DNA of 64,000 bases, taken from positions 1-64,000 of the forward strand of contig JAHBXV010000006.1 in assembly GCA_019636285.1 (NCBI GenBank), in the 5' to 3' direction. Below, piece after piece: positions 1 to 64,000 of the stretch (within the stretch, counting starts at the first letter, position 1; the number at the start of each line of letters is the position of its first letter). The DNA is from Planctomycetaceae bacterium. Lineage in GTDB: Bacteria; Planctomycetota; Planctomycetia; Planctomycetales; Planctomycetaceae. Both the position numbers and the translations under genes were made by a program. A model generated the notes under the pieces. It made no database searches. It had not been told where the DNA came from and saw only the letters and a list, made by a program, of their open reading frames with translations.

Positions 1-158
1 ATGTGTCGGGAGTCGCGCACTGACCGCTTCTCCGTCTCGCCTGTGGGTTTGTCTCAGCGAGACGTCGCCCGCTACCGCCAGCCTGTAGCCTTTGGTAGAG
101 TTCCGAACGTCGTCAGCGCCATTTCGGTGGGGTCTCGGACAGCAGAGACGAGTGCGTC

Positions 159-362
159 ATGACCAAGATCAGTGAGTACGTGAAAGTTGCTGAGGCGGCC
201 CAGATACTCGGGGTTTCGCAAAACACGGTCAGGGCATGGGCAGAAAATGGAAATCTGCCGGCTCATCGCAATCCGGCAAACGGGTATCGGTTGTTTCGTC
301 GCACTGATTTGGAGAGGTTTCTGAAGACGATTTCAACGAAGCGAACGCATCCGGGCAAATAG
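159..362 (+). CDS. Excisionase/MerR-type helix-turn-helix DNA-binding protein
   Basis: A 67-residue protein that is almost entirely one DNA-binding domain of the excisionase (HTH_17/MerR-like) family. The recognition region reads AAQILGVSQNTVRAWAENG (about residues 13-31), followed by the typical wing GYRLFRRTDLERFL (about 42-55). Such proteins bind DNA as small regulators or recombination directionality factors. It lies 64 nt upstream of the helicase ATG and on the same strand, so a role as local repressor or activator of the defence operon, or as the leftover excisionase of a mobile island, is likely. The ATG at 159 is the only sensible start; the upstream ribosome-binding site is weak. No integrase is visible nearby. 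The fold is clear; the biological role is inferred from position. Confidence 0.85.
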   Translation: MTKISEYVKVAEAAQILGVSQNTVRAWAENGNLPAHRNPANGYRLFRRTDLERFLKTISTKRTHPGK

Positions 363-426
363 GCATCGGTGAAGATACTGCAAGACGCTGACACTTGCTG
401 TTTTGAGAAAGTCGGGCCGACGTCCC

Positions 427-3400
427 ATGTTGCAACTTGAAGACCTGAAACTCGGATTGTCAGTTGTCGGCCTTGAGCCGACAGTAGTTGCGACACTCGT
501 AGCAGTCGTGCCCATCGCCGAGGGAACTGTCCAGGTCATCTACAAGACGCCCGACGGAACGCTGAAAGATCGGCTGCTCAACCGGGGCGATGAAGTCGCC
601 ATCAGCGTCGCAACCACAGAGCGGCCGTGGTCTTTTGACGGCGACGGGGCGGCCTTCCAGCTGACCTGCGAGGCCAAACGGATCGACCTGGCATTTCTGT
701 TCGATCCGATGATGGCGGTCCACACGTCCAACGTGCAGGCGTTGCCGCATCAGGTCACGGCTGTGTACGAGTCGATGTTGCCCCGCCAGCCCTTGCGGTT
801 CGTGCTAGCTGACGATCCCGGTGCCGGCAAGACCATCATGGCGGGGCTGTACATCCGAGAATTGATCATGCGGGCAGACGCCCGACGCATTCTGATTGTC
901 GCACCTGGGAGCCTGGTCGAGCAGTGGCGCGATGAGCTGTACGAGAAGTTTGGCTTGGAGTTCCACATCTACTCGGCACTCCTGGCTCTGACTTCTCCTA
1001 GCGGAAACCCTTTTGAAGATCATCATCACCTGATCGTCCGACTGGACCAGGTTGCTCGGGATGAAGTCGAGGCCAACGACGGTCGAGTGCCTGGCCCGCT
1101 TCAGGAAAAGCTCTGTGCTGCCGGGTGGGATTTGGTCGTATTCGACGAAGCCCACAAGCTGTCTGCACATTACTTTGGCTCCAAACTCGAACGGACAGGC
1201 CGATACCGCTTCGCCGAACGGATCGGCGCACACTGTCGACACCTGCTGTTAATGACCGCGACTCCGCACAACGGGAAAGCCGAGGATTTTCAGCTATTTT
1301 TGGCCCTGCTCGATTCGGACCGCTTTTACGGCAAGTTCCGGAATGGCGTCCATAAGGTCGATTCGTCCGACCTGATGCGCCGCATGGTGAAGGAGGAACT
1401 CGTCAAATTCGACGGAACGCCGTTATTCCCGGAGCGGAAGGCGTACACAGTCAACTACACGCTGTCCAACGTCGAAGCCGCTCTTTACGAAGCGGTGACG
1501 GAATACGTGACGACCGAAATGGGCAAGGCCGACGAACTAAAGGGCGGCCGGAAGGGCTCGGTGGGGTTTGCGCTCACCGCCTTGCAACGTCGGTTGGCCT
1601 CGAGCCCGGAAGCGATTTACCAGTCGCTCAAACGCCGCAAGGAACGCCTCGAAAGCCGCCTGCGAGATGAGAAGCTCGGTATTCGAGGTCGCAAGGCCTT
1701 GGCCGAAACACTGGCGGAAGTTCCCGAAGACGACGACGACCTGAACGCCGAAGAGCAGGAAACGCTCGAAGAGACTCTGGTCGATGACGCGACGGCCGCC
1801 AAGACGGTCCAGGAACTGGAATCGGAAATCGAGATCCTGAAAGGACTGGAAGAGCGAGCCAAGCAAGTCGTGGCCTCGGGCCAGGACCGCAAATGGGACG
1901 AACTGTCGAAGATTCTGCAGCACACCCCCGAGATGCGGGACGCTGGGGGGCGACAGCGGAAGTTGATCATCTTCTCCGAGCATCGGGACACGCTGAACTA
2001 CCTGCATGCCCGGATTGCCGGCGTCCTGGGAAACCACGACTCCATTATTACCATCCACGGCGGTACCCATCGGGACGAACGGCGTCGGCTCCAGGCCCTG
2101 TTCCGATCCGATCCCGAGGTTCGCGTGCTGGTCGCAACCGACGCCGCGGGCGAAGGCGTGAACCTGCAGAACGCCAACCTGATGGTGAACTACGACCTGC
2201 CGTGGAATCCCAACCGGTTGGAGCAGCGGTTCGGTCGGATTCACCGCATCGGCCAGACCGAGGTCTGCCACCTGTGGAATCTGGTCGCCAAGGAGACCCG
2301 TGAAGGCGACGTCTATCATCGGCTGTTGAAGAAGCTGGAAGTCGAGAGCGAAGCCCTCAAGGGGCGAGTCTTCGACATCCTGGGCGAGGTCTTTGAAGAG
2401 ACCAGCCTCAAGGACCTGCTCATTCAGGCGATTCGGTACGGTGATCAGCCAGAGGTCCGGGCCAGGCTGACGAAGAAAATTGACCAGGCCCTCGATCACG
2501 ATCATCTGAAATCGCTCCTCAACCGCAACGCGCTGGCCCAGGAGACCATGAGTGCCGAGCGTCTCTACGCGGTCAAAGAAGAGATGGAGCGAGCCGAAGC
2601 GCGGCGGCTCCAACCGTACTTTGTCCGTTCGTTCTTCCTCAAGGCGTTCGAGCAACTGGGGGGCTCGCTGTATCCGAGGGAAGCCGGCCGTTTCGAAATC
2701 ACCCACGTTCCGACGTCGATCCGCGAACGTGATCGACGGATCACGGGACGCAACCGTCGGGAGCAGGAACCGGTCCTCAAGCGGTATGAGCGCATCTGCT
2801 TCGAGAAGGAGGCCATGCAGCCGCTCGAGAAGCCGGGGATGCCTCGCGCTGTGCTGATGCACCCTGGCCATCCGCTGATGCTGTCTGTCAGCGACCTTCT
2901 GCTGGAACAGCATGCGAACCTGTTGCGGCGGGGCGCCGCGCTGGTCGACCCGGCCGATGAAGGTCGCGAGCCGTGGCTATTGTTCTTGCTGACGCACGAA
3001 ATCACGTCCGGTGACGGAACAGTCTTGTCAAAGCGGATGCAGTTCATTCGCGTGAACCCCGACGGATCGACGGTCTTCGCGGGCTGGGCTCCGCATCTGG
3101 ATCTGGAACCATTGGCCGAGTCCGAGCGTCCGCTCCTGAGGGATGTCTTGGCCGCATCCTGGATTCGAGCCGATCAGGAAAAGCGGGCGGTGGCGCTGGC
3201 GGCTTCCACACTGGTCCCCGATCACTACCAGGAGATTGCAGATCGCCGGATTCAGCACGTCGAAAAGACGTTGGCAGCGGTTCACGAACGGCTGACCCGA
3301 GAGATCGATTTCTGGTCCGACCGCTGGTTGAAGCTGAAAGAGGACAAAGAGGCCGGCAAGGATGTCCGACTCAACCTGGAAAACGCCCGCCGTCAGGTGA

Positions 3401-3972
3401 CAGACCTCGAGGGGCGGCTTGAGAATCGGAAGAAAGAACTCCAGGCGATGCGGCAAGTTAACAATGGCACGCCGATCGTCCTGGGCGGGGCGCTGGTCGT
3501 CCCCGCCGGACTGTTGCGCGACTTGCGCGGCGATGAACCGCTCGATCCGGTGGCCGCCACGTTTGCCGTCGACCCCGCTGCCCGCCGCCGGATCGAGACA
3601 CTGGCGATGAATGCTGTGCGTAACGCCGAAGAGGCCGCCGGATGCCGTGTCGAGGATGTCTCAAAGCACAAATGCGGTTGGGATTTGACGTCTCATCCCC
3701 CAGCCGTGGAGGGCAAGCTGGCTGACCCGAAGCACATCGAAGTGAAGGGACGCATCAAAGGCGCTTCGACGATCACTGTGACCCGGAACGAGATGATGTA
3801 CGCCTTTAACCAGGGCGACAAGTTCGTCCTGGCCATCGTGTTGGTCAACGAGGATGACACGACCGACGGGCCGTACTACATCCGCCGTCCCTTTGATCGC
3901 GAGCCAGGCTGGGGCGTGTCGTCGATCAACTACGAGATCAACGCACTGCTGAAGAAAGCGGGGGCGACATGA
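427..3972 (+). CDS. SNF2/DEAD-like helicase with C-terminal DUF3883 (DrmD-like)
   Basis: Large superfamily 2 helicase/translocase of 1181 residues. Visible motifs are Walker A DPGAGKT (about 130-136), DEAH box (240-243), motif III TATP (277-280), then the second RecA lobe with [12 protein letters not shown] and motif [13 protein letters not shown] (600-610). The C-terminus carries a DUF3883-type domain with HIEVKGR (1103-1109), an E-x-K pattern like that of PD-(D/E)XK folds. An ATG at 427 is preferred over a TTG at 403. Helicases of this build occur in DISARM class 1 (DrmD) and in related helicase-methylase-ATPase clusters, where they are thought to act on invading DNA. Its stop overlaps the next ATPase start by 4 nt (ATGA), so it opens a translationally coupled operon. 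Helicase identity is firm; the DrmD relationship is inferred from architecture and neighbours. Confidence 0.9.
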
Positions 3973-5342
3973 TCCGACTTGAGGTTCTGCGTCTTCAGAA
4001 TTTCCGCTGCTTTGAAGATTGCACTATTGAATTCCGTCCTGACCTAACCGTTTTGGTCGCCCGAAATGGGCAAGGCAAAACGGCCCTCTTGGATGCCGTC
4101 GCGCTCTCTCTTGGTTTGTTCGTTGACACCATTGCGGGCACGTCTCAGTGGAAAGGCTTCAGACGGCGTGATGTGCGGCGACTCCTCAATGGCGAACAGG
4201 CGATGACACACGCGCCCTTCGTCCAATTTGAAGCGACAGCACAAATCGAGGATCATCGCCTCTCGTGGCGACGCTGGATGCGTGGGGATTCAGATCGAGC
4301 GAGATCCTCGACCAAAGACGCACGACCATTAACCGGTATCGCACAGCAACTGCACGAACGTTTGGGGACGACCGCGGAAAACCAAGCGGCGAACATCACC
4401 ATTCCATTGATTTCTCTTTATGGCACTGGACGCCGATGGGAACTGTATGGCACGCATGCAAGGCGACCGTCCATCACGCCACAGAACGAGCGCTGCATTG
4501 GATACGAGGACTGCTTGGCTGGCTCTGCCAGTTTCGGACTGTTCGCAGACTGGTACGAATCGATGTTTCTGGCGACAGTTGGGTCACCCGTAACTGGCGT
4601 CCAGAAAGCAAACCGGCCCGAACACCTCTTGGCCGCAGTCAATCATGCGGTGGAAAGCGTACTTGAACCCGAAACGGGATGGGGCGGACTTCATTGGGAC
4701 AATACGGAACGCCAACTGATGTTGACGCACCCAGTTCACGGTAGGTTGCCACTCGGCTACCTCAGCGATGGTGTGCGCAACACAGTTGCATTGGTCGCGG
4801 ATGTTGCCCACCGCTGTGCGCGATTGAATCCGCATCTTGGAGAAAACGCCGCTCAGATGACACCGGGAATCCTGCTGGTCGACGAAGTTGATCTGCACCT
4901 GCATCCGGAATGGCAACAGTCGATCATTCGCATGTTACGGGCCGCTTTCCGTGAGATTCAGTTGGTCGTCAGCACCCATAGCCCGCAAGTCTTGTCCACG
5001 GTCGACGTGAGTGCCATTCGTGTCGTTCGCTTTCACAACGGCAGCGTGCAGGTCAGTGCTCCACAGTTCCAGACGAAAGGCGTCGAAAGCGCAGACGTTC
5101 TGGCGACGATCATGGGAGTTGACCCTGTTCCGAAGGTGCCGGAGGCAAAATGGCTGAGTGACTACCGCGCAATGGTGGAGCGTGGTCAACACGCGTCAGT
5201 CGAGGGCGAGCAATTGCGAGAACTACTGATTTCGCATTTTGGAACGCATCATCCCCTCATTCTGGATTGCGACCGACTAATCCGGTTTACGCAATTCAAG
5301 AAGAAACGAGAGACTGAGGGAGCGGCTGATGCACAAGCTTGA
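3969..5342 (+). CDS. AAA/ABC-type ATPase, Septu PtuA-like
   Basis: A 457-residue RecF/SMC-like ATPase. The start [12 protein letters not shown] is the usual entry of this family, followed by a Walker A ARNGQGKT (31-38) in which the first glycine of GxNGxGKT is alanine. An LSDG signature lies near 265, Walker B LLVDEVD near 301-307 and the H-loop STHSPQVL further on. No TOPRIM domain is seen, so it is not an OLD nuclease. It overlaps the helicase by 4 nt and the HNH gene by 14 nt. An ATPase of this class directly followed by a TIGR02646-type HNH protein is the layout of Septu (PtuA-PtuB) and of the retron Ec78 effector; no reverse transcriptase is present. In PtuAB the ATPase controls nuclease activity. 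Base composition looks more AT-rich than the helicase, suggesting separate acquisition. Confidence 0.8.
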
Positions 5343-5979
5343 CCGCAATTCAGTGCCGGCCCCAACGTGCCTCGGTGCATATCACCACGGAACACACAGT
5401 TGGGATGACGTGGGTAAAACACCTGGACATAAAGAGGAGATTCGACAGCAACTCGAACTTTTGCAAGGGCGGAGATGCGCCTATTGTGAGGGGTCGCTCG
5501 ACGTTCTCGGGCAACACATCGAGCACTTTCGCCGTAAGCACATTTTCCAGAAACTTACATTTCATTGGGGCAATCTATTCTGGTCATGCGATCAAGACGG
5601 ACATTGCGGATGTTTCAAGGATCGTAAGTCTGGCCCTTACAATCCAAACGATTTGATTGATCCATCGCTTGATGACCCGGAACAGTATCTACACTTCTTC
5701 AGCGATGGGAGCATTCGATTGCGGCCCGGTCTGAATGCTGCGGCACAACGCCGTGCTGAAGAAACGCTTCGGGTCTTTAATTTGGACCAAGAGCATGGCC
5801 CGCTGCGTCATATGCGGCAAGCGCACTGCGCGGGCTACATTGACTTGGGGATTCAACTCGCGGAACTCGCGGTTGCCAGTACGCCTGAAGAATGGCTGCC
5901 TTTCCTGGATGAGGAATTGGCGAACACCCGTGATCTTCCATTTGCAACCGCGATCAAGCACACACTGACTCCTGCATAG
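5329..5979 (+). CDS. HNH endonuclease of the TIGR02646/PtuB type
   Basis: A 216-residue HNH nuclease. Residues [10 protein letters not shown] (48-57) supply the first CxxC zinc knuckle; HIEHFRRK (63-70) is the histidine core of the fold, and WGNLFWSC (80-87) brings the conserved Asn and a further Cys, with a C-rich CGCFKDRK stretch after it. This spacing (CxxC, xxEHF.PK-like, N-L-x-W-x-C) is that of the putative HNH endonuclease family found beside PtuA ATPases in Septu and in retron Ec78. It overlaps the ATPase by 14 nt, so the two are coupled. It would be the effector that cuts nucleic acid when the ATPase senses infection (known of the family; not shown here). The next gene starts 16 nt downstream, so the pair sits inside the helicase-methylase operon. 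Confidence 0.85.
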
Positions 5980-5995
5980 CAGGTCCGGATACCTG

Positions 5996-8893
5996 ATGCC
6001 AATATCAATTGTCTGTCCGAAGAAACTCATCGAGGTTGCTCTCCCGCTCGACGCTATCAACTCGGCAGCGGCGCGGGAGAAGTCGATTCGGCATGGGCAT
6101 CCCAGCACGCTGCACCTGTGGTGGGCACGGCGGCCGTTGGCTGCTGCGCGGGCGGTGATTTTCTCGCAACTGGTCAATGATCCCGAAGACCTGTGGCGTT
6201 GCCAGAACCCAGGCAAGGAGCCGAATCAACAGGTCAAGGGGCACTGGACGAAGGCCCGTGCAAAGCTGTTCGGGGTCATCGAGGATCTGGTGCTGTGGGA
6301 GAACACCACGAACGAGGCGGTTTTGGAGAGGGCCCGTGAAGAGATACGCAAGTCGTGGCGGGAAACGTGTGAACTCAACAAACACCATCCCGAGGCGAAG
6401 GAACTCTTCAACCCGGAGACGATGCCGGGGCTGCACGATCCGTTCGCTGGCGGCGGGGCCATCCCATTGGAGGCCCAGCGGCTCGGATTGGAAGCCTATG
6501 CCAGTGACCTGAACCCGGTCGCGGTGCTGATCAACAAGGCGATGATTGAAATTCCGCCGAGGTTCGCCGGGCGGCCGCCGGTCAATCCAGAGTCACGTCG
6601 CGACAAGGGGGCAACGCTGAAAACCTGGCACGGCGCCCAGGGCTTGGCAGAAGATGTGCGGTACTACGGCCTGTGGATGCGAGACGAAGCTTTCAGACGT
6701 ATCGGGCATCTATATCCGCCGGTCGAAATCACGGCCGAGATGGTCAATGAGCGGCCGGACCTCAAACCGTATTTGGGCCAGAAATTGACTGTGGTCGCGT
6801 GGATTTGGGCACGGACGGTGAAAAGTCCGAATCCGGCGTTCTCGAATGTCGAAGTGCCACTCGTCAGTACGTTCGTCCTCGGCAGTAAGGACGGCAAAGA
6901 AGCCTATGTGAAGCCGATAATCGAAAAGAGCGGATACTCGTTCACGGTGAGGATCGGAAAGCCTCCGCAAGAAGCGAAAGGCGGCACGACGGCTGGGAAG
7001 CGACAGGCATTTCGTTGCCTGATGTCGAATGTTCCAATGGATTACGACTACATTCGCACTGAAGGCAAGGCGGGACGGATGCGGCAACGGCTCATGGCTA
7101 TTATTGCCGAAGGAACAAAGGGTCGAGTTTACATCGCACCTACTGTGGAACATGAAACTCAGGCTGCGAAAGCGAAGCCTGAATGGGTGCCCGACCTGAA
7201 ATTGCCGGACAACCCGCGCGACTTCAAGACTCCGAACTATGGCATGACGACTTTTGGAGCCCTTTTCACGCCACGGCAGCTAGTTGCATTGACGACATTT
7301 AGCGATTTGGTGTCAGAAGCTCGGGGACGAATTCACCAAGATTCCGTCGCCGCCGGCCTCTCGGACCAAAATGGCTGTCTGGATTCCGTTGCTTCCGATG
7401 CCAAAGCATACGCCGAAGCCATCAGCGTGTACTTAGCGTTCGCAGTGAGCTACGCCACAAACTATTGGTCTGTCATCGCAACCCCTGCTGAGGGATTCAT
7501 TCGAGGCACTTTCTCCAAGCAAGCTCTTCCGATGACATGGGACTTCGCAGAGGCACCTCCATTCGGCGCAACCAGCGGGAATTGGCTGGCGGCAATCGAA
7601 TGGTCTACGAAGGCATTAGAGCTTCTCCCCGCCCGAGGTGTTGGTGTGGCTTCGCAGTGCGAAGCGCAGAAGCAACAGCTGTCTCAAAACAAGGTCGTTT
7701 CGACCGATCCGCCGTATTATGACAACATCGGATACGCTGACCTTTCCGACTTCTTTTACATCTGGCTTCGTAGGTCGCTTCGGGAAGTGTATCCCCAATT
7801 GCTGGCAACGATCGCGGTTCCCAAAGCTGAGGAACTCGTTGCCACCCCTTATCGACACGGAACAAAGCAGAAGGCTGAAAAGTTCTTCTTGGATGGCATG
7901 ACTGCCGCAATGCAGAAACTGTCCAAACAAGCTCATCCGTGCGTCCCCCTCACGATTTACTATGCCTTCAAGCAGTCAGAAACCGAAGCAACCGATGGGA
8001 CATCATCAACCGGGTGGGAAACCTTTCTAGACGCTGTGCTGAAGGCTGGCTTGGCGCTCACTGGAACTTGGCCAATGCGGACGGAGCGTTCCACACGGTC
8101 AATCAGCTTGGGGACCAATTCACTCGCATCGTCGATCATTCTTGTCTGCCGGCCTCGCCACACCGAGGCTACTTCTATCTCGCGTCGGCAGTTTATTCGG
8201 GAGTTGAACGAAACCCTGCCGTTGGCGCTCGACGCAATGACTCGTGAGAGCGAGGGACTCCATTCTCCTGTTGCTCCTGTGGACCTGTCGCAGGCGATAA
8301 TCGGCCCTGGCATGGCCGTTTTCTCAAGGTACAGCGCCGTTCTCGAGGCTGACGGCTCGCCAATGTCCGTGAAAACGGCGCTGCAGCTCATCAACCGCTT
8401 CCTGGCCGAAGACGACTTCGACGCCGATACCCAATTCTGTCTCCGCTGGTTCGAGCAGCACCATTGGGACGTTGGTCAGTTTGGTGAAGCAGACGTTCTG
8501 GCACGCGCCAAGGGAACGAGCGTCGATGGCATTAATCAAGCGGGTGTCTTGACGGCCGCAGGGGGTGGCAAAGTACAACTCCGCCGGCCAGCGGAATATC
8601 CCGCGGACTGGCGCCCGGCCACTGACCAACGTCTCCCGATCTGGGAAGCTCTCCACCAACTGATTCGCAGCTTCCGCTCAAATGGCGAGACAGGAGCGGG
8701 CGAGATCCTGGTGCAGGTCCAGTCGAAAGCCGAACCGGCCCGTCAACTGGCATATCGCCTCTACACCCTCTGCGAACGCGCCGGCCTCGCCGAGGATGCC
8801 CGTGCCTACAACGAGCTGATCACCTCCTGGTCCGCCATCGAATCCGCCGCCGCAAGCGTGTCGGGATCGAAGCAGAGAACCCTTTTTGAATGA
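5996..8893 (+). CDS. DUF1156-containing adenine-specific DNA methyltransferase
   Basis: A 965-residue member of the COG1743 group (adenine-specific methylases with DUF1156). The N-terminal DUF1156 segment spans about 10-60 (motif [20 protein letters not shown]). The SAM-binding motif I is [13 protein letters not shown] (148-160), followed by ASDLNPVA (motif II). The catalytic motif [10 protein letters not shown] begins at residue 571, so more than 400 residues separate motifs I and IV, as is usual in this family. The protein is predicted to make N6-methyladenine, marking self DNA. It lies 16 nt after the HNH gene and overlaps the next ATPase by 4 nt. Methylases of this type pair with SNF2 helicases and DUF499 ATPases in defence clusters; this operon has both. 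The middle of the gene (about 7,200-8,250) looks less GC-rich than its ends. Confidence 0.9.
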
Positions 8894-9957
8894 GTGGCAT
8901 TTATTCGATGCTCAATTCACTGTCCTTAAAGAACTTCACGGTTTTCTCAAAAACTACCTTTCAGTTCGCGCCAGGCCTTAATGTGGTTATTGGCGAGAAC
9001 GGGGCAGGAAAGACTCATGTATTGAAGGCGGCATATACCGTTGCCTATGTGAGCGCCTGGGGAAAGCGAGATTCGGGGACAGACACACCAAGTAAGGGGT
9101 ATTTAGAGAAATCGCTGGCGAAAAAGTTGCGAGGCGTGTTTCGGCCGGATTCGCTTGGTTGTCTCATTTCTCGTCAGTCCAGCCGCGTTCCGTGTAAGGT
9201 ACTAGTTAAGTTCAAGAAGAGGGCGATGCGTCTCGGGTTTTCCTTCAATTCTGCCAGCAAAACGGAGGTGGCCGTCGATCCGGTCCCAAGAAGCTGGGAG
9301 GGAGAACCACCGGTTTATATCCCGACTCGCGAATTGCTGACGATCTTTCCCAATTTTGTTTCATTGTATGATACGACAGAGCTTCCGTTTGAGGAGATGT
9401 GGCGAGACACATGCCTCTTGCTGGGTGCACCACTGGCACGCGGGGATCGCCTTAAGGAGATTGAGCGTCTTCTCGGCCCTCTGGAAGAGCTGCTCGGCGG
9501 GAAAGTTGAACTAGCTGATGGCAGGTTTTACCTCAAACACAGTTCCGGAAAGCTGGAAGCTCCATTGATGGCGGAGGGGCTGCGGAAAATCGCAATGATT
9601 GCGCGACTGATTGCCACGGGGGCATTGCTGGGCAGCGGCACATTGTTCTGGGATGAGCCCGAGGCGAATCTGAATCCCAAGGTCATCAAACTTGTCGCTA
9701 GAACGATTCTCCATTTATGCCGCTCAGGGGTTCAGGTTTTTATCGCAAGCCACAGTTTGTTTCTTCTGAGGGAACTTGACATCTTACTAAAAGATAAGGA
9801 GTTCAAAGACATAACGTCGCGCTTCTTTGGGTTGCACGTGACAGAATCAGGCGTTTCGGTTCAGCAGGGTGACTCGGTTGATGAAATCGGCCAAATCGAT
9901 GCCTTGCAGGAAGAGCTAAGTCAGTCCGATCGCTACCTCGATACGGAGGCGGAGTGA
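8890..9957 (+). CDS. AAA/ABC-type ATPase paired with a nuclease
   Basis: A 355-residue ATPase with the SMC/RecF-like plan: [13 protein letters not shown] entry strand, Walker A GENGAGKT (35-42), signature-like [13 protein letters not shown], Walker [13 protein letters not shown] (252-263) and H-loop [12 protein letters not shown]. It is shorter than the first ATPase of the operon and not obviously its duplicate. The start overlaps the methylase stop in an ATGA; an internal ATG at residue 7 (8908) is an alternative. Its stop overlaps the next gene in TGATG. ATPase plus small nuclease pairs are a common effector design (known); that this pair acts as one unit is inferred from the coupling. Codon use is visibly more AT-rich than that of the methylase or DUF499 genes, consistent with an inserted cassette. 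Confidence 0.8.
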
Positions 9958-10466
9958 TGCCAGCGTATGTTGAGGGAAACTTGACCTTTAGCTTTCCGCG
10001 ATACTGGAAGGTACTGAAGTACGATGATTCAGTCTTTCATGTCTCTGAGTTTCAGAGTACTTGCGGCGGCGCGAAGGCGATTGATTTTGTGGCTCTCGAG
10101 CCAAATAAGGCATGCTGCTGGATGATTGAAGTCAAGGATTATCGAGTTCACTGCCAGACAAATGCCGTCGACCTCGCCGCCATTGTTGCTCACAAAGTGC
10201 GCGATACGCTTGCCGGCCTGGCGGTAGCTAGGCTTTATGCCAGTCAGCAACACGAGAAGGTTCATGCACAGCGAGCTTTAAAATGCTCTGGACTACGCGT
10301 CGTGTTGCATATGGAGAATCCGGTCTCTTTATCGGCGTTGTTCCCGCAGCCGATAAACCCCGCAAATGTGCTTCAGGAACTCAAGCAGCGTTTGCGAGTG
10401 ATTGACGCTTCTCTTAAGGTGGTCTCGCTTACGCAGTCTGGCAGTGTGGCCTGGACCGTTAATTAA
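9957..10466 (+). CDS. Putative PD-(D/E)XK-like nuclease partner of the AAA ATPase
   Basis: A 169-residue protein without a named family that I recognise. The pattern AIDFVAL (Asp43) followed after a strand by WMIEVKDYR (Glu58, Lys60) is the D...ExK core of PD-(D/E)XK nucleases, and the length suits a single such domain. An upstream helix and a later alternation of helices and strands fit the fold. The ATG at 9957 shares one base with the ATPase stop (TGATG) and follows a good GGAGGCGGAG ribosome-binding site; a GTG at 9954 is possible. Working model: the ATPase at 8890 gates this nuclease, analogous to the ATPase-HNH pair earlier in the operon. Function is inferred from the motif only; a structure prediction would settle the fold. 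Confidence 0.6.
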   Translation: MPAYVEGNLTFSFPRYWKVLKYDDSVFHVSEFQSTCGGAKAIDFVALEPNKACCWMIEVKDYRVHCQTNAVDLAAIVAHKVRDTLAGLAVARLYASQQHEKVHAQRALKCSGLRVVLHMENPVSLSALFPQPINPANVLQELKQRLRVIDASLKVVSLTQSGSVAWTVN

Positions 10467-10481
10467 CTCACGAGGTTGAAT

Positions 10482-13328
10482 ATGAAGCCGTGGCGTGAGA
10501 TCGCCATTCCGCACCGGGACGTTCTGGAAGGGACCTTTCAACAGTCCGAGTTTGCGGCCGACATCACCGCTGTCCGACATGGTCGGGCGACGGTGGAGTA
10601 CCAGGACGCTGCGAAGTTCTTTGAGCGGACCTTCATCACCGAAGGGATGCGGCAACTATTGACTCAGGTCGCGCAGAGACTGGCCGGGACCGGCGGTGAA
10701 CCCGTCATTCAACTGCAAACGGCATTTGGCGGCGGTAAGACGCATACGCTGCTGGCGGTTTATCACCTGGCCACGCGACAGGCCGCGCTCTCGGAGTTGG
10801 CGGGGATTCCGTCGCTCATCGAGCAGGCGGGGTTATTGGATCTTCCAAAGGCTCACGTCGGTGTCTTGGACGGAACGCAACTTTCACCAGGACAGCCGTG
10901 GAAGCATGGCAGACTGACCGTCAAGACCTTGTGGGGCGAACTGGCTTGGCAACTCGGTGGCGCTGATACTTATGCCTTGGTGAAACAGGCCGACGAAACG
11001 GGTACTTCACCCGGCAAGGAGCTGCTGCGCAGACTTCTCGAAGACTGCTCTCCCTGCGTCGTTCTGATCGATGAGCTGGTCGGCTACATCCGCCAATTTC
11101 GGGAAGGCCAAGTGCTAAGCGGTGGCAGCTACGACAGCAACTTGTCGTTCGTTCAGGCGCTGACAGAAGCTGTCAAACAGGTTCCAAACGCCATTGTCTT
11201 GGCGTCGCTCCCGGAGTCGGAGGTCGAGGCTGGCAGCTCGGTCGGCGTGTCGGCTCTCCGGGCTCTCGAAAAAACGTTTGGCCGGGTCCAGGCTCTCTGG
11301 AAACCCATTGCGACCGAGGAAGCATTTGAGATCGTCCGCAGGCGGTTGTTCGAACCCATCCGGGACGGCAAGGCGCGCGACTCGGTCTGCCGATCCTTCG
11401 CGGATGCCTACGTCTCCGAGGGGGCGAGACTTCCCGCCGAGACTCAGGAGGGGCGGTACTATGACCGGCTTGTGCGCGCGTATCCGATTCATCCCGAGGT
11501 GTTCGACCGCCTTTATGAAGACTGGTCGACAATCGAAGGGAACTCGTTCCAGCGGACGCGCGGCGCCCTCAAGTTGATGGCAAAAGTCATTCATCGCCTT
11601 TGGAAGGACGACAATCGCGACTTGATGATTCTTCCCGGCAGCCTTCCGCTCCACGATGGCAGTACGCGAAACGAACTCACGTACTATTTGCCCGCGGGAT
11701 GGGATCCTGTGATTGAGAAGGACATTGACGGGGACCGGGCCGAAACCACCGAACTCGAAAATCGCGAGCCGCGTTTTGGCCAGGTCAACGCCGCGCGACG
11801 TGTTGCGCGCACGCTATTCCTGGGAAGTGCCCCGTCGTCGCTCTCCGTGAAGCCGGGAATTCGCGGCCTCGATCGTGCCCGCATTCTCCTGGGTTGCATT
11901 CAGCCGGAACAGAGTTCGTCGGTCTATTCCGATGCACTCAATCGCCTCGCCGACCGCCTGCATTATCTCAACAGTTCGGACGACAAGACCAAGGACCAAA
12001 CTCGTTTCTGGTTTGACACACGCGCGAATCTGCGGCGCGAGATGGAAGATCGCAAACGCCGGTTTGATGACGCTACCGATGTGCGCGGCAAGATCGGCGA
12101 AGTGCTGAAGAAGTTGGTCGGAAGCGCGGCGCTCTTCGATGGGGTCCATATCTATACGCCTCACGGCGACGTCCCGGATGACAGCGCCTTGCGCCTGGTT
12201 GTGCTACCGCCAGAACAGTGTCATTCCAGAGAGTTCGATCAGCCAGCCCAGCAGGCCGTGCTGGACTACGTCCGCCAGAATGGGGCCAAACCGCGATATC
12301 GTGGCAATCGGCTGATCTTCTTGGCTCCGGACATGGGAGCCCTCTCACGCCTGCGCGACGCAGCTCGAGTGGCGCTGGCATGGCGTTCGATTGTGAATGA
12401 CATGGCGGAGGTCAGGCTCGTCACCGATCAACTTCAGCAAAATCAGGCCAAGAAAGAGTTGGGTACGGCAGAGGACGTTCTGCCGCGGGCAGCCCGGGAG
12501 TGCTACAAGTGGCTGCTTTGTCCGGTGCAGAACTCACCCACCGATCCCAAGCCGACAGTCGAGGCTTTTGCTCTGGGGACCGGGAGCGGCTCGGTCGGAA
12601 CGGAAATGGAGCGGGTCTGTGACGAGAATGAACTCGTGATTGCGGCATGGTCCCCGATCCATCTGCGGGACAAGCTCAAGGAAGTTTATTGGAAGGATGG
12701 CAAGACCTGCGTTGGTGCAATGGCGTTCTGGGAAGATTCGCTGCGGTACCTGTATCTCCCTCGATTGAAGAATCGAGACGTGCTGGCAGAAGCCGTCCGC
12801 AAGGGAGCCACAAGCCAGGATTTCTTCGGCACAGCCTATGGACAGTCGGGCGAAAAGTTCGAAGGCTTTCAATTCGGCGATGCCGAGGTGCAGTTCGACG
12901 ACACGCTTCTGCTGATTCATCCGACGGCGGCCGCCGACTACCAGGCAGCCCACGCCCAGCCAGACTCGGTTCCAGACCCTGGCCCGATCTCGCCTGAAGC
13001 AGGTTCCGGGGCATTGCCAGTTGGTTCCGGTATCGGATCATCCGGGATTGATCAGCCGATAGGAACGGGACCGGTTTCCGCTGGTGCATCGGGGGCAAAG
13101 CCGAAGACTTTTTTTGGGTCAGTCGAGATCAATCCCTCGACGGCCAAGATGCGGCTGGTGCAGATTGCTGAAGAAATCATCAGTGTTTTGACCAGCGATC
13201 CGAATGGCACGATCAACGTCAATCTGGAGATCAACGCGGAATTCCCCTCGGGAGCGTCGGACCAGATCAGGCGGGCAGTGTCAGAGAATGCGGCAGCACT
13301 GGGGTTCAAGTCAAAGACCTGGGAGTGA
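10482..13328 (+). CDS. DUF499-family AAA+ ATPase of the helicase-methylase system
   Basis: A 948-residue predicted AAA+ ATPase of the COG1483/DUF499 family. Walker A is FGGGKTHT (82-89), a form typical of DUF499, and Walker B is [10 protein letters not shown] (193-202). The ATG at 10482, after an ACGAGG ribosome-binding site, is preferred over a TTG two codons upstream. The C-terminal third is Pro/Gly/Ser-rich (about 830-870) and ends in a small alpha/beta segment. DUF499 ATPases co-occur with DUF1156 methylases and SNF2 helicases in archaeal and bacterial defence clusters; their mechanism is not established. It begins 15 nt after the nuclease gene and is the last gene of the first operon, since more than 1 kb without a gene follows. 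It closes the helicase, methylase, ATPase core. Confidence 0.88.
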
Positions 13329-14219
13329 TTCTCGTAAAAGGTGGACTCAGGATTCGCGTGCGAAAGCGAGAAAAAATGGATTTTCGCAACTCCTCAAACG
13401 AGGTTCTGTCCAATGTTGCCATGCGTTTGACGCTACCGGAAATCGGTCTCAAGGCGGCAACGAACGCCGTACTTAACGGAGTTTTGTCGACAAAACTTTT
13501 CCAGTAAGTATCTCTCGGTCAAAGTTAGAAACCGGTGGAAACTGTCGGCCAGACCCGATTTGCCCAGATGCCGTCTGCCCACCAGATGACGTTTTTTGGC
13601 CAAAAGTTCCGCCACGGAATATCACAACCGAGGCCACCGGGGGGCTGGGGGGCCAAGCCGGGGGGAGGCGGGTAGGTCAGCGGCGGCCCGGACGACTCGT
13701 CAGCGACTTCAGCGCAACCAGCGGGATTCCTGTAGATCCGCTGACGCTGACACCGTCCCGCCAGCGAATATCGCGAAAGAGATGTTGAGCCGAGGCTCTC
13801 TCAGAACGTGAGCGACCTGCGATTGCAGCCGAGCAGCCAGGCGACTCCACGCTTCCCATAGACGGGGTGCGGTGGGTCGCCAGGATGCCCGGTTCTTCGC
13901 TGCTGACAGACCATAGTCCAAGGTTCCGCCTGGGCTAGCTCCCGGACTCGATCCACTCACGTCGGAGAACGACAACGGCAGGAAACGAATCGACACACCG
14001 AGCGATTAGGAGTCGCGAGACGTATCGACTACCTCGGCCACGAGCCGTTCCGCTTCGGCCGCGAGCCGCTCACGATCGTCGTCTTCCAAGCGATCCCACA
14101 CTTCCAGCAGGCGAACCAGCGAAGCGTCAAAACTCCCCTCGGAAGAGCCCCCATCCGACCCGATTACGTCGGAATTTACGTCGCCTTGGCTGAAAAGTGC
14201 GATTTCCAGCAGGGTTTGT

Positions 14220-14246
14220 GCAGGTATTCGAGTCCTGTTGTGCCCA
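14220..14246 (+). other. tRNA 3'-end-like fragment, possible attachment-site scar
   Basis: The 27 nt look like the T-arm and 3' acceptor strand of a tRNA: GCAGG and CCTGT can pair, the loop contains TTCGAGT, and TGTGCCCA would be the acceptor strand plus discriminator base. The loop is two bases too long and no 5' half (a GGGCACA acceptor strand, D-arm, anticodon arm) is found upstream, so this is not a working tRNA. Integrating islands often leave a copy of a tRNA 3' end at one edge; this could be such a scar inside the defence island. No second copy is seen in the window. Confidence 0.4.
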
Positions 14247-14256
14247 CTGGTTTTCT

Positions 14257-14287
14257 CAGAAAACCCCTATTTGTCAGGGGTTTTCTG
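14257..14287 (+). terminator. Strong hairpin, likely transcription terminator
   Basis: A perfect 12-bp stem, CAGAAAACCCCT with AGGGGTTTTCTG, around a 7-nt loop (ATTTGTC). The four T bases lie inside the 3' arm rather than after it, so efficiency is uncertain. It follows the tRNA-like fragment by 10 nt, as a terminator would follow a tRNA gene, and would also end transcription coming from the DUF499 operon. Confidence 0.6.
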
Positions 14288-14501
14288 CATTTCAGGCGCT
14301 ACAACCTGGGAATTGTGGATCCACGTGCTGACGACGCGAGCTGCGCCGAGTTTCGCAATAGCCACGTCCAGCCGCTGTTGGGATTGAGCGGCGCTCCCGG
14401 CATCTGACAATCCGCGGAATTTCCAAGACGCTCTCTTGCCGTCGCCTCTCCGCGCTCGTATAACCGTGACTTTGTTTTCAGTGTATTGTGTTTTCGGGGT
14501 G

Positions 14502-15152
14502 ATGGCGATGCTCGACCGTGCCGCAGATGCGGTCCGCCATTGTGAGACTCAGCTTCGCACGCTGATTGCCCAGGCTTCGGCAGCGGGTGACTACGATGCC
14601 GTCGACCGTCTGACGCAGTGGGCTCGCACGCTCTCCGCCCTTTTGTCTCAGGAAAACTCAGCGATTTCGCCCGGCGTCGGCGACAGTCCTGTCAGTGCGT
14701 CTGCAGGGTCGAGAGCGCCCGGTCCTCTTCCGGCGCATGTCGTGGGCGGCTCGATTGCCGGTGCTTTTCCCGCCTCCAGAACCCGCCATACAGCGAAACG
14801 GGGCGCAAAACAGGATTATCCCAGGTTCTCCCGGCAGCGGAACGACCTCGTCAAAACCGGCTGGTCAAAAAAGGACAGGCAGGAATACCAGCACCGCGCC
14901 CCTTGGGCCGTGGTGGAAGCGCTGGCCCGTCGCCTGAACGACGAGCGGGGCAAGGTCTTTACGTCCGACGATGTCTTCCCGTTGACCAGCCCCGACGGGA
15001 CCGACATACCGTCCTATCAGGCTTATTTGTGCCTCGCCTGGCTCAGATTCGAAGGTCTGGTTGTGCAGGAAGGCCGGCAAGGGTATTTCATATCTACCAA
15101 TACTGATGTTCTGGTGGGAGCACGCGAGCGGTGGGAGTCGATAGCAAGCTGA
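14502..15152 (+). CDS. Hypothetical protein, N-terminal helices plus probable winged-helix C-terminus
   Basis: A 216-residue protein I do not recognise. Residues 1-50 are helical (RAADAVRHCETQLRTLIAQ), 55-100 are Ala/Ser/Pro-rich and likely a linker, and 130-198 show helix-helix-helix-strand features of a winged helix (AWLRFEGLVVQEGRQGYFI at the wing). This suggests a DNA-binding or protein-interaction domain. ATG 14502 or 14508, just after a GGGG stretch, is chosen over the upstream TTG at 14436 because the extra N-terminus has no visible fold. It is the first gene after the 1.2-kb gap, on the same strand as the GHKL ATPase that follows 195 nt later, so it could be that unit's regulator or specificity factor. 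The function is unknown; the winged-helix idea rests on sequence pattern alone. Confidence 0.6.
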   Translation: MAMLDRAADAVRHCETQLRTLIAQASAAGDYDAVDRLTQWARTLSALLSQENSAISPGVGDSPVSASAGSRAPGPLPAHVVGGSIAGAFPASRTRHTAKRGAKQDYPRFSRQRNDLVKTGWSKKDRQEYQHRAPWAVVEALARRLNDERGKVFTSDDVFPLTSPDGTDIPSYQAYLCLAWLRFEGLVVQEGRQGYFISTNTDVLVGARERWESIAS

Positions 15153-15347
15153 TAGGAGCGCGAATGGTTGTCAGCTCAGGATAGCCTAATTTCCAGACTG
15201 CCGTGGTGACAGTTTGCCCATCCTTGCGTCATCATCGGCCTGTAGTTCCTCAAAGACATCTCCGACAGTTTCAAATTCACCTCGTCCGCAAAACAAACTG
15301 TATTGCAGGGCGTTTAAGTCTGAATTTCTTTAAATGAGGTCTGTTTG

Positions 15348-17276
15348 ATGGCCAAGTGGCATTTCAAACCACATGACGGATACGGCGATATTAGCCAGAG
15401 TTCATCCGCCGAGGCGTTTGAAGGGTCGGCAATCAAGGACTTGGCCACGAGTGTCGTTCGCGAAAGCGTGCAGAACGTGCTCGATGTGACGCACGATCGA
15501 ACTCAGCCGGCGCGAGTGCGTTTTACGGTCGTGGATACGTCCGCGGCGAATACCTCTTGCAGCGTCTGGTTCGACGGCCTGATGCGCCATCTGCAACTTC
15601 CAGGCGCCGGCGTGCCCGATGCCCCGAAACAAAATGAGCCATGCCGCTACCTGCTCATTGAGGACTTCAACACCTCGGGACTTGTGGGCGACTACAAGGC
15701 CCCCTATGTCCCCGGCACGGAGAACAACTTCGTCAACTTCCTCTACCATGATGGACTGACCGGAAAGATAAAGAAGCTGGGCAGTCGAGGCGTAGGGAAG
15801 ATCGTCCTTCTGCTTGCCAGTCGCGCCCGCGCGTTCTTCGCTTACACGAACCGTGTCGACGATCCCGCCGGCAAGCCGTTGCTGGTCGGGAAGTCGCTGC
15901 TGAAGTTCCGACAGGTCGGAGGCGTCTTGTATGATTCGGCGTGTTACTTCGTCGAATCGTGGGATGACGGAAAGCCCCGTGAACCCGTCGCAAGCAAAGC
16001 CGAACTGGCCCGCTTCCGAGAGGACTTCACTCTCTCGCGCTCGAATGAATCAGGGCTGAGCGTCGTGATTCCCTATCTCGATCCAAGCATCACGTTGAAG
16101 GATCTGCGCCGCTCTGTCGTCGAGGAATATCACTTCGCGATTCTCAACGAGAAGCTGGTCGTTGAACTGTCAAACGGATCATCGGTCGAGCGGATCGACG
16201 CCGATCACATCCCGGACGTCGGCGATGAGGAACTCTCAGCGCGTGTCGCGCTCGCTCAATATGCCCTGACGCACCCCGAGCCAGCGTTGCAGACAATGGC
16301 CCCGGCTGCTGGAGACAGTCAGAAACTCAGTGATACACTCGTGCCGGAGGCTGTCCGCGGTGCAATCCTCGATGCGTTGAATCAGCACGAGCGAATCGCG
16401 GTCCGCTGCCGTCTGCATATTCACCCGAAGGACGCTGCGGCTGTCGAGACCTGGTGCGATGTTTACTTTGAGTCTGTGGAGAATGTCCATCAGCGGCCCG
16501 TCTTCATGCGCGAGCTACTGCCGATTTCAGGGGAAGGCAAACCTTGCTCGCAGCTCCGCTCGCTCGTCTTGATCCGTCCTGGTCCTCTCGCCGATCTCCT
16601 GCGCGCCGCCGAAGGGGCGAACCACACGCAATGGAGCCCCCGCACTGACAATTTCAAACGGGCCTACAAAGGCCGGCTAGGCGAAATCGAATTCGTCAGC
16701 ACCTGCGTCAACCGGCTTGTTGAAATTGCCCGCGGCAACGCGACCGAGCCCGTCGGGGGAATTTCGACCTTCTTCTTCTCCGCCCCGCTCGACGACGAAG
16801 GTGGAAAGTCGAAGCACAAGGGAAAGAAAAAGCCCGGCTCCAAGCCCGAGAAGCCCGATGTCCCGGATGATGACATCGAGCCGGTTGGCTACCTGTTCAA
16901 TCAGGAGGCTGGCGGATTCACACTTCGCGGCCATCCCGACAAGCCCGTGCCAAAGCGAATCACCGTCCGCGTCGCCTACGACGTCATCCGCGGCTCGGCC
17001 TGGTCTGACTACGACCCGGATGACTTTGACCTCCGCAAGCCCAGAGGCGATGTGCGAGTCGTTGCCAGCAATGCCGATATTGAGCGGCCCGACCCGGGTA
17101 ACCGATTGATCATCAAGCCCACGGCCAAGGATTTCGAAGTCGCCGTCACCGGCTTCAACGAACAACTCGACGTGATCGTCGATCATCGCTCATCAGACAG
17201 GCCTCGCAAGCGAAAAGGGGAACCCGATGCCGGTGAAACGCTTGAACTTCACCAACCGCAGCAGACTCACGCGTGA
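15348..17276 (+). CDS. GHKL-type (HATPase) ATP-binding protein of a defence unit
   Basis: A 642-residue protein with an N-terminal GHKL ATPase: N-box RESVQNVLD (38-46, Glu39 and Asn43), G1-type IEDFNTSGL (104-112) and G2-type loop GSRGVGKIVL (145-154). This is the MORC/Hsp90-like nucleotide fold; ATP-driven dimerisation is typical of the class. The rest has no recognised domain; a Lys/Pro-rich linker (about 485-505) precedes a C-terminal beta-rich part. ATG 15348, after an AATGAGGT ribosome-binding site, is used rather than a TTG one codon earlier. Its last 50 nt overlap the next gene, so at least three genes are coupled. GHKL ATPases are recurrent in phage-defence clusters, and the neighbours support that role. 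The ATPase fold is well supported; the exact system is not identified. Confidence 0.75.
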   Translation: MAKWHFKPHDGYGDISQSSSAEAFEGSAIKDLATSVVRESVQNVLDVTHDRTQPARVRFTVVDTSAANTSCSVWFDGLMRHLQLPGAGVPDAPKQNEPCRYLLIEDFNTSGLVGDYKAPYVPGTENNFVNFLYHDGLTGKIKKLGSRGVGKIVLLLASRARAFFAYTNRVDDPAGKPLLVGKSLLKFRQVGGVLYDSACYFVESWDDGKPREPVASKAELARFREDFTLSRSNESGLSVVIPYLDPSITLKDLRRSVVEEYHFAILNEKLVVELSNGSSVERIDADHIPDVGDEELSARVALAQYALTHPEPALQTMAPAAGDSQKLSDTLVPEAVRGAILDALNQHERIAVRCRLHIHPKDAAAVETWCDVYFESVENVHQRPVFMRELLPISGEGKPCSQLRSLVLIRPGPLADLLRAAEGANHTQWSPRTDNFKRAYKGRLGEIEFVSTCVNRLVEIARGNATEPVGGISTFFFSAPLDDEGGKSKHKGKKKPGSKPEKPDVPDDDIEPVGYLFNQEAGGFTLRGHPDKPVPKRITVRVAYDVIRGSAWSDYDPDDFDLRKPRGDVRVVASNADIERPDPGNRLIIKPTAKDFEVAVTGFNEQLDVIVDHRSSDRPRKRKGEPDAGETLELHQPQQTHA

Positions 17277-18006
17277 GCAGGCCAACGTGCTGGTGCATCC
17301 CGGCCAGCCCGCCACCTTCGAGGCCGTGCTGAACCTCTCGCACCTTCCCGAATCCGCCGGCACGGCGCGAGTCTTCGTCGAAGCTTACCACCGTACCACG
17401 CGGATGCGTTTCCCGTTCGGCACCGTCGCCAAACTGATGCCGCCCACCCCGCTCGAACTGCGGCTGACCGAGTTCCCGGATTGGAAGGACGTCAGCTTTC
17501 GCGTGAAGGTGACAGACGTCAGCGAAACACCCGGCAGGATCATCGCCTGGGCGAACAATATTCATCCCAAAGGACCGGACGACGACCGGCAAAATGATCT
17601 GGTTCGCTGGAAAGATGCCGACTTGAACGGCCGACTGTGGGACATGGAATTTGGTGATGAAGGCCCAGTCGTGCTAGTCGAGAAGACGGTCGGCTACGCC
17701 AGCATCGGACAGGACGGACGATTCATCGCGGTTGCCTACCCTGAGATCTTCCGCCGTTCGCTCAATCAGGCGTTGCTGATTGAAGAGACATCGGGTGATG
17801 ATCCGGAACACTGGTTCACGGTATGGGCCAAGGGGTATCTCTCCCAAAAGCTCGGCCTGCCGCCTGTGCCGGAGGGTGCAGACACAAAGCAAGAGCGGCA
17901 GCAACGTCGCGACTGGATCGAGCAGGCCGTCGTCGCGTTCGGACGACAATTCAAGCTTGCCGATCAGTGGCTGACGGCATCTGGCATGAAGGGAGCGGAA
18001 GGATGA
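17227..18006 (+). CDS. Uncharacterised protein of the GHKL/DUF6339 unit
   Basis: A 259-residue protein without a family I can name. The N-terminal half alternates short beta strands (for example TARVFVEAYHR and SFRVKVTDVSE) and may be a beta-sandwich; the C-terminal half is more helical and charged (KQERQQRRDWIEQAVVAFG). There is no signal peptide or membrane segment. It starts inside the end of the GHKL gene (50-nt overlap) and its stop overlaps the DUF6339 start in ATGA, so all three products are probably made together and may form one complex. The C-terminal residues of the preceding protein and the N-terminus of this one are encoded by the same DNA in two frames. Confidence 0.7.
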   Translation: MPVKRLNFTNRSRLTREQANVLVHPGQPATFEAVLNLSHLPESAGTARVFVEAYHRTTRMRFPFGTVAKLMPPTPLELRLTEFPDWKDVSFRVKVTDVSETPGRIIAWANNIHPKGPDDDRQNDLVRWKDADLNGRLWDMEFGDEGPVVLVEKTVGYASIGQDGRFIAVAYPEIFRRSLNQALLIEETSGDDPEHWFTVWAKGYLSQKLGLPPVPEGADTKQERQQRRDWIEQAVVAFGRQFKLADQWLTASGMKGAEG

Positions 18007-18758
18007 AGTTCCGACGTTTCAATGATCTGGGCGTGAAGGCGTTCGCCGAGTACCTTGAGGCACTGCGCGCCGATGCCACGGTCGCCGTGCCGACGGATCT
18101 GTTGGCCAACCCGCGTCTGACCGAACCGCTGTCGGCATTGATCGAGGCCGAGCCGCCCGCATCGTTCGCCAGCCGGATGGCGTTCGCCCAATGGCTTCAC
18201 GCCGCCGCAACTGCCAACGGTGTCGACATTCCGCGCAATGACGCGGGTTTCTGGGCATGGCTGTCGCTGGCGCTGTTCGATCACGTCTGTCCGGCGGATG
18301 CGAAGGGGATGCGGAAGATCAAGGAAGATGCACGATACCTTCCGATGCTAGACTTGTCGCGGCGATACTACCGCCACGCTCTTGTCGGTCCGTTCTATGT
18401 CTACTGGATGTACCGTGACTCTCCCGAACAGGCGGCGGCGGTGCTCTGTGGGTCGCTCACGCAACTCAACGATGAAGCGTATCGACTCTTCGTCGAGAAT
18501 CAGCTAGTTGTCATGCCGTCCGCAGTTGGCGTCTTGACGAAACTCTATTACGACGGCACCACAGGTCGACTCAAGCCAAAATCGAAGACGAAAAAGCGTG
18601 GCTCGATACGACGATTAGCAACTTTTCTTACTCGCTTCGCACGGACACTTGATCTTGATGTCATTCCCGTAGAGCGACTGATCAGTATCCTGCCCTCGGA
18701 GTTTAACCGTTGGCGCGAGCCGCTGTTGTTCGACCCTGTTAAGCTTGAAAAACATTAG
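18003..18758 (+). CDS. DUF6339-like protein
   Basis: A 251-residue protein that resembles the DUF6339 family as I remember it: N-terminal FRRFNDLGVKAFAEYLEAL, a central FWAWLSLALFDHVCP and a later KIKEDARYLP with RRYYRHALVGPFYVYW. The function of the family is unknown. It is soluble and helical, with a basic patch at about 195-205 (KPKSKTKKRGS). It follows the unknown 259-residue protein with a 4-nt overlap and ends 20 nt inside the convergent HNH gene. Its place next to a GHKL ATPase, a nuclease and a DNA methylase remnant suggests a part in defence. Family assignment is moderately sure; role is inferred only. Confidence 0.6.
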   Translation: MKFRRFNDLGVKAFAEYLEALRADATVAVPTDLLANPRLTEPLSALIEAEPPASFASRMAFAQWLHAAATANGVDIPRNDAGFWAWLSLALFDHVCPADAKGMRKIKEDARYLPMLDLSRRYYRHALVGPFYVYWMYRDSPEQAAAVLCGSLTQLNDEAYRLFVENQLVVMPSAVGVLTKLYYDGTTGRLKPKSKTKKRGSIRRLATFLTRFARTLDLDVIPVERLISILPSEFNRWREPLLFDPVKLEKH

Positions 18759-19500
18759 TGCGGTGAAAATGTATTGCTTCTAGATCCGGTTGAAAACGTG
18801 TCGGGATCTGGAGTGAGATGCCTTCAATTTGGTCAAGTGAACACTTTAGCCTCGCGTCAGTGAAATTGTTCGCTAGGCGGCGCGAGACTACGACACACAA
18901 TTTGTCATCGAAAGTGAAAAATCCTCGATCGAATGCACGGTCTAAGAGCGCATTGAGGCAGAGACCGTTTCGTGGGTCAGCGCGGCGTTCAACCGAGTCA
19001 CTCCACGGGATAATGTGACTCGCCGTGAGAAGTTCGGGGCCAGCTATGCCGGATAGCGCGCATTTGAAATCATATGTTGTAAGCACTGCGGCTCGGAAAA
19101 AAGACTGAACGCGCCGAGCACGCACGAGCCGTTCGACCTCAGTCGGTCCGTTCGGGTGGCAGAGTTCAATCAAGGCGGGTTCATTGACGCCAGCAATTCG
19201 CACTGCGGCTTCCTCCGCTTCTGCGGCGAGCGATTCGGCGTTGTTTAAGAACTCATTCCAAATCTCGCGATCCGCGTTGCTGAGGTTCGGCAATCCGCGA
19301 ATGCCACGCGCCTGAAGCGCGGGATCTAGATTGGCGAAGTTGCACGCCTTCATCGCGATTGCATTCGGCGTGCGGCCGATTTGTTTCGCGAGGTCAATGA
19401 TCTCTGGATTGAGTCGATGCAGCTTCCCAAAAGGCAATCGCATATAAAGGCGAAGTGCCAAGAGTAGTTGATCGCGCGTCCAAAGATTGCTTCGCGCCAT
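18739..19500 (-). CDS. HNH endonuclease (restriction-like)
   Basis: A 253-residue protein with a C-terminal HNH_2-type nuclease domain: ASHIIPWSDS holds the core His, RNGLCLNALLDRAFDRG the Asn and later Asp/Arg, and FTFDD the closing strand. The N-terminal part, WTRDQLLLALRLYMRLPFG and IGRTPNAIAMKACNF, looks like a helix-turn-helix or target-recognition region; this layout is common in putative restriction endonucleases of the COG3440 kind. ATG 19500 (upstream GTGAGG) is preferred; a GTG at 19533 would add 11 residues. The gene converges on the DUF6339 gene with a 20-nt overlap and lies 135 nt downstream of a truncated C5 methylase on the same strand, its probable former partner. If active without that methylase it would need another source of protection, for example another methylase elsewhere. 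Confidence 0.85.
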   Translation of the reverse strand: MARSNLWTRDQLLLALRLYMRLPFGKLHRLNPEIIDLAKQIGRTPNAIAMKACNFANLDPALQARGIRGLPNLSNADREIWNEFLNNAESLAAEAEEAAVRIAGVNEPALIELCHPNGPTEVERLVRARRVQSFFRAAVLTTYDFKCALSGIAGPELLTASHIIPWSDSVERRADPRNGLCLNALLDRAFDRGFFTFDDKLCVVVSRRLANNFTDARLKCSLDQIEGISLQIPTRFQPDLEAIHFHRTNVFQA

Positions 19501-19635
19501 TCTCTGCCTCACATTACGATTGTGGTCGTTCACTCATATCAATTGTAGCGAAGGCATTCGGCAGCGATGAGATCGTTCGCTATAAATAAAATTTCGACCA
19601 AGGGTTCCGTCGCAAGCCAGAAATTGCAGGACATA

Positions 19636-20334
19636 TCAACTCGGTTCAGTGCTGTTAACGCGTCTCATCACAGGCCGGGGGCGCTTCAAGTCTTCCAGGA
19701 TTCGCTCGAATACGGGCTTCCCGTCAAGCTTGGCCGACAGCATCCCCTTGACGTTTTCCATCACGAACACCGCGGGCCAGTGGTCGGCGATAATCCTCAG
19801 ATACTCCCGGTAGAGCGACGAGCGGTGGTCGTCTTCGATCCGGTAGCCAGCCTTCCCCTTGTTCCGTGACCGGCCGACGACCGAGTAGGCCTGGCAGGGC
19901 GGTCCGCCGATCAGCACCCAGCGGCCGGCCGCGCCCCGGATGGCCGCGTCGATCCGCTGGAACAGCTCGCGGGGATCGTGTCCGGGGGCGCCGAGCTCGA
20001 ACTGTCGGGCTTCTTCGGCGGCCCGTTGCCACGCGTCGAACCAGCCCCTGTTTGCGGCCAGCAGGCGATCGGGGAACTCGGCGAGGGGGAATTCGCCGCG
20101 GAGCAGCTCATAGTACAACTCAGGGACGCTGTCCTTCTCAAACTGTCGGAAGAAGCTGCGGAGACGGAGCGTCTGCCAGGCCCACGGGTCTTTTTCGATG
20201 GAGAGGGCAATCTGAAATCCGGAACGACTCCGAGTGCTGATGCTTCCGGCGCGAGGGGGCGGAGTAAATGCGGAAAAACCTTCGCCCAGCCCTCCCGGCC
20301 CCGCAAACAGATCGATCACGGGAATCGTCAACAC
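19636..20334 (-). pseudogene. Truncated C5-cytosine DNA methyltransferase
   Basis: The 232 residues are the N-terminal half of a Dcm-like methylase: motif I IDLFAGPGGLGEGF (7-20), catalytic motif IV GGPPCQAYSVVG (143-154, Cys147) and motif VI ENVKG (193-197). The frame then ends after RRVNSTEPS; the target-recognition region and motifs VIII-X, needed for activity, are missing. Intact family members are usually well over 300 residues. No continuation is seen in other frames in the 135 nt before the HNH gene, so the 3' part was probably deleted. It starts divergently from the MFS gene. The insertion of about 90 residues between motifs I and IV is normal for some subgroups. It is classed as a pseudogene because the SAM-binding and catalytic motifs survive but the DNA-binding half does not. 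Confidence 0.85.
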
Positions 20335-20458
20335 CCCGCTCCTTCGGCCTCATCCACCCGGCTGCGAATCTCGTCAGGACGCTCCGCCACGGACGGTATC
20401 TCGAACGCCCCCGACAAGCAACGCCGGCCCTTCGCCGTTGACGCACCAGGGACGAAGG

Positions 20459-20477
20459 TTCAACCGGAATCAGCCCC
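20459..20477 (+). repeat. Dispersed 19-nt motif, copy 1
   Basis: TTCAACCGGAATCAGCCCC, found again with one mismatch at 45810-45828 in the region upstream of rho. Both copies are in non-coding DNA and on the same strand. It is likely a piece of a genome-wide dispersed repeat. Confidence 0.5.
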
Positions 20478-20517
20478 ACGCTCGCTCAACCCGAGTCTTG
20501 GAGAGGGGGCCGCAGGT

Positions 20518-20543
20518 CGTAACTTAGCCACGACCCAACGGGG
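20518..20543 (-). repeat. Dispersed 26-nt motif, copy 1
   Basis: Read on the minus strand the motif is CCCCGTTGGGTCGTGGCTAA followed by GTTACG. The + strand sequence at 59660-59685 matches it at 24 of 26 positions. Both lie between genes. The G/C run next to this copy can form a short hairpin. Confidence 0.6.
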
Positions 20544-20693
20544 GGGCTCCCCCACCTTCCTGCCGTGGCCGAAGCGCGGTCGCGAATTGCAACCGCCCGG
20601 TTGCCCCTTTAGACTCGGGGCTCATCGCTTGCGGACGGTTGACGTTCGCGCTGCTGCCCACGATCTCCCGCCGCCCGACAAGGACCACCCCGG

Positions 20694-22166
20694 ATGTCCG
20701 CAGCCCCGACGCCGCCCCCCCCGCAGAAGCTCACCGCTGTTGTCTGGCTCATCTGCATCATCGCCGCCATCGGCTTTGCCTTCGACATCTATGAACTGCT
20801 GATGCTGCCGCTGATTCTGCGGCCGGCCTTCCTTGAATTGACCGGCATCAAGCCGGGAACGCCCGAATTCGCGGAGATGTTCCCGTTCTGGCTGGGCCTC
20901 ATGTTCTATGTCCCGGCCTTCGCCGGGGGCCTGTTCGGCCTCTTGGGCGGCTACCTGACGGACAGACTCGGCCGCCGCCGCGTCTTGACCTGGAGCATCC
21001 TGCTTTACGCCTTCTCGGCGTTCTTCGCGGGCTTCTCGACCAACATGTGGATGCTCCTCGTCTTCCGCACGACCACGTTCATCGGCGTCTGTGTCGAGTT
21101 CGTCGCCGCCGTGGCCTGGCTGGCGGAACTCTTCCCCAATCCCACGCAGCGCGAGAAAGTGCTTGGATACACACAGGCTTTTTCGTCGATCGGCGGACTT
21201 CTGGTCGCCGTTGCCAACAGCCTGGCCATCGACCACGCGCACCGCTTCTGGGGTGTCGCCTTGCCCGGCTTTCTGGACGGCCTGGGGGATATCGCCAATC
21301 CGCACGCCCCCTGGCGCTACACGCTGATGTCCGGTCTGATTCCCGCGATCCCGCTCATCATCATCCGCCCGTTCCTGCCCGAGTCTCCCGCATGGTCGGC
21401 GAAGAAGGCGGCGGGGACTCTGAAGCGCCCCAGTTTCTCGGCTCTCTTCGCTCCCGAACTTCGCCGGACCACGATCATCACGACGATCATGTTCGCGTGC
21501 AGCTATGGCGCGGCGTTTGGGGCCATCCAGCAGATGCCGCAGATCGTGCCGGGGCTTGTCGACGTTCAGGCCGCAACCGCCGAAATGCCCCCGCCGAAAA
21601 AGAGCGATTTCATCCAGAAGACCGCGGCCGATTACACCAAGTCGCAGGAAGTGGGCGGGCTTGTCGGGCGATTCGCGCTGGCCATGCTGGCCGTGCAGAT
21701 CGTCAGCCGTCAGTCGCTCATTCGCCTCTTCCTGGTTCCGGGGCTGATCGCCATGCCGCTCATCTTCTACATGTTCGCCCAGGGCCAGAACACCACGCTG
21801 TTCAGCTTCGACGCGAGCTGGTCATTCATCTTCCACGAAGTCAAAGTTTCGTGGCTGGGGATTGGTATTTTCCTGGCCGGGTTCTTTACCGTGGCCCAGT
21901 TCAGCTTCTGGGGCAACTATCTGCCACGCGTCTATCCGGTCCACCTGCGCGGCACGGGCGAAAGCTTTGCCGCGAACATTGGCGGACGCATGTTCGGGAC
22001 GTCGTTCGCGGCGGTGAACGGCTTCATCGTGGCGTCTCTGGCCGGCGAGGGGGCGAACGTGCCGATGCTGGTCGCCTACGTCGCCGCCGCAATCGCCGCG
22101 GCGGTCTATCTGCTGAACCTGATCCTCTCGTTCTTCCTTCCCGAACCGGGACCGGAAGAAGAGTGA
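20694..22166 (+). CDS. MFS transporter
   Basis: A 490-residue integral membrane protein of the major facilitator superfamily. About 12 hydrophobic segments are seen, with the family loop motif GYLTDRLGRRRVL after TM2, and TM segments such as VVWLICIIAAIGFAFDIYEL near the N-terminus. A hydrophilic loop of roughly 55 residues after TM7 (PPPKKSDFIQKTAADYTKS) is longer than usual. The sequence resembles the sugar/metabolite:H+ symporter branch, but the substrate cannot be read. ATG 20694 is the natural start. The gene is divergent from the methylase remnant and converges on the DUF3891 gene with 16 nt between stops, so it marks the end of the defence island and the return to ordinary chromosomal content. 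Confidence 0.85.
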   Translation: MSAAPTPPPPQKLTAVVWLICIIAAIGFAFDIYELLMLPLILRPAFLELTGIKPGTPEFAEMFPFWLGLMFYVPAFAGGLFGLLGGYLTDRLGRRRVLTWSILLYAFSAFFAGFSTNMWMLLVFRTTTFIGVCVEFVAAVAWLAELFPNPTQREKVLGYTQAFSSIGGLLVAVANSLAIDHAHRFWGVALPGFLDGLGDIANPHAPWRYTLMSGLIPAIPLIIIRPFLPESPAWSAKKAAGTLKRPSFSALFAPELRRTTIITTIMFACSYGAAFGAIQQMPQIVPGLVDVQAATAEMPPPKKSDFIQKTAADYTKSQEVGGLVGRFALAMLAVQIVSRQSLIRLFLVPGLIAMPLIFYMFAQGQNTTLFSFDASWSFIFHEVKVSWLGIGIFLAGFFTVAQFSFWGNYLPRVYPVHLRGTGESFAANIGGRMFGTSFAAVNGFIVASLAGEGANVPMLVAYVAAAIAAAVYLLNLILSFFLPEPGPEEE

Positions 22167-22182
22167 TCGTCATCGGTTCTTG

Positions 22183-22968
22183 TTACGAACCGGCCAGTCG
22201 CCAGTCGATGTCGATCGTTTCGGCCGACAGCCAAGCCACGTCGAACGCTCGCGGACTCTCGAATGTCCGCGAGCCGAGTCGCCGGGCGGATGTTCGCAAG
22301 GTCAGCGTGTCCTGGAACAAGGGCCACGGGTGGAGCGTCGCTTGCCCGGTCGAGAACGTGTAGACAATCGGTCCCCAACCCGGCGATTCGAGCGGCATAT
22401 CGTCGCTCCCCGTGACGAGGCAGAGATTCAGACTGACGAGATCGAACCAGCGAATCGCCCGATAGCCGAACTCCAGGGCGTCCTTCGTCAGTCCATCCGC
22501 ATCTCCCTGCTGACGGATGATTTCCGTTTCAACTTCGTCGGCGAACTCCAGGAACAGCCTGCTGCATTCCTGCCGTTCGGTACTTTCCGGATGATGCCGG
22601 GCCGTCTGCCGGGCCAGGTGCGCGAAGTGCCGCGCGACCCAGATGGGAGCCGCCGGGTGATGCGGCTGAGCGTCGAACGCAGGTTTGTCGCGGCAGGCCA
22701 GCACGCTCTCGCGCCAGATAACGGTTGAGTCCTCCAGGCGCATGTCCGTGAAGCCGCGCAGTTCCCTCGTCGTTGGGTCCAGTTGGGGATCCCGGTCCCA
22801 GTCTTCCCAGCCATCGTCGTGGTGATGAACGGCCCGCACGATGTCGAGCCAAGCCACTCCGTCGGGGCAGGAGGGGGCTTGCCACGCCAGCGCCACCTCG
22901 GCCGCCAGTCGCGCATGGTCCCGCTGTGTGATGCACAGCCACTCGTTCCGGATCGAGCGCAGAATCAT
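22183..22968 (-). CDS. DUF3891 family protein
   Basis: A 261-residue cytoplasmic protein matching DUF3891 by its landmarks: ITQRDHARLAAEVALAW near the N-terminus, VRAVHHHDDGWEDWDRDP (about 44-61) with a His/Asp cluster that could bind metal, and the conserved RWFDLVSLNLC later on. The histidine-rich segment recalls HD-type phosphohydrolases, but no function is established for the family. ATG 22968 is used. It is followed on the same strand, upstream, by the DUF1501 gene 65 nt away, so the two may be co-transcribed. It converges with the MFS gene. Confidence 0.8.
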   Translation of the reverse strand: MILRSIRNEWLCITQRDHARLAAEVALAWQAPSCPDGVAWLDIVRAVHHHDDGWEDWDRDPQLDPTTRELRGFTDMRLEDSTVIWRESVLACRDKPAFDAQPHHPAAPIWVARHFAHLARQTARHHPESTERQECSRLFLEFADEVETEIIRQQGDADGLTKDALEFGYRAIRWFDLVSLNLCLVTGSDDMPLESPGWGPIVYTFSTGQATLHPWPLFQDTLTLRTSARRLGSRTFESPRAFDVAWLSAETIDIDWRLAGS

Positions 22969-23033
22969 TCGCGCGACTCCGGGAAACGTGTCGCATCAGC
23001 CGGCCAGCGTCAGTTGAGCAAGCCTGAGTTCGC

Positions 23034-24386
23034 TCACACAAGTTCGGAGATGACGTTCCGCTTTTCGACCACGTACTGCGGTCGTCCGGTGGGATCCTGG
23101 AGCGTGGTCGACTGGGGGTCGATCCCCAGGTTCTTATACAGCGTCGCCACGACTTCCTGCACATCGACCGGACGGTCGACCGCGAATTCTCCCAGCCGGT
23201 TCGTCGAACCAATCACCTGACCGGTGCGCATGCCGCCCCCGGCGAGCAGGGCGCTGTTGACCTGCGGCCAGTGGTCGCGGCCGGCTCCCTGGTTGATGCG
23301 CGGGGTTCGTCCAAATTCGCCCCAGACGACGACGGTCACGTCATCCAGCATGCCCCGTTCGTCGAGATCCTGGACGAGGACGGAAACCGCCTGGTCCAGT
23401 TTGCCGCCATGGTCGCGCACGAGGTCGAAATTCGCACCGTGGCTGTCCCAGCGGCCGAAGCTCAGCGTCACGCAGCGAACGCCTACTTCGACGAGGCGAC
23501 GAGCCATCAACAGATGGTCGTTGCAGGTCGGGGCGCCGTCGTACTGGTACTTGTAGGGTTTGCCGTCGCCATAGCGGGCGACGACAGCCGGGTCTTCCTT
23601 GGACAGGTCGAGCGCGTCCACCAATCGGCTGGAGGTGAGCACGCCAAACGCGGCCTGCGAAAACGCGTCCATCCCATCGAGCATGCCCGTGGTGTCGATA
23701 TCGCGACGCAGGCGGTCGAGCCCGGTCAGCAGTTGCCGGCGATCGCTGAGTCGATCCGCGGTGATGCCGTTCAATCGCAGGTCGCCCATTCCTTCGCCCT
23801 GCGGGCGGAAGGCCTGATACGCGGCCCCCAGAAATCCGGGCGCTCCCGGTTCCGACCATGGTGTATGACTGGTCTTGTCGGCCAGAGCCACGAAGGGCGG
23901 AACCGCCGGATCGACCGGACCCTGAAGTTTCGAGACGATCGCCCCGATGCTGGGACGCCCGCCGATCGACTGGCTGTCGCGTCGTGCCCAGCCCGACAGG
24001 CACTGATACGCATCGTGCGCGCCATCGTTGCCAACGACCGAACGGATGAACGCAAACTTGTCCGCCATCGCGGCGATTTTGGGGAAGCACTCGCCGATCT
24101 GAATGCCGGCCACGTTCGTGGCGATCGGGCTGAACTCCCCGCGGATCTCGCTCGGCGCTTCGGTCTTGATGTCCCACATGTCCTGGTGAGGGGGGCCGCC
24201 GCCCAGGAAAATGTTGATGACGGCTTTATGCGACGACCGCGTTCCCTGCGCGGCTTCGGCACGCAACACGTCGGCCAGCGACAAGCTGGCCGCGCCGCCA
24301 AAGGCAAAGCCGCCAATCTTCAGGAAAGATCGCCGCGAGACGCCGTCGCAATCGCGCTTCAGTCGTGGTCCCAGGAGATCGATCAT
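23034..24386 (-). CDS. DUF1501 protein with Tat signal
   Basis: A 450-residue exported protein of the DUF1501 family, which has a sulfatase/alkaline-phosphatase-like fold and is hugely expanded in planctomycetes. The twin-arginine signal [19 protein letters not shown] lies at about residues 16-34, with a likely cut after AEAA. Family landmarks are [53 protein letters not shown] and [17 protein letters not shown] 24386 is preferred because it puts the Tat motif near the N-terminus; an upstream frame extends to 24449 without signal features. These proteins usually pair with a PSCyt1/DUF1553 gene, as at 59,785-64,000; here the partner is absent and DUF3891 follows. Function is unknown. Confidence 0.9.
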
Positions 24387-24863
24387 GCTCTTCAACCCTC
24401 GCGAGGCTTCCAACCCAACGAACTCGGTGATCGTCGATCGCCGAGGCAAGAATTCAACCGATATTGATATGTTCGACTGTAACGTCCAATCCCGCCAATC
24501 GTCAAGGGGGTCGGTTAGTGTGTTAGTGTTCTTTTGAGTTCTATTTTATTGCCAATCGGAGACCCTTCGCCAGTGGCGAGAAATCAGCGGCAGTCTGGCA
24601 GTCGTCGGCACGGTGGGCAAAAATCGACGAGGTCGTCGCGGCGAGCATGGCGGTGCTCGCGGGGCGCGTCATAATGACTTCGGCCTCGCGACTCATTCGT
24701 TCCTTTCAGTCCCACCTTCCCGAGGGACTTCCGGAACACCGCCAAACATCTCGAATGACCAGTCGGGCCATTTCACGCCTATCAGATCGACACCACTTGA
24801 CGCGTTCGGGCTGACAGCGCTGCAATGTCGCGTAAACGCCTGTTCTCGGAGGGGCACTCAATA
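24387..24863. other. Divergent promoter region, DUF1501 / Ser-Thr kinase
   Basis: The 477 nt hold no gene. The part at 24,500-24,560 is markedly AT-rich for this genome (GTTAGTGTGTTAGTGTTC and TTCTATTTTATTGCC). A candidate promoter for the DUF1501 gene is listed separately. Nothing repeat-like stands out. Confidence 0.5.
24477..24505 (-). promoter_or_regulatory. Candidate sigma-70-type promoter for the DUF1501 gene
   Basis: On the minus strand TTGACG (24505-24500) and TTACAG (24482-24477) are separated by 17 nt. The predicted start of transcription is near 24470, about 85 nt before the ATG at 24386. The -35 is good and the -10 weak. Confidence 0.35.
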
Positions 24864-26495
24864 ATGGCCGAACAGCCGACCTCATCCGGGCGACCGACCG
24901 GAGCCGCCAAGCCCCCGGCTTCTCCGACCGATCCCTCGCTCGATGCGACCGTGGTCCCCCCGGAAGCGGTCTCCCCGGGAGCCAATGCCGGGAAGCCGTC
25001 ATCCGCTTCAACGAATGCCGCGGTCGCCGCCGAGACGACTCCCGACAAAGGGGGTAAGTCGATCAAGCAGTTGGGCGACTTCAAACTGGTGCGCCGTCTG
25101 GGCAAGGGAGGGATGGGAGAAGTCTTCCTCGCGCAGCAGATCAGTCTGGACCGCCCCGCCGCCGTCAAGCTGATGTCAAAACAACTCGCCGCCCGCGAGG
25201 ACTTCGTGAAGCGTTTCTATCGCGAAGCGCGCTCGATGGCGAAGATGGATCATCCCAACGCGGTGCGTGTCTATGCCGTCGACCAGGATCACGGTCTGTA
25301 TTACGTGGCCATGGAGTACGTCGACGGCCAGAGCATGCAGAAATGGCTCGATCAGTTGGGAAAACTGAGCGTTGGCGACGCCCTGCATGTCATCCTGCGG
25401 AGCGCCGAAGCGCTTCGCGAAGCCCATTCACGGAACATGGTCCATCGCGACATCAAGCCCGACAACATCATGCTGACCGCCAAGGGGCAGGTGAAAGTCG
25501 CCGACTTCGGTCTTGCCAAGGCGCTCGATGAAGAAGAGATGTCGATGACCGCCTCTGGCACCGGCTTGGGCACCCCGTATTACATGGCCCCCGAGCAGGC
25601 GCGGAATGCCAAGCACGTCGACGGACGGTCGGACATCTATGCCCTGGGCGTGACGCTCTACCACTTCCTCACGGGAAAGCTCCCCTTCGAGGGGAGCTCC
25701 GCCTACGAGATCATCACGGCGAAGGAACAGGGCAAATCGGTCCCCGCCCGCAAGCTCAACCACGACGTGACCGAGCGGCTGGACCTGATTCTCGAAAAGA
25801 TGATCGCCCCCAAACCCGATCACCGATTCCAGAACCTGGATGAAGTGATTCAACAGTTGAGCGGATTGGGCCTCGCCTCGCCATCGCTCGGGTTCATCGA
25901 TCACCCCGACAAAGTGGTTGTCGGAGTCGCGGCGCCTCAGCGAACGACTCCTCGCGCGGGGCAGCCCGCCCGAGCCACCGCGCCGACCGGCGCGGCGCCA
26001 GCCCCGGAGGCTCCTTCGACACCCGATCGCTGGCAGATTCAGTTCATCGACGCGGCAAAGAAGCCGGTCATCTTCCAGTGGTCGACCGATCAAGTTGTTA
26101 AAGCCCTGCGATCGGGGCAACTTCCCCCGTCAGGAAAGGCCCGCAAGACCCCAGGAGATCCCTATCTCCCACTGGCTCACTTTCCGGAGTTCAAGCAGAC
26201 GGTCCAGGGGCTGCTTATCAAGTCGAAAGCCGACCAGAAGGCCGGCGACATGAAGACGATGTACGCCAAGCTGGATAAACAGGAGCGATGGCGCAAAACA
26301 GTCAAAAAATTCCAGGGCTTCTTTTCCGGCGTCATGGGACTGGTCAGTCTGGTTGTCTACCTGGCGGTCATCGCGGGAGTCTGTGCCGGGGTCTACTTTG
26401 CTTGGCCGTATGTGTTTAAGACGGTAAAGGATCAGGTTCCGCTCAATTCCGCCCCGGCTGCCGCCGAACAATCCAGTCAGGCGACCACGCCCTGA
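24864..26495 (+). CDS. Membrane-anchored Ser/Thr protein kinase
   Basis: A 543-residue Hanks-type kinase. A Pro/Ala/Thr-rich N-terminus (1-65) leads into the kinase domain (about 70-340): glycine loop LGKGGMGEV (79-87), Lys102, Glu121, catalytic HRDIKPDN (194-201), DFG (214-216) and the activation segment ending GTPYYMAPEQ. All catalytic residues are present. A GYF_2/DUF4339-like segment (WQIQFIDAAKKPVIFQW) follows at about 395-455, and one membrane helix lies near residue 500-525 (GLVSLVVYLAVIAGVCAGVY), so the kinase is cytoplasmic and tail-anchored. ATG 24864 follows a strong CGGAGGGGC site; an upstream frame from 24825 adds 13 residues of no known kind. The hydrolase-fold gene starts 98 nt downstream. 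Targets are unknown. Confidence 0.92.
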   Translation: MAEQPTSSGRPTGAAKPPASPTDPSLDATVVPPEAVSPGANAGKPSSASTNAAVAAETTPDKGGKSIKQLGDFKLVRRLGKGGMGEVFLAQQISLDRPAAVKLMSKQLAAREDFVKRFYREARSMAKMDHPNAVRVYAVDQDHGLYYVAMEYVDGQSMQKWLDQLGKLSVGDALHVILRSAEALREAHSRNMVHRDIKPDNIMLTAKGQVKVADFGLAKALDEEEMSMTASGTGLGTPYYMAPEQARNAKHVDGRSDIYALGVTLYHFLTGKLPFEGSSAYEIITAKEQGKSVPARKLNHDVTERLDLILEKMIAPKPDHRFQNLDEVIQQLSGLGLASPSLGFIDHPDKVVVGVAAPQRTTPRAGQPARATAPTGAAPAPEAPSTPDRWQIQFIDAAKKPVIFQWSTDQVVKALRSGQLPPSGKARKTPGDPYLPLAHFPEFKQTVQGLLIKSKADQKAGDMKTMYAKLDKQERWRKTVKKFQGFFSGVMGLVSLVVYLAVIAGVCAGVYFAWPYVFKTVKDQVPLNSAPAAAEQSSQATTP

Positions 26496-26593
26496 AGTCA
26501 TGGCGATTGGCAGCGGGACAGCCGTTTTAGAACAGACGTCCCGTTTGGCGTTTGAAGGGCTGAGGCAGGTTTCCGCACGGGGAGTCGAGTCAC

Positions 26594-28966
26594 ATGCGGA
26601 ACGCCAGCAACAGGTTGCCGGGCATGCGTCCTCGTCCCACGCGACTGGTTCTCATGGCCTCTGGGCTGGTGCTCGCCCTCGGGTTGGCCGCGCGCGCTGG
26701 CGAAGTCCGCCTCAAGAACGGGATGCGAATTACCGGACAGGTGCGACCGCTCCAAAGTCTGTCGGCCGGCGCGGTTAATCGCGGCCCCACGACGCTCTAT
26801 CCGGTCGTGCTGGTCGATTCCGGCTGGAGACGAGTGTTCGTCCCGCATCGGCAAGTAACGGCCGATGGGCTCGATCTGACGGCAGGAATGATGGCCAAGG
26901 GCCAACGTTCGCCGGAAGTTTTCAACATCGATCAGCAGAAGCGGGGTTCGGGGCTCACCATCTCGCAGGTGGGCCTCATGTCGTTTGTCGATGCGTGGAG
27001 CGAATATGGCCGCCGCCGCGTGACGCTGCAATCGGCTCGCGGTCCCATCGACATCGTGCAGGGGATCACGCGGATCGCCCCCGATCATGTCTGGATCACC
27101 AGCCTGACGCACGACTGGCAATTCGGGCAGTCGCTGTCTTCGATCTCGCCCATCACGATCGAGCAGATCCTTCGTCGGCAGATCGATGCCCACGAACCGA
27201 ACGACCGGCTGGCCCTGGCCCGCTTCTTTCTGGAAGCGGAATACTACCCGCAGGCGTTTCGCGAACTCGACGCGATTTCGAGCGACTTCAGCGGGCTGAA
27301 CGATCGTGTGTCCGCCGTGCGGACCGAACTGGCTCAGCTTTTTGGCGATCAATTGATGGAAGAACTCGATCGACGCCGGGCCGCGGGCCAGCGCCAACTG
27401 ACCCGGTCGGTCGCGCGTTCGCTGGCGGGTCAGCCCTTCGGCCCTGTCGTCGCCGCCCGCGTCGACCAGTTGCTGGCCGAACTGGATGCGGACGAACAGA
27501 AGATCGAAATGGTGCGGCTGCAACTGGGTGAGTTGCAGGCAAAGTTGACCAAGCCTGAAGAGATCGAACAGGTCTCCGCAATTCGAGTGGTCCTGAGCGA
27601 AGAGCTCTCGCCCGCCGGGCTCCCGCGACTGCAACCGTTTCTGCAAGTGCTGGACGACTCCGGTGTCGATCCAGACGAAAAACTGGCACTCGCGCTTTCG
27701 GGGTGGGTTGTCGGCTCGGCCGGCGCGGTCACGGAGCTTTCCACCGCGATCTCGTTCTGGGAGCTACGTCGGCTGGCCGTCGAATACCTGCGTTCGGGCG
27801 ATCCAAGCTGGCTTGAATCATTGCCGCGACTCGAAGGCGTCGGTCCTAGAACCGTTTTGGCTGCCGCCAGTCGTCTGCCCTTGCCGCTGGAGCCGGCCTC
27901 GAAAGCAACCGGCGAGCCGTTTCGCGTGGAGGTGCCGAGCGATGGGACCGCATCGAACCCCATCGCGTACTGGGTGCTGCTGCCTCCCGAGTATGATCCG
28001 CAAGTCGATTATCCCTGCGTCGTCACGCTCAATCCTCCCGAACGGACGCCCGAAGAGATGACTCGCTTCTGGGGCGGTTCGGTCGATCAGCCGGGCCTGG
28101 CCCAGCGACAGGGATACATCGTCGTGGCCCCCGAACATGCCGCCGAGCGAACCGACGCCTATCGCTACGACGTCGGCACGCATGAGCGCGTGCTGGGGGC
28201 CGTCACGCACGCCCGGCGAATGTATCGCATCGATTCCGACCGGATTTATCTCTCGGGACATGGCCTCGGTGGCGATGCCGCCGTCGATCTGGGCGTGTCT
28301 CACCCAGGGTGGTTTGCCGGCGTGATCCCCATCAATGCGACGATCGACCATTACGTGAAATATTATCGCGATCAGGCACGTTATGTGTCGTGGTATTTCG
28401 TGTTCGGGGAGCGGGCCGCGCGGCCCAACGGGGATCCGATCTTCGCGTCCAACAGAAGCTATTTCGACGGGATGTTCGTCAGCGGGGCAGCCCATGACGT
28501 GATCTGCGTCGAGTATCCTGGCCGAGGAACCGATCTCTTTCCCGACGAACTCCCGCGAATTTTCGACTGGATGGCGCTGCACCGCCGCCCCCCGCCGCAG
28601 GTCGAGTTTGCCTGCCGCAGCCTGCGCCGAACCGATTCCCGATATTTCTGGCTGTCGGCACCCGATCTACCGGACTTTCCGAACATCGTGGTTCCGGCTG
28701 GAGAACGCCGCACGGCGACGCCCGCGGCCATCGAGGGGAAAATCACTCCCGGCAACACGATCTACATCAAATCTCCCTCGCGGCGGCACGTGCTGCACCT
28801 GTCCGATGGACAGGTTTCCGAAGAGTCCCGCGTGACCGTTCGCCTCGGCGACCGCCAGGTCTTTCGGGACTTCGTCGCTCCGGATCCCGATTCAATTCTG
28901 GGCGAACTTCGGGCGACGGGTGACCGGCAGCGGATCGCCGCGTATCGTATCATCGTGGGAGACTGA
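26594..28966 (+). CDS. Secreted alpha/beta-hydrolase-fold protein lacking the nucleophile Ser
   Basis: A 790-residue exported protein. Residues about 12-35 form a signal peptide (LVLMASGLVLALGLAARAG). Residues 36-440 are a helical region, including HEPNDRLALARFFLEAEYYP, which looks like a TPR-like repeat, and part of it may be coiled coil. From about 445 an esterase/PHB-depolymerase-like hydrolase domain begins (YWVLLPPEYDP, YPCVVTLNPPE, GYIVVAPEHA). The nucleophile elbow reads SGHGLGGDAA (554-563) where active enzymes have G-x-S-x-G; Gly557 replaces the serine. The domain is therefore probably non-catalytic, or uses another residue. ATG 26594 is used. It may be co-transcribed with the kinase, 98 nt upstream. 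The precise role is unknown. Confidence 0.7.
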   Translation: MRNASNRLPGMRPRPTRLVLMASGLVLALGLAARAGEVRLKNGMRITGQVRPLQSLSAGAVNRGPTTLYPVVLVDSGWRRVFVPHRQVTADGLDLTAGMMAKGQRSPEVFNIDQQKRGSGLTISQVGLMSFVDAWSEYGRRRVTLQSARGPIDIVQGITRIAPDHVWITSLTHDWQFGQSLSSISPITIEQILRRQIDAHEPNDRLALARFFLEAEYYPQAFRELDAISSDFSGLNDRVSAVRTELAQLFGDQLMEELDRRRAAGQRQLTRSVARSLAGQPFGPVVAARVDQLLAELDADEQKIEMVRLQLGELQAKLTKPEEIEQVSAIRVVLSEELSPAGLPRLQPFLQVLDDSGVDPDEKLALALSGWVVGSAGAVTELSTAISFWELRRLAVEYLRSGDPSWLESLPRLEGVGPRTVLAAASRLPLPLEPASKATGEPFRVEVPSDGTASNPIAYWVLLPPEYDPQVDYPCVVTLNPPERTPEEMTRFWGGSVDQPGLAQRQGYIVVAPEHAAERTDAYRYDVGTHERVLGAVTHARRMYRIDSDRIYLSGHGLGGDAAVDLGVSHPGWFAGVIPINATIDHYVKYYRDQARYVSWYFVFGERAARPNGDPIFASNRSYFDGMFVSGAAHDVICVEYPGRGTDLFPDELPRIFDWMALHRRPPPQVEFACRSLRRTDSRYFWLSAPDLPDFPNIVVPAGERRTATPAAIEGKITPGNTIYIKSPSRRHVLHLSDGQVSEESRVTVRLGDRQVFRDFVAPDPDSILGELRATGDRQRIAAYRIIVGD

Positions 28967-29020
28967 CCCGGCCGATTCCGTGATGTCGTTCGGCGTTCCT
29001 GGTTTTTTATCTTTTGTTTC

Positions 29021-29500
29021 TTGGAAACGCCCGACATCGTGACTGCCGCCATCGATGTGTCCGAAACTCCGATCGCCGGGACCGAGGCGAATCGTGCCGC
29101 CAGGGTCGCGATCGTGTTGCGGCTGCTCGGCTCGCTCGATCTGCTGGCACTCGTCGCGTACTTCCTGCCCGCCACGGCCATTCGTGCTCTCAACGACGCC
29201 TCGGGCCTGGGGCTGTTTCCCGACGAACCCGTTGCCTGGTATCTCGCGAGGTCGGCGTCGCTGATGTACGCCGCGCACGGCGCGCTCCTCTGGTTCCTCT
29301 CGTTTCGCGTCAAGGAGTTCGCCCCCGTCATCCGCTTTCTGGCCGCATGCGGGGTTGTACACGGTCTCCTGATCTGCTGGCTCGATTTCGCGGCGGGCTT
29401 GCCAGAGTGGTGGATCGCGCTCGAAGGCCCCGCGTACGCGGCCGCCGCGCTCGCCCTGTGGTTCCTCGCGACACCGTTATGCGACCACAACGACAGGTAG
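29021..29500 (+). CDS. Small integral membrane protein
   Basis: A 159-residue hypothetical membrane protein with four predicted helices (LLGSLDLLALVAYFLPA, SLMYAAHGALLWFLSF, VIRFLAACGVVHGLLIC and AAAALALWFLA). The reading frame is supported by its hydrophobicity pattern and GC-type codon use. The start is not firm: a TTG at 29021 after a weak AT-rich leader, or a later GTG. It lies 54 nt downstream of the hydrolase-fold gene and may be in the same transcript. No family recognised. Confidence 0.55.
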   Translation: METPDIVTAAIDVSETPIAGTEANRAARVAIVLRLLGSLDLLALVAYFLPATAIRALNDASGLGLFPDEPVAWYLARSASLMYAAHGALLWFLSFRVKEFAPVIRFLAACGVVHGLLICWLDFAAGLPEWWIALEGPAYAAAALALWFLATPLCDHNDR

Positions 29501-29514
29501 GGCTTTGTGTTGTC

Positions 29515-29535
29515 TCGTTCCCAGGCTCCGCCTCG
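29515..29535 (+). repeat. Short GTTCCCAGGCTCCGCCT repeat
   Basis: CGTTCCCAGGCTCCGCCTC lies between two convergent genes. A related inverted form is at 56030-56054 (GTTCCCAGGCGGAGCCCGGGAAC), and a degenerate one at about 55598-55618. Motifs of this kind are known to be widely scattered in several bacterial phyla. Confidence 0.5.
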
Positions 29536-29547
29536 GATGGCCTCGAT

Positions 29548-29976
29548 CTATCCGGCCTGGCGCGGCGACGCATGGTCGTGATCGTGCTCCTCCGCGCTCG
29601 GAGGGGCTTTGCGCCGTCGGTTTAATTGCGCTTCCGCGAGGGCGTAACAGGCCCGGTCGGCCGTTTCCCAGCGATCCTCGCGCGCGAGCTGGATGATGGC
29701 GTCAAACTCGGCGATTTCGCGGTCGGAAATTTTCCCCTGCTGCCGCCGGTCGAGAATCGCCAGTTCCACCCGGTCGATCATCCCCGAGTCGCGCGAGGAA
29801 ACTGCCGTGGTCAGCAACTGAATATACTTAAGGTTGTCGAACTCAACGGCGGCGGGCTTCATCCACCAGGCCCACGCCTGCCAGACAGCCGCCACGGCCA
29901 GGAGTCCCGCGAGGACAGCCAGGACACCGCGCCACGTCAGGGGTTCCTGCCTCCACGATTCCCAGGTTTCATTCAT
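29548..29976 (-). CDS. Small single-pass membrane protein
   Basis: A 142-residue hypothetical protein. Residues about 18-40 form one membrane helix (RGVLAVLAGLLAVAAVWQAW); the part after it is charged and helical (SRDSGMIDRVELAILDRRQQ) and ends in a His/Asp-rich tail (EEHDHDHASP) that could bind metal. The ATG at 29976, encoding MNETWESW, is chosen because the longer open frame (to 30303) runs antisense into the next gene. It lies 94 nt downstream of the DUF1559 gene on the same strand and may be co-expressed. No family recognised. Confidence 0.6.
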   Translation of the reverse strand: MNETWESWRQEPLTWRGVLAVLAGLLAVAAVWQAWAWWMKPAAVEFDNLKYIQLLTTAVSSRDSGMIDRVELAILDRRQQGKISDREIAEFDAIIQLAREDRWETADRACYALAEAQLNRRRKAPPSAEEHDHDHASPRQAG

Positions 29977-30015
29977 GGCAATTCCTCGGGCAGCGACAAT
30001 GAAATGTGCCTTCCC

Positions 30016-30050
30016 CTGATGGGTGATCCCTGACCGCTGATTCCTGAAGG
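30016..30050 (+). repeat. Degenerate heptad tandem repeat, copy A
   Basis: Five degenerate 7-nt units: CTGATGG, GTGATCC, CTGACCG, CTGATTC and CTGAAGG. The same heptad, better conserved, lies at 31968-32002 on the other side of the DUF1559 and lectin-fold genes. Confidence 0.55.
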
Positions 30051-30070
30051 CCGACCCCTCATCGCTCAGC

Positions 30071-31033
30071 TCAATATTCCCCCACCACGTCGCCGTCCCG
30101 GCATCCGGAAAGCGCCGCCCAGGTGGGCTGGTGAATGAACTGCGACACGAAGCGAACGCTGCCGTCTCCCAGAACGACATGCGCGCCTCCCATGTGGGGC
30201 GAATACATCTGGCAGACATGGCATAAGGGACTGTTCGGGGGATGAATGGGGGCGAAACCGGTGACCGGATCGATTTCGTCGACGGCCGGTCCCGAATGAA
30301 CATTCACCAGCGTGGCCGCAGCATCGCACTCGGTGATCGGAAACCGCTGGGGATCGATCGTGCAGACGGACGCGCCGGGGACCACGCCGACCCAGGTCTT
30401 ATCGCTGACAATGCTGTGTTCGCCCAGGAAGACCGTGTTCGAGAGGCCGTCGGTCACATCGGCGGAACGTGTCTTGGAGTTCCGATACATCGGTCCGTCG
30501 GCCACCGTGGCGTAGCTCTCAAGCTGATAACCCCAGGGCTCATCCCGCCCCGCGTTCGCGACATAGTGCGAGCGGCCAAATTGAACCATTTGGTTGCCGC
30601 CACTATCGCGAACCACCATCGGACCATTGGAATTCGTGGCCGACGGCGACTGGAAGACCGGCAGGTTCAAAGTCACTCTGCTGCCCTGTGCGGGATCCCA
30701 GCAAGGGAGCTCGAACCGCAAGCTGTTGTAGAGCGGGGCCTGATCGATGTATGGCAGCAGCATGGTTCCCCACGCGAACCCGTTCGGGCCGTCGTAGGTA
30801 TCGGGGTCGCGGCCGGGATGCCGAGTATCGGCCAGGTAGGCAGCCGGAAAGACGTTGTGGGTGTCGTGGTAATTGTGCAGCGCGAGGCCAAGTTGCTTGA
30901 GGTTGTTGCGGCTTTGCGTCATGCGGGCCGCTTCGCGCGCCTGCTGGACAGCCGGGAGCAGCAGGCTGATGAGAATGGCGATGATCGCAATGACGACCAG
31001 CAATTCGATGAGGGTGAAGCCGCGCCGCCGCAT
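30071..31033 (-). CDS. DUF1559 pseudopilin-like protein
   Basis: A 320-residue protein of the DUF1559 (SBP_bac_10) family, a hallmark of planctomycetes. The N-terminus is a type IV pilin-like prepilin leader, GFTLIELLVVIAIIAILISL (5-24), with cleavage expected before Phe6 by a prepilin peptidase and Glu at +5. Further landmarks are QQAREAARMTQSRNNLKQLG, HNYHDTHNVFP and the C-terminal GGAHVVLGDGSVRFVSQ, the family H-X9-DG motif. ATG 31033 follows a GGGAG site and puts the leader at the start. The final residues CRDGDVVGEY match the usual family end. The protein is probably at the cell surface or in the periplasm; its role is not established. The lectin-fold gene lies 166 nt upstream on the same strand. 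Confidence 0.93.
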   Translation of the reverse strand: MRRRGFTLIELLVVIAIIAILISLLLPAVQQAREAARMTQSRNNLKQLGLALHNYHDTHNVFPAAYLADTRHPGRDPDTYDGPNGFAWGTMLLPYIDQAPLYNSLRFELPCWDPAQGSRVTLNLPVFQSPSATNSNGPMVVRDSGGNQMVQFGRSHYVANAGRDEPWGYQLESYATVADGPMYRNSKTRSADVTDGLSNTVFLGEHSIVSDKTWVGVVPGASVCTIDPQRFPITECDAAATLVNVHSGPAVDEIDPVTGFAPIHPPNSPLCHVCQMYSPHMGGAHVVLGDGSVRFVSQFIHQPTWAALSGCRDGDVVGEY

Positions 31034-31199
31034 GTTTTGATCTCCCGGAGAGAGTGTTTTGTCTCCAAGAATTGTTGTTTTTGATGAATCAAAACACAAG
31101 TCACGGGAAATAAAAATATGAGTGTTCGATTCTTTTGCAAAAAAATTGCTGATTTGGGGAGGTGATCGCCAGCTCTCGAGCAATTGTCGCGCTGTGGAG

Positions 31200-31940
31200 T
31201 CAACGCGCTGGGCGGCGCTCGACCTGAACGCCGCGCACGATCACGTCGTCGAAGTTGCCCGTGTCATCGAACGATCCAATGCCGACCTGACCCCACGTGA
31301 ATGTCTTGTCATTGGCCGTCATGACGGGCTTGGTCATGTCGTCGAAGTAAACCTCGATCAGTCCACTATCGACATCGCGGAAAATGCGCGCCCGGTGCCA
31401 CTCGTTGTCCCACGGCGTTCCCTCGGTGGTTTTCAGGGAGATCTTCGTGCGCGGCGCGTCGTTCACGATAAAGACTTGGTTCGCGTGGTCATCGGTCTTC
31501 TGGCCGAAATGGACGTAGTACATGTGGGCCGGATCCTGGTAGCCAAAGAACAGGCACAGGCTGCGGTGCGGGTAATCGCGAGCCGTGCTCTGAAATTTGA
31601 CATCCATGACAAAACTTCCCACGACCACGTCTTTGGCGAGCGCCCGATTGAAGGGCGAACGGACGGGGGTCTCGACCTTGCTTTGCTGGAACTGGTTGTA
31701 GACCCAGTTCTCGCCTTGCTGAACTCGCCGCCAGGCGGCCGGATCGCTTTGCTCCCAGGCGTCGGCCGATTCCGTGAACGACTCTTCGAACACCAGCGGC
31801 CAGTCTGGAACCGGCTTAGGCTCCGCCGCCGAAACGGAACTGGCAACGGCGACGATTGTCAGCGTCAGCAGTCGTGGAAGCCAGCGGCCGTTCGGAACCG
31901 CAAGTCGATCGACGAACGAAGCGAGTGTGGCTGTCAACAT
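31200..31940 (-). CDS. Secreted concanavalin-A-fold protein (DUF1080-like)
   Basis: A 246-residue exported protein. A signal peptide with hydrophobic core LLTLTIVAVASSVSA (about 24-38) is followed by a lectin/glucanase-like beta-sandwich typical of the 3-keto-disaccharide hydrolase (DUF1080) and LamG-type families: LVFEESF, GENWVYNQ, LCLFFGYQDPAHMYYVHFG, WHRARIFRDVDSGLIEVYFD and GQVGIGSFDDTGNFDDVIV. Such domains bind or process carbohydrates outside the cytoplasm. The start at ATG 31940 gives a somewhat long n-region; a later start is possible. It precedes the DUF1559 gene. Substrate unknown. Confidence 0.75.
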   Translation of the reverse strand: MLTATLASFVDRLAVPNGRWLPRLLTLTIVAVASSVSAAEPKPVPDWPLVFEESFTESADAWEQSDPAAWRRVQQGENWVYNQFQQSKVETPVRSPFNRALAKDVVVGSFVMDVKFQSTARDYPHRSLCLFFGYQDPAHMYYVHFGQKTDDHANQVFIVNDAPRTKISLKTTEGTPWDNEWHRARIFRDVDSGLIEVYFDDMTKPVMTANDKTFTWGQVGIGSFDDTGNFDDVIVRGVQVERRPAR

Positions 31941-32363
31941 GCGGAGCTTTCTCGTTGTAGTTACTTGCTGATCCCTGATCCCTGATCGCTGATCCCTGAT
32001 CGCTGGCTGCTGGTGGCTGGCTGCTGGCAGCTACTCCCCCGGCGACCCACGTCGAGAGATGCAGTCGTTCACCTGAGTGTGACCTTCCCGGACGACTTTT
32101 ACGACACCGCGCTACCAGGCCTCGAAAAGCCATTGTCGGGACACGCGTCTCTGATTGGGAACGCGATGTCTCAATCGAAGCGGCCCCGGGCTTCCAGAGA
32201 GAGACACGCCGCGCTGGTTCATTTGTTCATGTTGAGTAGATTCGTCAACCTTTCCATTTTTTCTGTTTACTCTGGTTTCCCTATGGTGACAAAATGCACC
32301 GCGAAATGACGGCGACCGGTTCTCGGACGCCGAATTGGACAGCGTGTTCCGACACTATTAAAT
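31941..32363. other. Divergent intergenic region with tandem repeats
   Basis: The 423 nt between the lectin-fold gene and the sigma-54 activator gene contain the heptad and CTGG-type repeats at 31968-32031 and then an AT-rich stretch (about 32,220-32,300) that probably carries the promoter of the activator. No gene is seen. Confidence 0.5.
31968..32031 (+). repeat. Heptad tandem repeat, copy B, with CTGG-rich tail
   Basis: Five 7-nt units CTGATC(C/G) at 31968-32002, followed by CTGG/CTGCTGG repeats up to 32031. Copy A (30016-30050) lies 1.9 kb away. Heptad tandem repeats of this style (STRR) are known from cyanobacteria. Confidence 0.75.
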
Positions 32364-33743
32364 ATGAAAATAAAAACACTAATTAGTTCGGGCGATTCAG
32401 CCTTCCTGCATCAGGCGAAGGAACGCTTCGAGCAGGAGGTCGGGGAGCCAGCCCATGCCGTTCATGATGTCGCCGGGCTGTTAGCAGGTTTTCACGAGGC
32501 AACCGCCGTCCGGCTCTATCTCGATGTGCGGCCCTCTCAATCAATGGAACTGCCGTCGGAGGCGCTCCGCCAGTTGATGGCCGACCCGCAACGATCGTTT
32601 TCGGTCGTCACATTGGGAGAGCGGCTGCTCCCCCGGTCCATTCTCCCGGAACTCGTTGTGCTTCAGGCCGAGCACCGGCCATGGGCCGACTGCACGTCCC
32701 GGAGCGATTTCTACCACGAGACCGCCCAGCTCCCATTCCGGCGCGTCAGCCCACGGATGAATGTTTCGTCCGAGGGGCTCAGTCTGTTCACTTACGAGCC
32801 GCGGATGATTCCCGTGCTGCAGCAACTCGTGCGCATCGCCGATCGCGATGTGACACTGCTCATTGCCGGGGAAACGGGAACCGGCAAGACGACGGTCGCC
32901 CATCTGATTCATTTGCTGTCGTCCCGGGCCACGCAGCCATTTTTGCACCTGGCCTGTGGAGCGCTGCCGAAGGATCTCATCGAGAGCGAACTGTTCGGCC
33001 ACGCGCGGGGGGCCTTTACCGGTGCCGATCGCCAGAAGGTGGGCCGCTTCGAAGCAGCCGGGCAGGGGACGCTGCTGCTCGACGAAATCGACACGCTGGG
33101 TCCGAACGAGCAGGCGAAACTCCTGAAGGTGATCGAAACCGGCGAGTATGAACCCGTCGGCCTGGCGGAACCGCGGCGCTCGCGGGCTCGACTGATCGTC
33201 GCCTCGAACGAATGCCTGGAATCGCTGACCCGGCAGAACCGGTTTCGCTCGGACCTGTATTACCGGCTCAACGTGCTGGAGTTTCGGCTGCCCCCCTTGC
33301 GCGAGCGGCCGCTGGACCTCCTGCCGTTGGCGTTGCAGTTCATTGATGAGTCGTGCCGCGAGTACGAAATCGTGGTCAACCACATTCACGAAGATGTGCT
33401 CGACCTGGTGCGCCGCTATCCATGGCCGGGCAACCTCCGGGAACTCAAGAATCATCTTCGCCGGGCGGTCCTCTTCTGCAACGAATCGCGGCTGACGGTG
33501 AACGATTTGTCGCCGCAAATCGTGCGGGCACAGTTCGAGACGTCGGAAGCCGCACCGTCGGTCCCCCCCGCCTGGACACTCGCCGACCGTGTCGCGACCA
33601 GCGAGCGGGAGATTCTGGAGCAGGCGCTGCGGGCCAACAATTACCGCCGCACCACCACCGCCCGGGCGCTCGGCATCAGCCGGGTGGGGCTTTACAAGAA
33701 GATGAAGAAGTACGGCATGCTCGATTCGCAGGTGAGCGACTGA
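32364..33743 (+). CDS. Sigma-54-dependent transcriptional activator (NtrC family)
   Basis: A 459-residue bacterial enhancer-binding protein. The N-terminal 130 residues are not a standard receiver: the phospho-acceptor site is unclear, so input may not be phosphorylation. The AAA+ domain has Walker A GETGTGKT (169-176), the sigma-54 contact loop GAFTGA (216-221), Walker B LLLDEID and the arginine-rich FRSDLYYRLNVLEFRLPPLR. A Fis-type HTH ends the protein (YRRTTTARALGISRVGLYKK). It should activate sigma-54 promoters; targets cannot be read from the window. ATG 32364 has no strong ribosome-binding site but the protein length is right. The next gene (UbiA) starts 114 nt on. Confidence 0.92.
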   Translation: MKIKTLISSGDSAFLHQAKERFEQEVGEPAHAVHDVAGLLAGFHEATAVRLYLDVRPSQSMELPSEALRQLMADPQRSFSVVTLGERLLPRSILPELVVLQAEHRPWADCTSRSDFYHETAQLPFRRVSPRMNVSSEGLSLFTYEPRMIPVLQQLVRIADRDVTLLIAGETGTGKTTVAHLIHLLSSRATQPFLHLACGALPKDLIESELFGHARGAFTGADRQKVGRFEAAGQGTLLLDEIDTLGPNEQAKLLKVIETGEYEPVGLAEPRRSRARLIVASNECLESLTRQNRFRSDLYYRLNVLEFRLPPLRERPLDLLPLALQFIDESCREYEIVVNHIHEDVLDLVRRYPWPGNLRELKNHLRRAVLFCNESRLTVNDLSPQIVRAQFETSEAAPSVPPAWTLADRVATSEREILEQALRANNYRRTTTARALGISRVGLYKKMKKYGMLDSQVSD

Positions 33744-33857
33744 GCAAACCGCGAGGGCAGGGTTTCGCGGCGTATAGCTCTCGGGAATACTAGGCGGCCT
33801 GACGGGTCCGCTTCGTGGCGGCCCTGGCTGCCAATTTTCCGAGAAGACTCATTCGCC

Positions 33858-34745
33858 ATGCGCGCGCTGCTGGAACTGATTCGCCTGCCCACGGTCTTCA
33901 CGGCGATGGCCGACGTCCTGCTCGGCTTCACGCTCACCCATGGCGGCATCGCTCCGCATTGGGGACCATTCGGGCTGTTGCTGGCGACGACTGTCGCTTT
34001 GTACTTCTCGGGAATGATCTTTAACGACGTTTACGACGTCGAACAGGATCGACTCGAACGACCGCAGCGCCCCATTCCCTCCGGCCGCATCTCGCCTCGG
34101 ACTGCAATAGTGTTGGGTCTGGTGTTACAGGGACTGGGGCTGGTCACCGCGTCACTGGTCGGCTGGCCAAGTCTCGGGCTCGCGGCCCTCCTGATTCTCG
34201 CGATTCACGCTTATGACGGACTCCTCAAGCGGACGTTTGTCGCGCCGCTGGCGATGGGGAGCTGCCGTTTTCTCAATGTCCTTCTGGCCGCGAGCCACCA
34301 GCCGGACTGGTCGGCCATCTGGCGGCAGCCGCAACTGGCTTGCGCGCTCGGCCTGGGGATTTACATTGTCGGCGTAACCTGGTTTGCACGAACCGAGGCC
34401 CGGACCAGCCACCGCCTGTCGCTCCTGGGAGCGCTGGGCGTGGTCGATGCGGGGATCGTGATCCTTGCGGTCCTGATGAAGTCGCGCGACGGGGCCGGGG
34501 AGGCGCTCCTGCCGCTTGTGTTTCTGGCTTTTGTCGCGGTGACCGTCAATCGCCGCATGCTGGCCGCCGTCTGGCAGCCCGACTCGGCCCGTGTGCGGAT
34601 CGGCGTGAAGACGTTGCTCTTATCGTACGTGATGGTGTGCGCGACGCTGGTTTACTGGCACGTCGGCGGAGGGCCGCTACCGCTGGTTACGGCCTCGCTG
34701 GTTATCCCGGCGGTCGTTCTCTCGCGGGTGATCGCGATGACCTGA
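33858..34745 (+). CDS. UbiA-family prenyltransferase
   Basis: A 295-residue membrane protein with about eight helices. The first Asp-rich motif is NDVYDVEQDRLERPQRPIPSG (begins at residue 56), with the NDxxDxxxD form of the family, and the second is YDGLLKRT near residue 116. The enzymes attach isoprenyl chains to aromatic or other acceptors at the membrane. The exact substrate (quinone, heme, chlorophyll-like or lipid) cannot be read; the sequence resembles the SCO-type branch found in planctomycetes. ATG 33858 is used. No pathway partners lie nearby. Confidence 0.85.
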   Translation: MRALLELIRLPTVFTAMADVLLGFTLTHGGIAPHWGPFGLLLATTVALYFSGMIFNDVYDVEQDRLERPQRPIPSGRISPRTAIVLGLVLQGLGLVTASLVGWPSLGLAALLILAIHAYDGLLKRTFVAPLAMGSCRFLNVLLAASHQPDWSAIWRQPQLACALGLGIYIVGVTWFARTEARTSHRLSLLGALGVVDAGIVILAVLMKSRDGAGEALLPLVFLAFVAVTVNRRMLAAVWQPDSARVRIGVKTLLLSYVMVCATLVYWHVGGGPLPLVTASLVIPAVVLSRVIAMT

Positions 34746-34917
34746 CAGGCGAGCTTCCGATCAGTTTGTCACATGCATGCGTGAACTGACCGAGTCCCTT
34801 CGGTATTCTCTCAGGCGTTCGCGACAAGTCGCACGGGAAGAGTCGGCTGCGTCTTGAAACGAACTCTGGCGACTCGGTCTTCGTTTCCCTCACCGCGAAT
34901 GCAGGAAGGCGTGCGAC

Positions 34918-35877
34918 GTGGCCATCGAATTCAACTGTCCCCACTGCGATAAGTTCCTGAGCACGTCCCCCGATAAGGCGGGTCGCAAGGCGAAGTGCCC
35001 CGGTTGCGGCGAAGTGGTGACCGTCCCCGCCGGAGAGGGTGGCGGAACTGTTGTAGACGAAGGCGATTGGAATGCCGATGACCAGGGTTTGCCGGCGGCG
35101 AAGTCTCGGTCCTGCCCGATGTGCGGGGCGAAAGTGTCGGCCTCGGACACGGTCTGCGAAGCGTGCGGCGAAGAGTTGAAGCCTGCGGTGACTCGATCGA
35201 GCGGTCCTGGCAGGCTCAACGCGGCCAAAGCGGTGGAGGTCACGTGGAAAATCTACAAGGAAGACATGGGGACGACGATCGGATTAACGATTCTCACGGG
35301 GGTTCTGGGGCTGGTGGCCCATCTTCCGGCAGTTGCTTTATTAATGATGGCAGCGTTTGCCGTCGCCAACGGCGATGATCCCTCCGCTTACGAACTGGTA
35401 GGCAATCTTCTCAGCTTGGCCGGGTCAATCGCCTACGTCTACTTCCTCCTCGGACTGCAAATCGCTCTTCTTAAGATTGCGCGCGGCCAGGAAGTCGGAG
35501 TGAGCGATCTGTTCGGCGGAGGAAAGTATTTCCTGCGAATGGTTCTAGCGTTACTGCTGTTTATGCTGGCCTATCTGGCTGGGGCGTTGTTGTGTCTCCT
35601 GCCGGGAATTTATGTCGCGATCATGTTGTGGCCGTTCGTGTTCGTTCTGATCGATGAAGACGCGCCGGGAATCGATTGTCTCGCTCGTTCAATTGAACTG
35701 ACACGGGGCAACATGATGTCGAGCTTCGCAATGTTCGTGAACGCGATCGGGATCATCTTGTTGGGCTATCTGGCCTGTCTAGTCGGCATCGTGATCGCGG
35801 CACCGATGGTCGGTCTGCTGTATGCCGTTTCCTATCTTCATCTGACAGGTCAGCGGACCGCCCTTGACGTCGCGTAG
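34918..35877 (+). CDS. Zinc-ribbon membrane protein
   Basis: A 319-residue protein. The N-terminus has two zinc ribbons: CPHC...CPGC (Cys7, 10, 27, 30) and a second CPMC...CEAC after a Gly/Asp-rich linker. From about residue 110 there are six or so hydrophobic helices in the style of glycerophosphoryl-diester/YIP1-like membrane domains (for example VLALLLFMLAYLAGALLCLL). The first codon is GTG at 34918; no better start exists. The gene is followed by ruvB 87 nt downstream on the same strand. Role unknown; proteins with this layout are common in planctomycetes. Confidence 0.7.
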   Translation: MAIEFNCPHCDKFLSTSPDKAGRKAKCPGCGEVVTVPAGEGGGTVVDEGDWNADDQGLPAAKSRSCPMCGAKVSASDTVCEACGEELKPAVTRSSGPGRLNAAKAVEVTWKIYKEDMGTTIGLTILTGVLGLVAHLPAVALLMMAAFAVANGDDPSAYELVGNLLSLAGSIAYVYFLLGLQIALLKIARGQEVGVSDLFGGGKYFLRMVLALLLFMLAYLAGALLCLLPGIYVAIMLWPFVFVLIDEDAPGIDCLARSIELTRGNMMSSFAMFVNAIGIILLGYLACLVGIVIAAPMVGLLYAVSYLHLTGQRTALDVA

Positions 35878-35964
35878 TCGGCGGGCCACTCTGCTTGTTT
35901 GACTTCGTTTTCGGTCGCGGAATGGTGACGCGACTCTGGTGATGCGAGACAGGCAGGCACAGGG

Positions 35965-37065
35965 ATGGCCCGGCAGAAAGTCATTGGCGGCGACCCGGCA
36001 GACTCCGGTTCCGGCGGGGGTGGCAAATCTCTGCCTCCCGGTCCGCCATCGGGCGACTTCGCGGGGGGCTTCGTCCCCGATGATCGCCAATTCGATGAAG
36101 AGCTGCGCCCGCAGCGCCTGGCCGATGTGATTGGCCAGCGCAAAGTCGTCAACCGCGTGCGGATCATGCTCGACGCGGCGATCAAACGGGCGGAGCCGCT
36201 GGGACACCTGCTGCTCGATGGTCCGCCAGGACTGGGCAAGACGACGATCGCCATGGTTCTCGCCCGCGAAATGGGAACCGAGTGCCAGATCACTTCGGGC
36301 CCTGTCCTCAAGGCACCGAAAGATTTGCTCCCTTATCTGACGAATGCATCGGGCGGGTCGTTTCTGTTCATTGATGAAATTCACCGTCTCCCGCCGGCGG
36401 TGGAGGAATTCATCTACCCCGTCATGGAAGACTTCCGGGTCGATATCGTCCTCGGCGAGGGGCTGTCGGCCCGCACGATCAACATGGCCCTCAAGCCGTT
36501 CACCATTATCGGGGCGACGACGCGCAGCGGATTGCTGACGGCTCCGCTTCGCGACCGCTTCACGTTCCGCGAACATCTGGACTTCTACGAAGAACGCGAG
36601 CTCGTCGAAATCATTGTCCGCAACGGGCGAAAACTGCGGACGTCGATCAACGAAGAAACCGCGCATAACATTGCCATTCGCGCCCGCGGGACGCCCCGTA
36701 AGGCGAACAACCTGTTGCGCTGGGCTCGCGACTACGCGACCATTCATCACGACCAGGGAGAGATCAACGGCGAAATCATCCAGGCGGCGCTGGAGATGCT
36801 GGAGATCGATCATCTGGGTCTGGAAGCCATGGATCGCCGCTATCTGCAAACCCTGGTCACCGTCTTCAGCGGCGGCCCGGCGGGTTTGCAGGCGATTGGG
36901 CATACCATGAACGTGGCTCCCGATACGCTGGAAGACGAGATCGAGCCATTCCTGCTGCGGTGCGGCTTCATTCAGCGCACGCCACGAGGGCGAGTGATTA
37001 CCGCTGCCGGCGTGGAACATCTTGGCGGTGCCGCTGGCGGAAGGGATGGCCGCAGGCTGTTTTAA
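35965..37065 (+). CDS. ruvB: Holliday junction branch-migration helicase RuvB
   Basis: A 366-residue AAA+ motor. Walker A is GPPGLGKT (86-93), Walker B LFIDEIHR (134-141), followed by sensor GATTRSG, the arginine finger region APLRDRF and the C-terminal winged helix with [16 protein letters not shown]. RuvB drives branch migration of Holliday junctions with RuvA and RuvC. An N-terminal extension of about 40 residues rich in Gly/Ser/Pro is longer than in E. coli. Neither ruvA nor ruvC is adjacent. A 76-bp repeat begins 7 nt after the stop. Identity is firm. Confidence 0.97.
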
Positions 37066-37071
37066 GAAACC

Positions 37072-37147
37072 CTGACACAACCGGTTGTGCGTGCCAGAAA
37101 CCCGTGGAATTCCAGACAAACACTTCATTGCACAGAGGTTGTGTTAG
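37072..37147 (+). repeat. 76-bp terminal-inverted-repeat element, copy 1
   Basis: The element begins CTGACACAACC and ends GGTTGTGTTAG, an 11-bp inverted repeat with one mismatch in this copy. The left end is also a perfect 14-bp palindrome, CACAACCGGTTGTG. Copy 2 at 43455-43530 has the same length and matches at 63 of 76 positions. It is inserted 7 nt after the ruvB stop. It has no coding capacity; it fits a miniature inverted-repeat (MITE/REP-like) element. Confidence 0.85.
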
Positions 37148-37227
37148 AATCTCAAAGCGGGACGCTGCGTCTCGATTTTGGACAGCCGACGGGGGTACGA
37201 GCCGAGTCCCTAGAAAGAAGGTTCAAC

Positions 37228-38253
37228 ATGACCAAGAACCGCGCCTGGGAGTTCACCCCCGATTCCGGGGCCTTTCGGCTCGAATGCGTCGAACGTCCGC
37301 TCATTGAACCGGGACCGGGGCAGATTCTCGTGAAGGTGGGGGCGGTTTCCATCAATTACCGCGACCTCATCAACCTGCGGAACGAGGCCAATCGTCCCGT
37401 CGGCGGAAAGATTGCCTGCTCGGACGGTGCGGGAGTCGTTATCAGCGTGGGAACGGGCGTGACCGCCTGGAAACCGGGCGACGAGGTGGCGGGGTGTTTC
37501 TTTCCGCAGTGGCAGGACGGCCCCTTTTCGATGTCCCATCACCGCACCGATCCGGGGGGATCGTGCGACGGCATGCTGGCCGAATACGTCCTGTTCGACG
37601 AGACGGGTTGCGTGGCGATTCCACGGGGTTGGACGGTCGCCGAAGCGGCCACGCTCCCCTGTGCCGCCGTGACGGCCTGGGCCGCGCTTATGACGCGCGG
37701 CCAACTCCGCTCGGACGAAACGGTCCTGATTCTGGGGACCGGCGGCGTGGCCATTTTCGCGCTGCAATTCGCCGCCGCCCAGGGAGCACGATCCATCGTG
37801 GTCTCGCGCTCCGCCGACAAGCTGAACCGGGCAAAATCCCTCGGTGCCTGGCAGACCGTCGATCGCACCGCGACCCCCGAATGGGATCGCGAAGTCTGGC
37901 AACTGACCGGGAAGCAGGGTGTCGATCATGTGATCGAAGTCGGCGGTCCCGGAACGCTGGGCCAGTCCCTGGCCTCTGTCGCCGCAGGCGGGAAAATCGC
38001 GTTGATCGGCGTCCTTTCCGGTTTCGGTCCCCCCCAGGACAGCCTGTTTCCGCTGGTCACCAAGAACGCGAGCATTCATGGCATTTACGTCGGTTCGCGA
38101 GCCGATTTTCTCGCGATGAATCAATTCATCGAGCAGCACGACTTCCGACCCATCATCGACCGCCGGTTCCGTTTCGAAGAAGCCGACCAGGCCCTCTCCG
38201 CTCTGGCTGAAGGCGAGCACTTCGGCAAGATCGTGGTCGACTACTCGCTCTGA
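37228..38253 (+). CDS. Zinc-independent MDR-family alcohol dehydrogenase / quinone oxidoreductase
   Basis: A 341-residue medium-chain dehydrogenase/reductase of the COG0604 branch. The N-terminal GroES-like part includes GAVSINYRDLINL; the NAD(P)-binding part has ILGTGGVAIFALQFAAAQGA and later DHVIEVGGPGTLGQSL. The usual structural and catalytic zinc cysteines are not evident. Oxidation or reduction of alcohols, quinones or enoyl compounds is possible; the substrate is unknown. ATG 37228 follows AGAAAGAAGG; the longer frame from 37087 runs back into the 76-bp repeat. The gene overlaps the convergent lipoprotein gene by 13 nt. Confidence 0.88.
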   Translation: MTKNRAWEFTPDSGAFRLECVERPLIEPGPGQILVKVGAVSINYRDLINLRNEANRPVGGKIACSDGAGVVISVGTGVTAWKPGDEVAGCFFPQWQDGPFSMSHHRTDPGGSCDGMLAEYVLFDETGCVAIPRGWTVAEAATLPCAAVTAWAALMTRGQLRSDETVLILGTGGVAIFALQFAAAQGARSIVVSRSADKLNRAKSLGAWQTVDRTATPEWDREVWQLTGKQGVDHVIEVGGPGTLGQSLASVAAGGKIALIGVLSGFGPPQDSLFPLVTKNASIHGIYVGSRADFLAMNQFIEQHDFRPIIDRRFRFEEADQALSALAEGEHFGKIVVDYSL

Positions 38254-38432
38254 CCGTTCGCGTGAATCACGGTGCCGGTCCCAATTTCTCCCACTGTGAG
38301 AACTGCCGACTGGATCACAGTTGGTTCCGGTGCGAGAGCCCGGCCGAGCGTCATCGCTCGCGGCGTGTCCATCGTGGCGCACCCGGTCAGCGTCGTTGTC
38401 GTGGCAATCAGCAAAATGGTCAGGCGGGTCAT
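38241..38432 (-). CDS. Small lipoprotein
   Basis: A 63-residue protein with a lipoprotein signal: MTRLTILLIATTTTLTGC, lipobox LTGC with Cys18. The mature part is only about 45 residues. ATG 38432 is preceded by a strong AAGGAGGAAAG ribosome-binding site, which decides the start over the longer frame to 38525. It converges with the dehydrogenase gene (13-nt overlap). Membrane-anchored; no family recognised. Confidence 0.75.
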   Translation of the reverse strand: MTRLTILLIATTTTLTGCATMDTPRAMTLGRALAPEPTVIQSAVLTVGEIGTGTVIHANGQSE

Positions 38433-38579
38433 CGTTCTTTCCTCCTTGGGATAATCACGCGTTGCAGGTCTCTCCAGACCAGGCGTGTTCAGGGAGGAAA
38501 CGAAACGCGGAAACCGGGGGATCAAACGATTCTCAATCGACCCGGCGGCAGGGTTTGCGGGAAACGGAACGCTGACGTT

Positions 38580-40253
38580 TCACGCCTTGCGCTTGGCCAC
38601 TACCACGGTCAAGTCGTCGAGATTGGGGGCTCCATAGGTGAAGCGATCCAACCCCTTGAGGGCCGCCTGGACGATGTCGGCCGACGGTAAATCGCGATAG
38701 GCGACGAGTTGGCCAAGCACGCGATCGACTCCAAAGAACTGCCCTGCCGGATTGCGGGATTCCGTCAGACCATCGGTAAAGACGGCCAGCATTGTCCCTG
38801 GGGCCAGGTGGTGGCTCACCGTGACAAGCTCTTCGTCGATGACTCCCAGAATCGGGCCCGTCGTCAACAACTCGGTGCGAATGCCTCGCCAGTTGAGCAG
38901 ATACCCCCGCATTCCCGCGGCGACGTACTCGATTTGATTCGTCTCCGGCGAAAACCGGGCCAGAAAAAGGCTGACGAAACGCTGATCGCGGACTTCATTC
39001 ACCAGGAACCGGTTGAGCCGCTGGGCGATGGTGCCAGGGTTGGATTCCACCAGCGCGCTCGCGCGGAGGTAAGCGCGCGTCTGCGACATCAGAATCGAAG
39101 CGCCGATGTCGTGTCCCGCCACATCGGCGATGACCAGCAGCCATTCCCCCTCGGGGAGCGGGATAAAGTCATAATAATCTCCGCCCACATCGCCCGACGG
39201 AATCGAGCATCCGGCGATGTCGTAGCCGTCAATCCGGGGTGCTTCGCGCGGCAGCAGCGAGTCATGAACATTCCGGGCAATGGTCCAGGTGGCGCGGATT
39301 GTCTGGAGTTTCGCCTCGGATCGTGAGACACGCGTGAAATCGAGCAAGAGGCCCAGAAACGGAATGACGTACGCCAGAATCTTGAGGTACTGCGCGACGA
39401 TGGCCGCGTTGTCCGATTCCGACGTGGAAAAGAACGCCAGATAGGTCTGTCCAATGAGGCAGGGGAGCAGACTGACAAACAGCCCGTCCGTGAACAGGCT
39501 GGGGTGGCGACGCGAAAAAGCGGGAAGGAACAATCCGCCCGCGAGCAGATACCCAATCAACGCGATCGCATCGAGCGGCCGCTTCACGAACTGGTTCGGA
39601 TGGCTGCCGACTGGCAGATGAGGCGCGTACCAGCAGACCGCGACAATCAGCACGGCGATGATCGCGAAGACGATTCCGATCCCAATCAGGGCCCGCCAAC
39701 CCGCCAGCCGCCGCGCCAGCGCGGCCGGGTAGGACAGCGGAGCCACGCCGATCGCGATGATCGTCGCATGGAGAATCCGCGAGAGTCCCCACGTGAAGAT
39801 CGGGAACTGGCGATCATCGACAGCCCGGACTGGCAGGTCATCGATGGCCAGCACATGAAACGCGTCGATCAACCCGGTGAAAAAAAGGGCGAGGCCAATG
39901 ATGGGCGTGGCCACCTGCCGCTGGATGGTGTGATGGCACAGGGCGGTCGCGGCCGTCAACATGGCGACGGTGACGGCCGTCCATTCCAGGAGCGCCCGAA
40001 CGAATCGCGGGCGAAACTCGGAGGCTTCGTCGCTTGATGAGAATCCAAAGTCATAGCCCATGGCGTTCGCCAGGACCGGCACGCTGCACGCGACCGACGC
40101 CAGCACGATAAATGAAACGGGAAGACGATTGGCGCGCTCGGCACTCAATCTGATGGCTCCGGCTCGACTCGCACAGGCAACCGAATTCAACACGGACCAC
40201 GCGACACGGTCGCTGTCGTCGGTTCCACCGAACCTATCCAAACGGGCGCGCAT
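38580..40253 (-). CDS. Membrane-bound SpoIIE/RsbU-type PP2C phosphatase
   Basis: A 557-residue sensor phosphatase. Residues about 45-330 contain seven or more hydrophobic helices of a MASE-like membrane sensor, then a short linker and a SpoIIE/PP2C-family domain: GDVGGDYYDF, VIADVAGHDIGASILM, FTDGLTESRN and LDDLTVVVAKRK. The aspartates that bind Mn/Mg are present. Such proteins dephosphorylate anti-anti-sigma factors or similar switches and connect an external signal to sigma-factor control. No partner switch genes lie beside it. ATG 40253 is used, though a later start before the first helix is possible. Confidence 0.88.
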   Translation of the reverse strand: MRARLDRFGGTDDSDRVAWSVLNSVACASRAGAIRLSAERANRLPVSFIVLASVACSVPVLANAMGYDFGFSSSDEASEFRPRFVRALLEWTAVTVAMLTAATALCHHTIQRQVATPIIGLALFFTGLIDAFHVLAIDDLPVRAVDDRQFPIFTWGLSRILHATIIAIGVAPLSYPAALARRLAGWRALIGIGIVFAIIAVLIVAVCWYAPHLPVGSHPNQFVKRPLDAIALIGYLLAGGLFLPAFSRRHPSLFTDGLFVSLLPCLIGQTYLAFFSTSESDNAAIVAQYLKILAYVIPFLGLLLDFTRVSRSEAKLQTIRATWTIARNVHDSLLPREAPRIDGYDIAGCSIPSGDVGGDYYDFIPLPEGEWLLVIADVAGHDIGASILMSQTRAYLRASALVESNPGTIAQRLNRFLVNEVRDQRFVSLFLARFSPETNQIEYVAAGMRGYLLNWRGIRTELLTTGPILGVIDEELVTVSHHLAPGTMLAVFTDGLTESRNPAGQFFGVDRVLGQLVAYRDLPSADIVQAALKGLDRFTYGAPNLDDLTVVVAKRKA

Positions 40254-40474
40254 TCGCCAAGCCGATCGAGATCGAGATGGCTGTCCCCCGCAATTCCCAG
40301 AAAGCCTCGCGGCGGCCCGGCTTCGCCGTTACAGTGGCGAACACCATTCGGCGGTGATTCGGGAACACGTTCCAAGATCGACACTCGTGAATCGGGGAGT
40401 TCCGAACTCACAGCCGAATTCCTGTCGTCCAGCGGGTTTTACATCGATCTGACGCACAACGAGGTCATCGCGGC

Positions 40475-40762
40475 ATGGCGCATTTCGGGCATGGGTCGGC
40501 AACGCCGACGGAGGTGGAAGATCCGCGGCAAGTCGCCCGGAACACGCGATTGGGGCTGTGGCTCTTCGCGGTCTACTGCCTGATTTATGGCGGATTCGTC
40601 GTCATCAACGCATTCTATCCATCGATCATGACCTGGAACGTGCTGGGGGTGACGCTGGCGATCGTCTACGGATTCGGGCTGATTCTCGCCGCGTTCGTGC
40701 TCGCGCTCGTCTATGCCTGGGGCTGCCAGCGACCCGTGCGGGGCGGGGAGGGGCCGCAATGA
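40475..40762 (+). CDS. DUF485 membrane protein (YjcH-like)
   Basis: A 95-residue protein of the DUF485 family with two membrane helices (LGLWLFAVYCLIYGGFVVIN and VTLAIVYGFGLILAAFVLAL). Members are the small partner of acetate-type solute:sodium symporters (E. coli yjcH next to actP), and the next gene here is exactly such a symporter, overlapping by 4 nt (ATGA). ATG 40475 is used. Confidence 0.9.
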   Translation: MAHFGHGSATPTEVEDPRQVARNTRLGLWLFAVYCLIYGGFVVINAFYPSIMTWNVLGVTLAIVYGFGLILAAFVLALVYAWGCQRPVRGGEGPQ

Positions 40763-42531
40763 TTCCGCAGCCCTCGCCCATCGCGATTGGCGTCTTTCTG
40801 ATTTTTGTCGGTGCGACCCTGGCTCTCAGCTTCTGGTTTGGCTCGCGAGCCAAATCGTCCGCCGGCTACTTCGCCGCCGGTGGGGAAATCCACTGGTTCG
40901 TCAATGGCGTCGCCTTCGCGGGCGATTACCTGTCCGCGGCGTCGTTTCTCGGGATCTGCGGGCTGATCTCGTTGTCGGGCTACGACGGCTTTCTGTATTC
41001 GATTGGCTTTCTCGCGGGGTGGGTGGTCGCGCTCTTCGTGATCGCCGAACCCATGAAGCGGCTGGGACGCTATACGTTCGCCGACGCGCTCAACAGCAAG
41101 TTTCAGTCACGGGGCATCACCCTGGCGGCTGGCCTGAGCGCGCTGGTGGTCAGTGTCTTCTACCTGATACCGCAGATGGTTGGCGCGGGTTCGCTCATCT
41201 ATCCGCTTCTCGGGCTGCCGCACTGGCTGGGGGTGGTGGTCGTCGGGTTGACGGTTGTCGTCATCGTCGCGACGGCCGGTATGGTGAGCACCACCTATGT
41301 GCAGTTCATCAAAGGGGGGCTGCTGGTCATCTTCAGCGGTATCCTCACCGTGCTTATTCTGCGCGAGGGACTGGTGGCACGGACCGACGCCGCCGCGAAT
41401 GAACCACAAACGCTGACCACGACGGCCGACGGTCGTAGACTCGTCAACGGCGTGCCGCAAGGACTCGGAGAAGGACAGGCCGACCTGCGCCCCGTCGGGC
41501 ACATCAGCCGTCTGCCCGGCGAGATCGAGCGGACCGGGCCGCTGGGGCCGCTGCAATACCTGCAAATGATCCGCGACAGCGAAATCGTGCTGTGGAAATC
41601 GACGACAACGATCGAGAACGGCGATAAGTCGGTCACCTTCTCTCCGGTGCCGACTCCGGGCGAAGACATTCTGCGTCCCGGCCGCAGCGCGCTGTTTCAG
41701 GGACTGCGCGGCGACGCGCTCTGGCCGAAACTCAACTTTCTTTCGCTGATGCTCGCCCTCTTCGCGGGAACCGCGTCGCTGCCTCACATCCTCATTCGCT
41801 ATTACACCGTCAAAGATCAGGCGGCCGCGCGGCAGAGCACTGTTGTCGGCATCGCGACCATCGGCGCATTCTATGTCCTCACCCTGTATCTGGGGTTGGG
41901 GGCCATGACGCGGGGAACGATCGACCTGACCGATAGCAACATGGCGGCTCCGCTGCTCGCGCGCAGTTTCGGCGAACTGATCTTTGCCATCGTCTCGGCG
42001 ATTGCCTTCACGACCGTGCTGGGGACCGTCAGCGGCTTGATCGTCGCTGCGAGCGGAGCCATTGTCCACGACCTGATCTCGGGCGTGGCAGGCTGGGAGC
42101 TGTCCGACCATCACAAGGTGCGCCTGGCCAAGCTCGCGTCGATTGTCGTCGGCGCGTTCGCCATTCTCCTGGGAATCTGGTTCAAGGGCTTCAACGCATC
42201 CTTCCTGGTCGGCTGGGCCTTCAGCGTCGCGGCGTCGGCAAACCTGCCCGCCCTTGTCATGATCCTCTTCTGGAAGCGGACCACCAAACAGGGAGTGACC
42301 ACCGCGATCGTCGTGGGAATGGTGGCCTCGCTGGCCTGGATTCTCCTCAGCGAGGACACCTTCAAGACGGTCTACGGCTACCCGGCCGACGAAGCCGCGC
42401 GCCTGGCGTGCGTCCCCTTCAGCCAGCCCGGTTTGGTGACGATCCCGCTGGGCTTCCTCACGCTGATCGTGACTTCGCTGCTGACTCGCGGAACAGCCGA
42501 ATCAGTGGCTGCCGCCAAGGCTTCCCGCTAG
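40759..42531 (+). CDS. ActP-like solute:sodium symporter
   Basis: A 590-residue symporter of the SSS family, closest to cation/acetate symporters. The N-terminus, YFAAGGEIHWFVNGVAFAGD and SAASFLGICGLISLSGYDG, is the family's first conserved block; 13 or so helices follow, with LPHILIRYYTVKD as the typical late motif. A hydrophilic insertion of roughly 100 residues (about 210-315) containing LTTTADGRRLVNGVPQG separates two helices; similar insertions are known in ActP homologues with an extra periplasmic or cytoplasmic loop. It overlaps the DUF485 gene by 4 nt, so the two are translated together. Likely uptake of acetate or a related short organic acid (inference). Confidence 0.88.
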   Translation: MIPQPSPIAIGVFLIFVGATLALSFWFGSRAKSSAGYFAAGGEIHWFVNGVAFAGDYLSAASFLGICGLISLSGYDGFLYSIGFLAGWVVALFVIAEPMKRLGRYTFADALNSKFQSRGITLAAGLSALVVSVFYLIPQMVGAGSLIYPLLGLPHWLGVVVVGLTVVVIVATAGMVSTTYVQFIKGGLLVIFSGILTVLILREGLVARTDAAANEPQTLTTTADGRRLVNGVPQGLGEGQADLRPVGHISRLPGEIERTGPLGPLQYLQMIRDSEIVLWKSTTTIENGDKSVTFSPVPTPGEDILRPGRSALFQGLRGDALWPKLNFLSLMLALFAGTASLPHILIRYYTVKDQAAARQSTVVGIATIGAFYVLTLYLGLGAMTRGTIDLTDSNMAAPLLARSFGELIFAIVSAIAFTTVLGTVSGLIVAASGAIVHDLISGVAGWELSDHHKVRLAKLASIVVGAFAILLGIWFKGFNASFLVGWAFSVAASANLPALVMILFWKRTTKQGVTTAIVVGMVASLAWILLSEDTFKTVYGYPADEAARLACVPFSQPGLVTIPLGFLTLIVTSLLTRGTAESVAAAKASR

Positions 42532-42625
42532 GTTGAGACATTGCGTCGAGCGGAACGGGCTGTGGCACGACCGTTCCCGTGTATTGAAGTCACTCTTACG
42601 TTCGGACAAAGCGCCGAGGCGGGTC

Positions 42626-43357
42626 ATGCGCATCCAGTTTCTGGGAACCGGCGGTTATCACCCCAACTCGCGTCGGCAGACGGCTGGTCTCTTCCTGGCA
42701 GAGCAGGGCATTCTGATTGACGCGGGGACTGGAACTTACCGGTTGCCAGAACTGCTGCGAACCGAGGAACTGGATGTCTTCCTGACTCACGGCCACCTCG
42801 ATCATGTGATCGGCCTGACCTATCTCCTGGTCCCGCTGGAACTGGGCCAGTTGAAAGAGTGTCGTGTCCACGCGGCCCCCGAAGTGCTCGAGACGGTCCG
42901 CCAGCATCTGTTCGCGCCGGGGCTGTTTCCCATGGAGCCGCGGTTCGACTACCGCGAATTGGCCGAGCGGGTGGAACTCGGCGGCCTGACGCTTACGCAT
43001 CATCCGCTCAAGCACCCCGGCGGATCGCGCGGTTATAAGTTGACCGATGGTTCAGTCACCCTGGTCGCGATCACCGACACCACTGTCGACGGTACCTACG
43101 ACGACTTTGTGCGCGGAGCCGATGTTCTCATTCATGAATGCTATTTCTCGGACGAGAACCAGAAGTGGTGCGAAGTCACCGGCCATAGCGCGACGACCAT
43201 GGTGGCCGACCTCGCGCGGCGGACCGCCGTCGGACGGCTCTACCTGACCCACATCGATCCCTATCAGCCGGGTGAAGACCCCGTCGGTCTGGCAACGGCC
43301 CGCGAGTTGTTTCTGCGCACGTTCGTCGCCGAAGATCTGCTGACGATCGAGTGCTGA
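42626..43357 (+). CDS. MBL-fold metal hydrolase (ribonuclease Z-like)
   Basis: A 243-residue metallo-beta-lactamase-fold protein. The start MRIQFLGTGGYHPNSRRQTA is typical of the RNase Z/ElaC-like branch, and the metal motif is THGHLDH (54-60: His55, His57, Asp59, His60), with later HHPLKHPGGSRGY and GHS. ATG 42626 is chosen because MRIQFLGTGG is the usual N-terminus; the longer frame has no conserved sequence. The substrate may be a nucleic acid or a small phosphodiester. It is 95 nt downstream of the symporter and converges with rho. Confidence 0.85.
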   Translation: MRIQFLGTGGYHPNSRRQTAGLFLAEQGILIDAGTGTYRLPELLRTEELDVFLTHGHLDHVIGLTYLLVPLELGQLKECRVHAAPEVLETVRQHLFAPGLFPMEPRFDYRELAERVELGGLTLTHHPLKHPGGSRGYKLTDGSVTLVAITDTTVDGTYDDFVRGADVLIHECYFSDENQKWCEVTGHSATTMVADLARRTAVGRLYLTHIDPYQPGEDPVGLATARELFLRTFVAEDLLTIEC

Positions 43358-43377
43358 GGCGAGCGGACCGCGATCGC

Positions 43378-43412
43378 AAAAAAAGCCCCCGGAGACAACT
43401 GTCTCCGGGGGC
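43378..43412 (-). terminator. Rho-independent terminator downstream of rho
   Basis: Read on the minus strand, a 12-bp GC-rich stem (GCCCCCGGAGAC with GTCTCCGGGGGC, loop of 4 nt, 43412-43385) is followed by seven T. It lies 125 nt past the rho stop codon. On the + strand the same stem could also stop transcription from the MBL gene, but no T-run follows it there. Confidence 0.85.
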
Positions 43413-43454
43413 CGATGTGTTTGTAATGGTTGCTGGATTGTCGACTACGAACCT

Positions 43455-43530
43455 CTGACACAACCGGTTGTGCCTGTCAGGAACCTGAGGAGGGCCTGGC
43501 AAACACCTCATTGCACGGAGGTTGTGTCAG
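43455..43530 (+). repeat. 76-bp terminal-inverted-repeat element, copy 2
   Basis: Same element as at 37072-37147, with perfect 11-bp ends CTGACACAACC and GGTTGTGTCAG and the inner palindrome CACAACCGGTTGTG. It lies between the convergent MBL and rho genes, 6 nt from the rho stop, i.e. between rho and its terminator. In both copies one end lies within 7 nt of a stop codon. Confidence 0.85.
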
Positions 43531-43536
43531 AATTTA

Positions 43537-45441
43537 TCAGAGCACCGAGCGAATCTTGGCGAGGAACTCCGCGTTCGTCGGGTACTTCGCCAGAATGCGG
43601 ATCAGTTGCTCCATCGCCTCGACCGAGTTGAGCGAGACCAGGCTGCGCCGCAGCATGGTGACCCCTTCCAGGACATCGGGCGGGAGCAGTTTCTCTTCAC
43701 GGCGAGTTCCCGACTTGGCCACGTCGATGGCGGGCCAGATGCGGCGATCGGCGAGTTCCCGGCTGAGAACCAGTTCCATGTTCCCGGTTCCCTTGAACTC
43801 CTGGAAGATGGCGTCATCCATCCGGCTGCCGGTTTCGATGAGGGCCGTGCCGACCACCGTCAGCGAACCCCCTTCTTCGAACTGCCGGGCCATGCCGAAC
43901 ATCTTCTTGGGAAGATCCATGGCCCGGATATCGAGTCCGCCGGTTCCCGTACGGCCCGAGTTGCTCCATTTGTTGAAGGCCCGCGCCGTTCGCGTGATGC
44001 TGTCGAGCAGAATGAAGACGTCGCGACCCTGTTCGGTCATGCGCTTGGCCCGCTCGAAGACGAGCTGGCTGACGCGGATGTGACTGTCGACCTCGCGGTC
44101 GAGTGTCGACGCAATCACTTCACCATTCACGCGACGCCGCAGTTCCGTCACTTCCTCCGGCCGCTCGTCGATCAGCAGCACGATGAGATAGACCTCGGGA
44201 TGATTGTGACTGACCGCGTTCGCGATCTCCTGTAACAACATCGTCTTGCCGGACCGGGGAGGCGCGACGATCAGAGCCCGCTGCCCCTTGCCGATCGGCG
44301 TCAGCAGGTCCATGACGCGCATCGTCACCGGCGTCGGGCCGGTTTCCAGCCGAATCTGGTCGTGCGGCGTGATGGGAGTCAGACTGTCGAACGACTTGAT
44401 CTCCCGATACATGTCGGGCGTGCGGCCTTCGATCGTTTCGATCGAACGCAGCCGCGGCCCCTGGCCCTTGCCCCCCGGCACGCTTTCGCCGGTGACGAGC
44501 ACGCCTTCCCGGAGACCAAACTTCTCGATCAGCGAACTCGACACGAACGGGTCTGTCGGCTGCGAGATGTATTCGCTCTTCTGGTCGCGAAGAAACCCGT
44601 AACCCTTGGTCGGATGGAGTTCGAGGATTCCCTGAACGGGAGTTGGCGTTTCCGGAACGCGCGACGATTGCGAATGGCTTTCGCGCGGACCGCGCGAACC
44701 ACGGTTATCGTTGCGGTTGTCGGAACCGCGACGCCGATCGCGACCACCCTGATGACTGGGGCCGCGATTGCCATGAGGGCTTCCATGCGGACCTCCGCCG
44801 CCTTGCGGGGCCGGTCCATCGTTCGGCCCACGTCGACGACGTCGTCGTCGGCGGCGGCGACGGTTGCCGTCGTCGCCCGAGTCGCCGGAATCTCCAGAAT
44901 CTCCCGACTCGCTCGAATCGGGGCCATCATCAAAGCCGCCGGAATCCTGGGCATCGTGTTCTTCGCCGCGGTCGGCGACAGGTCCGGCGTCGCGCCGAGC
45001 GGGGGCGGAACCGCCGTCATCGGTCCGGCGCCGAGGCGCGGGACGAGAGTCGGACGACCTCGCGGGGCCATCCGCATCCATCCGGGAGTCGAAATCGAGC
45101 CGCGGATCGAGATCCAGACCGGCGTCGAAATCGGAATCATCATCGCGCGGGGCGGGCGCGGCGGCCTGAGCCTCTTCGCGCGGCTTTCGCGTTCGGCGGC
45201 GAGGGGGAGCAGCCGCCTCGGTGGGTTCGGCTTCCACTTTGCGACGGCGTCGCGGGGGAGGCGTCTCGCCAAAGTCCGCGTCATCGCGAGCGGCATGAGC
45301 TTCGGCGAGCGCGTCTTCGATCGCGTTCTCGGCCGGGCCGCTCTGGGCTTCGGACTTGATCCGCTCAACGGCGGCTCCCGAGGAGGCAGTCCGTCGGCGG
45401 GGGCGAGGCTTTTTGGGAGTCTCGGGACTCGACTCAGTCAT
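43537..45441 (-). CDS. rho: Transcription termination factor Rho with long charged N-terminal extension
   Basis: A 634-residue Rho. The C-terminal 370 residues are a normal Rho: RNA-binding cold-shock-like part (GILELHPTKGYGFLRDQ), Walker A APPRSGKT near residue 390, Walker B VFILLDSITRTARAFN, and the Q/R-loop region with GTGNMELVLSRELA. Residues 1-265 are a low-complexity extension rich in Arg, Asp, Gly and Pro, with a run of more than ten Arg, as seen in Rho of high-GC phyla; such regions can add RNA binding or phase separation (known for other Rho proteins, inferred here). ATG 45441, MTESSPET, is preferred; a start six codons earlier exists. The 76-bp repeat ends 6 nt from the stop. The upstream leader seems over 1 kb long. 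Confidence 0.95.
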   Translation of the reverse strand: MTESSPETPKKPRPRRRTASSGAAVERIKSEAQSGPAENAIEDALAEAHAARDDADFGETPPPRRRRKVEAEPTEAAAPPRRRTRKPREEAQAAAPAPRDDDSDFDAGLDLDPRLDFDSRMDADGPARSSDSRPAPRRRTDDGGSAPARRDAGPVADRGEEHDAQDSGGFDDGPDSSESGDSGDSGDSGDDGNRRRRRRRRRRRGPNDGPAPQGGGGPHGSPHGNRGPSHQGGRDRRRGSDNRNDNRGSRGPRESHSQSSRVPETPTPVQGILELHPTKGYGFLRDQKSEYISQPTDPFVSSSLIEKFGLREGVLVTGESVPGGKGQGPRLRSIETIEGRTPDMYREIKSFDSLTPITPHDQIRLETGPTPVTMRVMDLLTPIGKGQRALIVAPPRSGKTMLLQEIANAVSHNHPEVYLIVLLIDERPEEVTELRRRVNGEVIASTLDREVDSHIRVSQLVFERAKRMTEQGRDVFILLDSITRTARAFNKWSNSGRTGTGGLDIRAMDLPKKMFGMARQFEEGGSLTVVGTALIETGSRMDDAIFQEFKGTGNMELVLSRELADRRIWPAIDVAKSGTRREEKLLPPDVLEGVTMLRRSLVSLNSVEAMEQLIRILAKYPTNAEFLAKIRSVL

Positions 45442-45809
45442 TGATGCTTCCAACTGCATGAGGAGAAACCTGAGCTGCTTCCGGTGTCAGATCCGGCAAG
45501 CATCGGGAGAGGCCGGCATCGTCGATCAGCGGTCAAGCCGTGCGAATTGCCGACACAAGTGAGAGAATTCAAAAAAAGTCCGATCGACACTCGGTGATCG
45601 CGACGACCGTCGATCCCCGCCTGGGGGCCGCCAGTGAAAGTTTCGCGAAGCAGCTCGATGGAGGCCAACTGCCGATGTCCTGACAGACGACTCTTGGACC
45701 AATTGCCGGCCAGCGAGGACCAGCGACTCGCAAATCGGTTTTCTTTGGTAGCCGTATTCAGCCGGGGCTGTTCAATCGGAAACCAGACGAAACCGAAACC
45801 TGATGATCG

Positions 45810-45828
45810 TTCAACCGGAACCAGCCCC
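45810..45828 (+). repeat. Dispersed 19-nt motif, copy 2
   Basis: TTCAACCGGAACCAGCCCC, one mismatch from 20459-20477. A partial inverted form, GCCGGGGCTGTTC, lies 40 nt upstream at 45761-45773. Confidence 0.5.
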
Positions 45829-45890
45829 GCCGAAACACCAGATCGCGAATGAAATGCGACACGGGACTCGATCTGTTTGGAAACCATCCC

Positions 45891-45932
45891 TGTTCCCTGC
45901 GACCCCGTTCCCTCCGACCTTGTTCCCTGTGA
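45891..45932 (+). repeat. Three units of a 15-nt-period GTTCCCT repeat
   Basis: GTTCCCT occurs at 45892, 45907 and 45922, each followed by a variable GA-containing spacer (GCGACC, CCGACC, GTGAGG). The period is exactly 15 nt. Confidence 0.6.
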
Positions 45933-46037
45933 GGGATCGACACCGCTCCAACTGACGCGGCAAATGGACCGACGCCATCTGGACCGAGCCAATTTTCAGG
46001 CTCCGCAATCCGTCCGCGGAAAAGGCCGACTGGCGAT

Positions 46038-46059
46038 CCTGAAACATCACTGTTTCAGG
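46038..46059. other. Perfect 9-bp stem-loop upstream of rho
   Basis: CCTGAAACA and TGTTTCAGG flank the tetraloop TCAC. Without a T-run it is not a typical terminator. It may be an RNA structure in the rho leader or a protein-binding site. Confidence 0.5.
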
Positions 46060-46526
46060 TCAAACGCTGGCTCAACGTCCGACACGTTCGCCCAAGGGTC
46101 TTCCTCAACGGACGAAGCACCTCTCACAGCCCGTTCTCGGCCAGATCTCGAATCCGATGCTCGAGTTTCCTGCCTGGAACGGTCAGCGGCCCGTTGAAGA
46201 ACCTGATTTCTGGAGGACACACCACGTGCTTTCCGTGGAGTGCGAATCCCGCGAAGTCTGTTTCAAGACCCGGCCAGCGACGTTCCGTCGCTCCCAATTC
46301 CGTGCGACTTCCGTCGTCCAGAGCGTCTTGAGCCACCTCCTGGGAAATCGCTGATCGAAAAGGCTCTTCAACAAACTGCCAGAAAAAAACAGCCAGAGAG
46401 GTACCGTTTCAGATACCGGCTGCCAGCCATCGAGGACGGCCTGGCGAAAGAAAGCGATTCAAAACACGCTATCGCGATGCCATGGGAAGTTAGCCAATAC
46501 GACTCTTCTCCTTGGCACCGGTCTTT

Positions 46527-46554
46527 ATCATATCGAACTTGCCGTGTGTGTCAA
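46527..46554 (-). promoter_or_regulatory. Strong sigma-70-type promoter reading toward rho
   Basis: On the minus strand a consensus -35 TTGACA (46554-46549) and a near-consensus -10 TATGAT (46532-46527) are 16 nt apart. Transcription would start near 46519, in the direction of rho, whose ATG is 1.08 kb downstream. No gene lies between, so the promoter either makes a very long rho leader or an unannotated RNA. Confidence 0.6.
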
Positions 46555-46640
46555 TTCAACTCTTTTTCCCTGCCGGGAATTCCGGGGGACAGGGAAAATT
46601 CTCCCGTTTACACCGGTCCTCCCGGTACCTTGGTGGGTCG

Positions 46641-46654
46641 TGAAACGCGTTTCA
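46641..46654. promoter_or_regulatory. 14-bp perfect palindrome, possible operator
   Basis: TGAAACGCGTTTCA, flanked by GGGT...ACCC at slightly wider spacing. It lies 206 nt upstream of the amidohydrolase GTG. A perfect palindrome of this size with an AT-edge and GC-core is typical of a repressor site; no regulator is identified. Confidence 0.35.
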
Positions 46655-46860
46655 CCCAAAACGGGCCGGGCTCGCAACTGGTGACGATTGAGAGTTGAGC
46701 GTCTCGAAACACGCGGAAAGTCCGCGGCTCTGGTCGCGCCTATTTCGACCGTCCACACTCGAACCCAGCCCCGCTGGGATGCAGACTCCCGTTTGAATAA
46801 GGCGAAGGCCGTGCGGGCCTCCGTCGTTTCTGGATCGAACCAAAGTCGGAGTCAATCATC

Positions 46861-49800
46861 GTGGGGCGAACCCTGCCAGTGGCGACCATTGCCTTTCTGG
46901 GATTCCTTCTGCATGCCGCGACGGGTTTCACCGACGAGGGCGTCGGAGAATTTGGCTTTCGCTCCCGGAAAGTGGTTCTGACCAATGCGACGGTCGTCGT
47001 CAAACCCGGAGAACGGCTTGATTCGGCCACTGTCGTGATCGAGGGTTCCCGAATCGTCGCTGTCGGCAAGGACATTCCCGTTCCCGCCGATGCCCGCGTC
47101 ATCGCCGTCGACGGTCACTTCGTCTACGCGGGCTTCGTGGATGCCGGGACCGATCGCGGCTTGCCCGCGGCGCAGCCGACTCCCATGGCAGGACGAACCC
47201 AGCCGGACCGCGAGACCTCGCTGGCGAGTCTGCCGATCGACCGGGCGAAAGGGCTCACTCCCGAGTTTCGCGCGTCGGAGCATGTCGCCCTCTCCGAGGC
47301 CGACCGCGAGGCGTTTCGTTCGGCCGGATTCTGCGCGGTTCGCGTCCTGCCGACCGGACGCCTGATGAGTGGTGAAAGCGCGCTGATTAGCACGGCCTCG
47401 CTGCCGCGTGCCGAGGTGGTTGTGCCAGGCGGTGAAGCGGCGCTCTTGGAATTGCGCGGGCTGGGGGGCGACGGTTATCCCGCCACGCTGATGGGGGCGT
47501 TTGCCCATTTGCGGCAGGCCTACCTCGATGCCGAGGCTTATGCCGAGACCTGGCGGCGCTACGAAATGCTGTTAATCAACAAGCAGGTGACGGAGTTCCC
47601 GCCCCGTGTCGACCCACGGCTCGCGGCGATCGCGCGTCATCGTGCCGAACTGGATCACATCTTCCTCGCGAACTCCATCGACGACATCGACCGCGTAATT
47701 GCCTTCAAGCGGGAAATTCTTTCGTCCGAAGAGATTCCCGAGCAGGGAGCCATCTGGATTCGCGGCGCACACGAGGCCGGGAAGCGGGTCGATGCCCTCA
47801 AAACTCACAATCTCCGCGTCATTCAGCAGGTCGACTTTGGCGAAGAACCCAAACTCGAACCTCCCAAACCGAAGGATGACGAGCTTCCCGAAACGGTTTC
47901 GCCGATCGAAGTCCGACAGCAGGCCCACGCGGACTGGCTGGAGCGAGTTCGCGGCCTCAAGACACTTCATGAGGGGGACGTCGAGTTCGCGTTGTCGACA
48001 ATCGGTAGCAAGTCTCCAACCGAGGCGCTGCAGAGTCTTCGCCGGGCAATCCGCGAAGGTCTACCGGCCGATGCGGCGCTTGCGGCACTGACCACATTTG
48101 CTCCTGACGCTGGTCATAACACGGTCGCGCCGGGAAGCGTCGCCTCGCTGGTGGTCATGACGGGACCATTTGAAGAGGACTTCTCGAAGGTTCGCTACTG
48201 CCTCGTTCAAGGCCACGTCCACGAGTACAACCGGACTGAGAAGCCGAAAACGAAGGAATCGAAGTCCGATGAAGAACCGGCAACTCCCAGTCAGATCGCC
48301 GGTCGCTGGCAGGTGACCGTGACTACCAGTGGCCAGCCGACGCGGGGGGAACTGGAACTGATCCAGCGCGACGCGAAACTCTCGGGGTCATTCACCAGCA
48401 CGTCGGGAGATGGTTTGGTCGAGTCGGGTCGAGTTCAGGGGAACTCGGTTGAGTGGACCGTTGCCATTGGCGCCGGCGCGAAGACGGTCTCCCTCGTCTT
48501 CACCGGGAAATTTGAAGACGGCAAACTCTCGGGCGAATTGAAGACCCCCTTCGGTCCGCCCACCCCCTGGTCGGCCGAGCGAATCGAAGAACAGCCCGCC
48601 GATGCCCTGAACCCGATTGCCTTGGGGGGGATCGACGAGGGAAAACCAGAGGGCTCCGGGGACACGCCCCAACTCAACGAAGTCGAGCCTGTCGAACTCG
48701 ATCTCCACCGTCGTGGAACACCGGCTTCCGTCGAGCCCGGTTCGCTCATCGTCCGTCGGGGAACAGTGCTGACCGCGACCGGAGAAACACTGGTCGAAAC
48801 CGACATCCTGATTCAGGATGGGCGGATTGCCATGATCGGCAAGGATCTGCCCGCGCCAGCCGACATTCGCGAGATCGATGCAGCGGGGCGATTTGTCATG
48901 CCAGGAGTCGTCGACACCCACAGCCACATGATGCTGGTCGATGTCAACGAGTCGACCGACTCCATTGTGTGCGAAGTCCGTATGCAGGACGCGATCCGCA
49001 CCAGCGATGACAACGAGTATCGCAATCTCGCGACAGGCATGACGACCGCCAGACTGCTGCACGGTTCAGCGAACTGCATTGGCGGTCAGCACGCCATGGT
49101 GAAGCTGAAGATCGGCGCCACCATCGCCGATCACCTCTTTCCCGATACGCCCGTCGGCGTAAAGTTCGCGCTGGGCGAAAATGTGAAGTTCCGCACCAGC
49201 CGGTTTCCCAACACGCGGCTGGGAGTCGAGGCGACCATTAACCGGGCGTTCTACGAGGCAGCCGACTATCGCCGCGTTTGGAATGCCTACGAACAGGCCC
49301 GCATGAAAGGGGAAGTCGTCGAGCCGCCGCGTCGTGACCTGCGCCTGGAGGCGCTGACGCAGTTACTCAATCAGGAAATCTTCATTCACAGCCACTGCTA
49401 CCGGGCCGATGAAATCCTGATGCTGCTCCGCGTCGCCGAAACGCATGGCATGCGGGTCTGGTCGCTGCAACACGTCTTGGAGGGCTACAAGGTCGCCCCC
49501 GAAATCGCCCGGCACGGCGCGAGCTGCAGCACCTTCGCCGACCATTGGGGCTACAAGGTCGAAGCTTACGATGCCACACCTTACAACGCCTGGCTGCTCC
49601 AGCAGGCCGGCGCGAACGTGGTCATCAAGAGTGATTTCCCCGTGGTCCGCGTCCCGCTCACGATTGAAGCGGCGAAGACCATGCGCTACGGCATGAGCGA
49701 GGCCTCCGCCTTGCAGACGATCACCCGCAATCCGTCCCGGGAACTCGGCATCGACGAAGAGGTCGGAACTCTGGAAGTCGGCAAGATGGGTGACCTCGCC

Positions 49801-51159
49801 ATTTTCAGCGGACACCCGCTCAATATCTTCTCCCGCTGCGAGTACACGATCATCGAAGGGCAAGTCCACTTCGATCGCAGCCATCAACCTTCCGCAATGA
49901 CGGCTGCTGCCGTTGAGCGATCAGCTCGACCGGCGTCTGTCACGCTGCCGGGCGATGGTGAACGGCCCGGCCGCATTGACTGGCCTGCCGTCAGCGAGCG
50001 AGTCGCCCTGACCAACGCCGTGATTCACCCCGTCGATTCTGACGAAGTCATCGAGGGAACACTTCTCGTTCATGGCGAAACCATCGAAGCACTCGGCAAG
50101 GACATTGCCATCCCGGACGGAACAACGGCTGTCGATCTCGGAGGATTGCATGTCTATCCCGGTCTCATCGATGCCGGTTCGCTGTTGGGGCTGACGGAAA
50201 TCGGCAAAGTTCGCGAAACGCAGGACTTCGCCGAGTCGGGCGAGTTCCAGCCCGATCTCATCGGCGGCGTTGCCGTTAATCCAGATTCGGAACATCTGCC
50301 GATCGCCCGGTTCGGCGGCGTGCTGACGGCCGTCACGCGCCCCGTCAGTGGTCGCGTCGCCGGGCAGGCATCCTTCATTCAACTCGACGGCTGGACGGTT
50401 CCCGAGATGACCATCGACGCGACGGCTGGTCTCGTGGTGAACTGGCCCGCAGGCAAGGACCGCCGTGAGCCACTGAAGAAGCTCAACGAGTTCTTCGACG
50501 AAGCGGCTCGCTACAGGGCCGCCCGCGAAGCGGCCGACGAAGCGAATCGACCGGGCGTCGATCCGCGTTTCGAGGCGATGCTCCCCTACCTGTCCGGCGC
50601 GAAGCCGGTCATCTTCGAGGCCCATTCCCGAATGCAGATCGAAGAAGCGCTCGAGTTCATCAAGACACGTTCGCTCAAAGGCATCATCGGCGGTGGACAG
50701 GATGCATGGAAGCTAGCCAAACAACTGGCCGAGCAAAAAGTCTCGGTCATTATCGACCCGGTCTTTCAGACACCCCAGGAGGGCTACGATCCTTATGACA
50801 CAACCTGGGCCAACGCGGGCCGGCTCCACGATGCGGGAGTCGCGATCGCCTTCCGCACGGACGATGCCGCTCACGCGCACACGCTGCCGTTCAACGCCGG
50901 GCGCTCGGTCGCCTTCGGGCTGCCCGAATCGGCCGCCCTCCGCGCGCTCACTCTGGGACCGGCGGAGATCCTCGGCGTCGATGATCGGCTGGGCTCACTG
51001 ACGCCCGGCAAATGGGCAACGCTCATCATCACCGACGGCAGCCCGCTGCAACCCTCGACGCTAGTGCTGGGAGCGATGATCCGCGGGCGGCGGATTTCCC
51101 TGGAAACCCGCCATACCCGCTTCGCCGAGAAGTACCGCCAGCGGCTCGCAGCGCCCTAG
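46861..51159 (+). CDS. Triple amidohydrolase-like fusion protein
   Basis: A 1432-residue exported protein (signal peptide VATIAFLGFLLHAATGFTDE at about 7-26). Three modules have the amidohydrolase composite start (LTNATVV..., GTVLTATGE..., LTNAVIHPV...) near 40, 640 and 1045. Only the middle module keeps the metal site: GVVDTHSHMM (His687, His689) with IHSHCYRADE (His843, His845). In the first the place reads YAGFVDAGTDRG and in the third YPGLIDAGSLLG, without histidines, so these are probably non-catalytic. Between modules 1 and 2 (about 470-570) lies a lipocalin-like beta segment (GRWQVTVTTSG). The start is a GTG at 46861. Members of the imidazolonepropionase-like group of this size occur in planctomycetes; the substrate is unknown. 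It is followed convergently by the thioredoxin-like gene. Confidence 0.85.
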   Translation: MGRTLPVATIAFLGFLLHAATGFTDEGVGEFGFRSRKVVLTNATVVVKPGERLDSATVVIEGSRIVAVGKDIPVPADARVIAVDGHFVYAGFVDAGTDRGLPAAQPTPMAGRTQPDRETSLASLPIDRAKGLTPEFRASEHVALSEADREAFRSAGFCAVRVLPTGRLMSGESALISTASLPRAEVVVPGGEAALLELRGLGGDGYPATLMGAFAHLRQAYLDAEAYAETWRRYEMLLINKQVTEFPPRVDPRLAAIARHRAELDHIFLANSIDDIDRVIAFKREILSSEEIPEQGAIWIRGAHEAGKRVDALKTHNLRVIQQVDFGEEPKLEPPKPKDDELPETVSPIEVRQQAHADWLERVRGLKTLHEGDVEFALSTIGSKSPTEALQSLRRAIREGLPADAALAALTTFAPDAGHNTVAPGSVASLVVMTGPFEEDFSKVRYCLVQGHVHEYNRTEKPKTKESKSDEEPATPSQIAGRWQVTVTTSGQPTRGELELIQRDAKLSGSFTSTSGDGLVESGRVQGNSVEWTVAIGAGAKTVSLVFTGKFEDGKLSGELKTPFGPPTPWSAERIEEQPADALNPIALGGIDEGKPEGSGDTPQLNEVEPVELDLHRRGTPASVEPGSLIVRRGTVLTATGETLVETDILIQDGRIAMIGKDLPAPADIREIDAAGRFVMPGVVDTHSHMMLVDVNESTDSIVCEVRMQDAIRTSDDNEYRNLATGMTTARLLHGSANCIGGQHAMVKLKIGATIADHLFPDTPVGVKFALGENVKFRTSRFPNTRLGVEATINRAFYEAADYRRVWNAYEQARMKGEVVEPPRRDLRLEALTQLLNQEIFIHSHCYRADEILMLLRVAETHGMRVWSLQHVLEGYKVAPEIARHGASCSTFADHWGYKVEAYDATPYNAWLLQQAGANVVIKSDFPVVRVPLTIEAAKTMRYGMSEASALQTITRNPSRELGIDEEVGTLEVGKMGDLAIFSGHPLNIFSRCEYTIIEGQVHFDRSHQPSAMTAAAVERSARPASVTLPGDGERPGRIDWPAVSERVALTNAVIHPVDSDEVIEGTLLVHGETIEALGKDIAIPDGTTAVDLGGLHVYPGLIDAGSLLGLTEIGKVRETQDFAESGEFQPDLIGGVAVNPDSEHLPIARFGGVLTAVTRPVSGRVAGQASFIQLDGWTVPEMTIDATAGLVVNWPAGKDRREPLKKLNEFFDEAARYRAAREAADEANRPGVDPRFEAMLPYLSGAKPVIFEAHSRMQIEEALEFIKTRSLKGIIGGGQDAWKLAKQLAEQKVSVIIDPVFQTPQEGYDPYDTTWANAGRLHDAGVAIAFRTDDAAHAHTLPFNAGRSVAFGLPESAALRALTLGPAEILGVDDRLGSLTPGKWATLIITDGSPLQPSTLVLGAMIRGRRISLETRHTRFAEKYRQRLAAP

Positions 51160-51175
51160 TCGCCGATTCACGCGG

Positions 51176-51646
51176 CTATCGCTTGGTCCCGCGCACCTGC
51201 CGGATCTTGGCTCCTTCGGCCAACGCGAGATCCAGTTCTTCGCGGTACTTCTCGTACTTGTAGTAGCCGATCGTTCGTTTCAGAAGATCGGCTTCGGGGC
51301 TGAGGACCACCGATGCCGGCAACTGCTCGACTTCCAGCACCTTCGCCGCGTGCGGCTCTTTATCGAAGTCGAGGTGGACGGGAATGAACGAGCTTTGCAC
51401 GAATTCCACCATGCGGCGGTCGGCGAACGTCTCACGATCGAGCTTGTGGCAAAACGTACACCAGCTCGCGCCGAACACGATGAGAATCGGCTTGTCGTCC
51501 CGGACCGCGAGGCGATAGGCGGCTTTCAAGTCGGTCTGCCACTCGATTTTCGGGGCCGCCTGATTGAAGGGCCCCGCGAACCCCGGTCGGGCGGCGGCTG
51601 TCAGTGCCAGCGTGGCGGAAGCGGCCAGAAACCGTCGTCGATCCAT
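51176..51646 (-). CDS. Tat-exported thioredoxin-fold protein
   Basis: A 156-residue protein. MDRRRFLAASATLALTAAA is a Tat-like signal (Arg-Arg near the start, hydrophobic core). The thioredoxin domain has the redox motif WCTFC (Cys63, Cys66), then FADRRMVEFVQSSF, VHLDFDKEP and the cis-Pro region LPASVVL. It resembles periplasmic DsbD-C/thioredoxin_7-type proteins that reduce or guard disulfides. ATG 51646 puts the signal at the N-terminus; the longer frame to 51784 has none. Convergent with the amidohydrolase gene, 16 nt apart. Confidence 0.85.
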   Translation of the reverse strand: MDRRRFLAASATLALTAAARPGFAGPFNQAAPKIEWQTDLKAAYRLAVRDDKPILIVFGASWCTFCHKLDRETFADRRMVEFVQSSFIPVHLDFDKEPHAAKVLEVEQLPASVVLSPEADLLKRTIGYYKYEKYREELDLALAEGAKIRQVRGTKR

Positions 51647-52146
51647 CGAATTGGCCCTCGTGCAAGTGGTTGCCAAACCCCTGACCCAGCCGGTTGACGC
51701 GGCAATGCAGTCGTTGCCGTGGTTCGGGGACTTAAACAACGATCTCTTGATGTTCTTGCCAGCCCGTCTGGTCCAAGTTCGCAAACGGGGTCTGCCCGGT
51801 TCTTATCGGAGTGGCTCGTCACGGGGCTGTGAAGCTTTTCCGGAAGTGTTGGTTGGACCGCATTTTCGGCTGATACATCCGCTACAGTCGCTAAACTCAC
51901 CGGCGGATTTGGCTGAAGTTGCTCGTAGCCCTCGAAGCCGTTACGGAGTCGCACCCGGCGCTGACTTTGCGGTTAGGTCGAGGGTCGAGAGTCTAGAGTC
52001 GAGCGAGAAAGACGGAAGAATTCCTTTGTCTTCCTCGACTCTAGACTCTCGACCCTCGACTCAATCCAAAGCCCCGGCAGGCCCCGAACAAGGACGACGA
52101 AGGCTCTTTCAAGGCTCCCAATCCGTCCGCCCAGGACAAAGAGAAC
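51647..52146. other. 500-nt gap with a long inverted repeat
   Basis: The region between the thioredoxin-like and TRIC genes has no gene. It contains the perfect 27-bp inverted repeat at 51977-52060. The rest shows no structure I can name, apart from a weak resemblance of 51680-51710 to the left end of the 76-bp element. Confidence 0.5.
51977..52060. repeat. Perfect 27-bp inverted repeat
   Basis: The left arm (51977-52003) and right arm (52034-52060) are exact reverse complements; each carries TCTAGA and GTCGAG/CTCGAC words. The 30-nt loop also contains partly complementary purine/pyrimidine tracts, so the hairpin could be longer. It is not a typical terminator: there is no T-run and the stem is far longer than needed. 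It lies 87 nt upstream of the TRIC gene. Confidence 0.85.
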
Positions 52147-52764
52147 ATGCTGACCGCGATTGAATACGCCGCCGTCATTTCGTCCGCCCTTTATGGCGTG
52201 CTGCTGGCCGCGCGGAAGGAACTGGACGTCATCGGTTCGATCACGCTGGCTTTCGCCATCGCGTTCGGCGGCGGAACCCTCCGCGATCTGTTCCTCGATC
52301 GTCATCCTCTGTTCTGGATTGCGAACGTCCACTACTCGCAGATCGTGTTCGTTCTCGCCGCGCTTGGGGCCTTTCTGCCCCGGTTGACGCATCGACTGGA
52401 GCCCTATCTCGCGCTTCCCGACGCCCTCGGTCTCGGGTTGTTCAGCGTGCTGGGAACCCTCTTCGCCGTGGAAGCCGGCGCGCCGCTGTTCGTGGCGTCC
52501 TTGATGGGGGTGGTGACGGGAACCTTCGGCGGCGTGATTGGCGATGTCATCTGCAACGAGATTCCCCGCCTGTTCCGTCCCAGCCCGCTCTACGCCACCT
52601 GTTCCTTCCTCGGCGCCTGGCTCTACCTGATCCTGATCCGGTGCGCGGTTCCGACCGGTTGGGCGATCACCGGGGGCATCGCCGTGACGGTCATCCTGCG
52701 ATTGATCGCTGTTCGGCGCGGCTGGTCGTTCCCGGCTGCACGCTTATCGACCGATTCCCCCTGA
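52147..52764 (+). CDS. TRIC/UPF0126-type cation channel
   Basis: A 205-residue membrane protein with seven helices and the UPF0126 (YicG/TRIC) double-repeat layout: FGGGTLRDLFLDR (first repeat) and GTFGGVIGDVICNE (second repeat) are the paired GGG/D motifs of the family. Prokaryotic TRIC proteins are homotrimeric monovalent-cation channels. ATG 52147 is used. It converges with the STN-like gene. Confidence 0.9.
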   Translation: MLTAIEYAAVISSALYGVLLAARKELDVIGSITLAFAIAFGGGTLRDLFLDRHPLFWIANVHYSQIVFVLAALGAFLPRLTHRLEPYLALPDALGLGLFSVLGTLFAVEAGAPLFVASLMGVVTGTFGGVIGDVICNEIPRLFRPSPLYATCSFLGAWLYLILIRCAVPTGWAITGGIAVTVILRLIAVRRGWSFPAARLSTDSP

Positions 52765-52795
52765 AAAGCCGCCATCGCCGATGGCGGTCTTCCCT

Positions 52796-53914
52796 CTATT
52801 TTTCCGCGGGAACCAACCGGACCATATTCCCCTCAACGACGAACTCAATCCCGCTGTCAGCAAACAATTCCCGAAAGAACTCGTCTGCCGTCAGTCGTTC
52901 GGCCATCACCGTGACTTGTCGATCGAGATCGATTTCCGCCTGTTTCAACGAATCGGCATCGTACTGAAACGTGATGCCGGACTTCTCCAGTTCCGCGAGC
53001 ACGGCAGACAAGGGTGCTCCGGCGATCTGCAAGGTGAATCGTCGCGAGGCAAGCGGTGTCTTACCGGTCTTCGTCGGAACCGTCGCGCGCGGCAGGGAAC
53101 GCCCTTGCAAGATGGCGTCCAGTGCCTCGTGAGCTTCCAGCAGCCCCGCCACGGTTACCGCCTGCCCCTTCTTCGACACGATGAGGGCCTCTGGCCACGT
53201 CTGTTGCCAGTCGGACAGGCGGCGGTCGGCGTCGCGCGGTGGAAGTCGATGCTCGCGCGTCAGCGAGACGTCATCCGGCAGGCGCGTCACCCGCAGTTGT
53301 CCCGTCTCGGGATTCACGCGCACGGTGCGGTTGCTGTTCATCAGAGCCAGTGTCAGCGCTTCGGCTGCCGCCACTGCGGGGAAGTCCCCCTGCCGCCAGT
53401 GGTCGTGCGGAATCGCGTCAATTCCCTCGATCGTGAGGTTCCAGTGAGACGCGTCGCCGATCTTCGCCACGATCTCGGCCGGTGTCGCCAGATCGTCCCA
53501 GGACAGCGACTTTCGTGCGAGTATTCGCTGACCGCGGTCTCCGTCAGCGGCGATTGCTTCATCGACAAGGACGATCAGCGTTCTCAATCGCCGGGCGGTT
53601 TCCTCTGGTGCGATGACCACCAGCGAGTGGAATGCGACAACGTCCGCCCCTGCCGACTCGGCCATCTCGCGAAGGGCATCAATGGTTGGCGTCCCGGAAA
53701 ACGACGCGTTGATAGGCGTCGTGGGGTCGATACGCGGATCGACAAAGACTGCGATCCGCCGGGCTGAAGATAGTTTCTCGACCGCATCGACCAGCGTGAC
53801 GCCAGCCCATTGAGCATTCAGCGGCGCGGCGAGTTCGCGAGCCAGTTCGGGACCGGTCTTCCAGATGCCGGGATCGGCCGCGACAACAACGAAGAAAAGC
53901 GGCAGTGCAAACAT
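52796..53914 (-). CDS. Exported protein with STN-like domain
   Basis: A 372-residue exported protein; the N-terminus ALPLFFVVVAADPG is a short signal peptide. Two or three alpha/beta repeats resemble the secretin/TonB short N-terminal (STN) fold: for example LVDAVEKLSSARRIAVFVDP at about 40-60 and SAVLAELEKSGITFQYDADS near 310. Such domains sit in the periplasm, often in secretin or TonB-receptor assemblies, but no such partner is visible here. ATG 53914 is chosen; the longer frame (to 54112) overlaps the divergent oxidoreductase gene. Function not known. Confidence 0.65.
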   Translation of the reverse strand: MFALPLFFVVVAADPGIWKTGPELARELAAPLNAQWAGVTLVDAVEKLSSARRIAVFVDPRIDPTTPINASFSGTPTIDALREMAESAGADVVAFHSLVVIAPEETARRLRTLIVLVDEAIAADGDRGQRILARKSLSWDDLATPAEIVAKIGDASHWNLTIEGIDAIPHDHWRQGDFPAVAAAEALTLALMNSNRTVRVNPETGQLRVTRLPDDVSLTREHRLPPRDADRRLSDWQQTWPEALIVSKKGQAVTVAGLLEAHEALDAILQGRSLPRATVPTKTGKTPLASRRFTLQIAGAPLSAVLAELEKSGITFQYDADSLKQAEIDLDRQVTVMAERLTADEFFRELFADSGIEFVVEGNMVRLVPAEK

Positions 53915-54056
53915 GGTCTGCTTCCGAATTCGATCAACCGTCGTCGCGATGTGGTTCCCGTGTTTTCCAGGGGCGGCGCTGGACGCGGCGGGCGAATTGG
54001 CGAGAATACCCGTTCTTCTCGGTCTCGAACACAACTCTTGACGAAGGAATCTTGCG

Positions 54057-55169
54057 ATGGGCACCCCGGTTCGCGTCGCGATGGTCGGTTTGGGATTCGG
54101 TGCGGAGTTCATTCCGATCTATCAGCGGCATCCCGACGCCGAGGTCCATGTCATCTGCCAGCGGACCGAGTCGCACTTGCAGGAGGTCGGCGATCGCTTC
54201 GGCATCGCGAACCGCTACACCGATTTCGAACAGGTTCTGGCCGACCCGAAAGTCGACTTCGTCCATATCAACTCGCCGATCCCCGATCATGCCTGGATGT
54301 CGCTCAAGGCTCTCGACGCCGGCAAGCATGTGATGTGTACCGTGCCGATGGCGACGACCATCGAGGAATGCGACCAGATCTGCGAGAAGGTGGCTAAGAC
54401 AGGCCTCAAGTACATGATGGCCGAAACCGTCGTCTACAGCCGCGAGTTTCTCTTCATCAAAGATCTCTACCGCAAGGGCGAACTCGGGAAGATCCAGCAT
54501 CTGGCTGCCTCGCATCCGCAAGACATGGACGGCTGGCCAAGCTATTGGGAAAAGATGATTCCCATGCACTACGCCACCCACGTCGTCAGCCCCTGCCTGG
54601 GACTCCTCGACGCGCGAGCCGAGTATGTGAGCTGCTTTGGTTCGGGGACGGTGCGCGACGACATTGCCCAGAAGTCGGGCAACAAGTACGCCGTCGAGAG
54701 CTGCCATATCAAGGTGAAGGACAGCGACGTCACCGCCCACATCTGGCGGTTCCTGTACGACGTCGCCCGCCAGTACCGCGAAAGCTTCGACGTCTACGGG
54801 ACGAAAAAGAGCTTCGAGTGGACGCTCGTGGAAGGGGAACCCCACGTCATCCACACGGCGAAGAAGCCGGAGCCGGAGATTCCCTCGAAGGTCGAAGTCC
54901 CCGACTTCGCGCACCTCTTGCCCGAATCGATCCGCCTCTTCACGCAGACGATCCAGGACGCCGACCATCTGTCGTTCGTGCAAGGCGGCGGCCACGGCGG
55001 CAGCCACCCCCACCTCGTCCACGAATTCGTCTCGGCCCTGGTGCAAAACCGCGACCCCTGGCCAAACGCCACGACGAGCGCGAACTGGACCTGCGTCGGA
55101 ATCTGCGCGCACCAGTCGGCCCAGAAGGGGGGAGAAATAGTGAAGCTCCCGGCGTTCACGCTGGGGTAG
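54057..55169 (+). CDS. Gfo/Idh/MocA-type oxidoreductase, catalytic Lys not conserved
   Basis: A 370-residue protein with an N-terminal Rossmann fold (VAMVGLGFGAEFIP, 7-20) and a C-terminal alpha/beta domain of the Gfo/Idh/MocA family. In active enzymes the end of the Rossmann part reads C-E-K-P with the catalytic Lys; here it is MCTVPMATT (Cys94-Thr95-Val96-Pro97). It may therefore bind NAD(P) and a sugar-like ligand without the usual chemistry, or use another base. ATG 54057 is used. Divergent from the STN-like gene. The substrate is unknown; inositol-like or sugar metabolism is typical of the family. Confidence 0.85.
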   Translation: MGTPVRVAMVGLGFGAEFIPIYQRHPDAEVHVICQRTESHLQEVGDRFGIANRYTDFEQVLADPKVDFVHINSPIPDHAWMSLKALDAGKHVMCTVPMATTIEECDQICEKVAKTGLKYMMAETVVYSREFLFIKDLYRKGELGKIQHLAASHPQDMDGWPSYWEKMIPMHYATHVVSPCLGLLDARAEYVSCFGSGTVRDDIAQKSGNKYAVESCHIKVKDSDVTAHIWRFLYDVARQYRESFDVYGTKKSFEWTLVEGEPHVIHTAKKPEPEIPSKVEVPDFAHLLPESIRLFTQTIQDADHLSFVQGGGHGGSHPHLVHEFVSALVQNRDPWPNATTSANWTCVGICAHQSAQKGGEIVKLPAFTLG

Positions 55170-55295
55170 AATGGACTGGAGTAACTTTGTTACCACTCCG
55201 CATTGTCCGGCGTGGAAAAAGGCAAAGCCTGTGAGCGAGACGATTTCACGCCGGTTTCGAGACTTGATTCTTCGTTCTTTGCTGAGGACGCAAAA

Positions 55296-55538
55296 ATGTC
55301 CTGCAACGTGATTGTTCGTTACACGGACGGCGTCTTGATCCCAGAGGAGCCGGTCCAGCTTGCCGAAAACTCACGGTTCTTGCTCGTCCCACTTCCGGAT
55401 GCTGAAGAGGCGACGCCTCCGCGACCTCCCATCGGATCGCGCGAGGCTCAGCTTGCGTTTATCGAGCATTGCAAAGCCTCGAAATTGAAGCTGGGAGGTT
55501 GGAACGGACGAGAGGAGTTGTATGACGACCGCATTTGA
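55296..55538 (+). CDS. DUF104/AF2212-type antitoxin (orphan)
   Basis: An 80-residue protein. The N-terminal VRYTDGVLIPEEPVQLAENS matches the AF2212/DUF104 antitoxin pattern (Y-x-x-G-x-L-x-P-x-x-P-x-x-L), and the C-terminus, GGWNGREELYDDRI, resembles the toxin-binding tail. ATG 55296 is preferred to the longer frame from 55203. Its natural partner is a PIN-domain RNase, and a PIN-like start codon and first nine residues overlap its end (55522), but that gene is broken, so the antitoxin is orphaned. Confidence 0.7.
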   Translation: MSCNVIVRYTDGVLIPEEPVQLAENSRFLLVPLPDAEEATPPRPPIGSREAQLAFIEHCKASKLKLGGWNGREELYDDRI

Positions 55539-55626
55539 TTCGAGTGTAAAGCAGTTGTGGGCCATCTCGGTGCGGTTGAGCCATTTGTGCGCTCTTGTTC
55601 CCAGCCTCTGCCTGCCACCGAGATAA
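55522..55626 (+). pseudogene. Broken PIN-domain toxin (first residues only)
   Basis: An ATG at 55522, after AGAGGAG and overlapping the antitoxin stop, begins MTTAFDSSV, the usual first strand of PIN ribonucleases with the first metal-binding Asp. After about nine residues similarity ends and the frame runs into unrelated sequence, with a stop at 55624-55626. The junction is followed by a degenerate GTTCCCAG...GCCTG repeat. Probably a toxin gene disrupted or deleted after Val9. Confidence 0.6.
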
Positions 55627-55703
55627 AAATCGAGCGGTAAGAGTTCTCGACAGCCACGACGTGTTGTGGCATGCTTAGTCGATCAATAGCCAGGGGAAAT
55701 GTA

Positions 55704-55967
55704 ATGACGGCGCGGGAACAATTGCTGCAACAAGCCTTGGCACTCTCCCCTGCCGATCAGGTATTCCTGGCGCGGTCCTTGGCAGATCATTTGCTCGCCC
55801 GTACCGTTCCTGAGACGGAAGAATCCGCAGGGTCGGTTGATGGACAATTGCTGCTCGAACTGCGGCAGCGTTCCGCCGCGTACCAATCAGGTCAAACCAC
55901 CTCACAAGTGGCTGCGGATGTCTTGAACGACCTGCGAAAATGTCAGGCGAGCGAGAGTCCCGATTGA
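55704..55967 (+). CDS. Addiction-module protein of the TIGR02574 type (orphan antitoxin)
   Basis: An 87-residue helical protein. REQLLQQALALSPADQVFLA matches the start of the putative addiction-module component family (TIGR02574: ...LLEEALxLxPxERxxLAexLLxSL...), and the end, ELRQRSAAYQSGQTTSQ, its R-x-x-x-Y/D-x-G tail. ATG 55704 follows CAGGGGAAA. A RelE/ParE toxin normally follows; none is seen in the next 195 nt. Close to the other orphan antitoxin. Confidence 0.75.
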   Translation: MTAREQLLQQALALSPADQVFLARSLADHLLARTVPETEESAGSVDGQLLLELRQRSAAYQSGQTTSQVAADVLNDLRKCQASESPD

Positions 55968-56007
55968 TCATTCGCTACGTCCCATGCTCCGTCTAGTCGT
56001 ACGCAAT

Positions 56008-56054
56008 GAGGCGGAGCCTCAAAACGCGGCGTTCCCAGGCGGAGCCCGGGAACG
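56008..56054. repeat. GC-rich palindromic repeat (GTTCCCAGGCGGAGCC type)
   Basis: GAGGCGGAGCCTC (56008-56020) and CGTTCCCAGGCGGAGCCCGG GAACG (56030-56054) are two palindromic units 9 nt apart. The second is the inverted form of the motif at 29515-29535. They lie in the 195-nt gap between the antitoxin and the first glycosyltransferase, with no gene. Confidence 0.6.
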
Positions 56055-56162
56055 AGAATGCCTGGAAATAGCGGTCCCCCGACTCCGCATTGACCGATCG
56101 GCGGATTCTGCCGTACAACCTCCGCCGCCGGCCGGGAGAACCCGGGCGGGGTGGGGGTTTCC

Positions 56163-57929
56163 ATGGACGGATTGCGGCGAACGGATGTGCTCGGGCTGGC
56201 GGGGTATTGCCTCCTGTTATTCGGGGTGGCGCTCGTTGCCGGTCGCCCGTTGACGCTGCACGAATCGGTTCTCCCGCAAAGCGCCCGCGAAATGCTGGCC
56301 GACGGGGACTGGCTGGTTCCCAAAAAAGGGGGCACCCCCTGGTTGGAAAGCCCGCCGCTCCCGCAATGGATTACCGTCGGTCTGGCGACCCCCTTTGGTC
56401 GCTGCGATTCCGAGGCAATTGTCCGCCTGGGGCCACTTCTGGTGGGGACGCTCGTCGTCCTGCTGACGGCCTGGATGGCGGCGGTCTGGTACGGTCGCAT
56501 GACCGGCATTCTCGCTGGCCTCGTGATGGCAACCACCTGCCAGTTCACCCGGTATGCCTGGCTGGCCGAGGATGAAATCTTTCTGTGCGGCGTCATCACG
56601 GCTGCCGTCGCCGCGTTCGTCCGCTGTGAATTCGTGGGACGAAGTCCTGATCGTGACAATGGCGTTTCACCGCTCTCCGCCTCGTGGTGGGGAGGGCGGG
56701 ATCGCTGGGTGACAACGTGGTATGTCCTCCTGGGGCTGACCAACCTCGTCAAAGGGTTGATCTTCGGGTTCGTCCTGGCGACGGCTCCGGTCGCGTTTTA
56801 CCTGGCGGGCACGCGCGACCTCAAGAAGATCGGCCGTTATGCGTGGATCTGGGGTGTGTTGCTGACGGTCGCCATCGCGGCGGCGTGGCCGCTCGCGGTC
56901 CTGCAGCGCTTTCCCGACGCGAAGGACGTCTGGTTCTTCGATCTCGGCGGGCGGATGAGCGGCGAATACAAGCTCATCAACCAACCGGTCTGGTACTACC
57001 CGGTCAACCTGCTGTGGATGATTGCCCCGTGGACGATCGTCCTGCCGTGGGCGATTGCTGCGACGGCTCGCAAGGCCTGGAACGATCGCTCGTCGCCGGA
57101 GCGATTTCTCTGGTGCTGGTCACTGGGGACCATCGCGGTTCTGTCGATTCCTGGCGGCAAGCACCATCATTATTTACTGCATGCCCTCGCTCCCTGGGCC
57201 ATTCTGTCAGCGCGCGGACTGGAACGACTGTGGGCGCAATGGCCCGCCTGGCCACGTTGGGCGAAGAATCCCTGGGTCAGCCTGGCGGGTTGGTCAATCC
57301 CAGCCATCGCCGCGGCGGCGGTGCTTGGGAACCGCTTTCCGGAATATGCGGGACTGGCGTGGGGATTGGCGATCGCGGTGCCGCTCGTTGTCGGTTCGAT
57401 CGGCTGGACGATGGTCTGGCGACAGCCGCGATGGTGTACCGGCGTGGTCTTCGGTTGGTTGCTCGCGGGCTACGTCTTCGGACACTGGTATGCGGGGACA
57501 TCCTTCGACAAGCACCGCGTGGACGTCGCCTTCTTGAAGGAAGTCCGCGAGCGGGCGGAAGAGACGCAGTTGCCGCTGTACGTCGATCTCAGCCGTACGC
57601 CGTTGTCTGGTTTCCTCGACCTGTTTTATCAAGCCGACACCGCACAGCCGCTGCACAATGCTTCGTTTCTGTTGCAGCCGACGGTGGAGGCGCGCCGAGT
57701 CTTGATCCTGTCGCGGGCCATGGAACACGAGTCCCTTGCCAAAGTCGGCCGCGTCGAACAGCTCGCCCAGAGTCCCCGCGACACGACCGACTATCGCGGC
57801 GACGCCACGATGACCCTGTTCGCGGTGGACCTGGATCCCGCGCGAATCACGACCGACCAGCCGGTTCGGATTTCGCCAATGCAGGCGATGCATCGCGAAC
57901 CGGGGCCCGATCTGACGGTCTGGCGGTGA
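56163..57929 (+). CDS. GT39/ArnT-like membrane glycosyltransferase, first of two
   Basis: A 588-residue membrane protein of the ArnT/PMT (GT39-like) superfamily: about 11 helices, an N-terminal periplasmic loop with HESVLPQSAREMLADGDWL, and later ITVGLATPFG. The first acidic catalytic residue, normally in a (G)DE/(G)EP-type motif after TM1, is Glu here (HES). Enzymes of this group transfer sugars from polyprenyl phosphate to lipids or proteins outside the membrane. ATG 56163 is preferred; a GTG 12 nt earlier is possible. The next, related gene starts 4 nt after the stop. Confidence 0.85.
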   Translation: MDGLRRTDVLGLAGYCLLLFGVALVAGRPLTLHESVLPQSAREMLADGDWLVPKKGGTPWLESPPLPQWITVGLATPFGRCDSEAIVRLGPLLVGTLVVLLTAWMAAVWYGRMTGILAGLVMATTCQFTRYAWLAEDEIFLCGVITAAVAAFVRCEFVGRSPDRDNGVSPLSASWWGGRDRWVTTWYVLLGLTNLVKGLIFGFVLATAPVAFYLAGTRDLKKIGRYAWIWGVLLTVAIAAAWPLAVLQRFPDAKDVWFFDLGGRMSGEYKLINQPVWYYPVNLLWMIAPWTIVLPWAIAATARKAWNDRSSPERFLWCWSLGTIAVLSIPGGKHHHYLLHALAPWAILSARGLERLWAQWPAWPRWAKNPWVSLAGWSIPAIAAAAVLGNRFPEYAGLAWGLAIAVPLVVGSIGWTMVWRQPRWCTGVVFGWLLAGYVFGHWYAGTSFDKHRVDVAFLKEVRERAEETQLPLYVDLSRTPLSGFLDLFYQADTAQPLHNASFLLQPTVEARRVLILSRAMEHESLAKVGRVEQLAQSPRDTTDYRGDATMTLFAVDLDPARITTDQPVRISPMQAMHREPGPDLTVWR

Positions 57930-57933
57930 CCCC

Positions 57934-59643
57934 ATGAACAATGCCTTGGAAGCACACGAGACACCGTTGACCGATTCCGTCGATCGTGACAAACGACCTC
58001 GCTGGTGGCGCGAGTGGGAAGTCTTCGCGCTCCTGGCCTTCTTCGCCTGCATTTACTGTGGTCGCGCGACGGTGCTCCCCATCTTTGGCGAAGAACCAAG
58101 ACGCGGCCTCATCGCCCGCGAAATGCTCGAAACGGGCGACTGGATCACGCCGCGCGTGCAAGGGATTCCTCGGCTCAGTCGGCCCCCGCTTCAGAACTGG
58201 CTGATCGCTGGATGCAGCTACTTCACGGGTTCGGTCGAGACCTGGGCGGTGCGGCTGCCGAGCCTGCTGGCCACTCTCCTGACCGTCGTACTCGTCTATG
58301 CCGTCGCGCGGGTTGAAGTGTCGCGGCAGGCTGCGTTCGTCGCGGCCCTCAGCTTTGGCTCGATGTATAACGTCCTCGAATATGGCCGCCTCGGCGAGAC
58401 CGAGGCGCTGTTTACGTTCTTCGTCGGCTCCTCGCTGCTCGTGTGGTGGGCAGGACGCAAACAGGGCTGGCCGGCATGGACTTTCTGGACGACCGGCTAT
58501 GTCTTTCTGGCGTTGGGACTGCTGACGAAAGGCTTGCAGGCCCCGGTCTACTTCGTGGGATCAACATGGGGCTATCTGCTGCTGACCGGTCGCGGTCGCG
58601 AGCTACTGACTCGCGGGCACTTAGTCGGGCTGATCATTGGCGGCTGCTTCGCCTGTTCGTGGCAAACGGCATTTCTGTTGCAGCAGGGCGTTGCAAAGAG
58701 CCTCGAAATCTACTTCTGGAACGTCGCGGGTCGCTTTGAGGAAACCCGCTGGCTGAAGATCGTCGGCCACTGGCTCAGCTATCCTCCGGAAGTGTTGCTC
58801 GGGGCGGTCTTCCCGTGGTCGGCTTTGCTGGCCGTCTGGGCATTCCCAGCGTTTCGCCGCACCCTGGGACGATATCGCGAACCGGCGCTTTTCTTCGGTT
58901 TGGCGGCGATTCTATGTTTCGTGATTGTCTGGCTGCCGCCGGGATCGCGGTCGCGGTACTACCTGCCGCTCCATCCCGTGTTGGCCATGCTGATCGGGAT
59001 TGTCTGGCAACGCTTCCTCGAAGAACGCGACCACTTGCCGGAGTGGGTCGCCCGTGGCTGGCAACCGATTCACCGCGCGTGTGCGGTTCTGGTCGCAGTG
59101 CTGGCGATCGCCTGCGGCCTCGCTGTCACTCAGGGGTTGGAGACATCCGTCGCCCTTGGAACAATCACCTTACTCGTCCCGGCGGTTGGGCTCTTCTGGC
59201 TGACAACCGCCGACCGACGAAAGGCATGGTTCGGACCCATGGCCGCAGCTCTCGCGATGTGTGCCATCTATGACGGCCCCATTCTGGAACTGACTGCCCA
59301 GCGCTGCGCGCCGGTTGGCGAAGACGTGGCGCGTCTCAAGGCGGAACTGGGATCGGAGACGCCGGTCGCCAGTTTCGGCCAACTGATGCACACGTTCCTG
59401 TTCTACTATGGCGAGCCGATTCCGATCACCGACGTCCCTGCCTCGGCGATTGAGGCCCCGACGGGTGTCTTCCTGATTCACGCCAAGGGAAGCGAAGCGA
59501 TTGACCTGCCGTTCGAATGGGAACCGCTCGGCGAAGTGGCCTGCGACCGCTTCCGCAAGGATGTCCCCTTCGACCGCATCATCGCTGGTCGGGCTGTGCA
59601 ATCGCTGGCGCGCGAGGTCCGAACGTCGTCAAAGCGGCGCTGA
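57934..59643 (+). CDS. GT39/ArnT-like membrane glycosyltransferase, second of two
   Basis: A 569-residue paralogue of the previous protein with the clearer family motif FGEEPRRGLIAREMLETGDW (first loop; acidic pair in GEEP) and PPLQNWLIAG. About 11-12 helices and a C-terminal periplasmic domain. Four bases separate it from the first gene, so they are co-translated; two different sugar or acceptor specificities are likely. ATG 57934 is used. A dispersed 26-nt repeat follows the stop. Confidence 0.88.
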   Translation: MNNALEAHETPLTDSVDRDKRPRWWREWEVFALLAFFACIYCGRATVLPIFGEEPRRGLIAREMLETGDWITPRVQGIPRLSRPPLQNWLIAGCSYFTGSVETWAVRLPSLLATLLTVVLVYAVARVEVSRQAAFVAALSFGSMYNVLEYGRLGETEALFTFFVGSSLLVWWAGRKQGWPAWTFWTTGYVFLALGLLTKGLQAPVYFVGSTWGYLLLTGRGRELLTRGHLVGLIIGGCFACSWQTAFLLQQGVAKSLEIYFWNVAGRFEETRWLKIVGHWLSYPPEVLLGAVFPWSALLAVWAFPAFRRTLGRYREPALFFGLAAILCFVIVWLPPGSRSRYYLPLHPVLAMLIGIVWQRFLEERDHLPEWVARGWQPIHRACAVLVAVLAIACGLAVTQGLETSVALGTITLLVPAVGLFWLTTADRRKAWFGPMAAALAMCAIYDGPILELTAQRCAPVGEDVARLKAELGSETPVASFGQLMHTFLFYYGEPIPITDVPASAIEAPTGVFLIHAKGSEAIDLPFEWEPLGEVACDRFRKDVPFDRIIAGRAVQSLAREVRTSSKRR

Positions 59644-59659
59644 AGAGAAATGCAGCGCT

Positions 59660-59685
59660 CCCCGTTGGGTCGCGGCTAGGTTACG
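59660..59685 (+). repeat. Dispersed 26-nt motif, copy 2
   Basis: CCCCGTTGGGTCGCGGCTAG followed by GTTACG; 24 of 26 positions match the minus strand of 20518-20543. It begins 17 nt after the stop of the second glycosyltransferase gene. Confidence 0.6.
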
Positions 59686-59784
59686 CCGCCCCGTCGAAAG
59701 TTCCCGCTTGGCAGGCGCGTTGCGATCCGATACCTTGAATGAGCGCTCGTTGATGCGATCATTTGGGCTTCGGGAAGGCCTCCG

Positions 59785-62571
59785 ATGCGCGGCGTCTGGA
59801 CCGGTTTGATCTTGCTGGTAGTCTTCTGTCTGCCTCTCCACGGCGAGGACAGTCCGGACGGGTATCTGAAGACCGTCAAACCCCTCTTGCATGAGCGTTG
59901 CCTGGCTTGTCACGGCGCGCTCAAGCAGGAAGGAAACCTGCGGCTCGACACGGCTGCCTCGATGCGGCTGGGCGGAGACAGCGGCCCCGCCATTGTCTCT
60001 GGCGACCTGACGGCAAGTCATCTGCTGGAAAGAGTTTCCAGCAGCGATGCCAGCGCCCGCATGCCGCCCGAGGGGGAGCCGCTCAAGCCGGACGAGATTG
60101 AGGCCATTCGCGACTGGATCATGTCCGGGGCCACCGGTCCCGAGAATGAGCAACCGGAAGCCGATCCGCGGAGCCACTGGTCGTTTCAGGCGGTCCGCTC
60201 GCCCCGACTGCCCGAGCGAGTCGCGACTCGCTCGCTGAACCCCGTCGACGCGATTCTAGACGCACGACGCGAGGCGGCTGGGGTGACCTTGGTCGCCGAG
60301 GCGGATCGCGCGACGTGGCTGCGGCGGGTGACACTGGACCTTGTTGGCCTCCCGCCGACGCGGGACGACTTACATGCCTTTCTGGCCGACACTTCCCCGG
60401 ATGCGGCGGAGCGCGTCGTTGACCGCCTGCTGGCCGATCCGCGATACGGCGAACGCTGGGGGCGTCACTGGATGGACGTTTGGCGATACAGCGACTGGTA
60501 CGGCCGCCGTTCCGTTCCCGACGTGATGAACAGCTACCCGCAGATCTGGCGATGGCGCGACTGGATCGTCAAATCTCTGAATGCCGACGCCCCCTACAAC
60601 GACATGGCGCGCGACATGCTCGCGGCCGATGAACTCAAACCAGGGGATGACACCGCCGTTGTCGCCACCGGCTTCCTGGTGCGCAACTGGTTCAAGTGGA
60701 ACTACGAGCAATGGATGAAGGACAACGTCGAGCATACCGGGAAGGCGTTTCTCGGCATGACGATGAATTGTGCCCACTGCCACGACCATAAGTACGACCC
60801 GATTTCGCACGAGGACTATTTTCGCTTTCGCGCGTTCTTCGAGCCCCTCGAACTCCGCCAGGACCGCGTTCCGGGACTTCCCGATCCCGGACCATTCAAG
60901 AAGTACGTCTACGCGCAAAGCTACGGTCCGATCGCACACGGCATGATTCGCGTGTTCGACGAAAAGCCGGATGCGCCGACTTACATGTACCTGAAGGGCG
61001 ACAATCGCAACCGCATTCCCGACAAGCCGCCGGTGACTGCGGGAATTCCGTCTCTCTTCGCGAGCCAGATGCCCCAGGTCGCTGCGATTGAACTACCCGC
61101 AGAGGCCCAGTACCCAGGGTTGCGCGAGTTTATCCGCAGGGAAGAACGCGCGAAGATCACTGCGGAACTGGCAACCGCTCGCGCGAATCTCGAGGTCCAG
61201 CAGTCACTCAACGCCCAGGCCAACGAGATACGCCTCGCCGCGCAGCCAGTCGCCGACGCGATTCCGAGTGCTGCGGCAATTGTCGCCGCCGAGCAAGAAG
61301 CACGGCGAGTGCTGTTGCCCATGGCGGCTACGACTCGCAAAGTCGAAGAAGCCGAAGCACGGTTGGCCTCCCTCGAAGCACGCATTGCCGCGGATGACGC
61401 TCGTTATCGCGGACAGGGCGATCCGGCGGTCCTGACGGCACGGGCTCATGCGGCTGAGAAGTTCGCGGCTCTGGCAGCGGCACGATTGCGACGGGCAACG
61501 GCACTCACCAACCTCGCCGCATTGACGGCTGCGAACGCGACCGACGCCGAGCATCAAAAGAAATTGGCCGCTGCCACGGCAGAACAGACAGCCGCCATCG
61601 CCGCCGAAGCGGAAGCCGAGAAGCAGTCCACCGTTCCGGGCGAAACATATACGCCCCTGTCACCACAATATCCTGCCACGACGACCGGTCGCCGGGCCGC
61701 GCTTGCCCAATGGATTGGCAGTGATACGAACCCGCTGACACCGCGCGTGGCTGTCAACCACATCTGGCGACATCACTTTGGCCGGGGGATTGTCGAAACG
61801 CCCTCCAACTTTGGTCGTCAGGGTCGTCAGCCCAGTCATCCCGAACTTCTCGACTGGCTGTCCGCCGAACTGATTCGCACCGGTTGGTCAATGAAAGCGA
61901 TCCATCGGCAAATGGTCCTGAGCGCCGCGTATCGAATGCGATCCGATGCGGGTAACGAGTCGCACACGGCCGGGAAAATCGATCCCGATAACCGTCTGTA
62001 TTGGCGGTTCAACCAGCAGCGACTCGAAGCCGAGGTCATCCGCGACAGTCTGCTCGCCGCCAGCGGTCAACTGGACGAGACGATGGGGGGCCACGAGATC
62101 GACTACGCCCAGGGCCTGAAAGTCCCCCGGCGAAGCCTGTACTTCACGATTCACGGCGAAGCCCAGATGGAGTTCCTCGACACGTTCGATGGACCGAGCG
62201 TCGTCGACTGTTACGAGCGTTCGGCCTCGGTCCGGCCGCAACAGGCGCTGGCCTTGTCGAACAATGAACTGGTCGCCGCGCAGGCGAACGCCCTGGCGAG
62301 TCGGCTGGCGACGGAAATCCCCGCGAGCGGCGAGGTTTCCCAAACCGATGGTCGCTTCATCCAGGCGGTCTTCGAGCAGATTCTCGGCCGCGCGCCGTCG
62401 ACAGAAGAGTTGGGCGTCTCTCTCACGTTTCTCTCTGGCGAACGAGAGTTGGCGCTAGCCGGGACCGCCGCCGCGCAAGGGGCCGTTCCGGTTGAGCAAG
62501 CCGAGGCCGCATCGCGTGTCAGCCTGGTCCACGTGCTGTTTAATCACAATGACTTTGTCACCGTGCGGTAG
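59785..62571 (+). CDS. PSCyt1-DUF1549-DUF1553 protein
   Basis: A 928-residue exported protein of the planctomycete cytochrome family. A signal peptide (LILLVVFCLPLHG) is followed by PSCyt1 with a heme c motif CLACHG (39-44), DUF1549 (about 145-355, with LDLVGLPPTRDDL and RYGERWGRHWMDVWRYSD), an Ala-rich helical stretch (about 440-625) and DUF1553 (about 640-900, with NPLTPRVAVNHIWRHHFGRG and HPELLDWLSAELI). ATG 59785 is used. The DUF1501 gene follows 57 nt downstream, the standard planctomycete pairing; the two are thought to act together outside the cytoplasm, possibly on polysaccharides (function unproven). Confidence 0.93.
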   Translation: MRGVWTGLILLVVFCLPLHGEDSPDGYLKTVKPLLHERCLACHGALKQEGNLRLDTAASMRLGGDSGPAIVSGDLTASHLLERVSSSDASARMPPEGEPLKPDEIEAIRDWIMSGATGPENEQPEADPRSHWSFQAVRSPRLPERVATRSLNPVDAILDARREAAGVTLVAEADRATWLRRVTLDLVGLPPTRDDLHAFLADTSPDAAERVVDRLLADPRYGERWGRHWMDVWRYSDWYGRRSVPDVMNSYPQIWRWRDWIVKSLNADAPYNDMARDMLAADELKPGDDTAVVATGFLVRNWFKWNYEQWMKDNVEHTGKAFLGMTMNCAHCHDHKYDPISHEDYFRFRAFFEPLELRQDRVPGLPDPGPFKKYVYAQSYGPIAHGMIRVFDEKPDAPTYMYLKGDNRNRIPDKPPVTAGIPSLFASQMPQVAAIELPAEAQYPGLREFIRREERAKITAELATARANLEVQQSLNAQANEIRLAAQPVADAIPSAAAIVAAEQEARRVLLPMAATTRKVEEAEARLASLEARIAADDARYRGQGDPAVLTARAHAAEKFAALAAARLRRATALTNLAALTAANATDAEHQKKLAAATAEQTAAIAAEAEAEKQSTVPGETYTPLSPQYPATTTGRRAALAQWIGSDTNPLTPRVAVNHIWRHHFGRGIVETPSNFGRQGRQPSHPELLDWLSAELIRTGWSMKAIHRQMVLSAAYRMRSDAGNESHTAGKIDPDNRLYWRFNQQRLEAEVIRDSLLAASGQLDETMGGHEIDYAQGLKVPRRSLYFTIHGEAQMEFLDTFDGPSVVDCYERSASVRPQQALALSNNELVAAQANALASRLATEIPASGEVSQTDGRFIQAVFEQILGRAPSTEELGVSLTFLSGERELALAGTAAAQGAVPVEQAEAASRVSLVHVLFNHNDFVTVR

Positions 62572-62628
62572 CGCTGCGTCCGGCACTCATTTTTTTGACG
62601 AAGCCTTTTGAGAAACGGGAAGTCCGAC

Positions 62629-64000
62629 ATGCCCCTGATGTCACGCTGCTGCTCGCGTCGCAACCGTCGAACCTTTCTGGCCGATGTCGGCCTGGGGTTC
62701 ACCGGGTTGTCGCTGGGGAGCATGCTGTTTCGCGATGGCGTGATTCGCGCTTCGGAAACGGGCGTGCCCGACGGTCTGCCGCTTCGCGATCCCCCGGCGA
62801 AGCGCGTGATCTGGATCTTCCTGTCAGGCGGTGTCAGTCACCTTGAGACTTTCGATCCCAAGCCGCTCCTCAACGAATACGCCGGAAAGACCTACGACGA
62901 AACACCGCACCAGAACCCCCAGAAGTTGCCGATCTTCCTGGAACGCTCTCGATCGGTCGTCGGGTTCGATCGCGATGTCGTCTCGAAGATCATGCCGCTG
63001 AATGTCGGCTATCAGAAGCGGGGCGAACTCGGCGTCGAGGTGACCGACTGGCTGCCGTATTTAGGGCAGGTCGTCGACGATCTGTGCATCGTCCGGTCGA
63101 TGTACACGACCGACAACGACCACGGAGCCGAGTTCCAGTTTCATACGGGCCGACACACGCTCGACGAACAGCAGCCGACGATTGGATCGTGGATCAGCTA
63201 CGGACTTGGAACCGCGAATCAGAACCTCCCGGAGTTTGTCTTCCTGGGGCAGTACAAAGACACCCGGGTGAAGAAGGACTTCGCGGCCGATTACCTCGGG
63301 CCGGGCTATGCCGGTGTCGAACTCTCGCTCGATCCGGCGAATCCGCTGCCGTTCGGCCGTGCCCTCGAAGGAAAGACTCCCGACCGCCAACGGCGCGAGT
63401 TTGAACTCGTCAATAAGCTCAACCGCATCACTGCGGTGGAGTATCCGGACGATGCCGACCTGCGAGCCCGGATCGAAAGCTACGAACTCGCCTACCGCAT
63501 GCAGATGTCGGCTCCCGAGGCGCTCGACCTCTCTCAGGAAACCGCCGAGACGCAGGGACTCTATGGGATCGATGACGAGACGACCGCCATCTACGGACGG
63601 CGGCTCCTAACGGCACGGCGACTCGCCGAGCGGGGCGTGCGCTTTACCTTGGTCTATCTCAGCGACTATGGCGAGTGGGACTCGCACTCGAACATCAAGG
63701 AACTGCATGCCCGCTCGTGCAAGCGGGTCGACAAGCCGCTCGCAGGGTTCATTGCCGACCTCAAGCGCCGGGGCCTGTTGGACGACACGCTTGTTGTCTG
63801 CGCGACCGAGTTCGGTCGCACGCCCGGGCTCGAGATCACCAGCTTTAACAAGGCGGGAACCGGCCGCGATCATCATCCGCACGGCTTCACTGTCTGGATG
63901 GCCGGCGGCGGCCTCAAGCGGGGCTGCGTCCACGGCGCGACCGATGAATTCGGCTTCCATGCCGTCGAGCACCCCCACTACGTCACCGACATTCATGCCA
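62629..64000 (+). CDS. DUF1501 protein, partial (runs off the window)
   Basis: At least 457 residues, with no stop before the window ends. The N-terminal RRNRRTFLADVGLGFTGLSL is a Tat signal. Family landmarks: WIFLSGGVSHLETFDPKP, DNDHGAEFQFHTGRH, YLSDYGEWDSHS, VVCATEFGRTPGLE and GRDHHPHGFTVWMAGGG. It follows the PSCyt1/DUF1553 gene by 57 nt on the same strand, the usual paired arrangement. ATG 62629 is chosen because it puts the Tat motif near the start. It is a different subgroup from the DUF1501 protein at 23,034-24,386. Confidence 0.93.
   Translation, partial: MPLMSRCCSRRNRRTFLADVGLGFTGLSLGSMLFRDGVIRASETGVPDGLPLRDPPAKRVIWIFLSGGVSHLETFDPKPLLNEYAGKTYDETPHQNPQKLPIFLERSRSVVGFDRDVVSKIMPLNVGYQKRGELGVEVTDWLPYLGQVVDDLCIVRSMYTTDNDHGAEFQFHTGRHTLDEQQPTIGSWISYGLGTANQNLPEFVFLGQYKDTRVKKDFAADYLGPGYAGVELSLDPANPLPFGRALEGKTPDRQRREFELVNKLNRITAVEYPDDADLRARIESYELAYRMQMSAPEALDLSQETAETQGLYGIDDETTAIYGRRLLTARRLAERGVRFTLVYLSDYGEWDSHSNIKELHARSCKRVDKPLAGFIADLKRRGLLDDTLVVCATEFGRTPGLEITSFNKAGTGRDHHPHGFTVWMAGGGLKRGCVHGATDEFGFHAVEHPHYVTDIHA

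What the first reader, a model, noticed from the sequence alone, without database searches (positions are those of the whole stretch)
14502..18758. Second, unnamed unit: winged-helix protein, GHKL ATPase, unknown protein, DUF6339-like protein
Three genes are coupled by 50-nt and 4-nt overlaps and start just after the first operon. GHKL ATPases (MORC/Hsp90-like) are repeatedly found in defence clusters, but this gene set is not one I can match to a described system. The 259-residue protein has no known family, and the long overlap suggests fixed stoichiometry.
Basis: partly seen in the sequence, partly recalled or inferred. Interest (0 to 1): 0.72.

Follow-up and report, generated by a model that had tools for sequence, protein, structure and literature searches.

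The report
Three-gene GHKL ATPase restriction-modification module
The three genes are real and travel together across at least 14 bacterial phyla, often beside DNA cytosine methylases and DNA-cutting enzymes; they are a distant, undescribed version of an ATPase module used in anti-virus restriction systems, and in this genome the partner methylase is broken.

Summary
In detail: a GHKL ATPase (15348-17276), a 259-aa protein (17227-18006) and a 251-aa protein (18003-18758) overlap by 50 and 4 nt. In 288-294 Planctomycetota genomes all three occur in the same 10 genomes and nowhere else, apart from one truncated relic. Of 80 loci from diverse phyla, 58 hold the complete adjacent block. The trio does not depend on the neighbouring Hma operon (HmaA-like gene in 3 of 86 loci). 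Its recurrent partners are a C5-cytosine methylase, Vsr, and varied nucleases or effectors (EcoRII-like, HNH, GmrSD, AIPR). The ATPase carries the ExxxH hallmark of the published paraMORC2 family. Profile comparison links all three proteins, in order, to GHKL-X-DUF6339 loci (PADLOC candidate PDC-M33; Z1/Mza-type restriction loci). Neither small protein matches Pfam or a solved fold: one is a beta-sandwich plus helices, the other all-alpha. Best explanation: an ATP-gated DNA clamp module that couples a C5 restriction-modification system to interchangeable nucleases. Two clades lack the R-M partners. In this host the only C5 methylase found is the truncated copy next door and no Vsr was found, so this copy may be decaying or repurposed. 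New variant of a known kind.

The parts
14502..15152 (+). Putative winged-helix-like protein (216 aa); lineage-specific fourth gene upstream of the trio
   Evidence: ORF. No Pfam/PADLOC/NCBIfam match. Homologs in L013, L039 and L061 lie directly upstream of the trio GHKL gene in R-M-bearing planctomycete loci. In 288 genomes the only other good match is the trio-bearing G233.
15348..17276 (+). GHKL ATPase with paraMORC2-type ExxxH motif (642 aa)
   Evidence: GHKL motifs and E422xxxH426 invariant in 48 relatives. PADLOC PDC-M33A E=4.8e-17. hhalign to DUF6339-side GHKL 99.8%, E=7.5e-30.
17227..18006 (+). 259-aa protein (P259): beta-sandwich N-domain plus helical C-domain
   Evidence: No family match. 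68-member alignment. AF2 pLDDT 90. Only weak FN3/Ig-like matches in PDB. Profile match to protein X of DUF6339 loci, E=1.3e-5.
18003..18758 (+). 251-aa all-alpha protein, distant relative of DUF6339 / PDC-M33C
   Evidence: No Pfam match for any of 58 members to DUF6339. AF2 pLDDT 92, no fold match. Profile match to DUF6339 proteins E=2.2e-5 over 215 columns.
18739..19533 (-). HNH restriction endonuclease, convergent with the trio (20-nt overlap)
   Evidence: Pfam HNH_2 E=9e-15; PADLOC HNH E=3e-87. A homologous HNH gene lies beside C5 methylase and trio in L052.
19636..20334 (-). Truncated C5-cytosine DNA methylase (residues about 3-209 of a 548-aa relative; the C-terminal part is missing)
   Evidence: Pfam DNA_methylase E=6e-20. 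Only C5 methylase match in the whole host genome. Similar methylases stand next to the trio in L012/L022, L015, L062, L099.

Best explanation
The trio is a paraMORC2-type GHKL ATPase module of C5-methylation restriction-modification systems. Shown: three-gene co-occurrence and order, intact ATPase motifs, ExxxH hallmark, recurrent linkage to C5 methylase, Vsr and interchangeable nucleases, and distant homology of all three proteins to GHKL-X-DUF6339 loci. Inferred: the ATPase dimerises on ATP and closes as a clamp around DNA; P259 (beta-sandwich plus helices) and the all-alpha DUF6339-like protein bind it and the DNA as adaptor or sensor subunits; the complex licenses a partner nuclease (HNH, EcoRII-like, GmrSD, AIPR-type or Vsr) on DNA that lacks the host's cytosine methylation. 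In the window the trio and HNH nuclease are intact but the methylase is truncated, so this copy is probably decaying, or its nuclease acts without the original self mark.
For: Complete block in 58 of 80 loci, typical 4-nt overlaps. The same 10 of 288-294 genomes for each of the three families. C5 methylase, Vsr or EcoRII-like nuclease in the locus in 24 of 86 loci, in 25 of 39 tree rows (window included) outside two derived clades and 0 of 46 inside them. Partner identities by Pfam: EcoRII-C, Vsr, GmrSD, AIPR, HhH-GPD, second GHKL. paraMORC2 hallmark and R-M context as published (PMC2292703); motif invariant here. Profile links to DUF6339 loci that also carry Z1, PD-(D/E)XK, C5 methylase or Vsr genes. 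Trio with C5 methylase on a Rhizobium plasmid. Host methylase truncated and unique, no Vsr.
Against: A 28-row clade (Proteobacteria, Nitrospinota and others) and an 18-row planctomycete clade keep the trio (or parts) with no R-M genes nearby, and neighbours of the first are mostly ordinary genes. No physical interaction, ATPase or DNA-binding data. The S5/transducer domain was not modelled. The clamp mechanism is by analogy to MutL, MORC and topoisomerases. Many loci are short MAG contigs.
Confidence: 0.5

Rival explanations
1. Autonomous defence system: the three proteins alone sense invaders and act, with the all-alpha DUF6339-like protein as an enzyme of new fold (invariant H125, Y182, R204, D217, E233; nearly invariant R104, R124, Q211). 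R-M genes are merely frequent neighbours.
For: Strictly conserved polar residues in the DUF6339-like protein. A 28-row clade with trio and no R-M genes. The trio is the constant part while nucleases vary.
Against: R-M linkage outside the two derived clades is far above that inside them. No known catalytic signature or fold match. No phage challenge data.
Confidence: 0.2
2. Repair cofactor: the trio is a MutL-like partner of the short-patch repair of T:G mismatches that C5 methylation creates, not a restriction component.
For: Vsr in 16 loci and a HhH-GPD glycosylase beside the trio in L020. E. coli MutL works with Vsr (discussed in PMC2292703).
Against: EcoRII-like, GmrSD, AIPR and HNH proteins are also partners; the window genome has no Vsr; DUF6339-side relatives sit with Z1 and PD-(D/E)XK proteins.
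Confidence: 0.1
3. In this genome the trio is a relic of an R-M system that is being lost (the window copy no longer works as defence).
For: Only C5 methylase found in the genome is truncated, no Vsr. The window GHKL departs from 13 of 70 strongly conserved positions, the most of 48 sequences, next 8. Long branch. A trio relic exists in G198.
Against: All three frames are open with ATPase motifs intact; HNH is intact. P259 and the DUF6339-like protein are not outliers. Divergence may reflect a distinct lineage. No close relative for a selection test.
Confidence: 0.2

Closest known systems
paraMORC2 GHKL family in restriction-modification systems (Iyer, Abhiman and Aravind 2008, PMC2292703)
   Same: GHKL ATPase with ExxxH motif; operons with cytosine methylases, Vsr and restriction nucleases
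   Different: The parts of that paper read here do not describe the two small partner proteins; many trio loci lack helicases and two clades lack R-M genes
PADLOC candidate PDC-M33 (A GHKL 627 aa, B 289 aa, C about 250 aa)
   Same: Three components of matching sizes; A model matches the window GHKL (E=4.8e-17); C model matches DUF6339 proteins
   Different: B and C models do not match the window trio or relatives; only profile-profile comparison with DUF6339-side proteins links them. No paper in the held library names PDC-M33 or DUF6339
Mza-type systems (MzaC Z1 helicase, MzaD PD-(D/E)XK; phage defence reported by Gao et al. 2020, from memory)
   Same: L111, a DUF6339 locus homologous to the trio, carries MzaC- and MzaD-like genes next to GHKL-X-DUF6339, C5 methylase and Vsr
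   Different: No Z1 or MzaD-like gene was seen near the trio itself
VcSduA / paraMORC3 Shedu (PMC12137116)
   Same: GHKL ATPase proposed to control a nuclease in phage defence, with experimental protection
   Different: Nuclease is fused in VcSduA; here the GHKL protein has no nuclease domain match and has two separate partners

Membership tests
paraMORC2 GHKL ATPases | GHKL ATP-binding motifs intact | tested here: met
   RE..QN, ED.NT.GL.G, G..G.GK in window; invariant core residues in 48 relatives
paraMORC2 GHKL ATPases | ExxxH motif C-terminal to the GHKL core | tested here: met
   E422 and H426 invariant in alignment A5; aligned with the same motif in DUF6339-side GHKLs; shuffled window protein shows E...H..W in 1.2%
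paraMORC2 GHKL ATPases | S5-fold domain after the GHKL domain | not tested
paraMORC2 GHKL ATPases | R-M operon context (methylase, Vsr, nuclease) | tested here: met
   24 of 86 loci plus window; absent from two derived clades
MORC family proper | GhXhhpXXRhl motif in S5 domain | tested here: not met
   0 of 48 trio GHKLs; no positive control for the regex was available (the second GHKL of L058 also lacks it)
PADLOC PDC-M33 | A component (GHKL) | tested here: met
   E=4.8e-17, 59.9 bits, partial coverage
PADLOC PDC-M33 | B component | tested here: not met
   PDLC04583 finds no match at E<=10 in the host or the other trio genomes searched; Enterococcus B-like protein vs P259 profile E=0.18
PADLOC PDC-M33 | C component | tested here: not met
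   PDLC04586 misses the window and relatives but matches DUF6339 proteins, to which the window family is linked at E=2.2e-5
Pfam DUF6339 (PF19866) | Match to the curated model | tested here: not met
   No hit in window or in 58 relatives at E<=1; no hit in G000
Pfam DUF6339 (PF19866) | Distant homology by profile-profile and gene position | tested here: met
   Prob 76.5%, E=2.2e-5 over 215 columns; crossed controls E=0.03 and 0.37; same third position after GHKL
Hma / DUF499 BREX-related system | Trio is an obligate part of the Hma operon | tested here: not met
   HmaA-like gene in 3 of 86 trio loci, HmaC in none

The most novel reading that the evidence does not exclude
The trio is an autonomous three-protein immune machine, not only an R-M accessory: in one widespread clade it works without methylase or dedicated nuclease, and the all-alpha DUF6339-like subunit is an enzyme of unreported fold and chemistry switched on by a GHKL clamp.
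Probability: 0.18. Interest if true: 0.8.

Novelty: new variant of a known kind. Interest (0 to 1): 0.52.

Why it matters
It defines a conserved three-protein unit of the paraMORC class in which two partners were invisible to Pfam, and joins it to DUF6339/PDC-M33 loci in bacteria and archaea. Because the trio is constant while methylases and nucleases change, it isolates what the GHKL clamp does in restriction and makes that testable. Two clades without R-M genes, one losing its subunits stepwise, offer natural experiments on which parts need each other.

Tried and rejected
Pfam, NCBIfam and PADLOC scans of the two small proteins and relatives: nothing significant. PDB sequence profiles for all three: nothing. 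Fold searches: weak FN3/Ig-like matches for P259, none for the DUF6339-like protein. Idea that P259 is a PD-(D/E)XK nuclease: rejected, the model is a beta-sandwich plus helices. Idea that the trio belongs to the Hma operon: rejected. Idea that the 184-nt overlap of the listed 17823 ORF is real: rejected, the conserved start is 18003. Single-sequence comparison with an Enterococcus plasmid AIPR-GHKL-B-C set: the GHKL matches, B and C inconclusive.

Full report
What is there. The window lies in contig C70 of a 6.37-Mb genome that is 99.8% complete, in phylum Planctomycetota (inferred: genomes drawn from its phylum are Planctomycetota records in the named collection, e.g. G047 = L022). From 403 to 13328 runs an Hma-type operon: HmaA 403-3972, HmaB 5996-8893 and HmaC 10476-13328, with a PtuA-like gene and an HEC-02B-like gene nested inside. 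After a 1.17-kb gap come, on the same strand, a 216-aa protein (14502-15152), a GHKL ATPase (15348-17276), a 259-aa protein (17227-18006) and a 251-aa protein (18003-18758). Overlaps are 50 and 4 nt. Convergent with these lie an HNH nuclease (18739-19533) and a truncated C5 methylase (19636-20334). G+C is 0.52-0.62 from 1 to 20 kb and 0.61-0.65 beyond, so the island probably ends near 20.4 kb.

Is the block real? A search of 294 Planctomycetota genomes with the GHKL protein hit 10 including the host. All nine others carry homologs of the 259-aa and 251-aa proteins directly downstream in the same order. Independent profile searches with each small protein hit the same ten genomes of 288; the 251-aa family has one extra hit, a truncated gene in G198 without partners. 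A scan of 84,980 genomes gave 337 relatives, best 80 kept. Of these, 58 hold the complete adjacent block and 68 hold GHKL plus P259; several of the rest are cut by contig ends. They come from at least 14 phyla by record titles, with the usual caution for metagenome bins. Median gap is -4 nt (GHKL to P259) and -1 nt (P259 to the third gene).

What the proteins are. The GHKL protein has intact ATP motifs and an invariant ExxxH (E422, H426) in alignment A5; it has no Pfam match but matches PADLOC PDC-M33A. ExxxH is the published hallmark of paraMORC2, a family placed in R-M systems with cytosine methylases, Vsr and nucleases (PMC2292703). P259 is modelled confidently (pLDDT 90) as a beta-rich N-domain and a helical C-domain; solved structures give only weak FN3/Ig-like matches. 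The 251-aa protein is modelled as all-alpha (pLDDT 92) with no match in PDB or viral models. It has invariant G10, W84, H125, Y182, R204, D217 and E233.

The DUF6339 link. Pfam DUF6339 does not hit the 251-aa family. But the DUF6339 loci examined show the same architecture, GHKL - X (about 300 aa) - DUF6339: L111 with Z1, PD-(D/E)XK, C5 methylase and Vsr; L112; plasmids of Agrobacterium, Rhizobium, Synechococcus and haloarchaea. Their GHKLs share the ExxxH motif. Profile comparison with eight DUF6339-side loci (six for the GHKL) gives E=7.5e-30 for GHKL, 2.2e-5 for the third protein over 215 columns and 1.3e-5 for P259 against X; crossed controls give 0.03 and 0.37. DUF6339 proteins match PDC-M33C. 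So the window trio is a distant sister of PDC-M33. It is not a member by model: B and C models miss it.

Context. Clustering of neighbours showed C5 methylase in 23 loci, Vsr in 16 and an EcoRII-like nuclease in 6 (identities). Single loci add GmrSD (L015), AIPR (L050), HhH-GPD glycosylase (L020) and a second GHKL (L058). On the GHKL tree, R-M-linked and unlinked rows are mixed except for two clades: 28 rows from several phyla and 18 planctomycete rows, none R-M-linked, against 25 of 39 elsewhere with the window counted (rows are not independent and contigs are short). The planctomycete clade shows trio, GHKL plus P259, and GHKL alone. Neighbours of the first clade are mostly ordinary genes, with scattered defence genes. 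The Hma operon is not a regular companion.

The window copy. The host's only C5 methylase match is the truncated neighbour, covering residues 3-209 of a 548-aa relative. There is no Vsr. The window GHKL departs from 13 of 70 strongly conserved positions, the most of 48, though its ATPase motifs and ExxxH remain. This copy is therefore either decaying or working with a different self-protection rule.

How it most likely works (inference). By analogy with MutL, topoisomerase and MORC ATPases, ATP closes a GHKL dimer on DNA; P259 and the all-alpha protein act as adaptor or sensor subunits; the complex directs an interchangeable nuclease to DNA without the host's C5 methylation. None of these steps was shown here. 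The main rivals are an autonomous immune machine, a Vsr-type repair cofactor, and, for this copy, a relic.

Limits. Only the 80 best relatives were kept from the genome scan; R-M absence is judged within at most 10 kb and often less. Homology of the small proteins to DUF6339 and X rests on eight sequences each. Gao et al. 2020 (Mza) is cited from memory.

Noticed in passing
window 403-13328: The first operon is a PADLOC Hma system (DUF499-centred BREX-related system) with other defence genes nested between its core genes: PtuA-like 3969-5342 plus a 216-aa gene, and HEC-02B 8890-9957 plus a 170-aa gene.
   Followed up: partly
window 18739-20334 (-): Intact HNH restriction nuclease next to a truncated C5 methylase that is the only C5 methylase found in the genome; how the host survives the nuclease is unexplained.
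   Followed up: partly
L055-L087 (Planctomycetaceae clade): A planctomycete clade keeps the GHKL gene next to repeated chromosomal neighbours while the partner genes vanish stepwise (trio, then GHKL plus P259, then GHKL alone): possible domestication.
   Followed up: partly
L020:5541-6179: A HhH-GPD base-excision glycosylase follows the C5 methylase beside the trio where other loci have Vsr, a likely functional replacement.
   Followed up: no
L058:8135-9988: A second, different GHKL ATPase (HATPase_c_3) sits between the C5 methylase and the trio GHKL.
   Followed up: no
L149:4719-9482: A mobilizable Enterococcus faecalis plasmid carries AIPR - GHKL - 288 aa - 262 aa, sizes as in PDC-M33.
   Followed up: partly
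L148:7602-8078: Truncated relic of the third trio gene in genome G198, a few kb from a resolvase-type recombinase gene.
   Followed up: partly
window 14249-14290: Closely spaced palindromic copies of GGTTTTCTCAGAAAACC / CAGGGGTTTTCTG upstream of the wH gene; one scores as a terminator-like hairpin.
   Followed up: no
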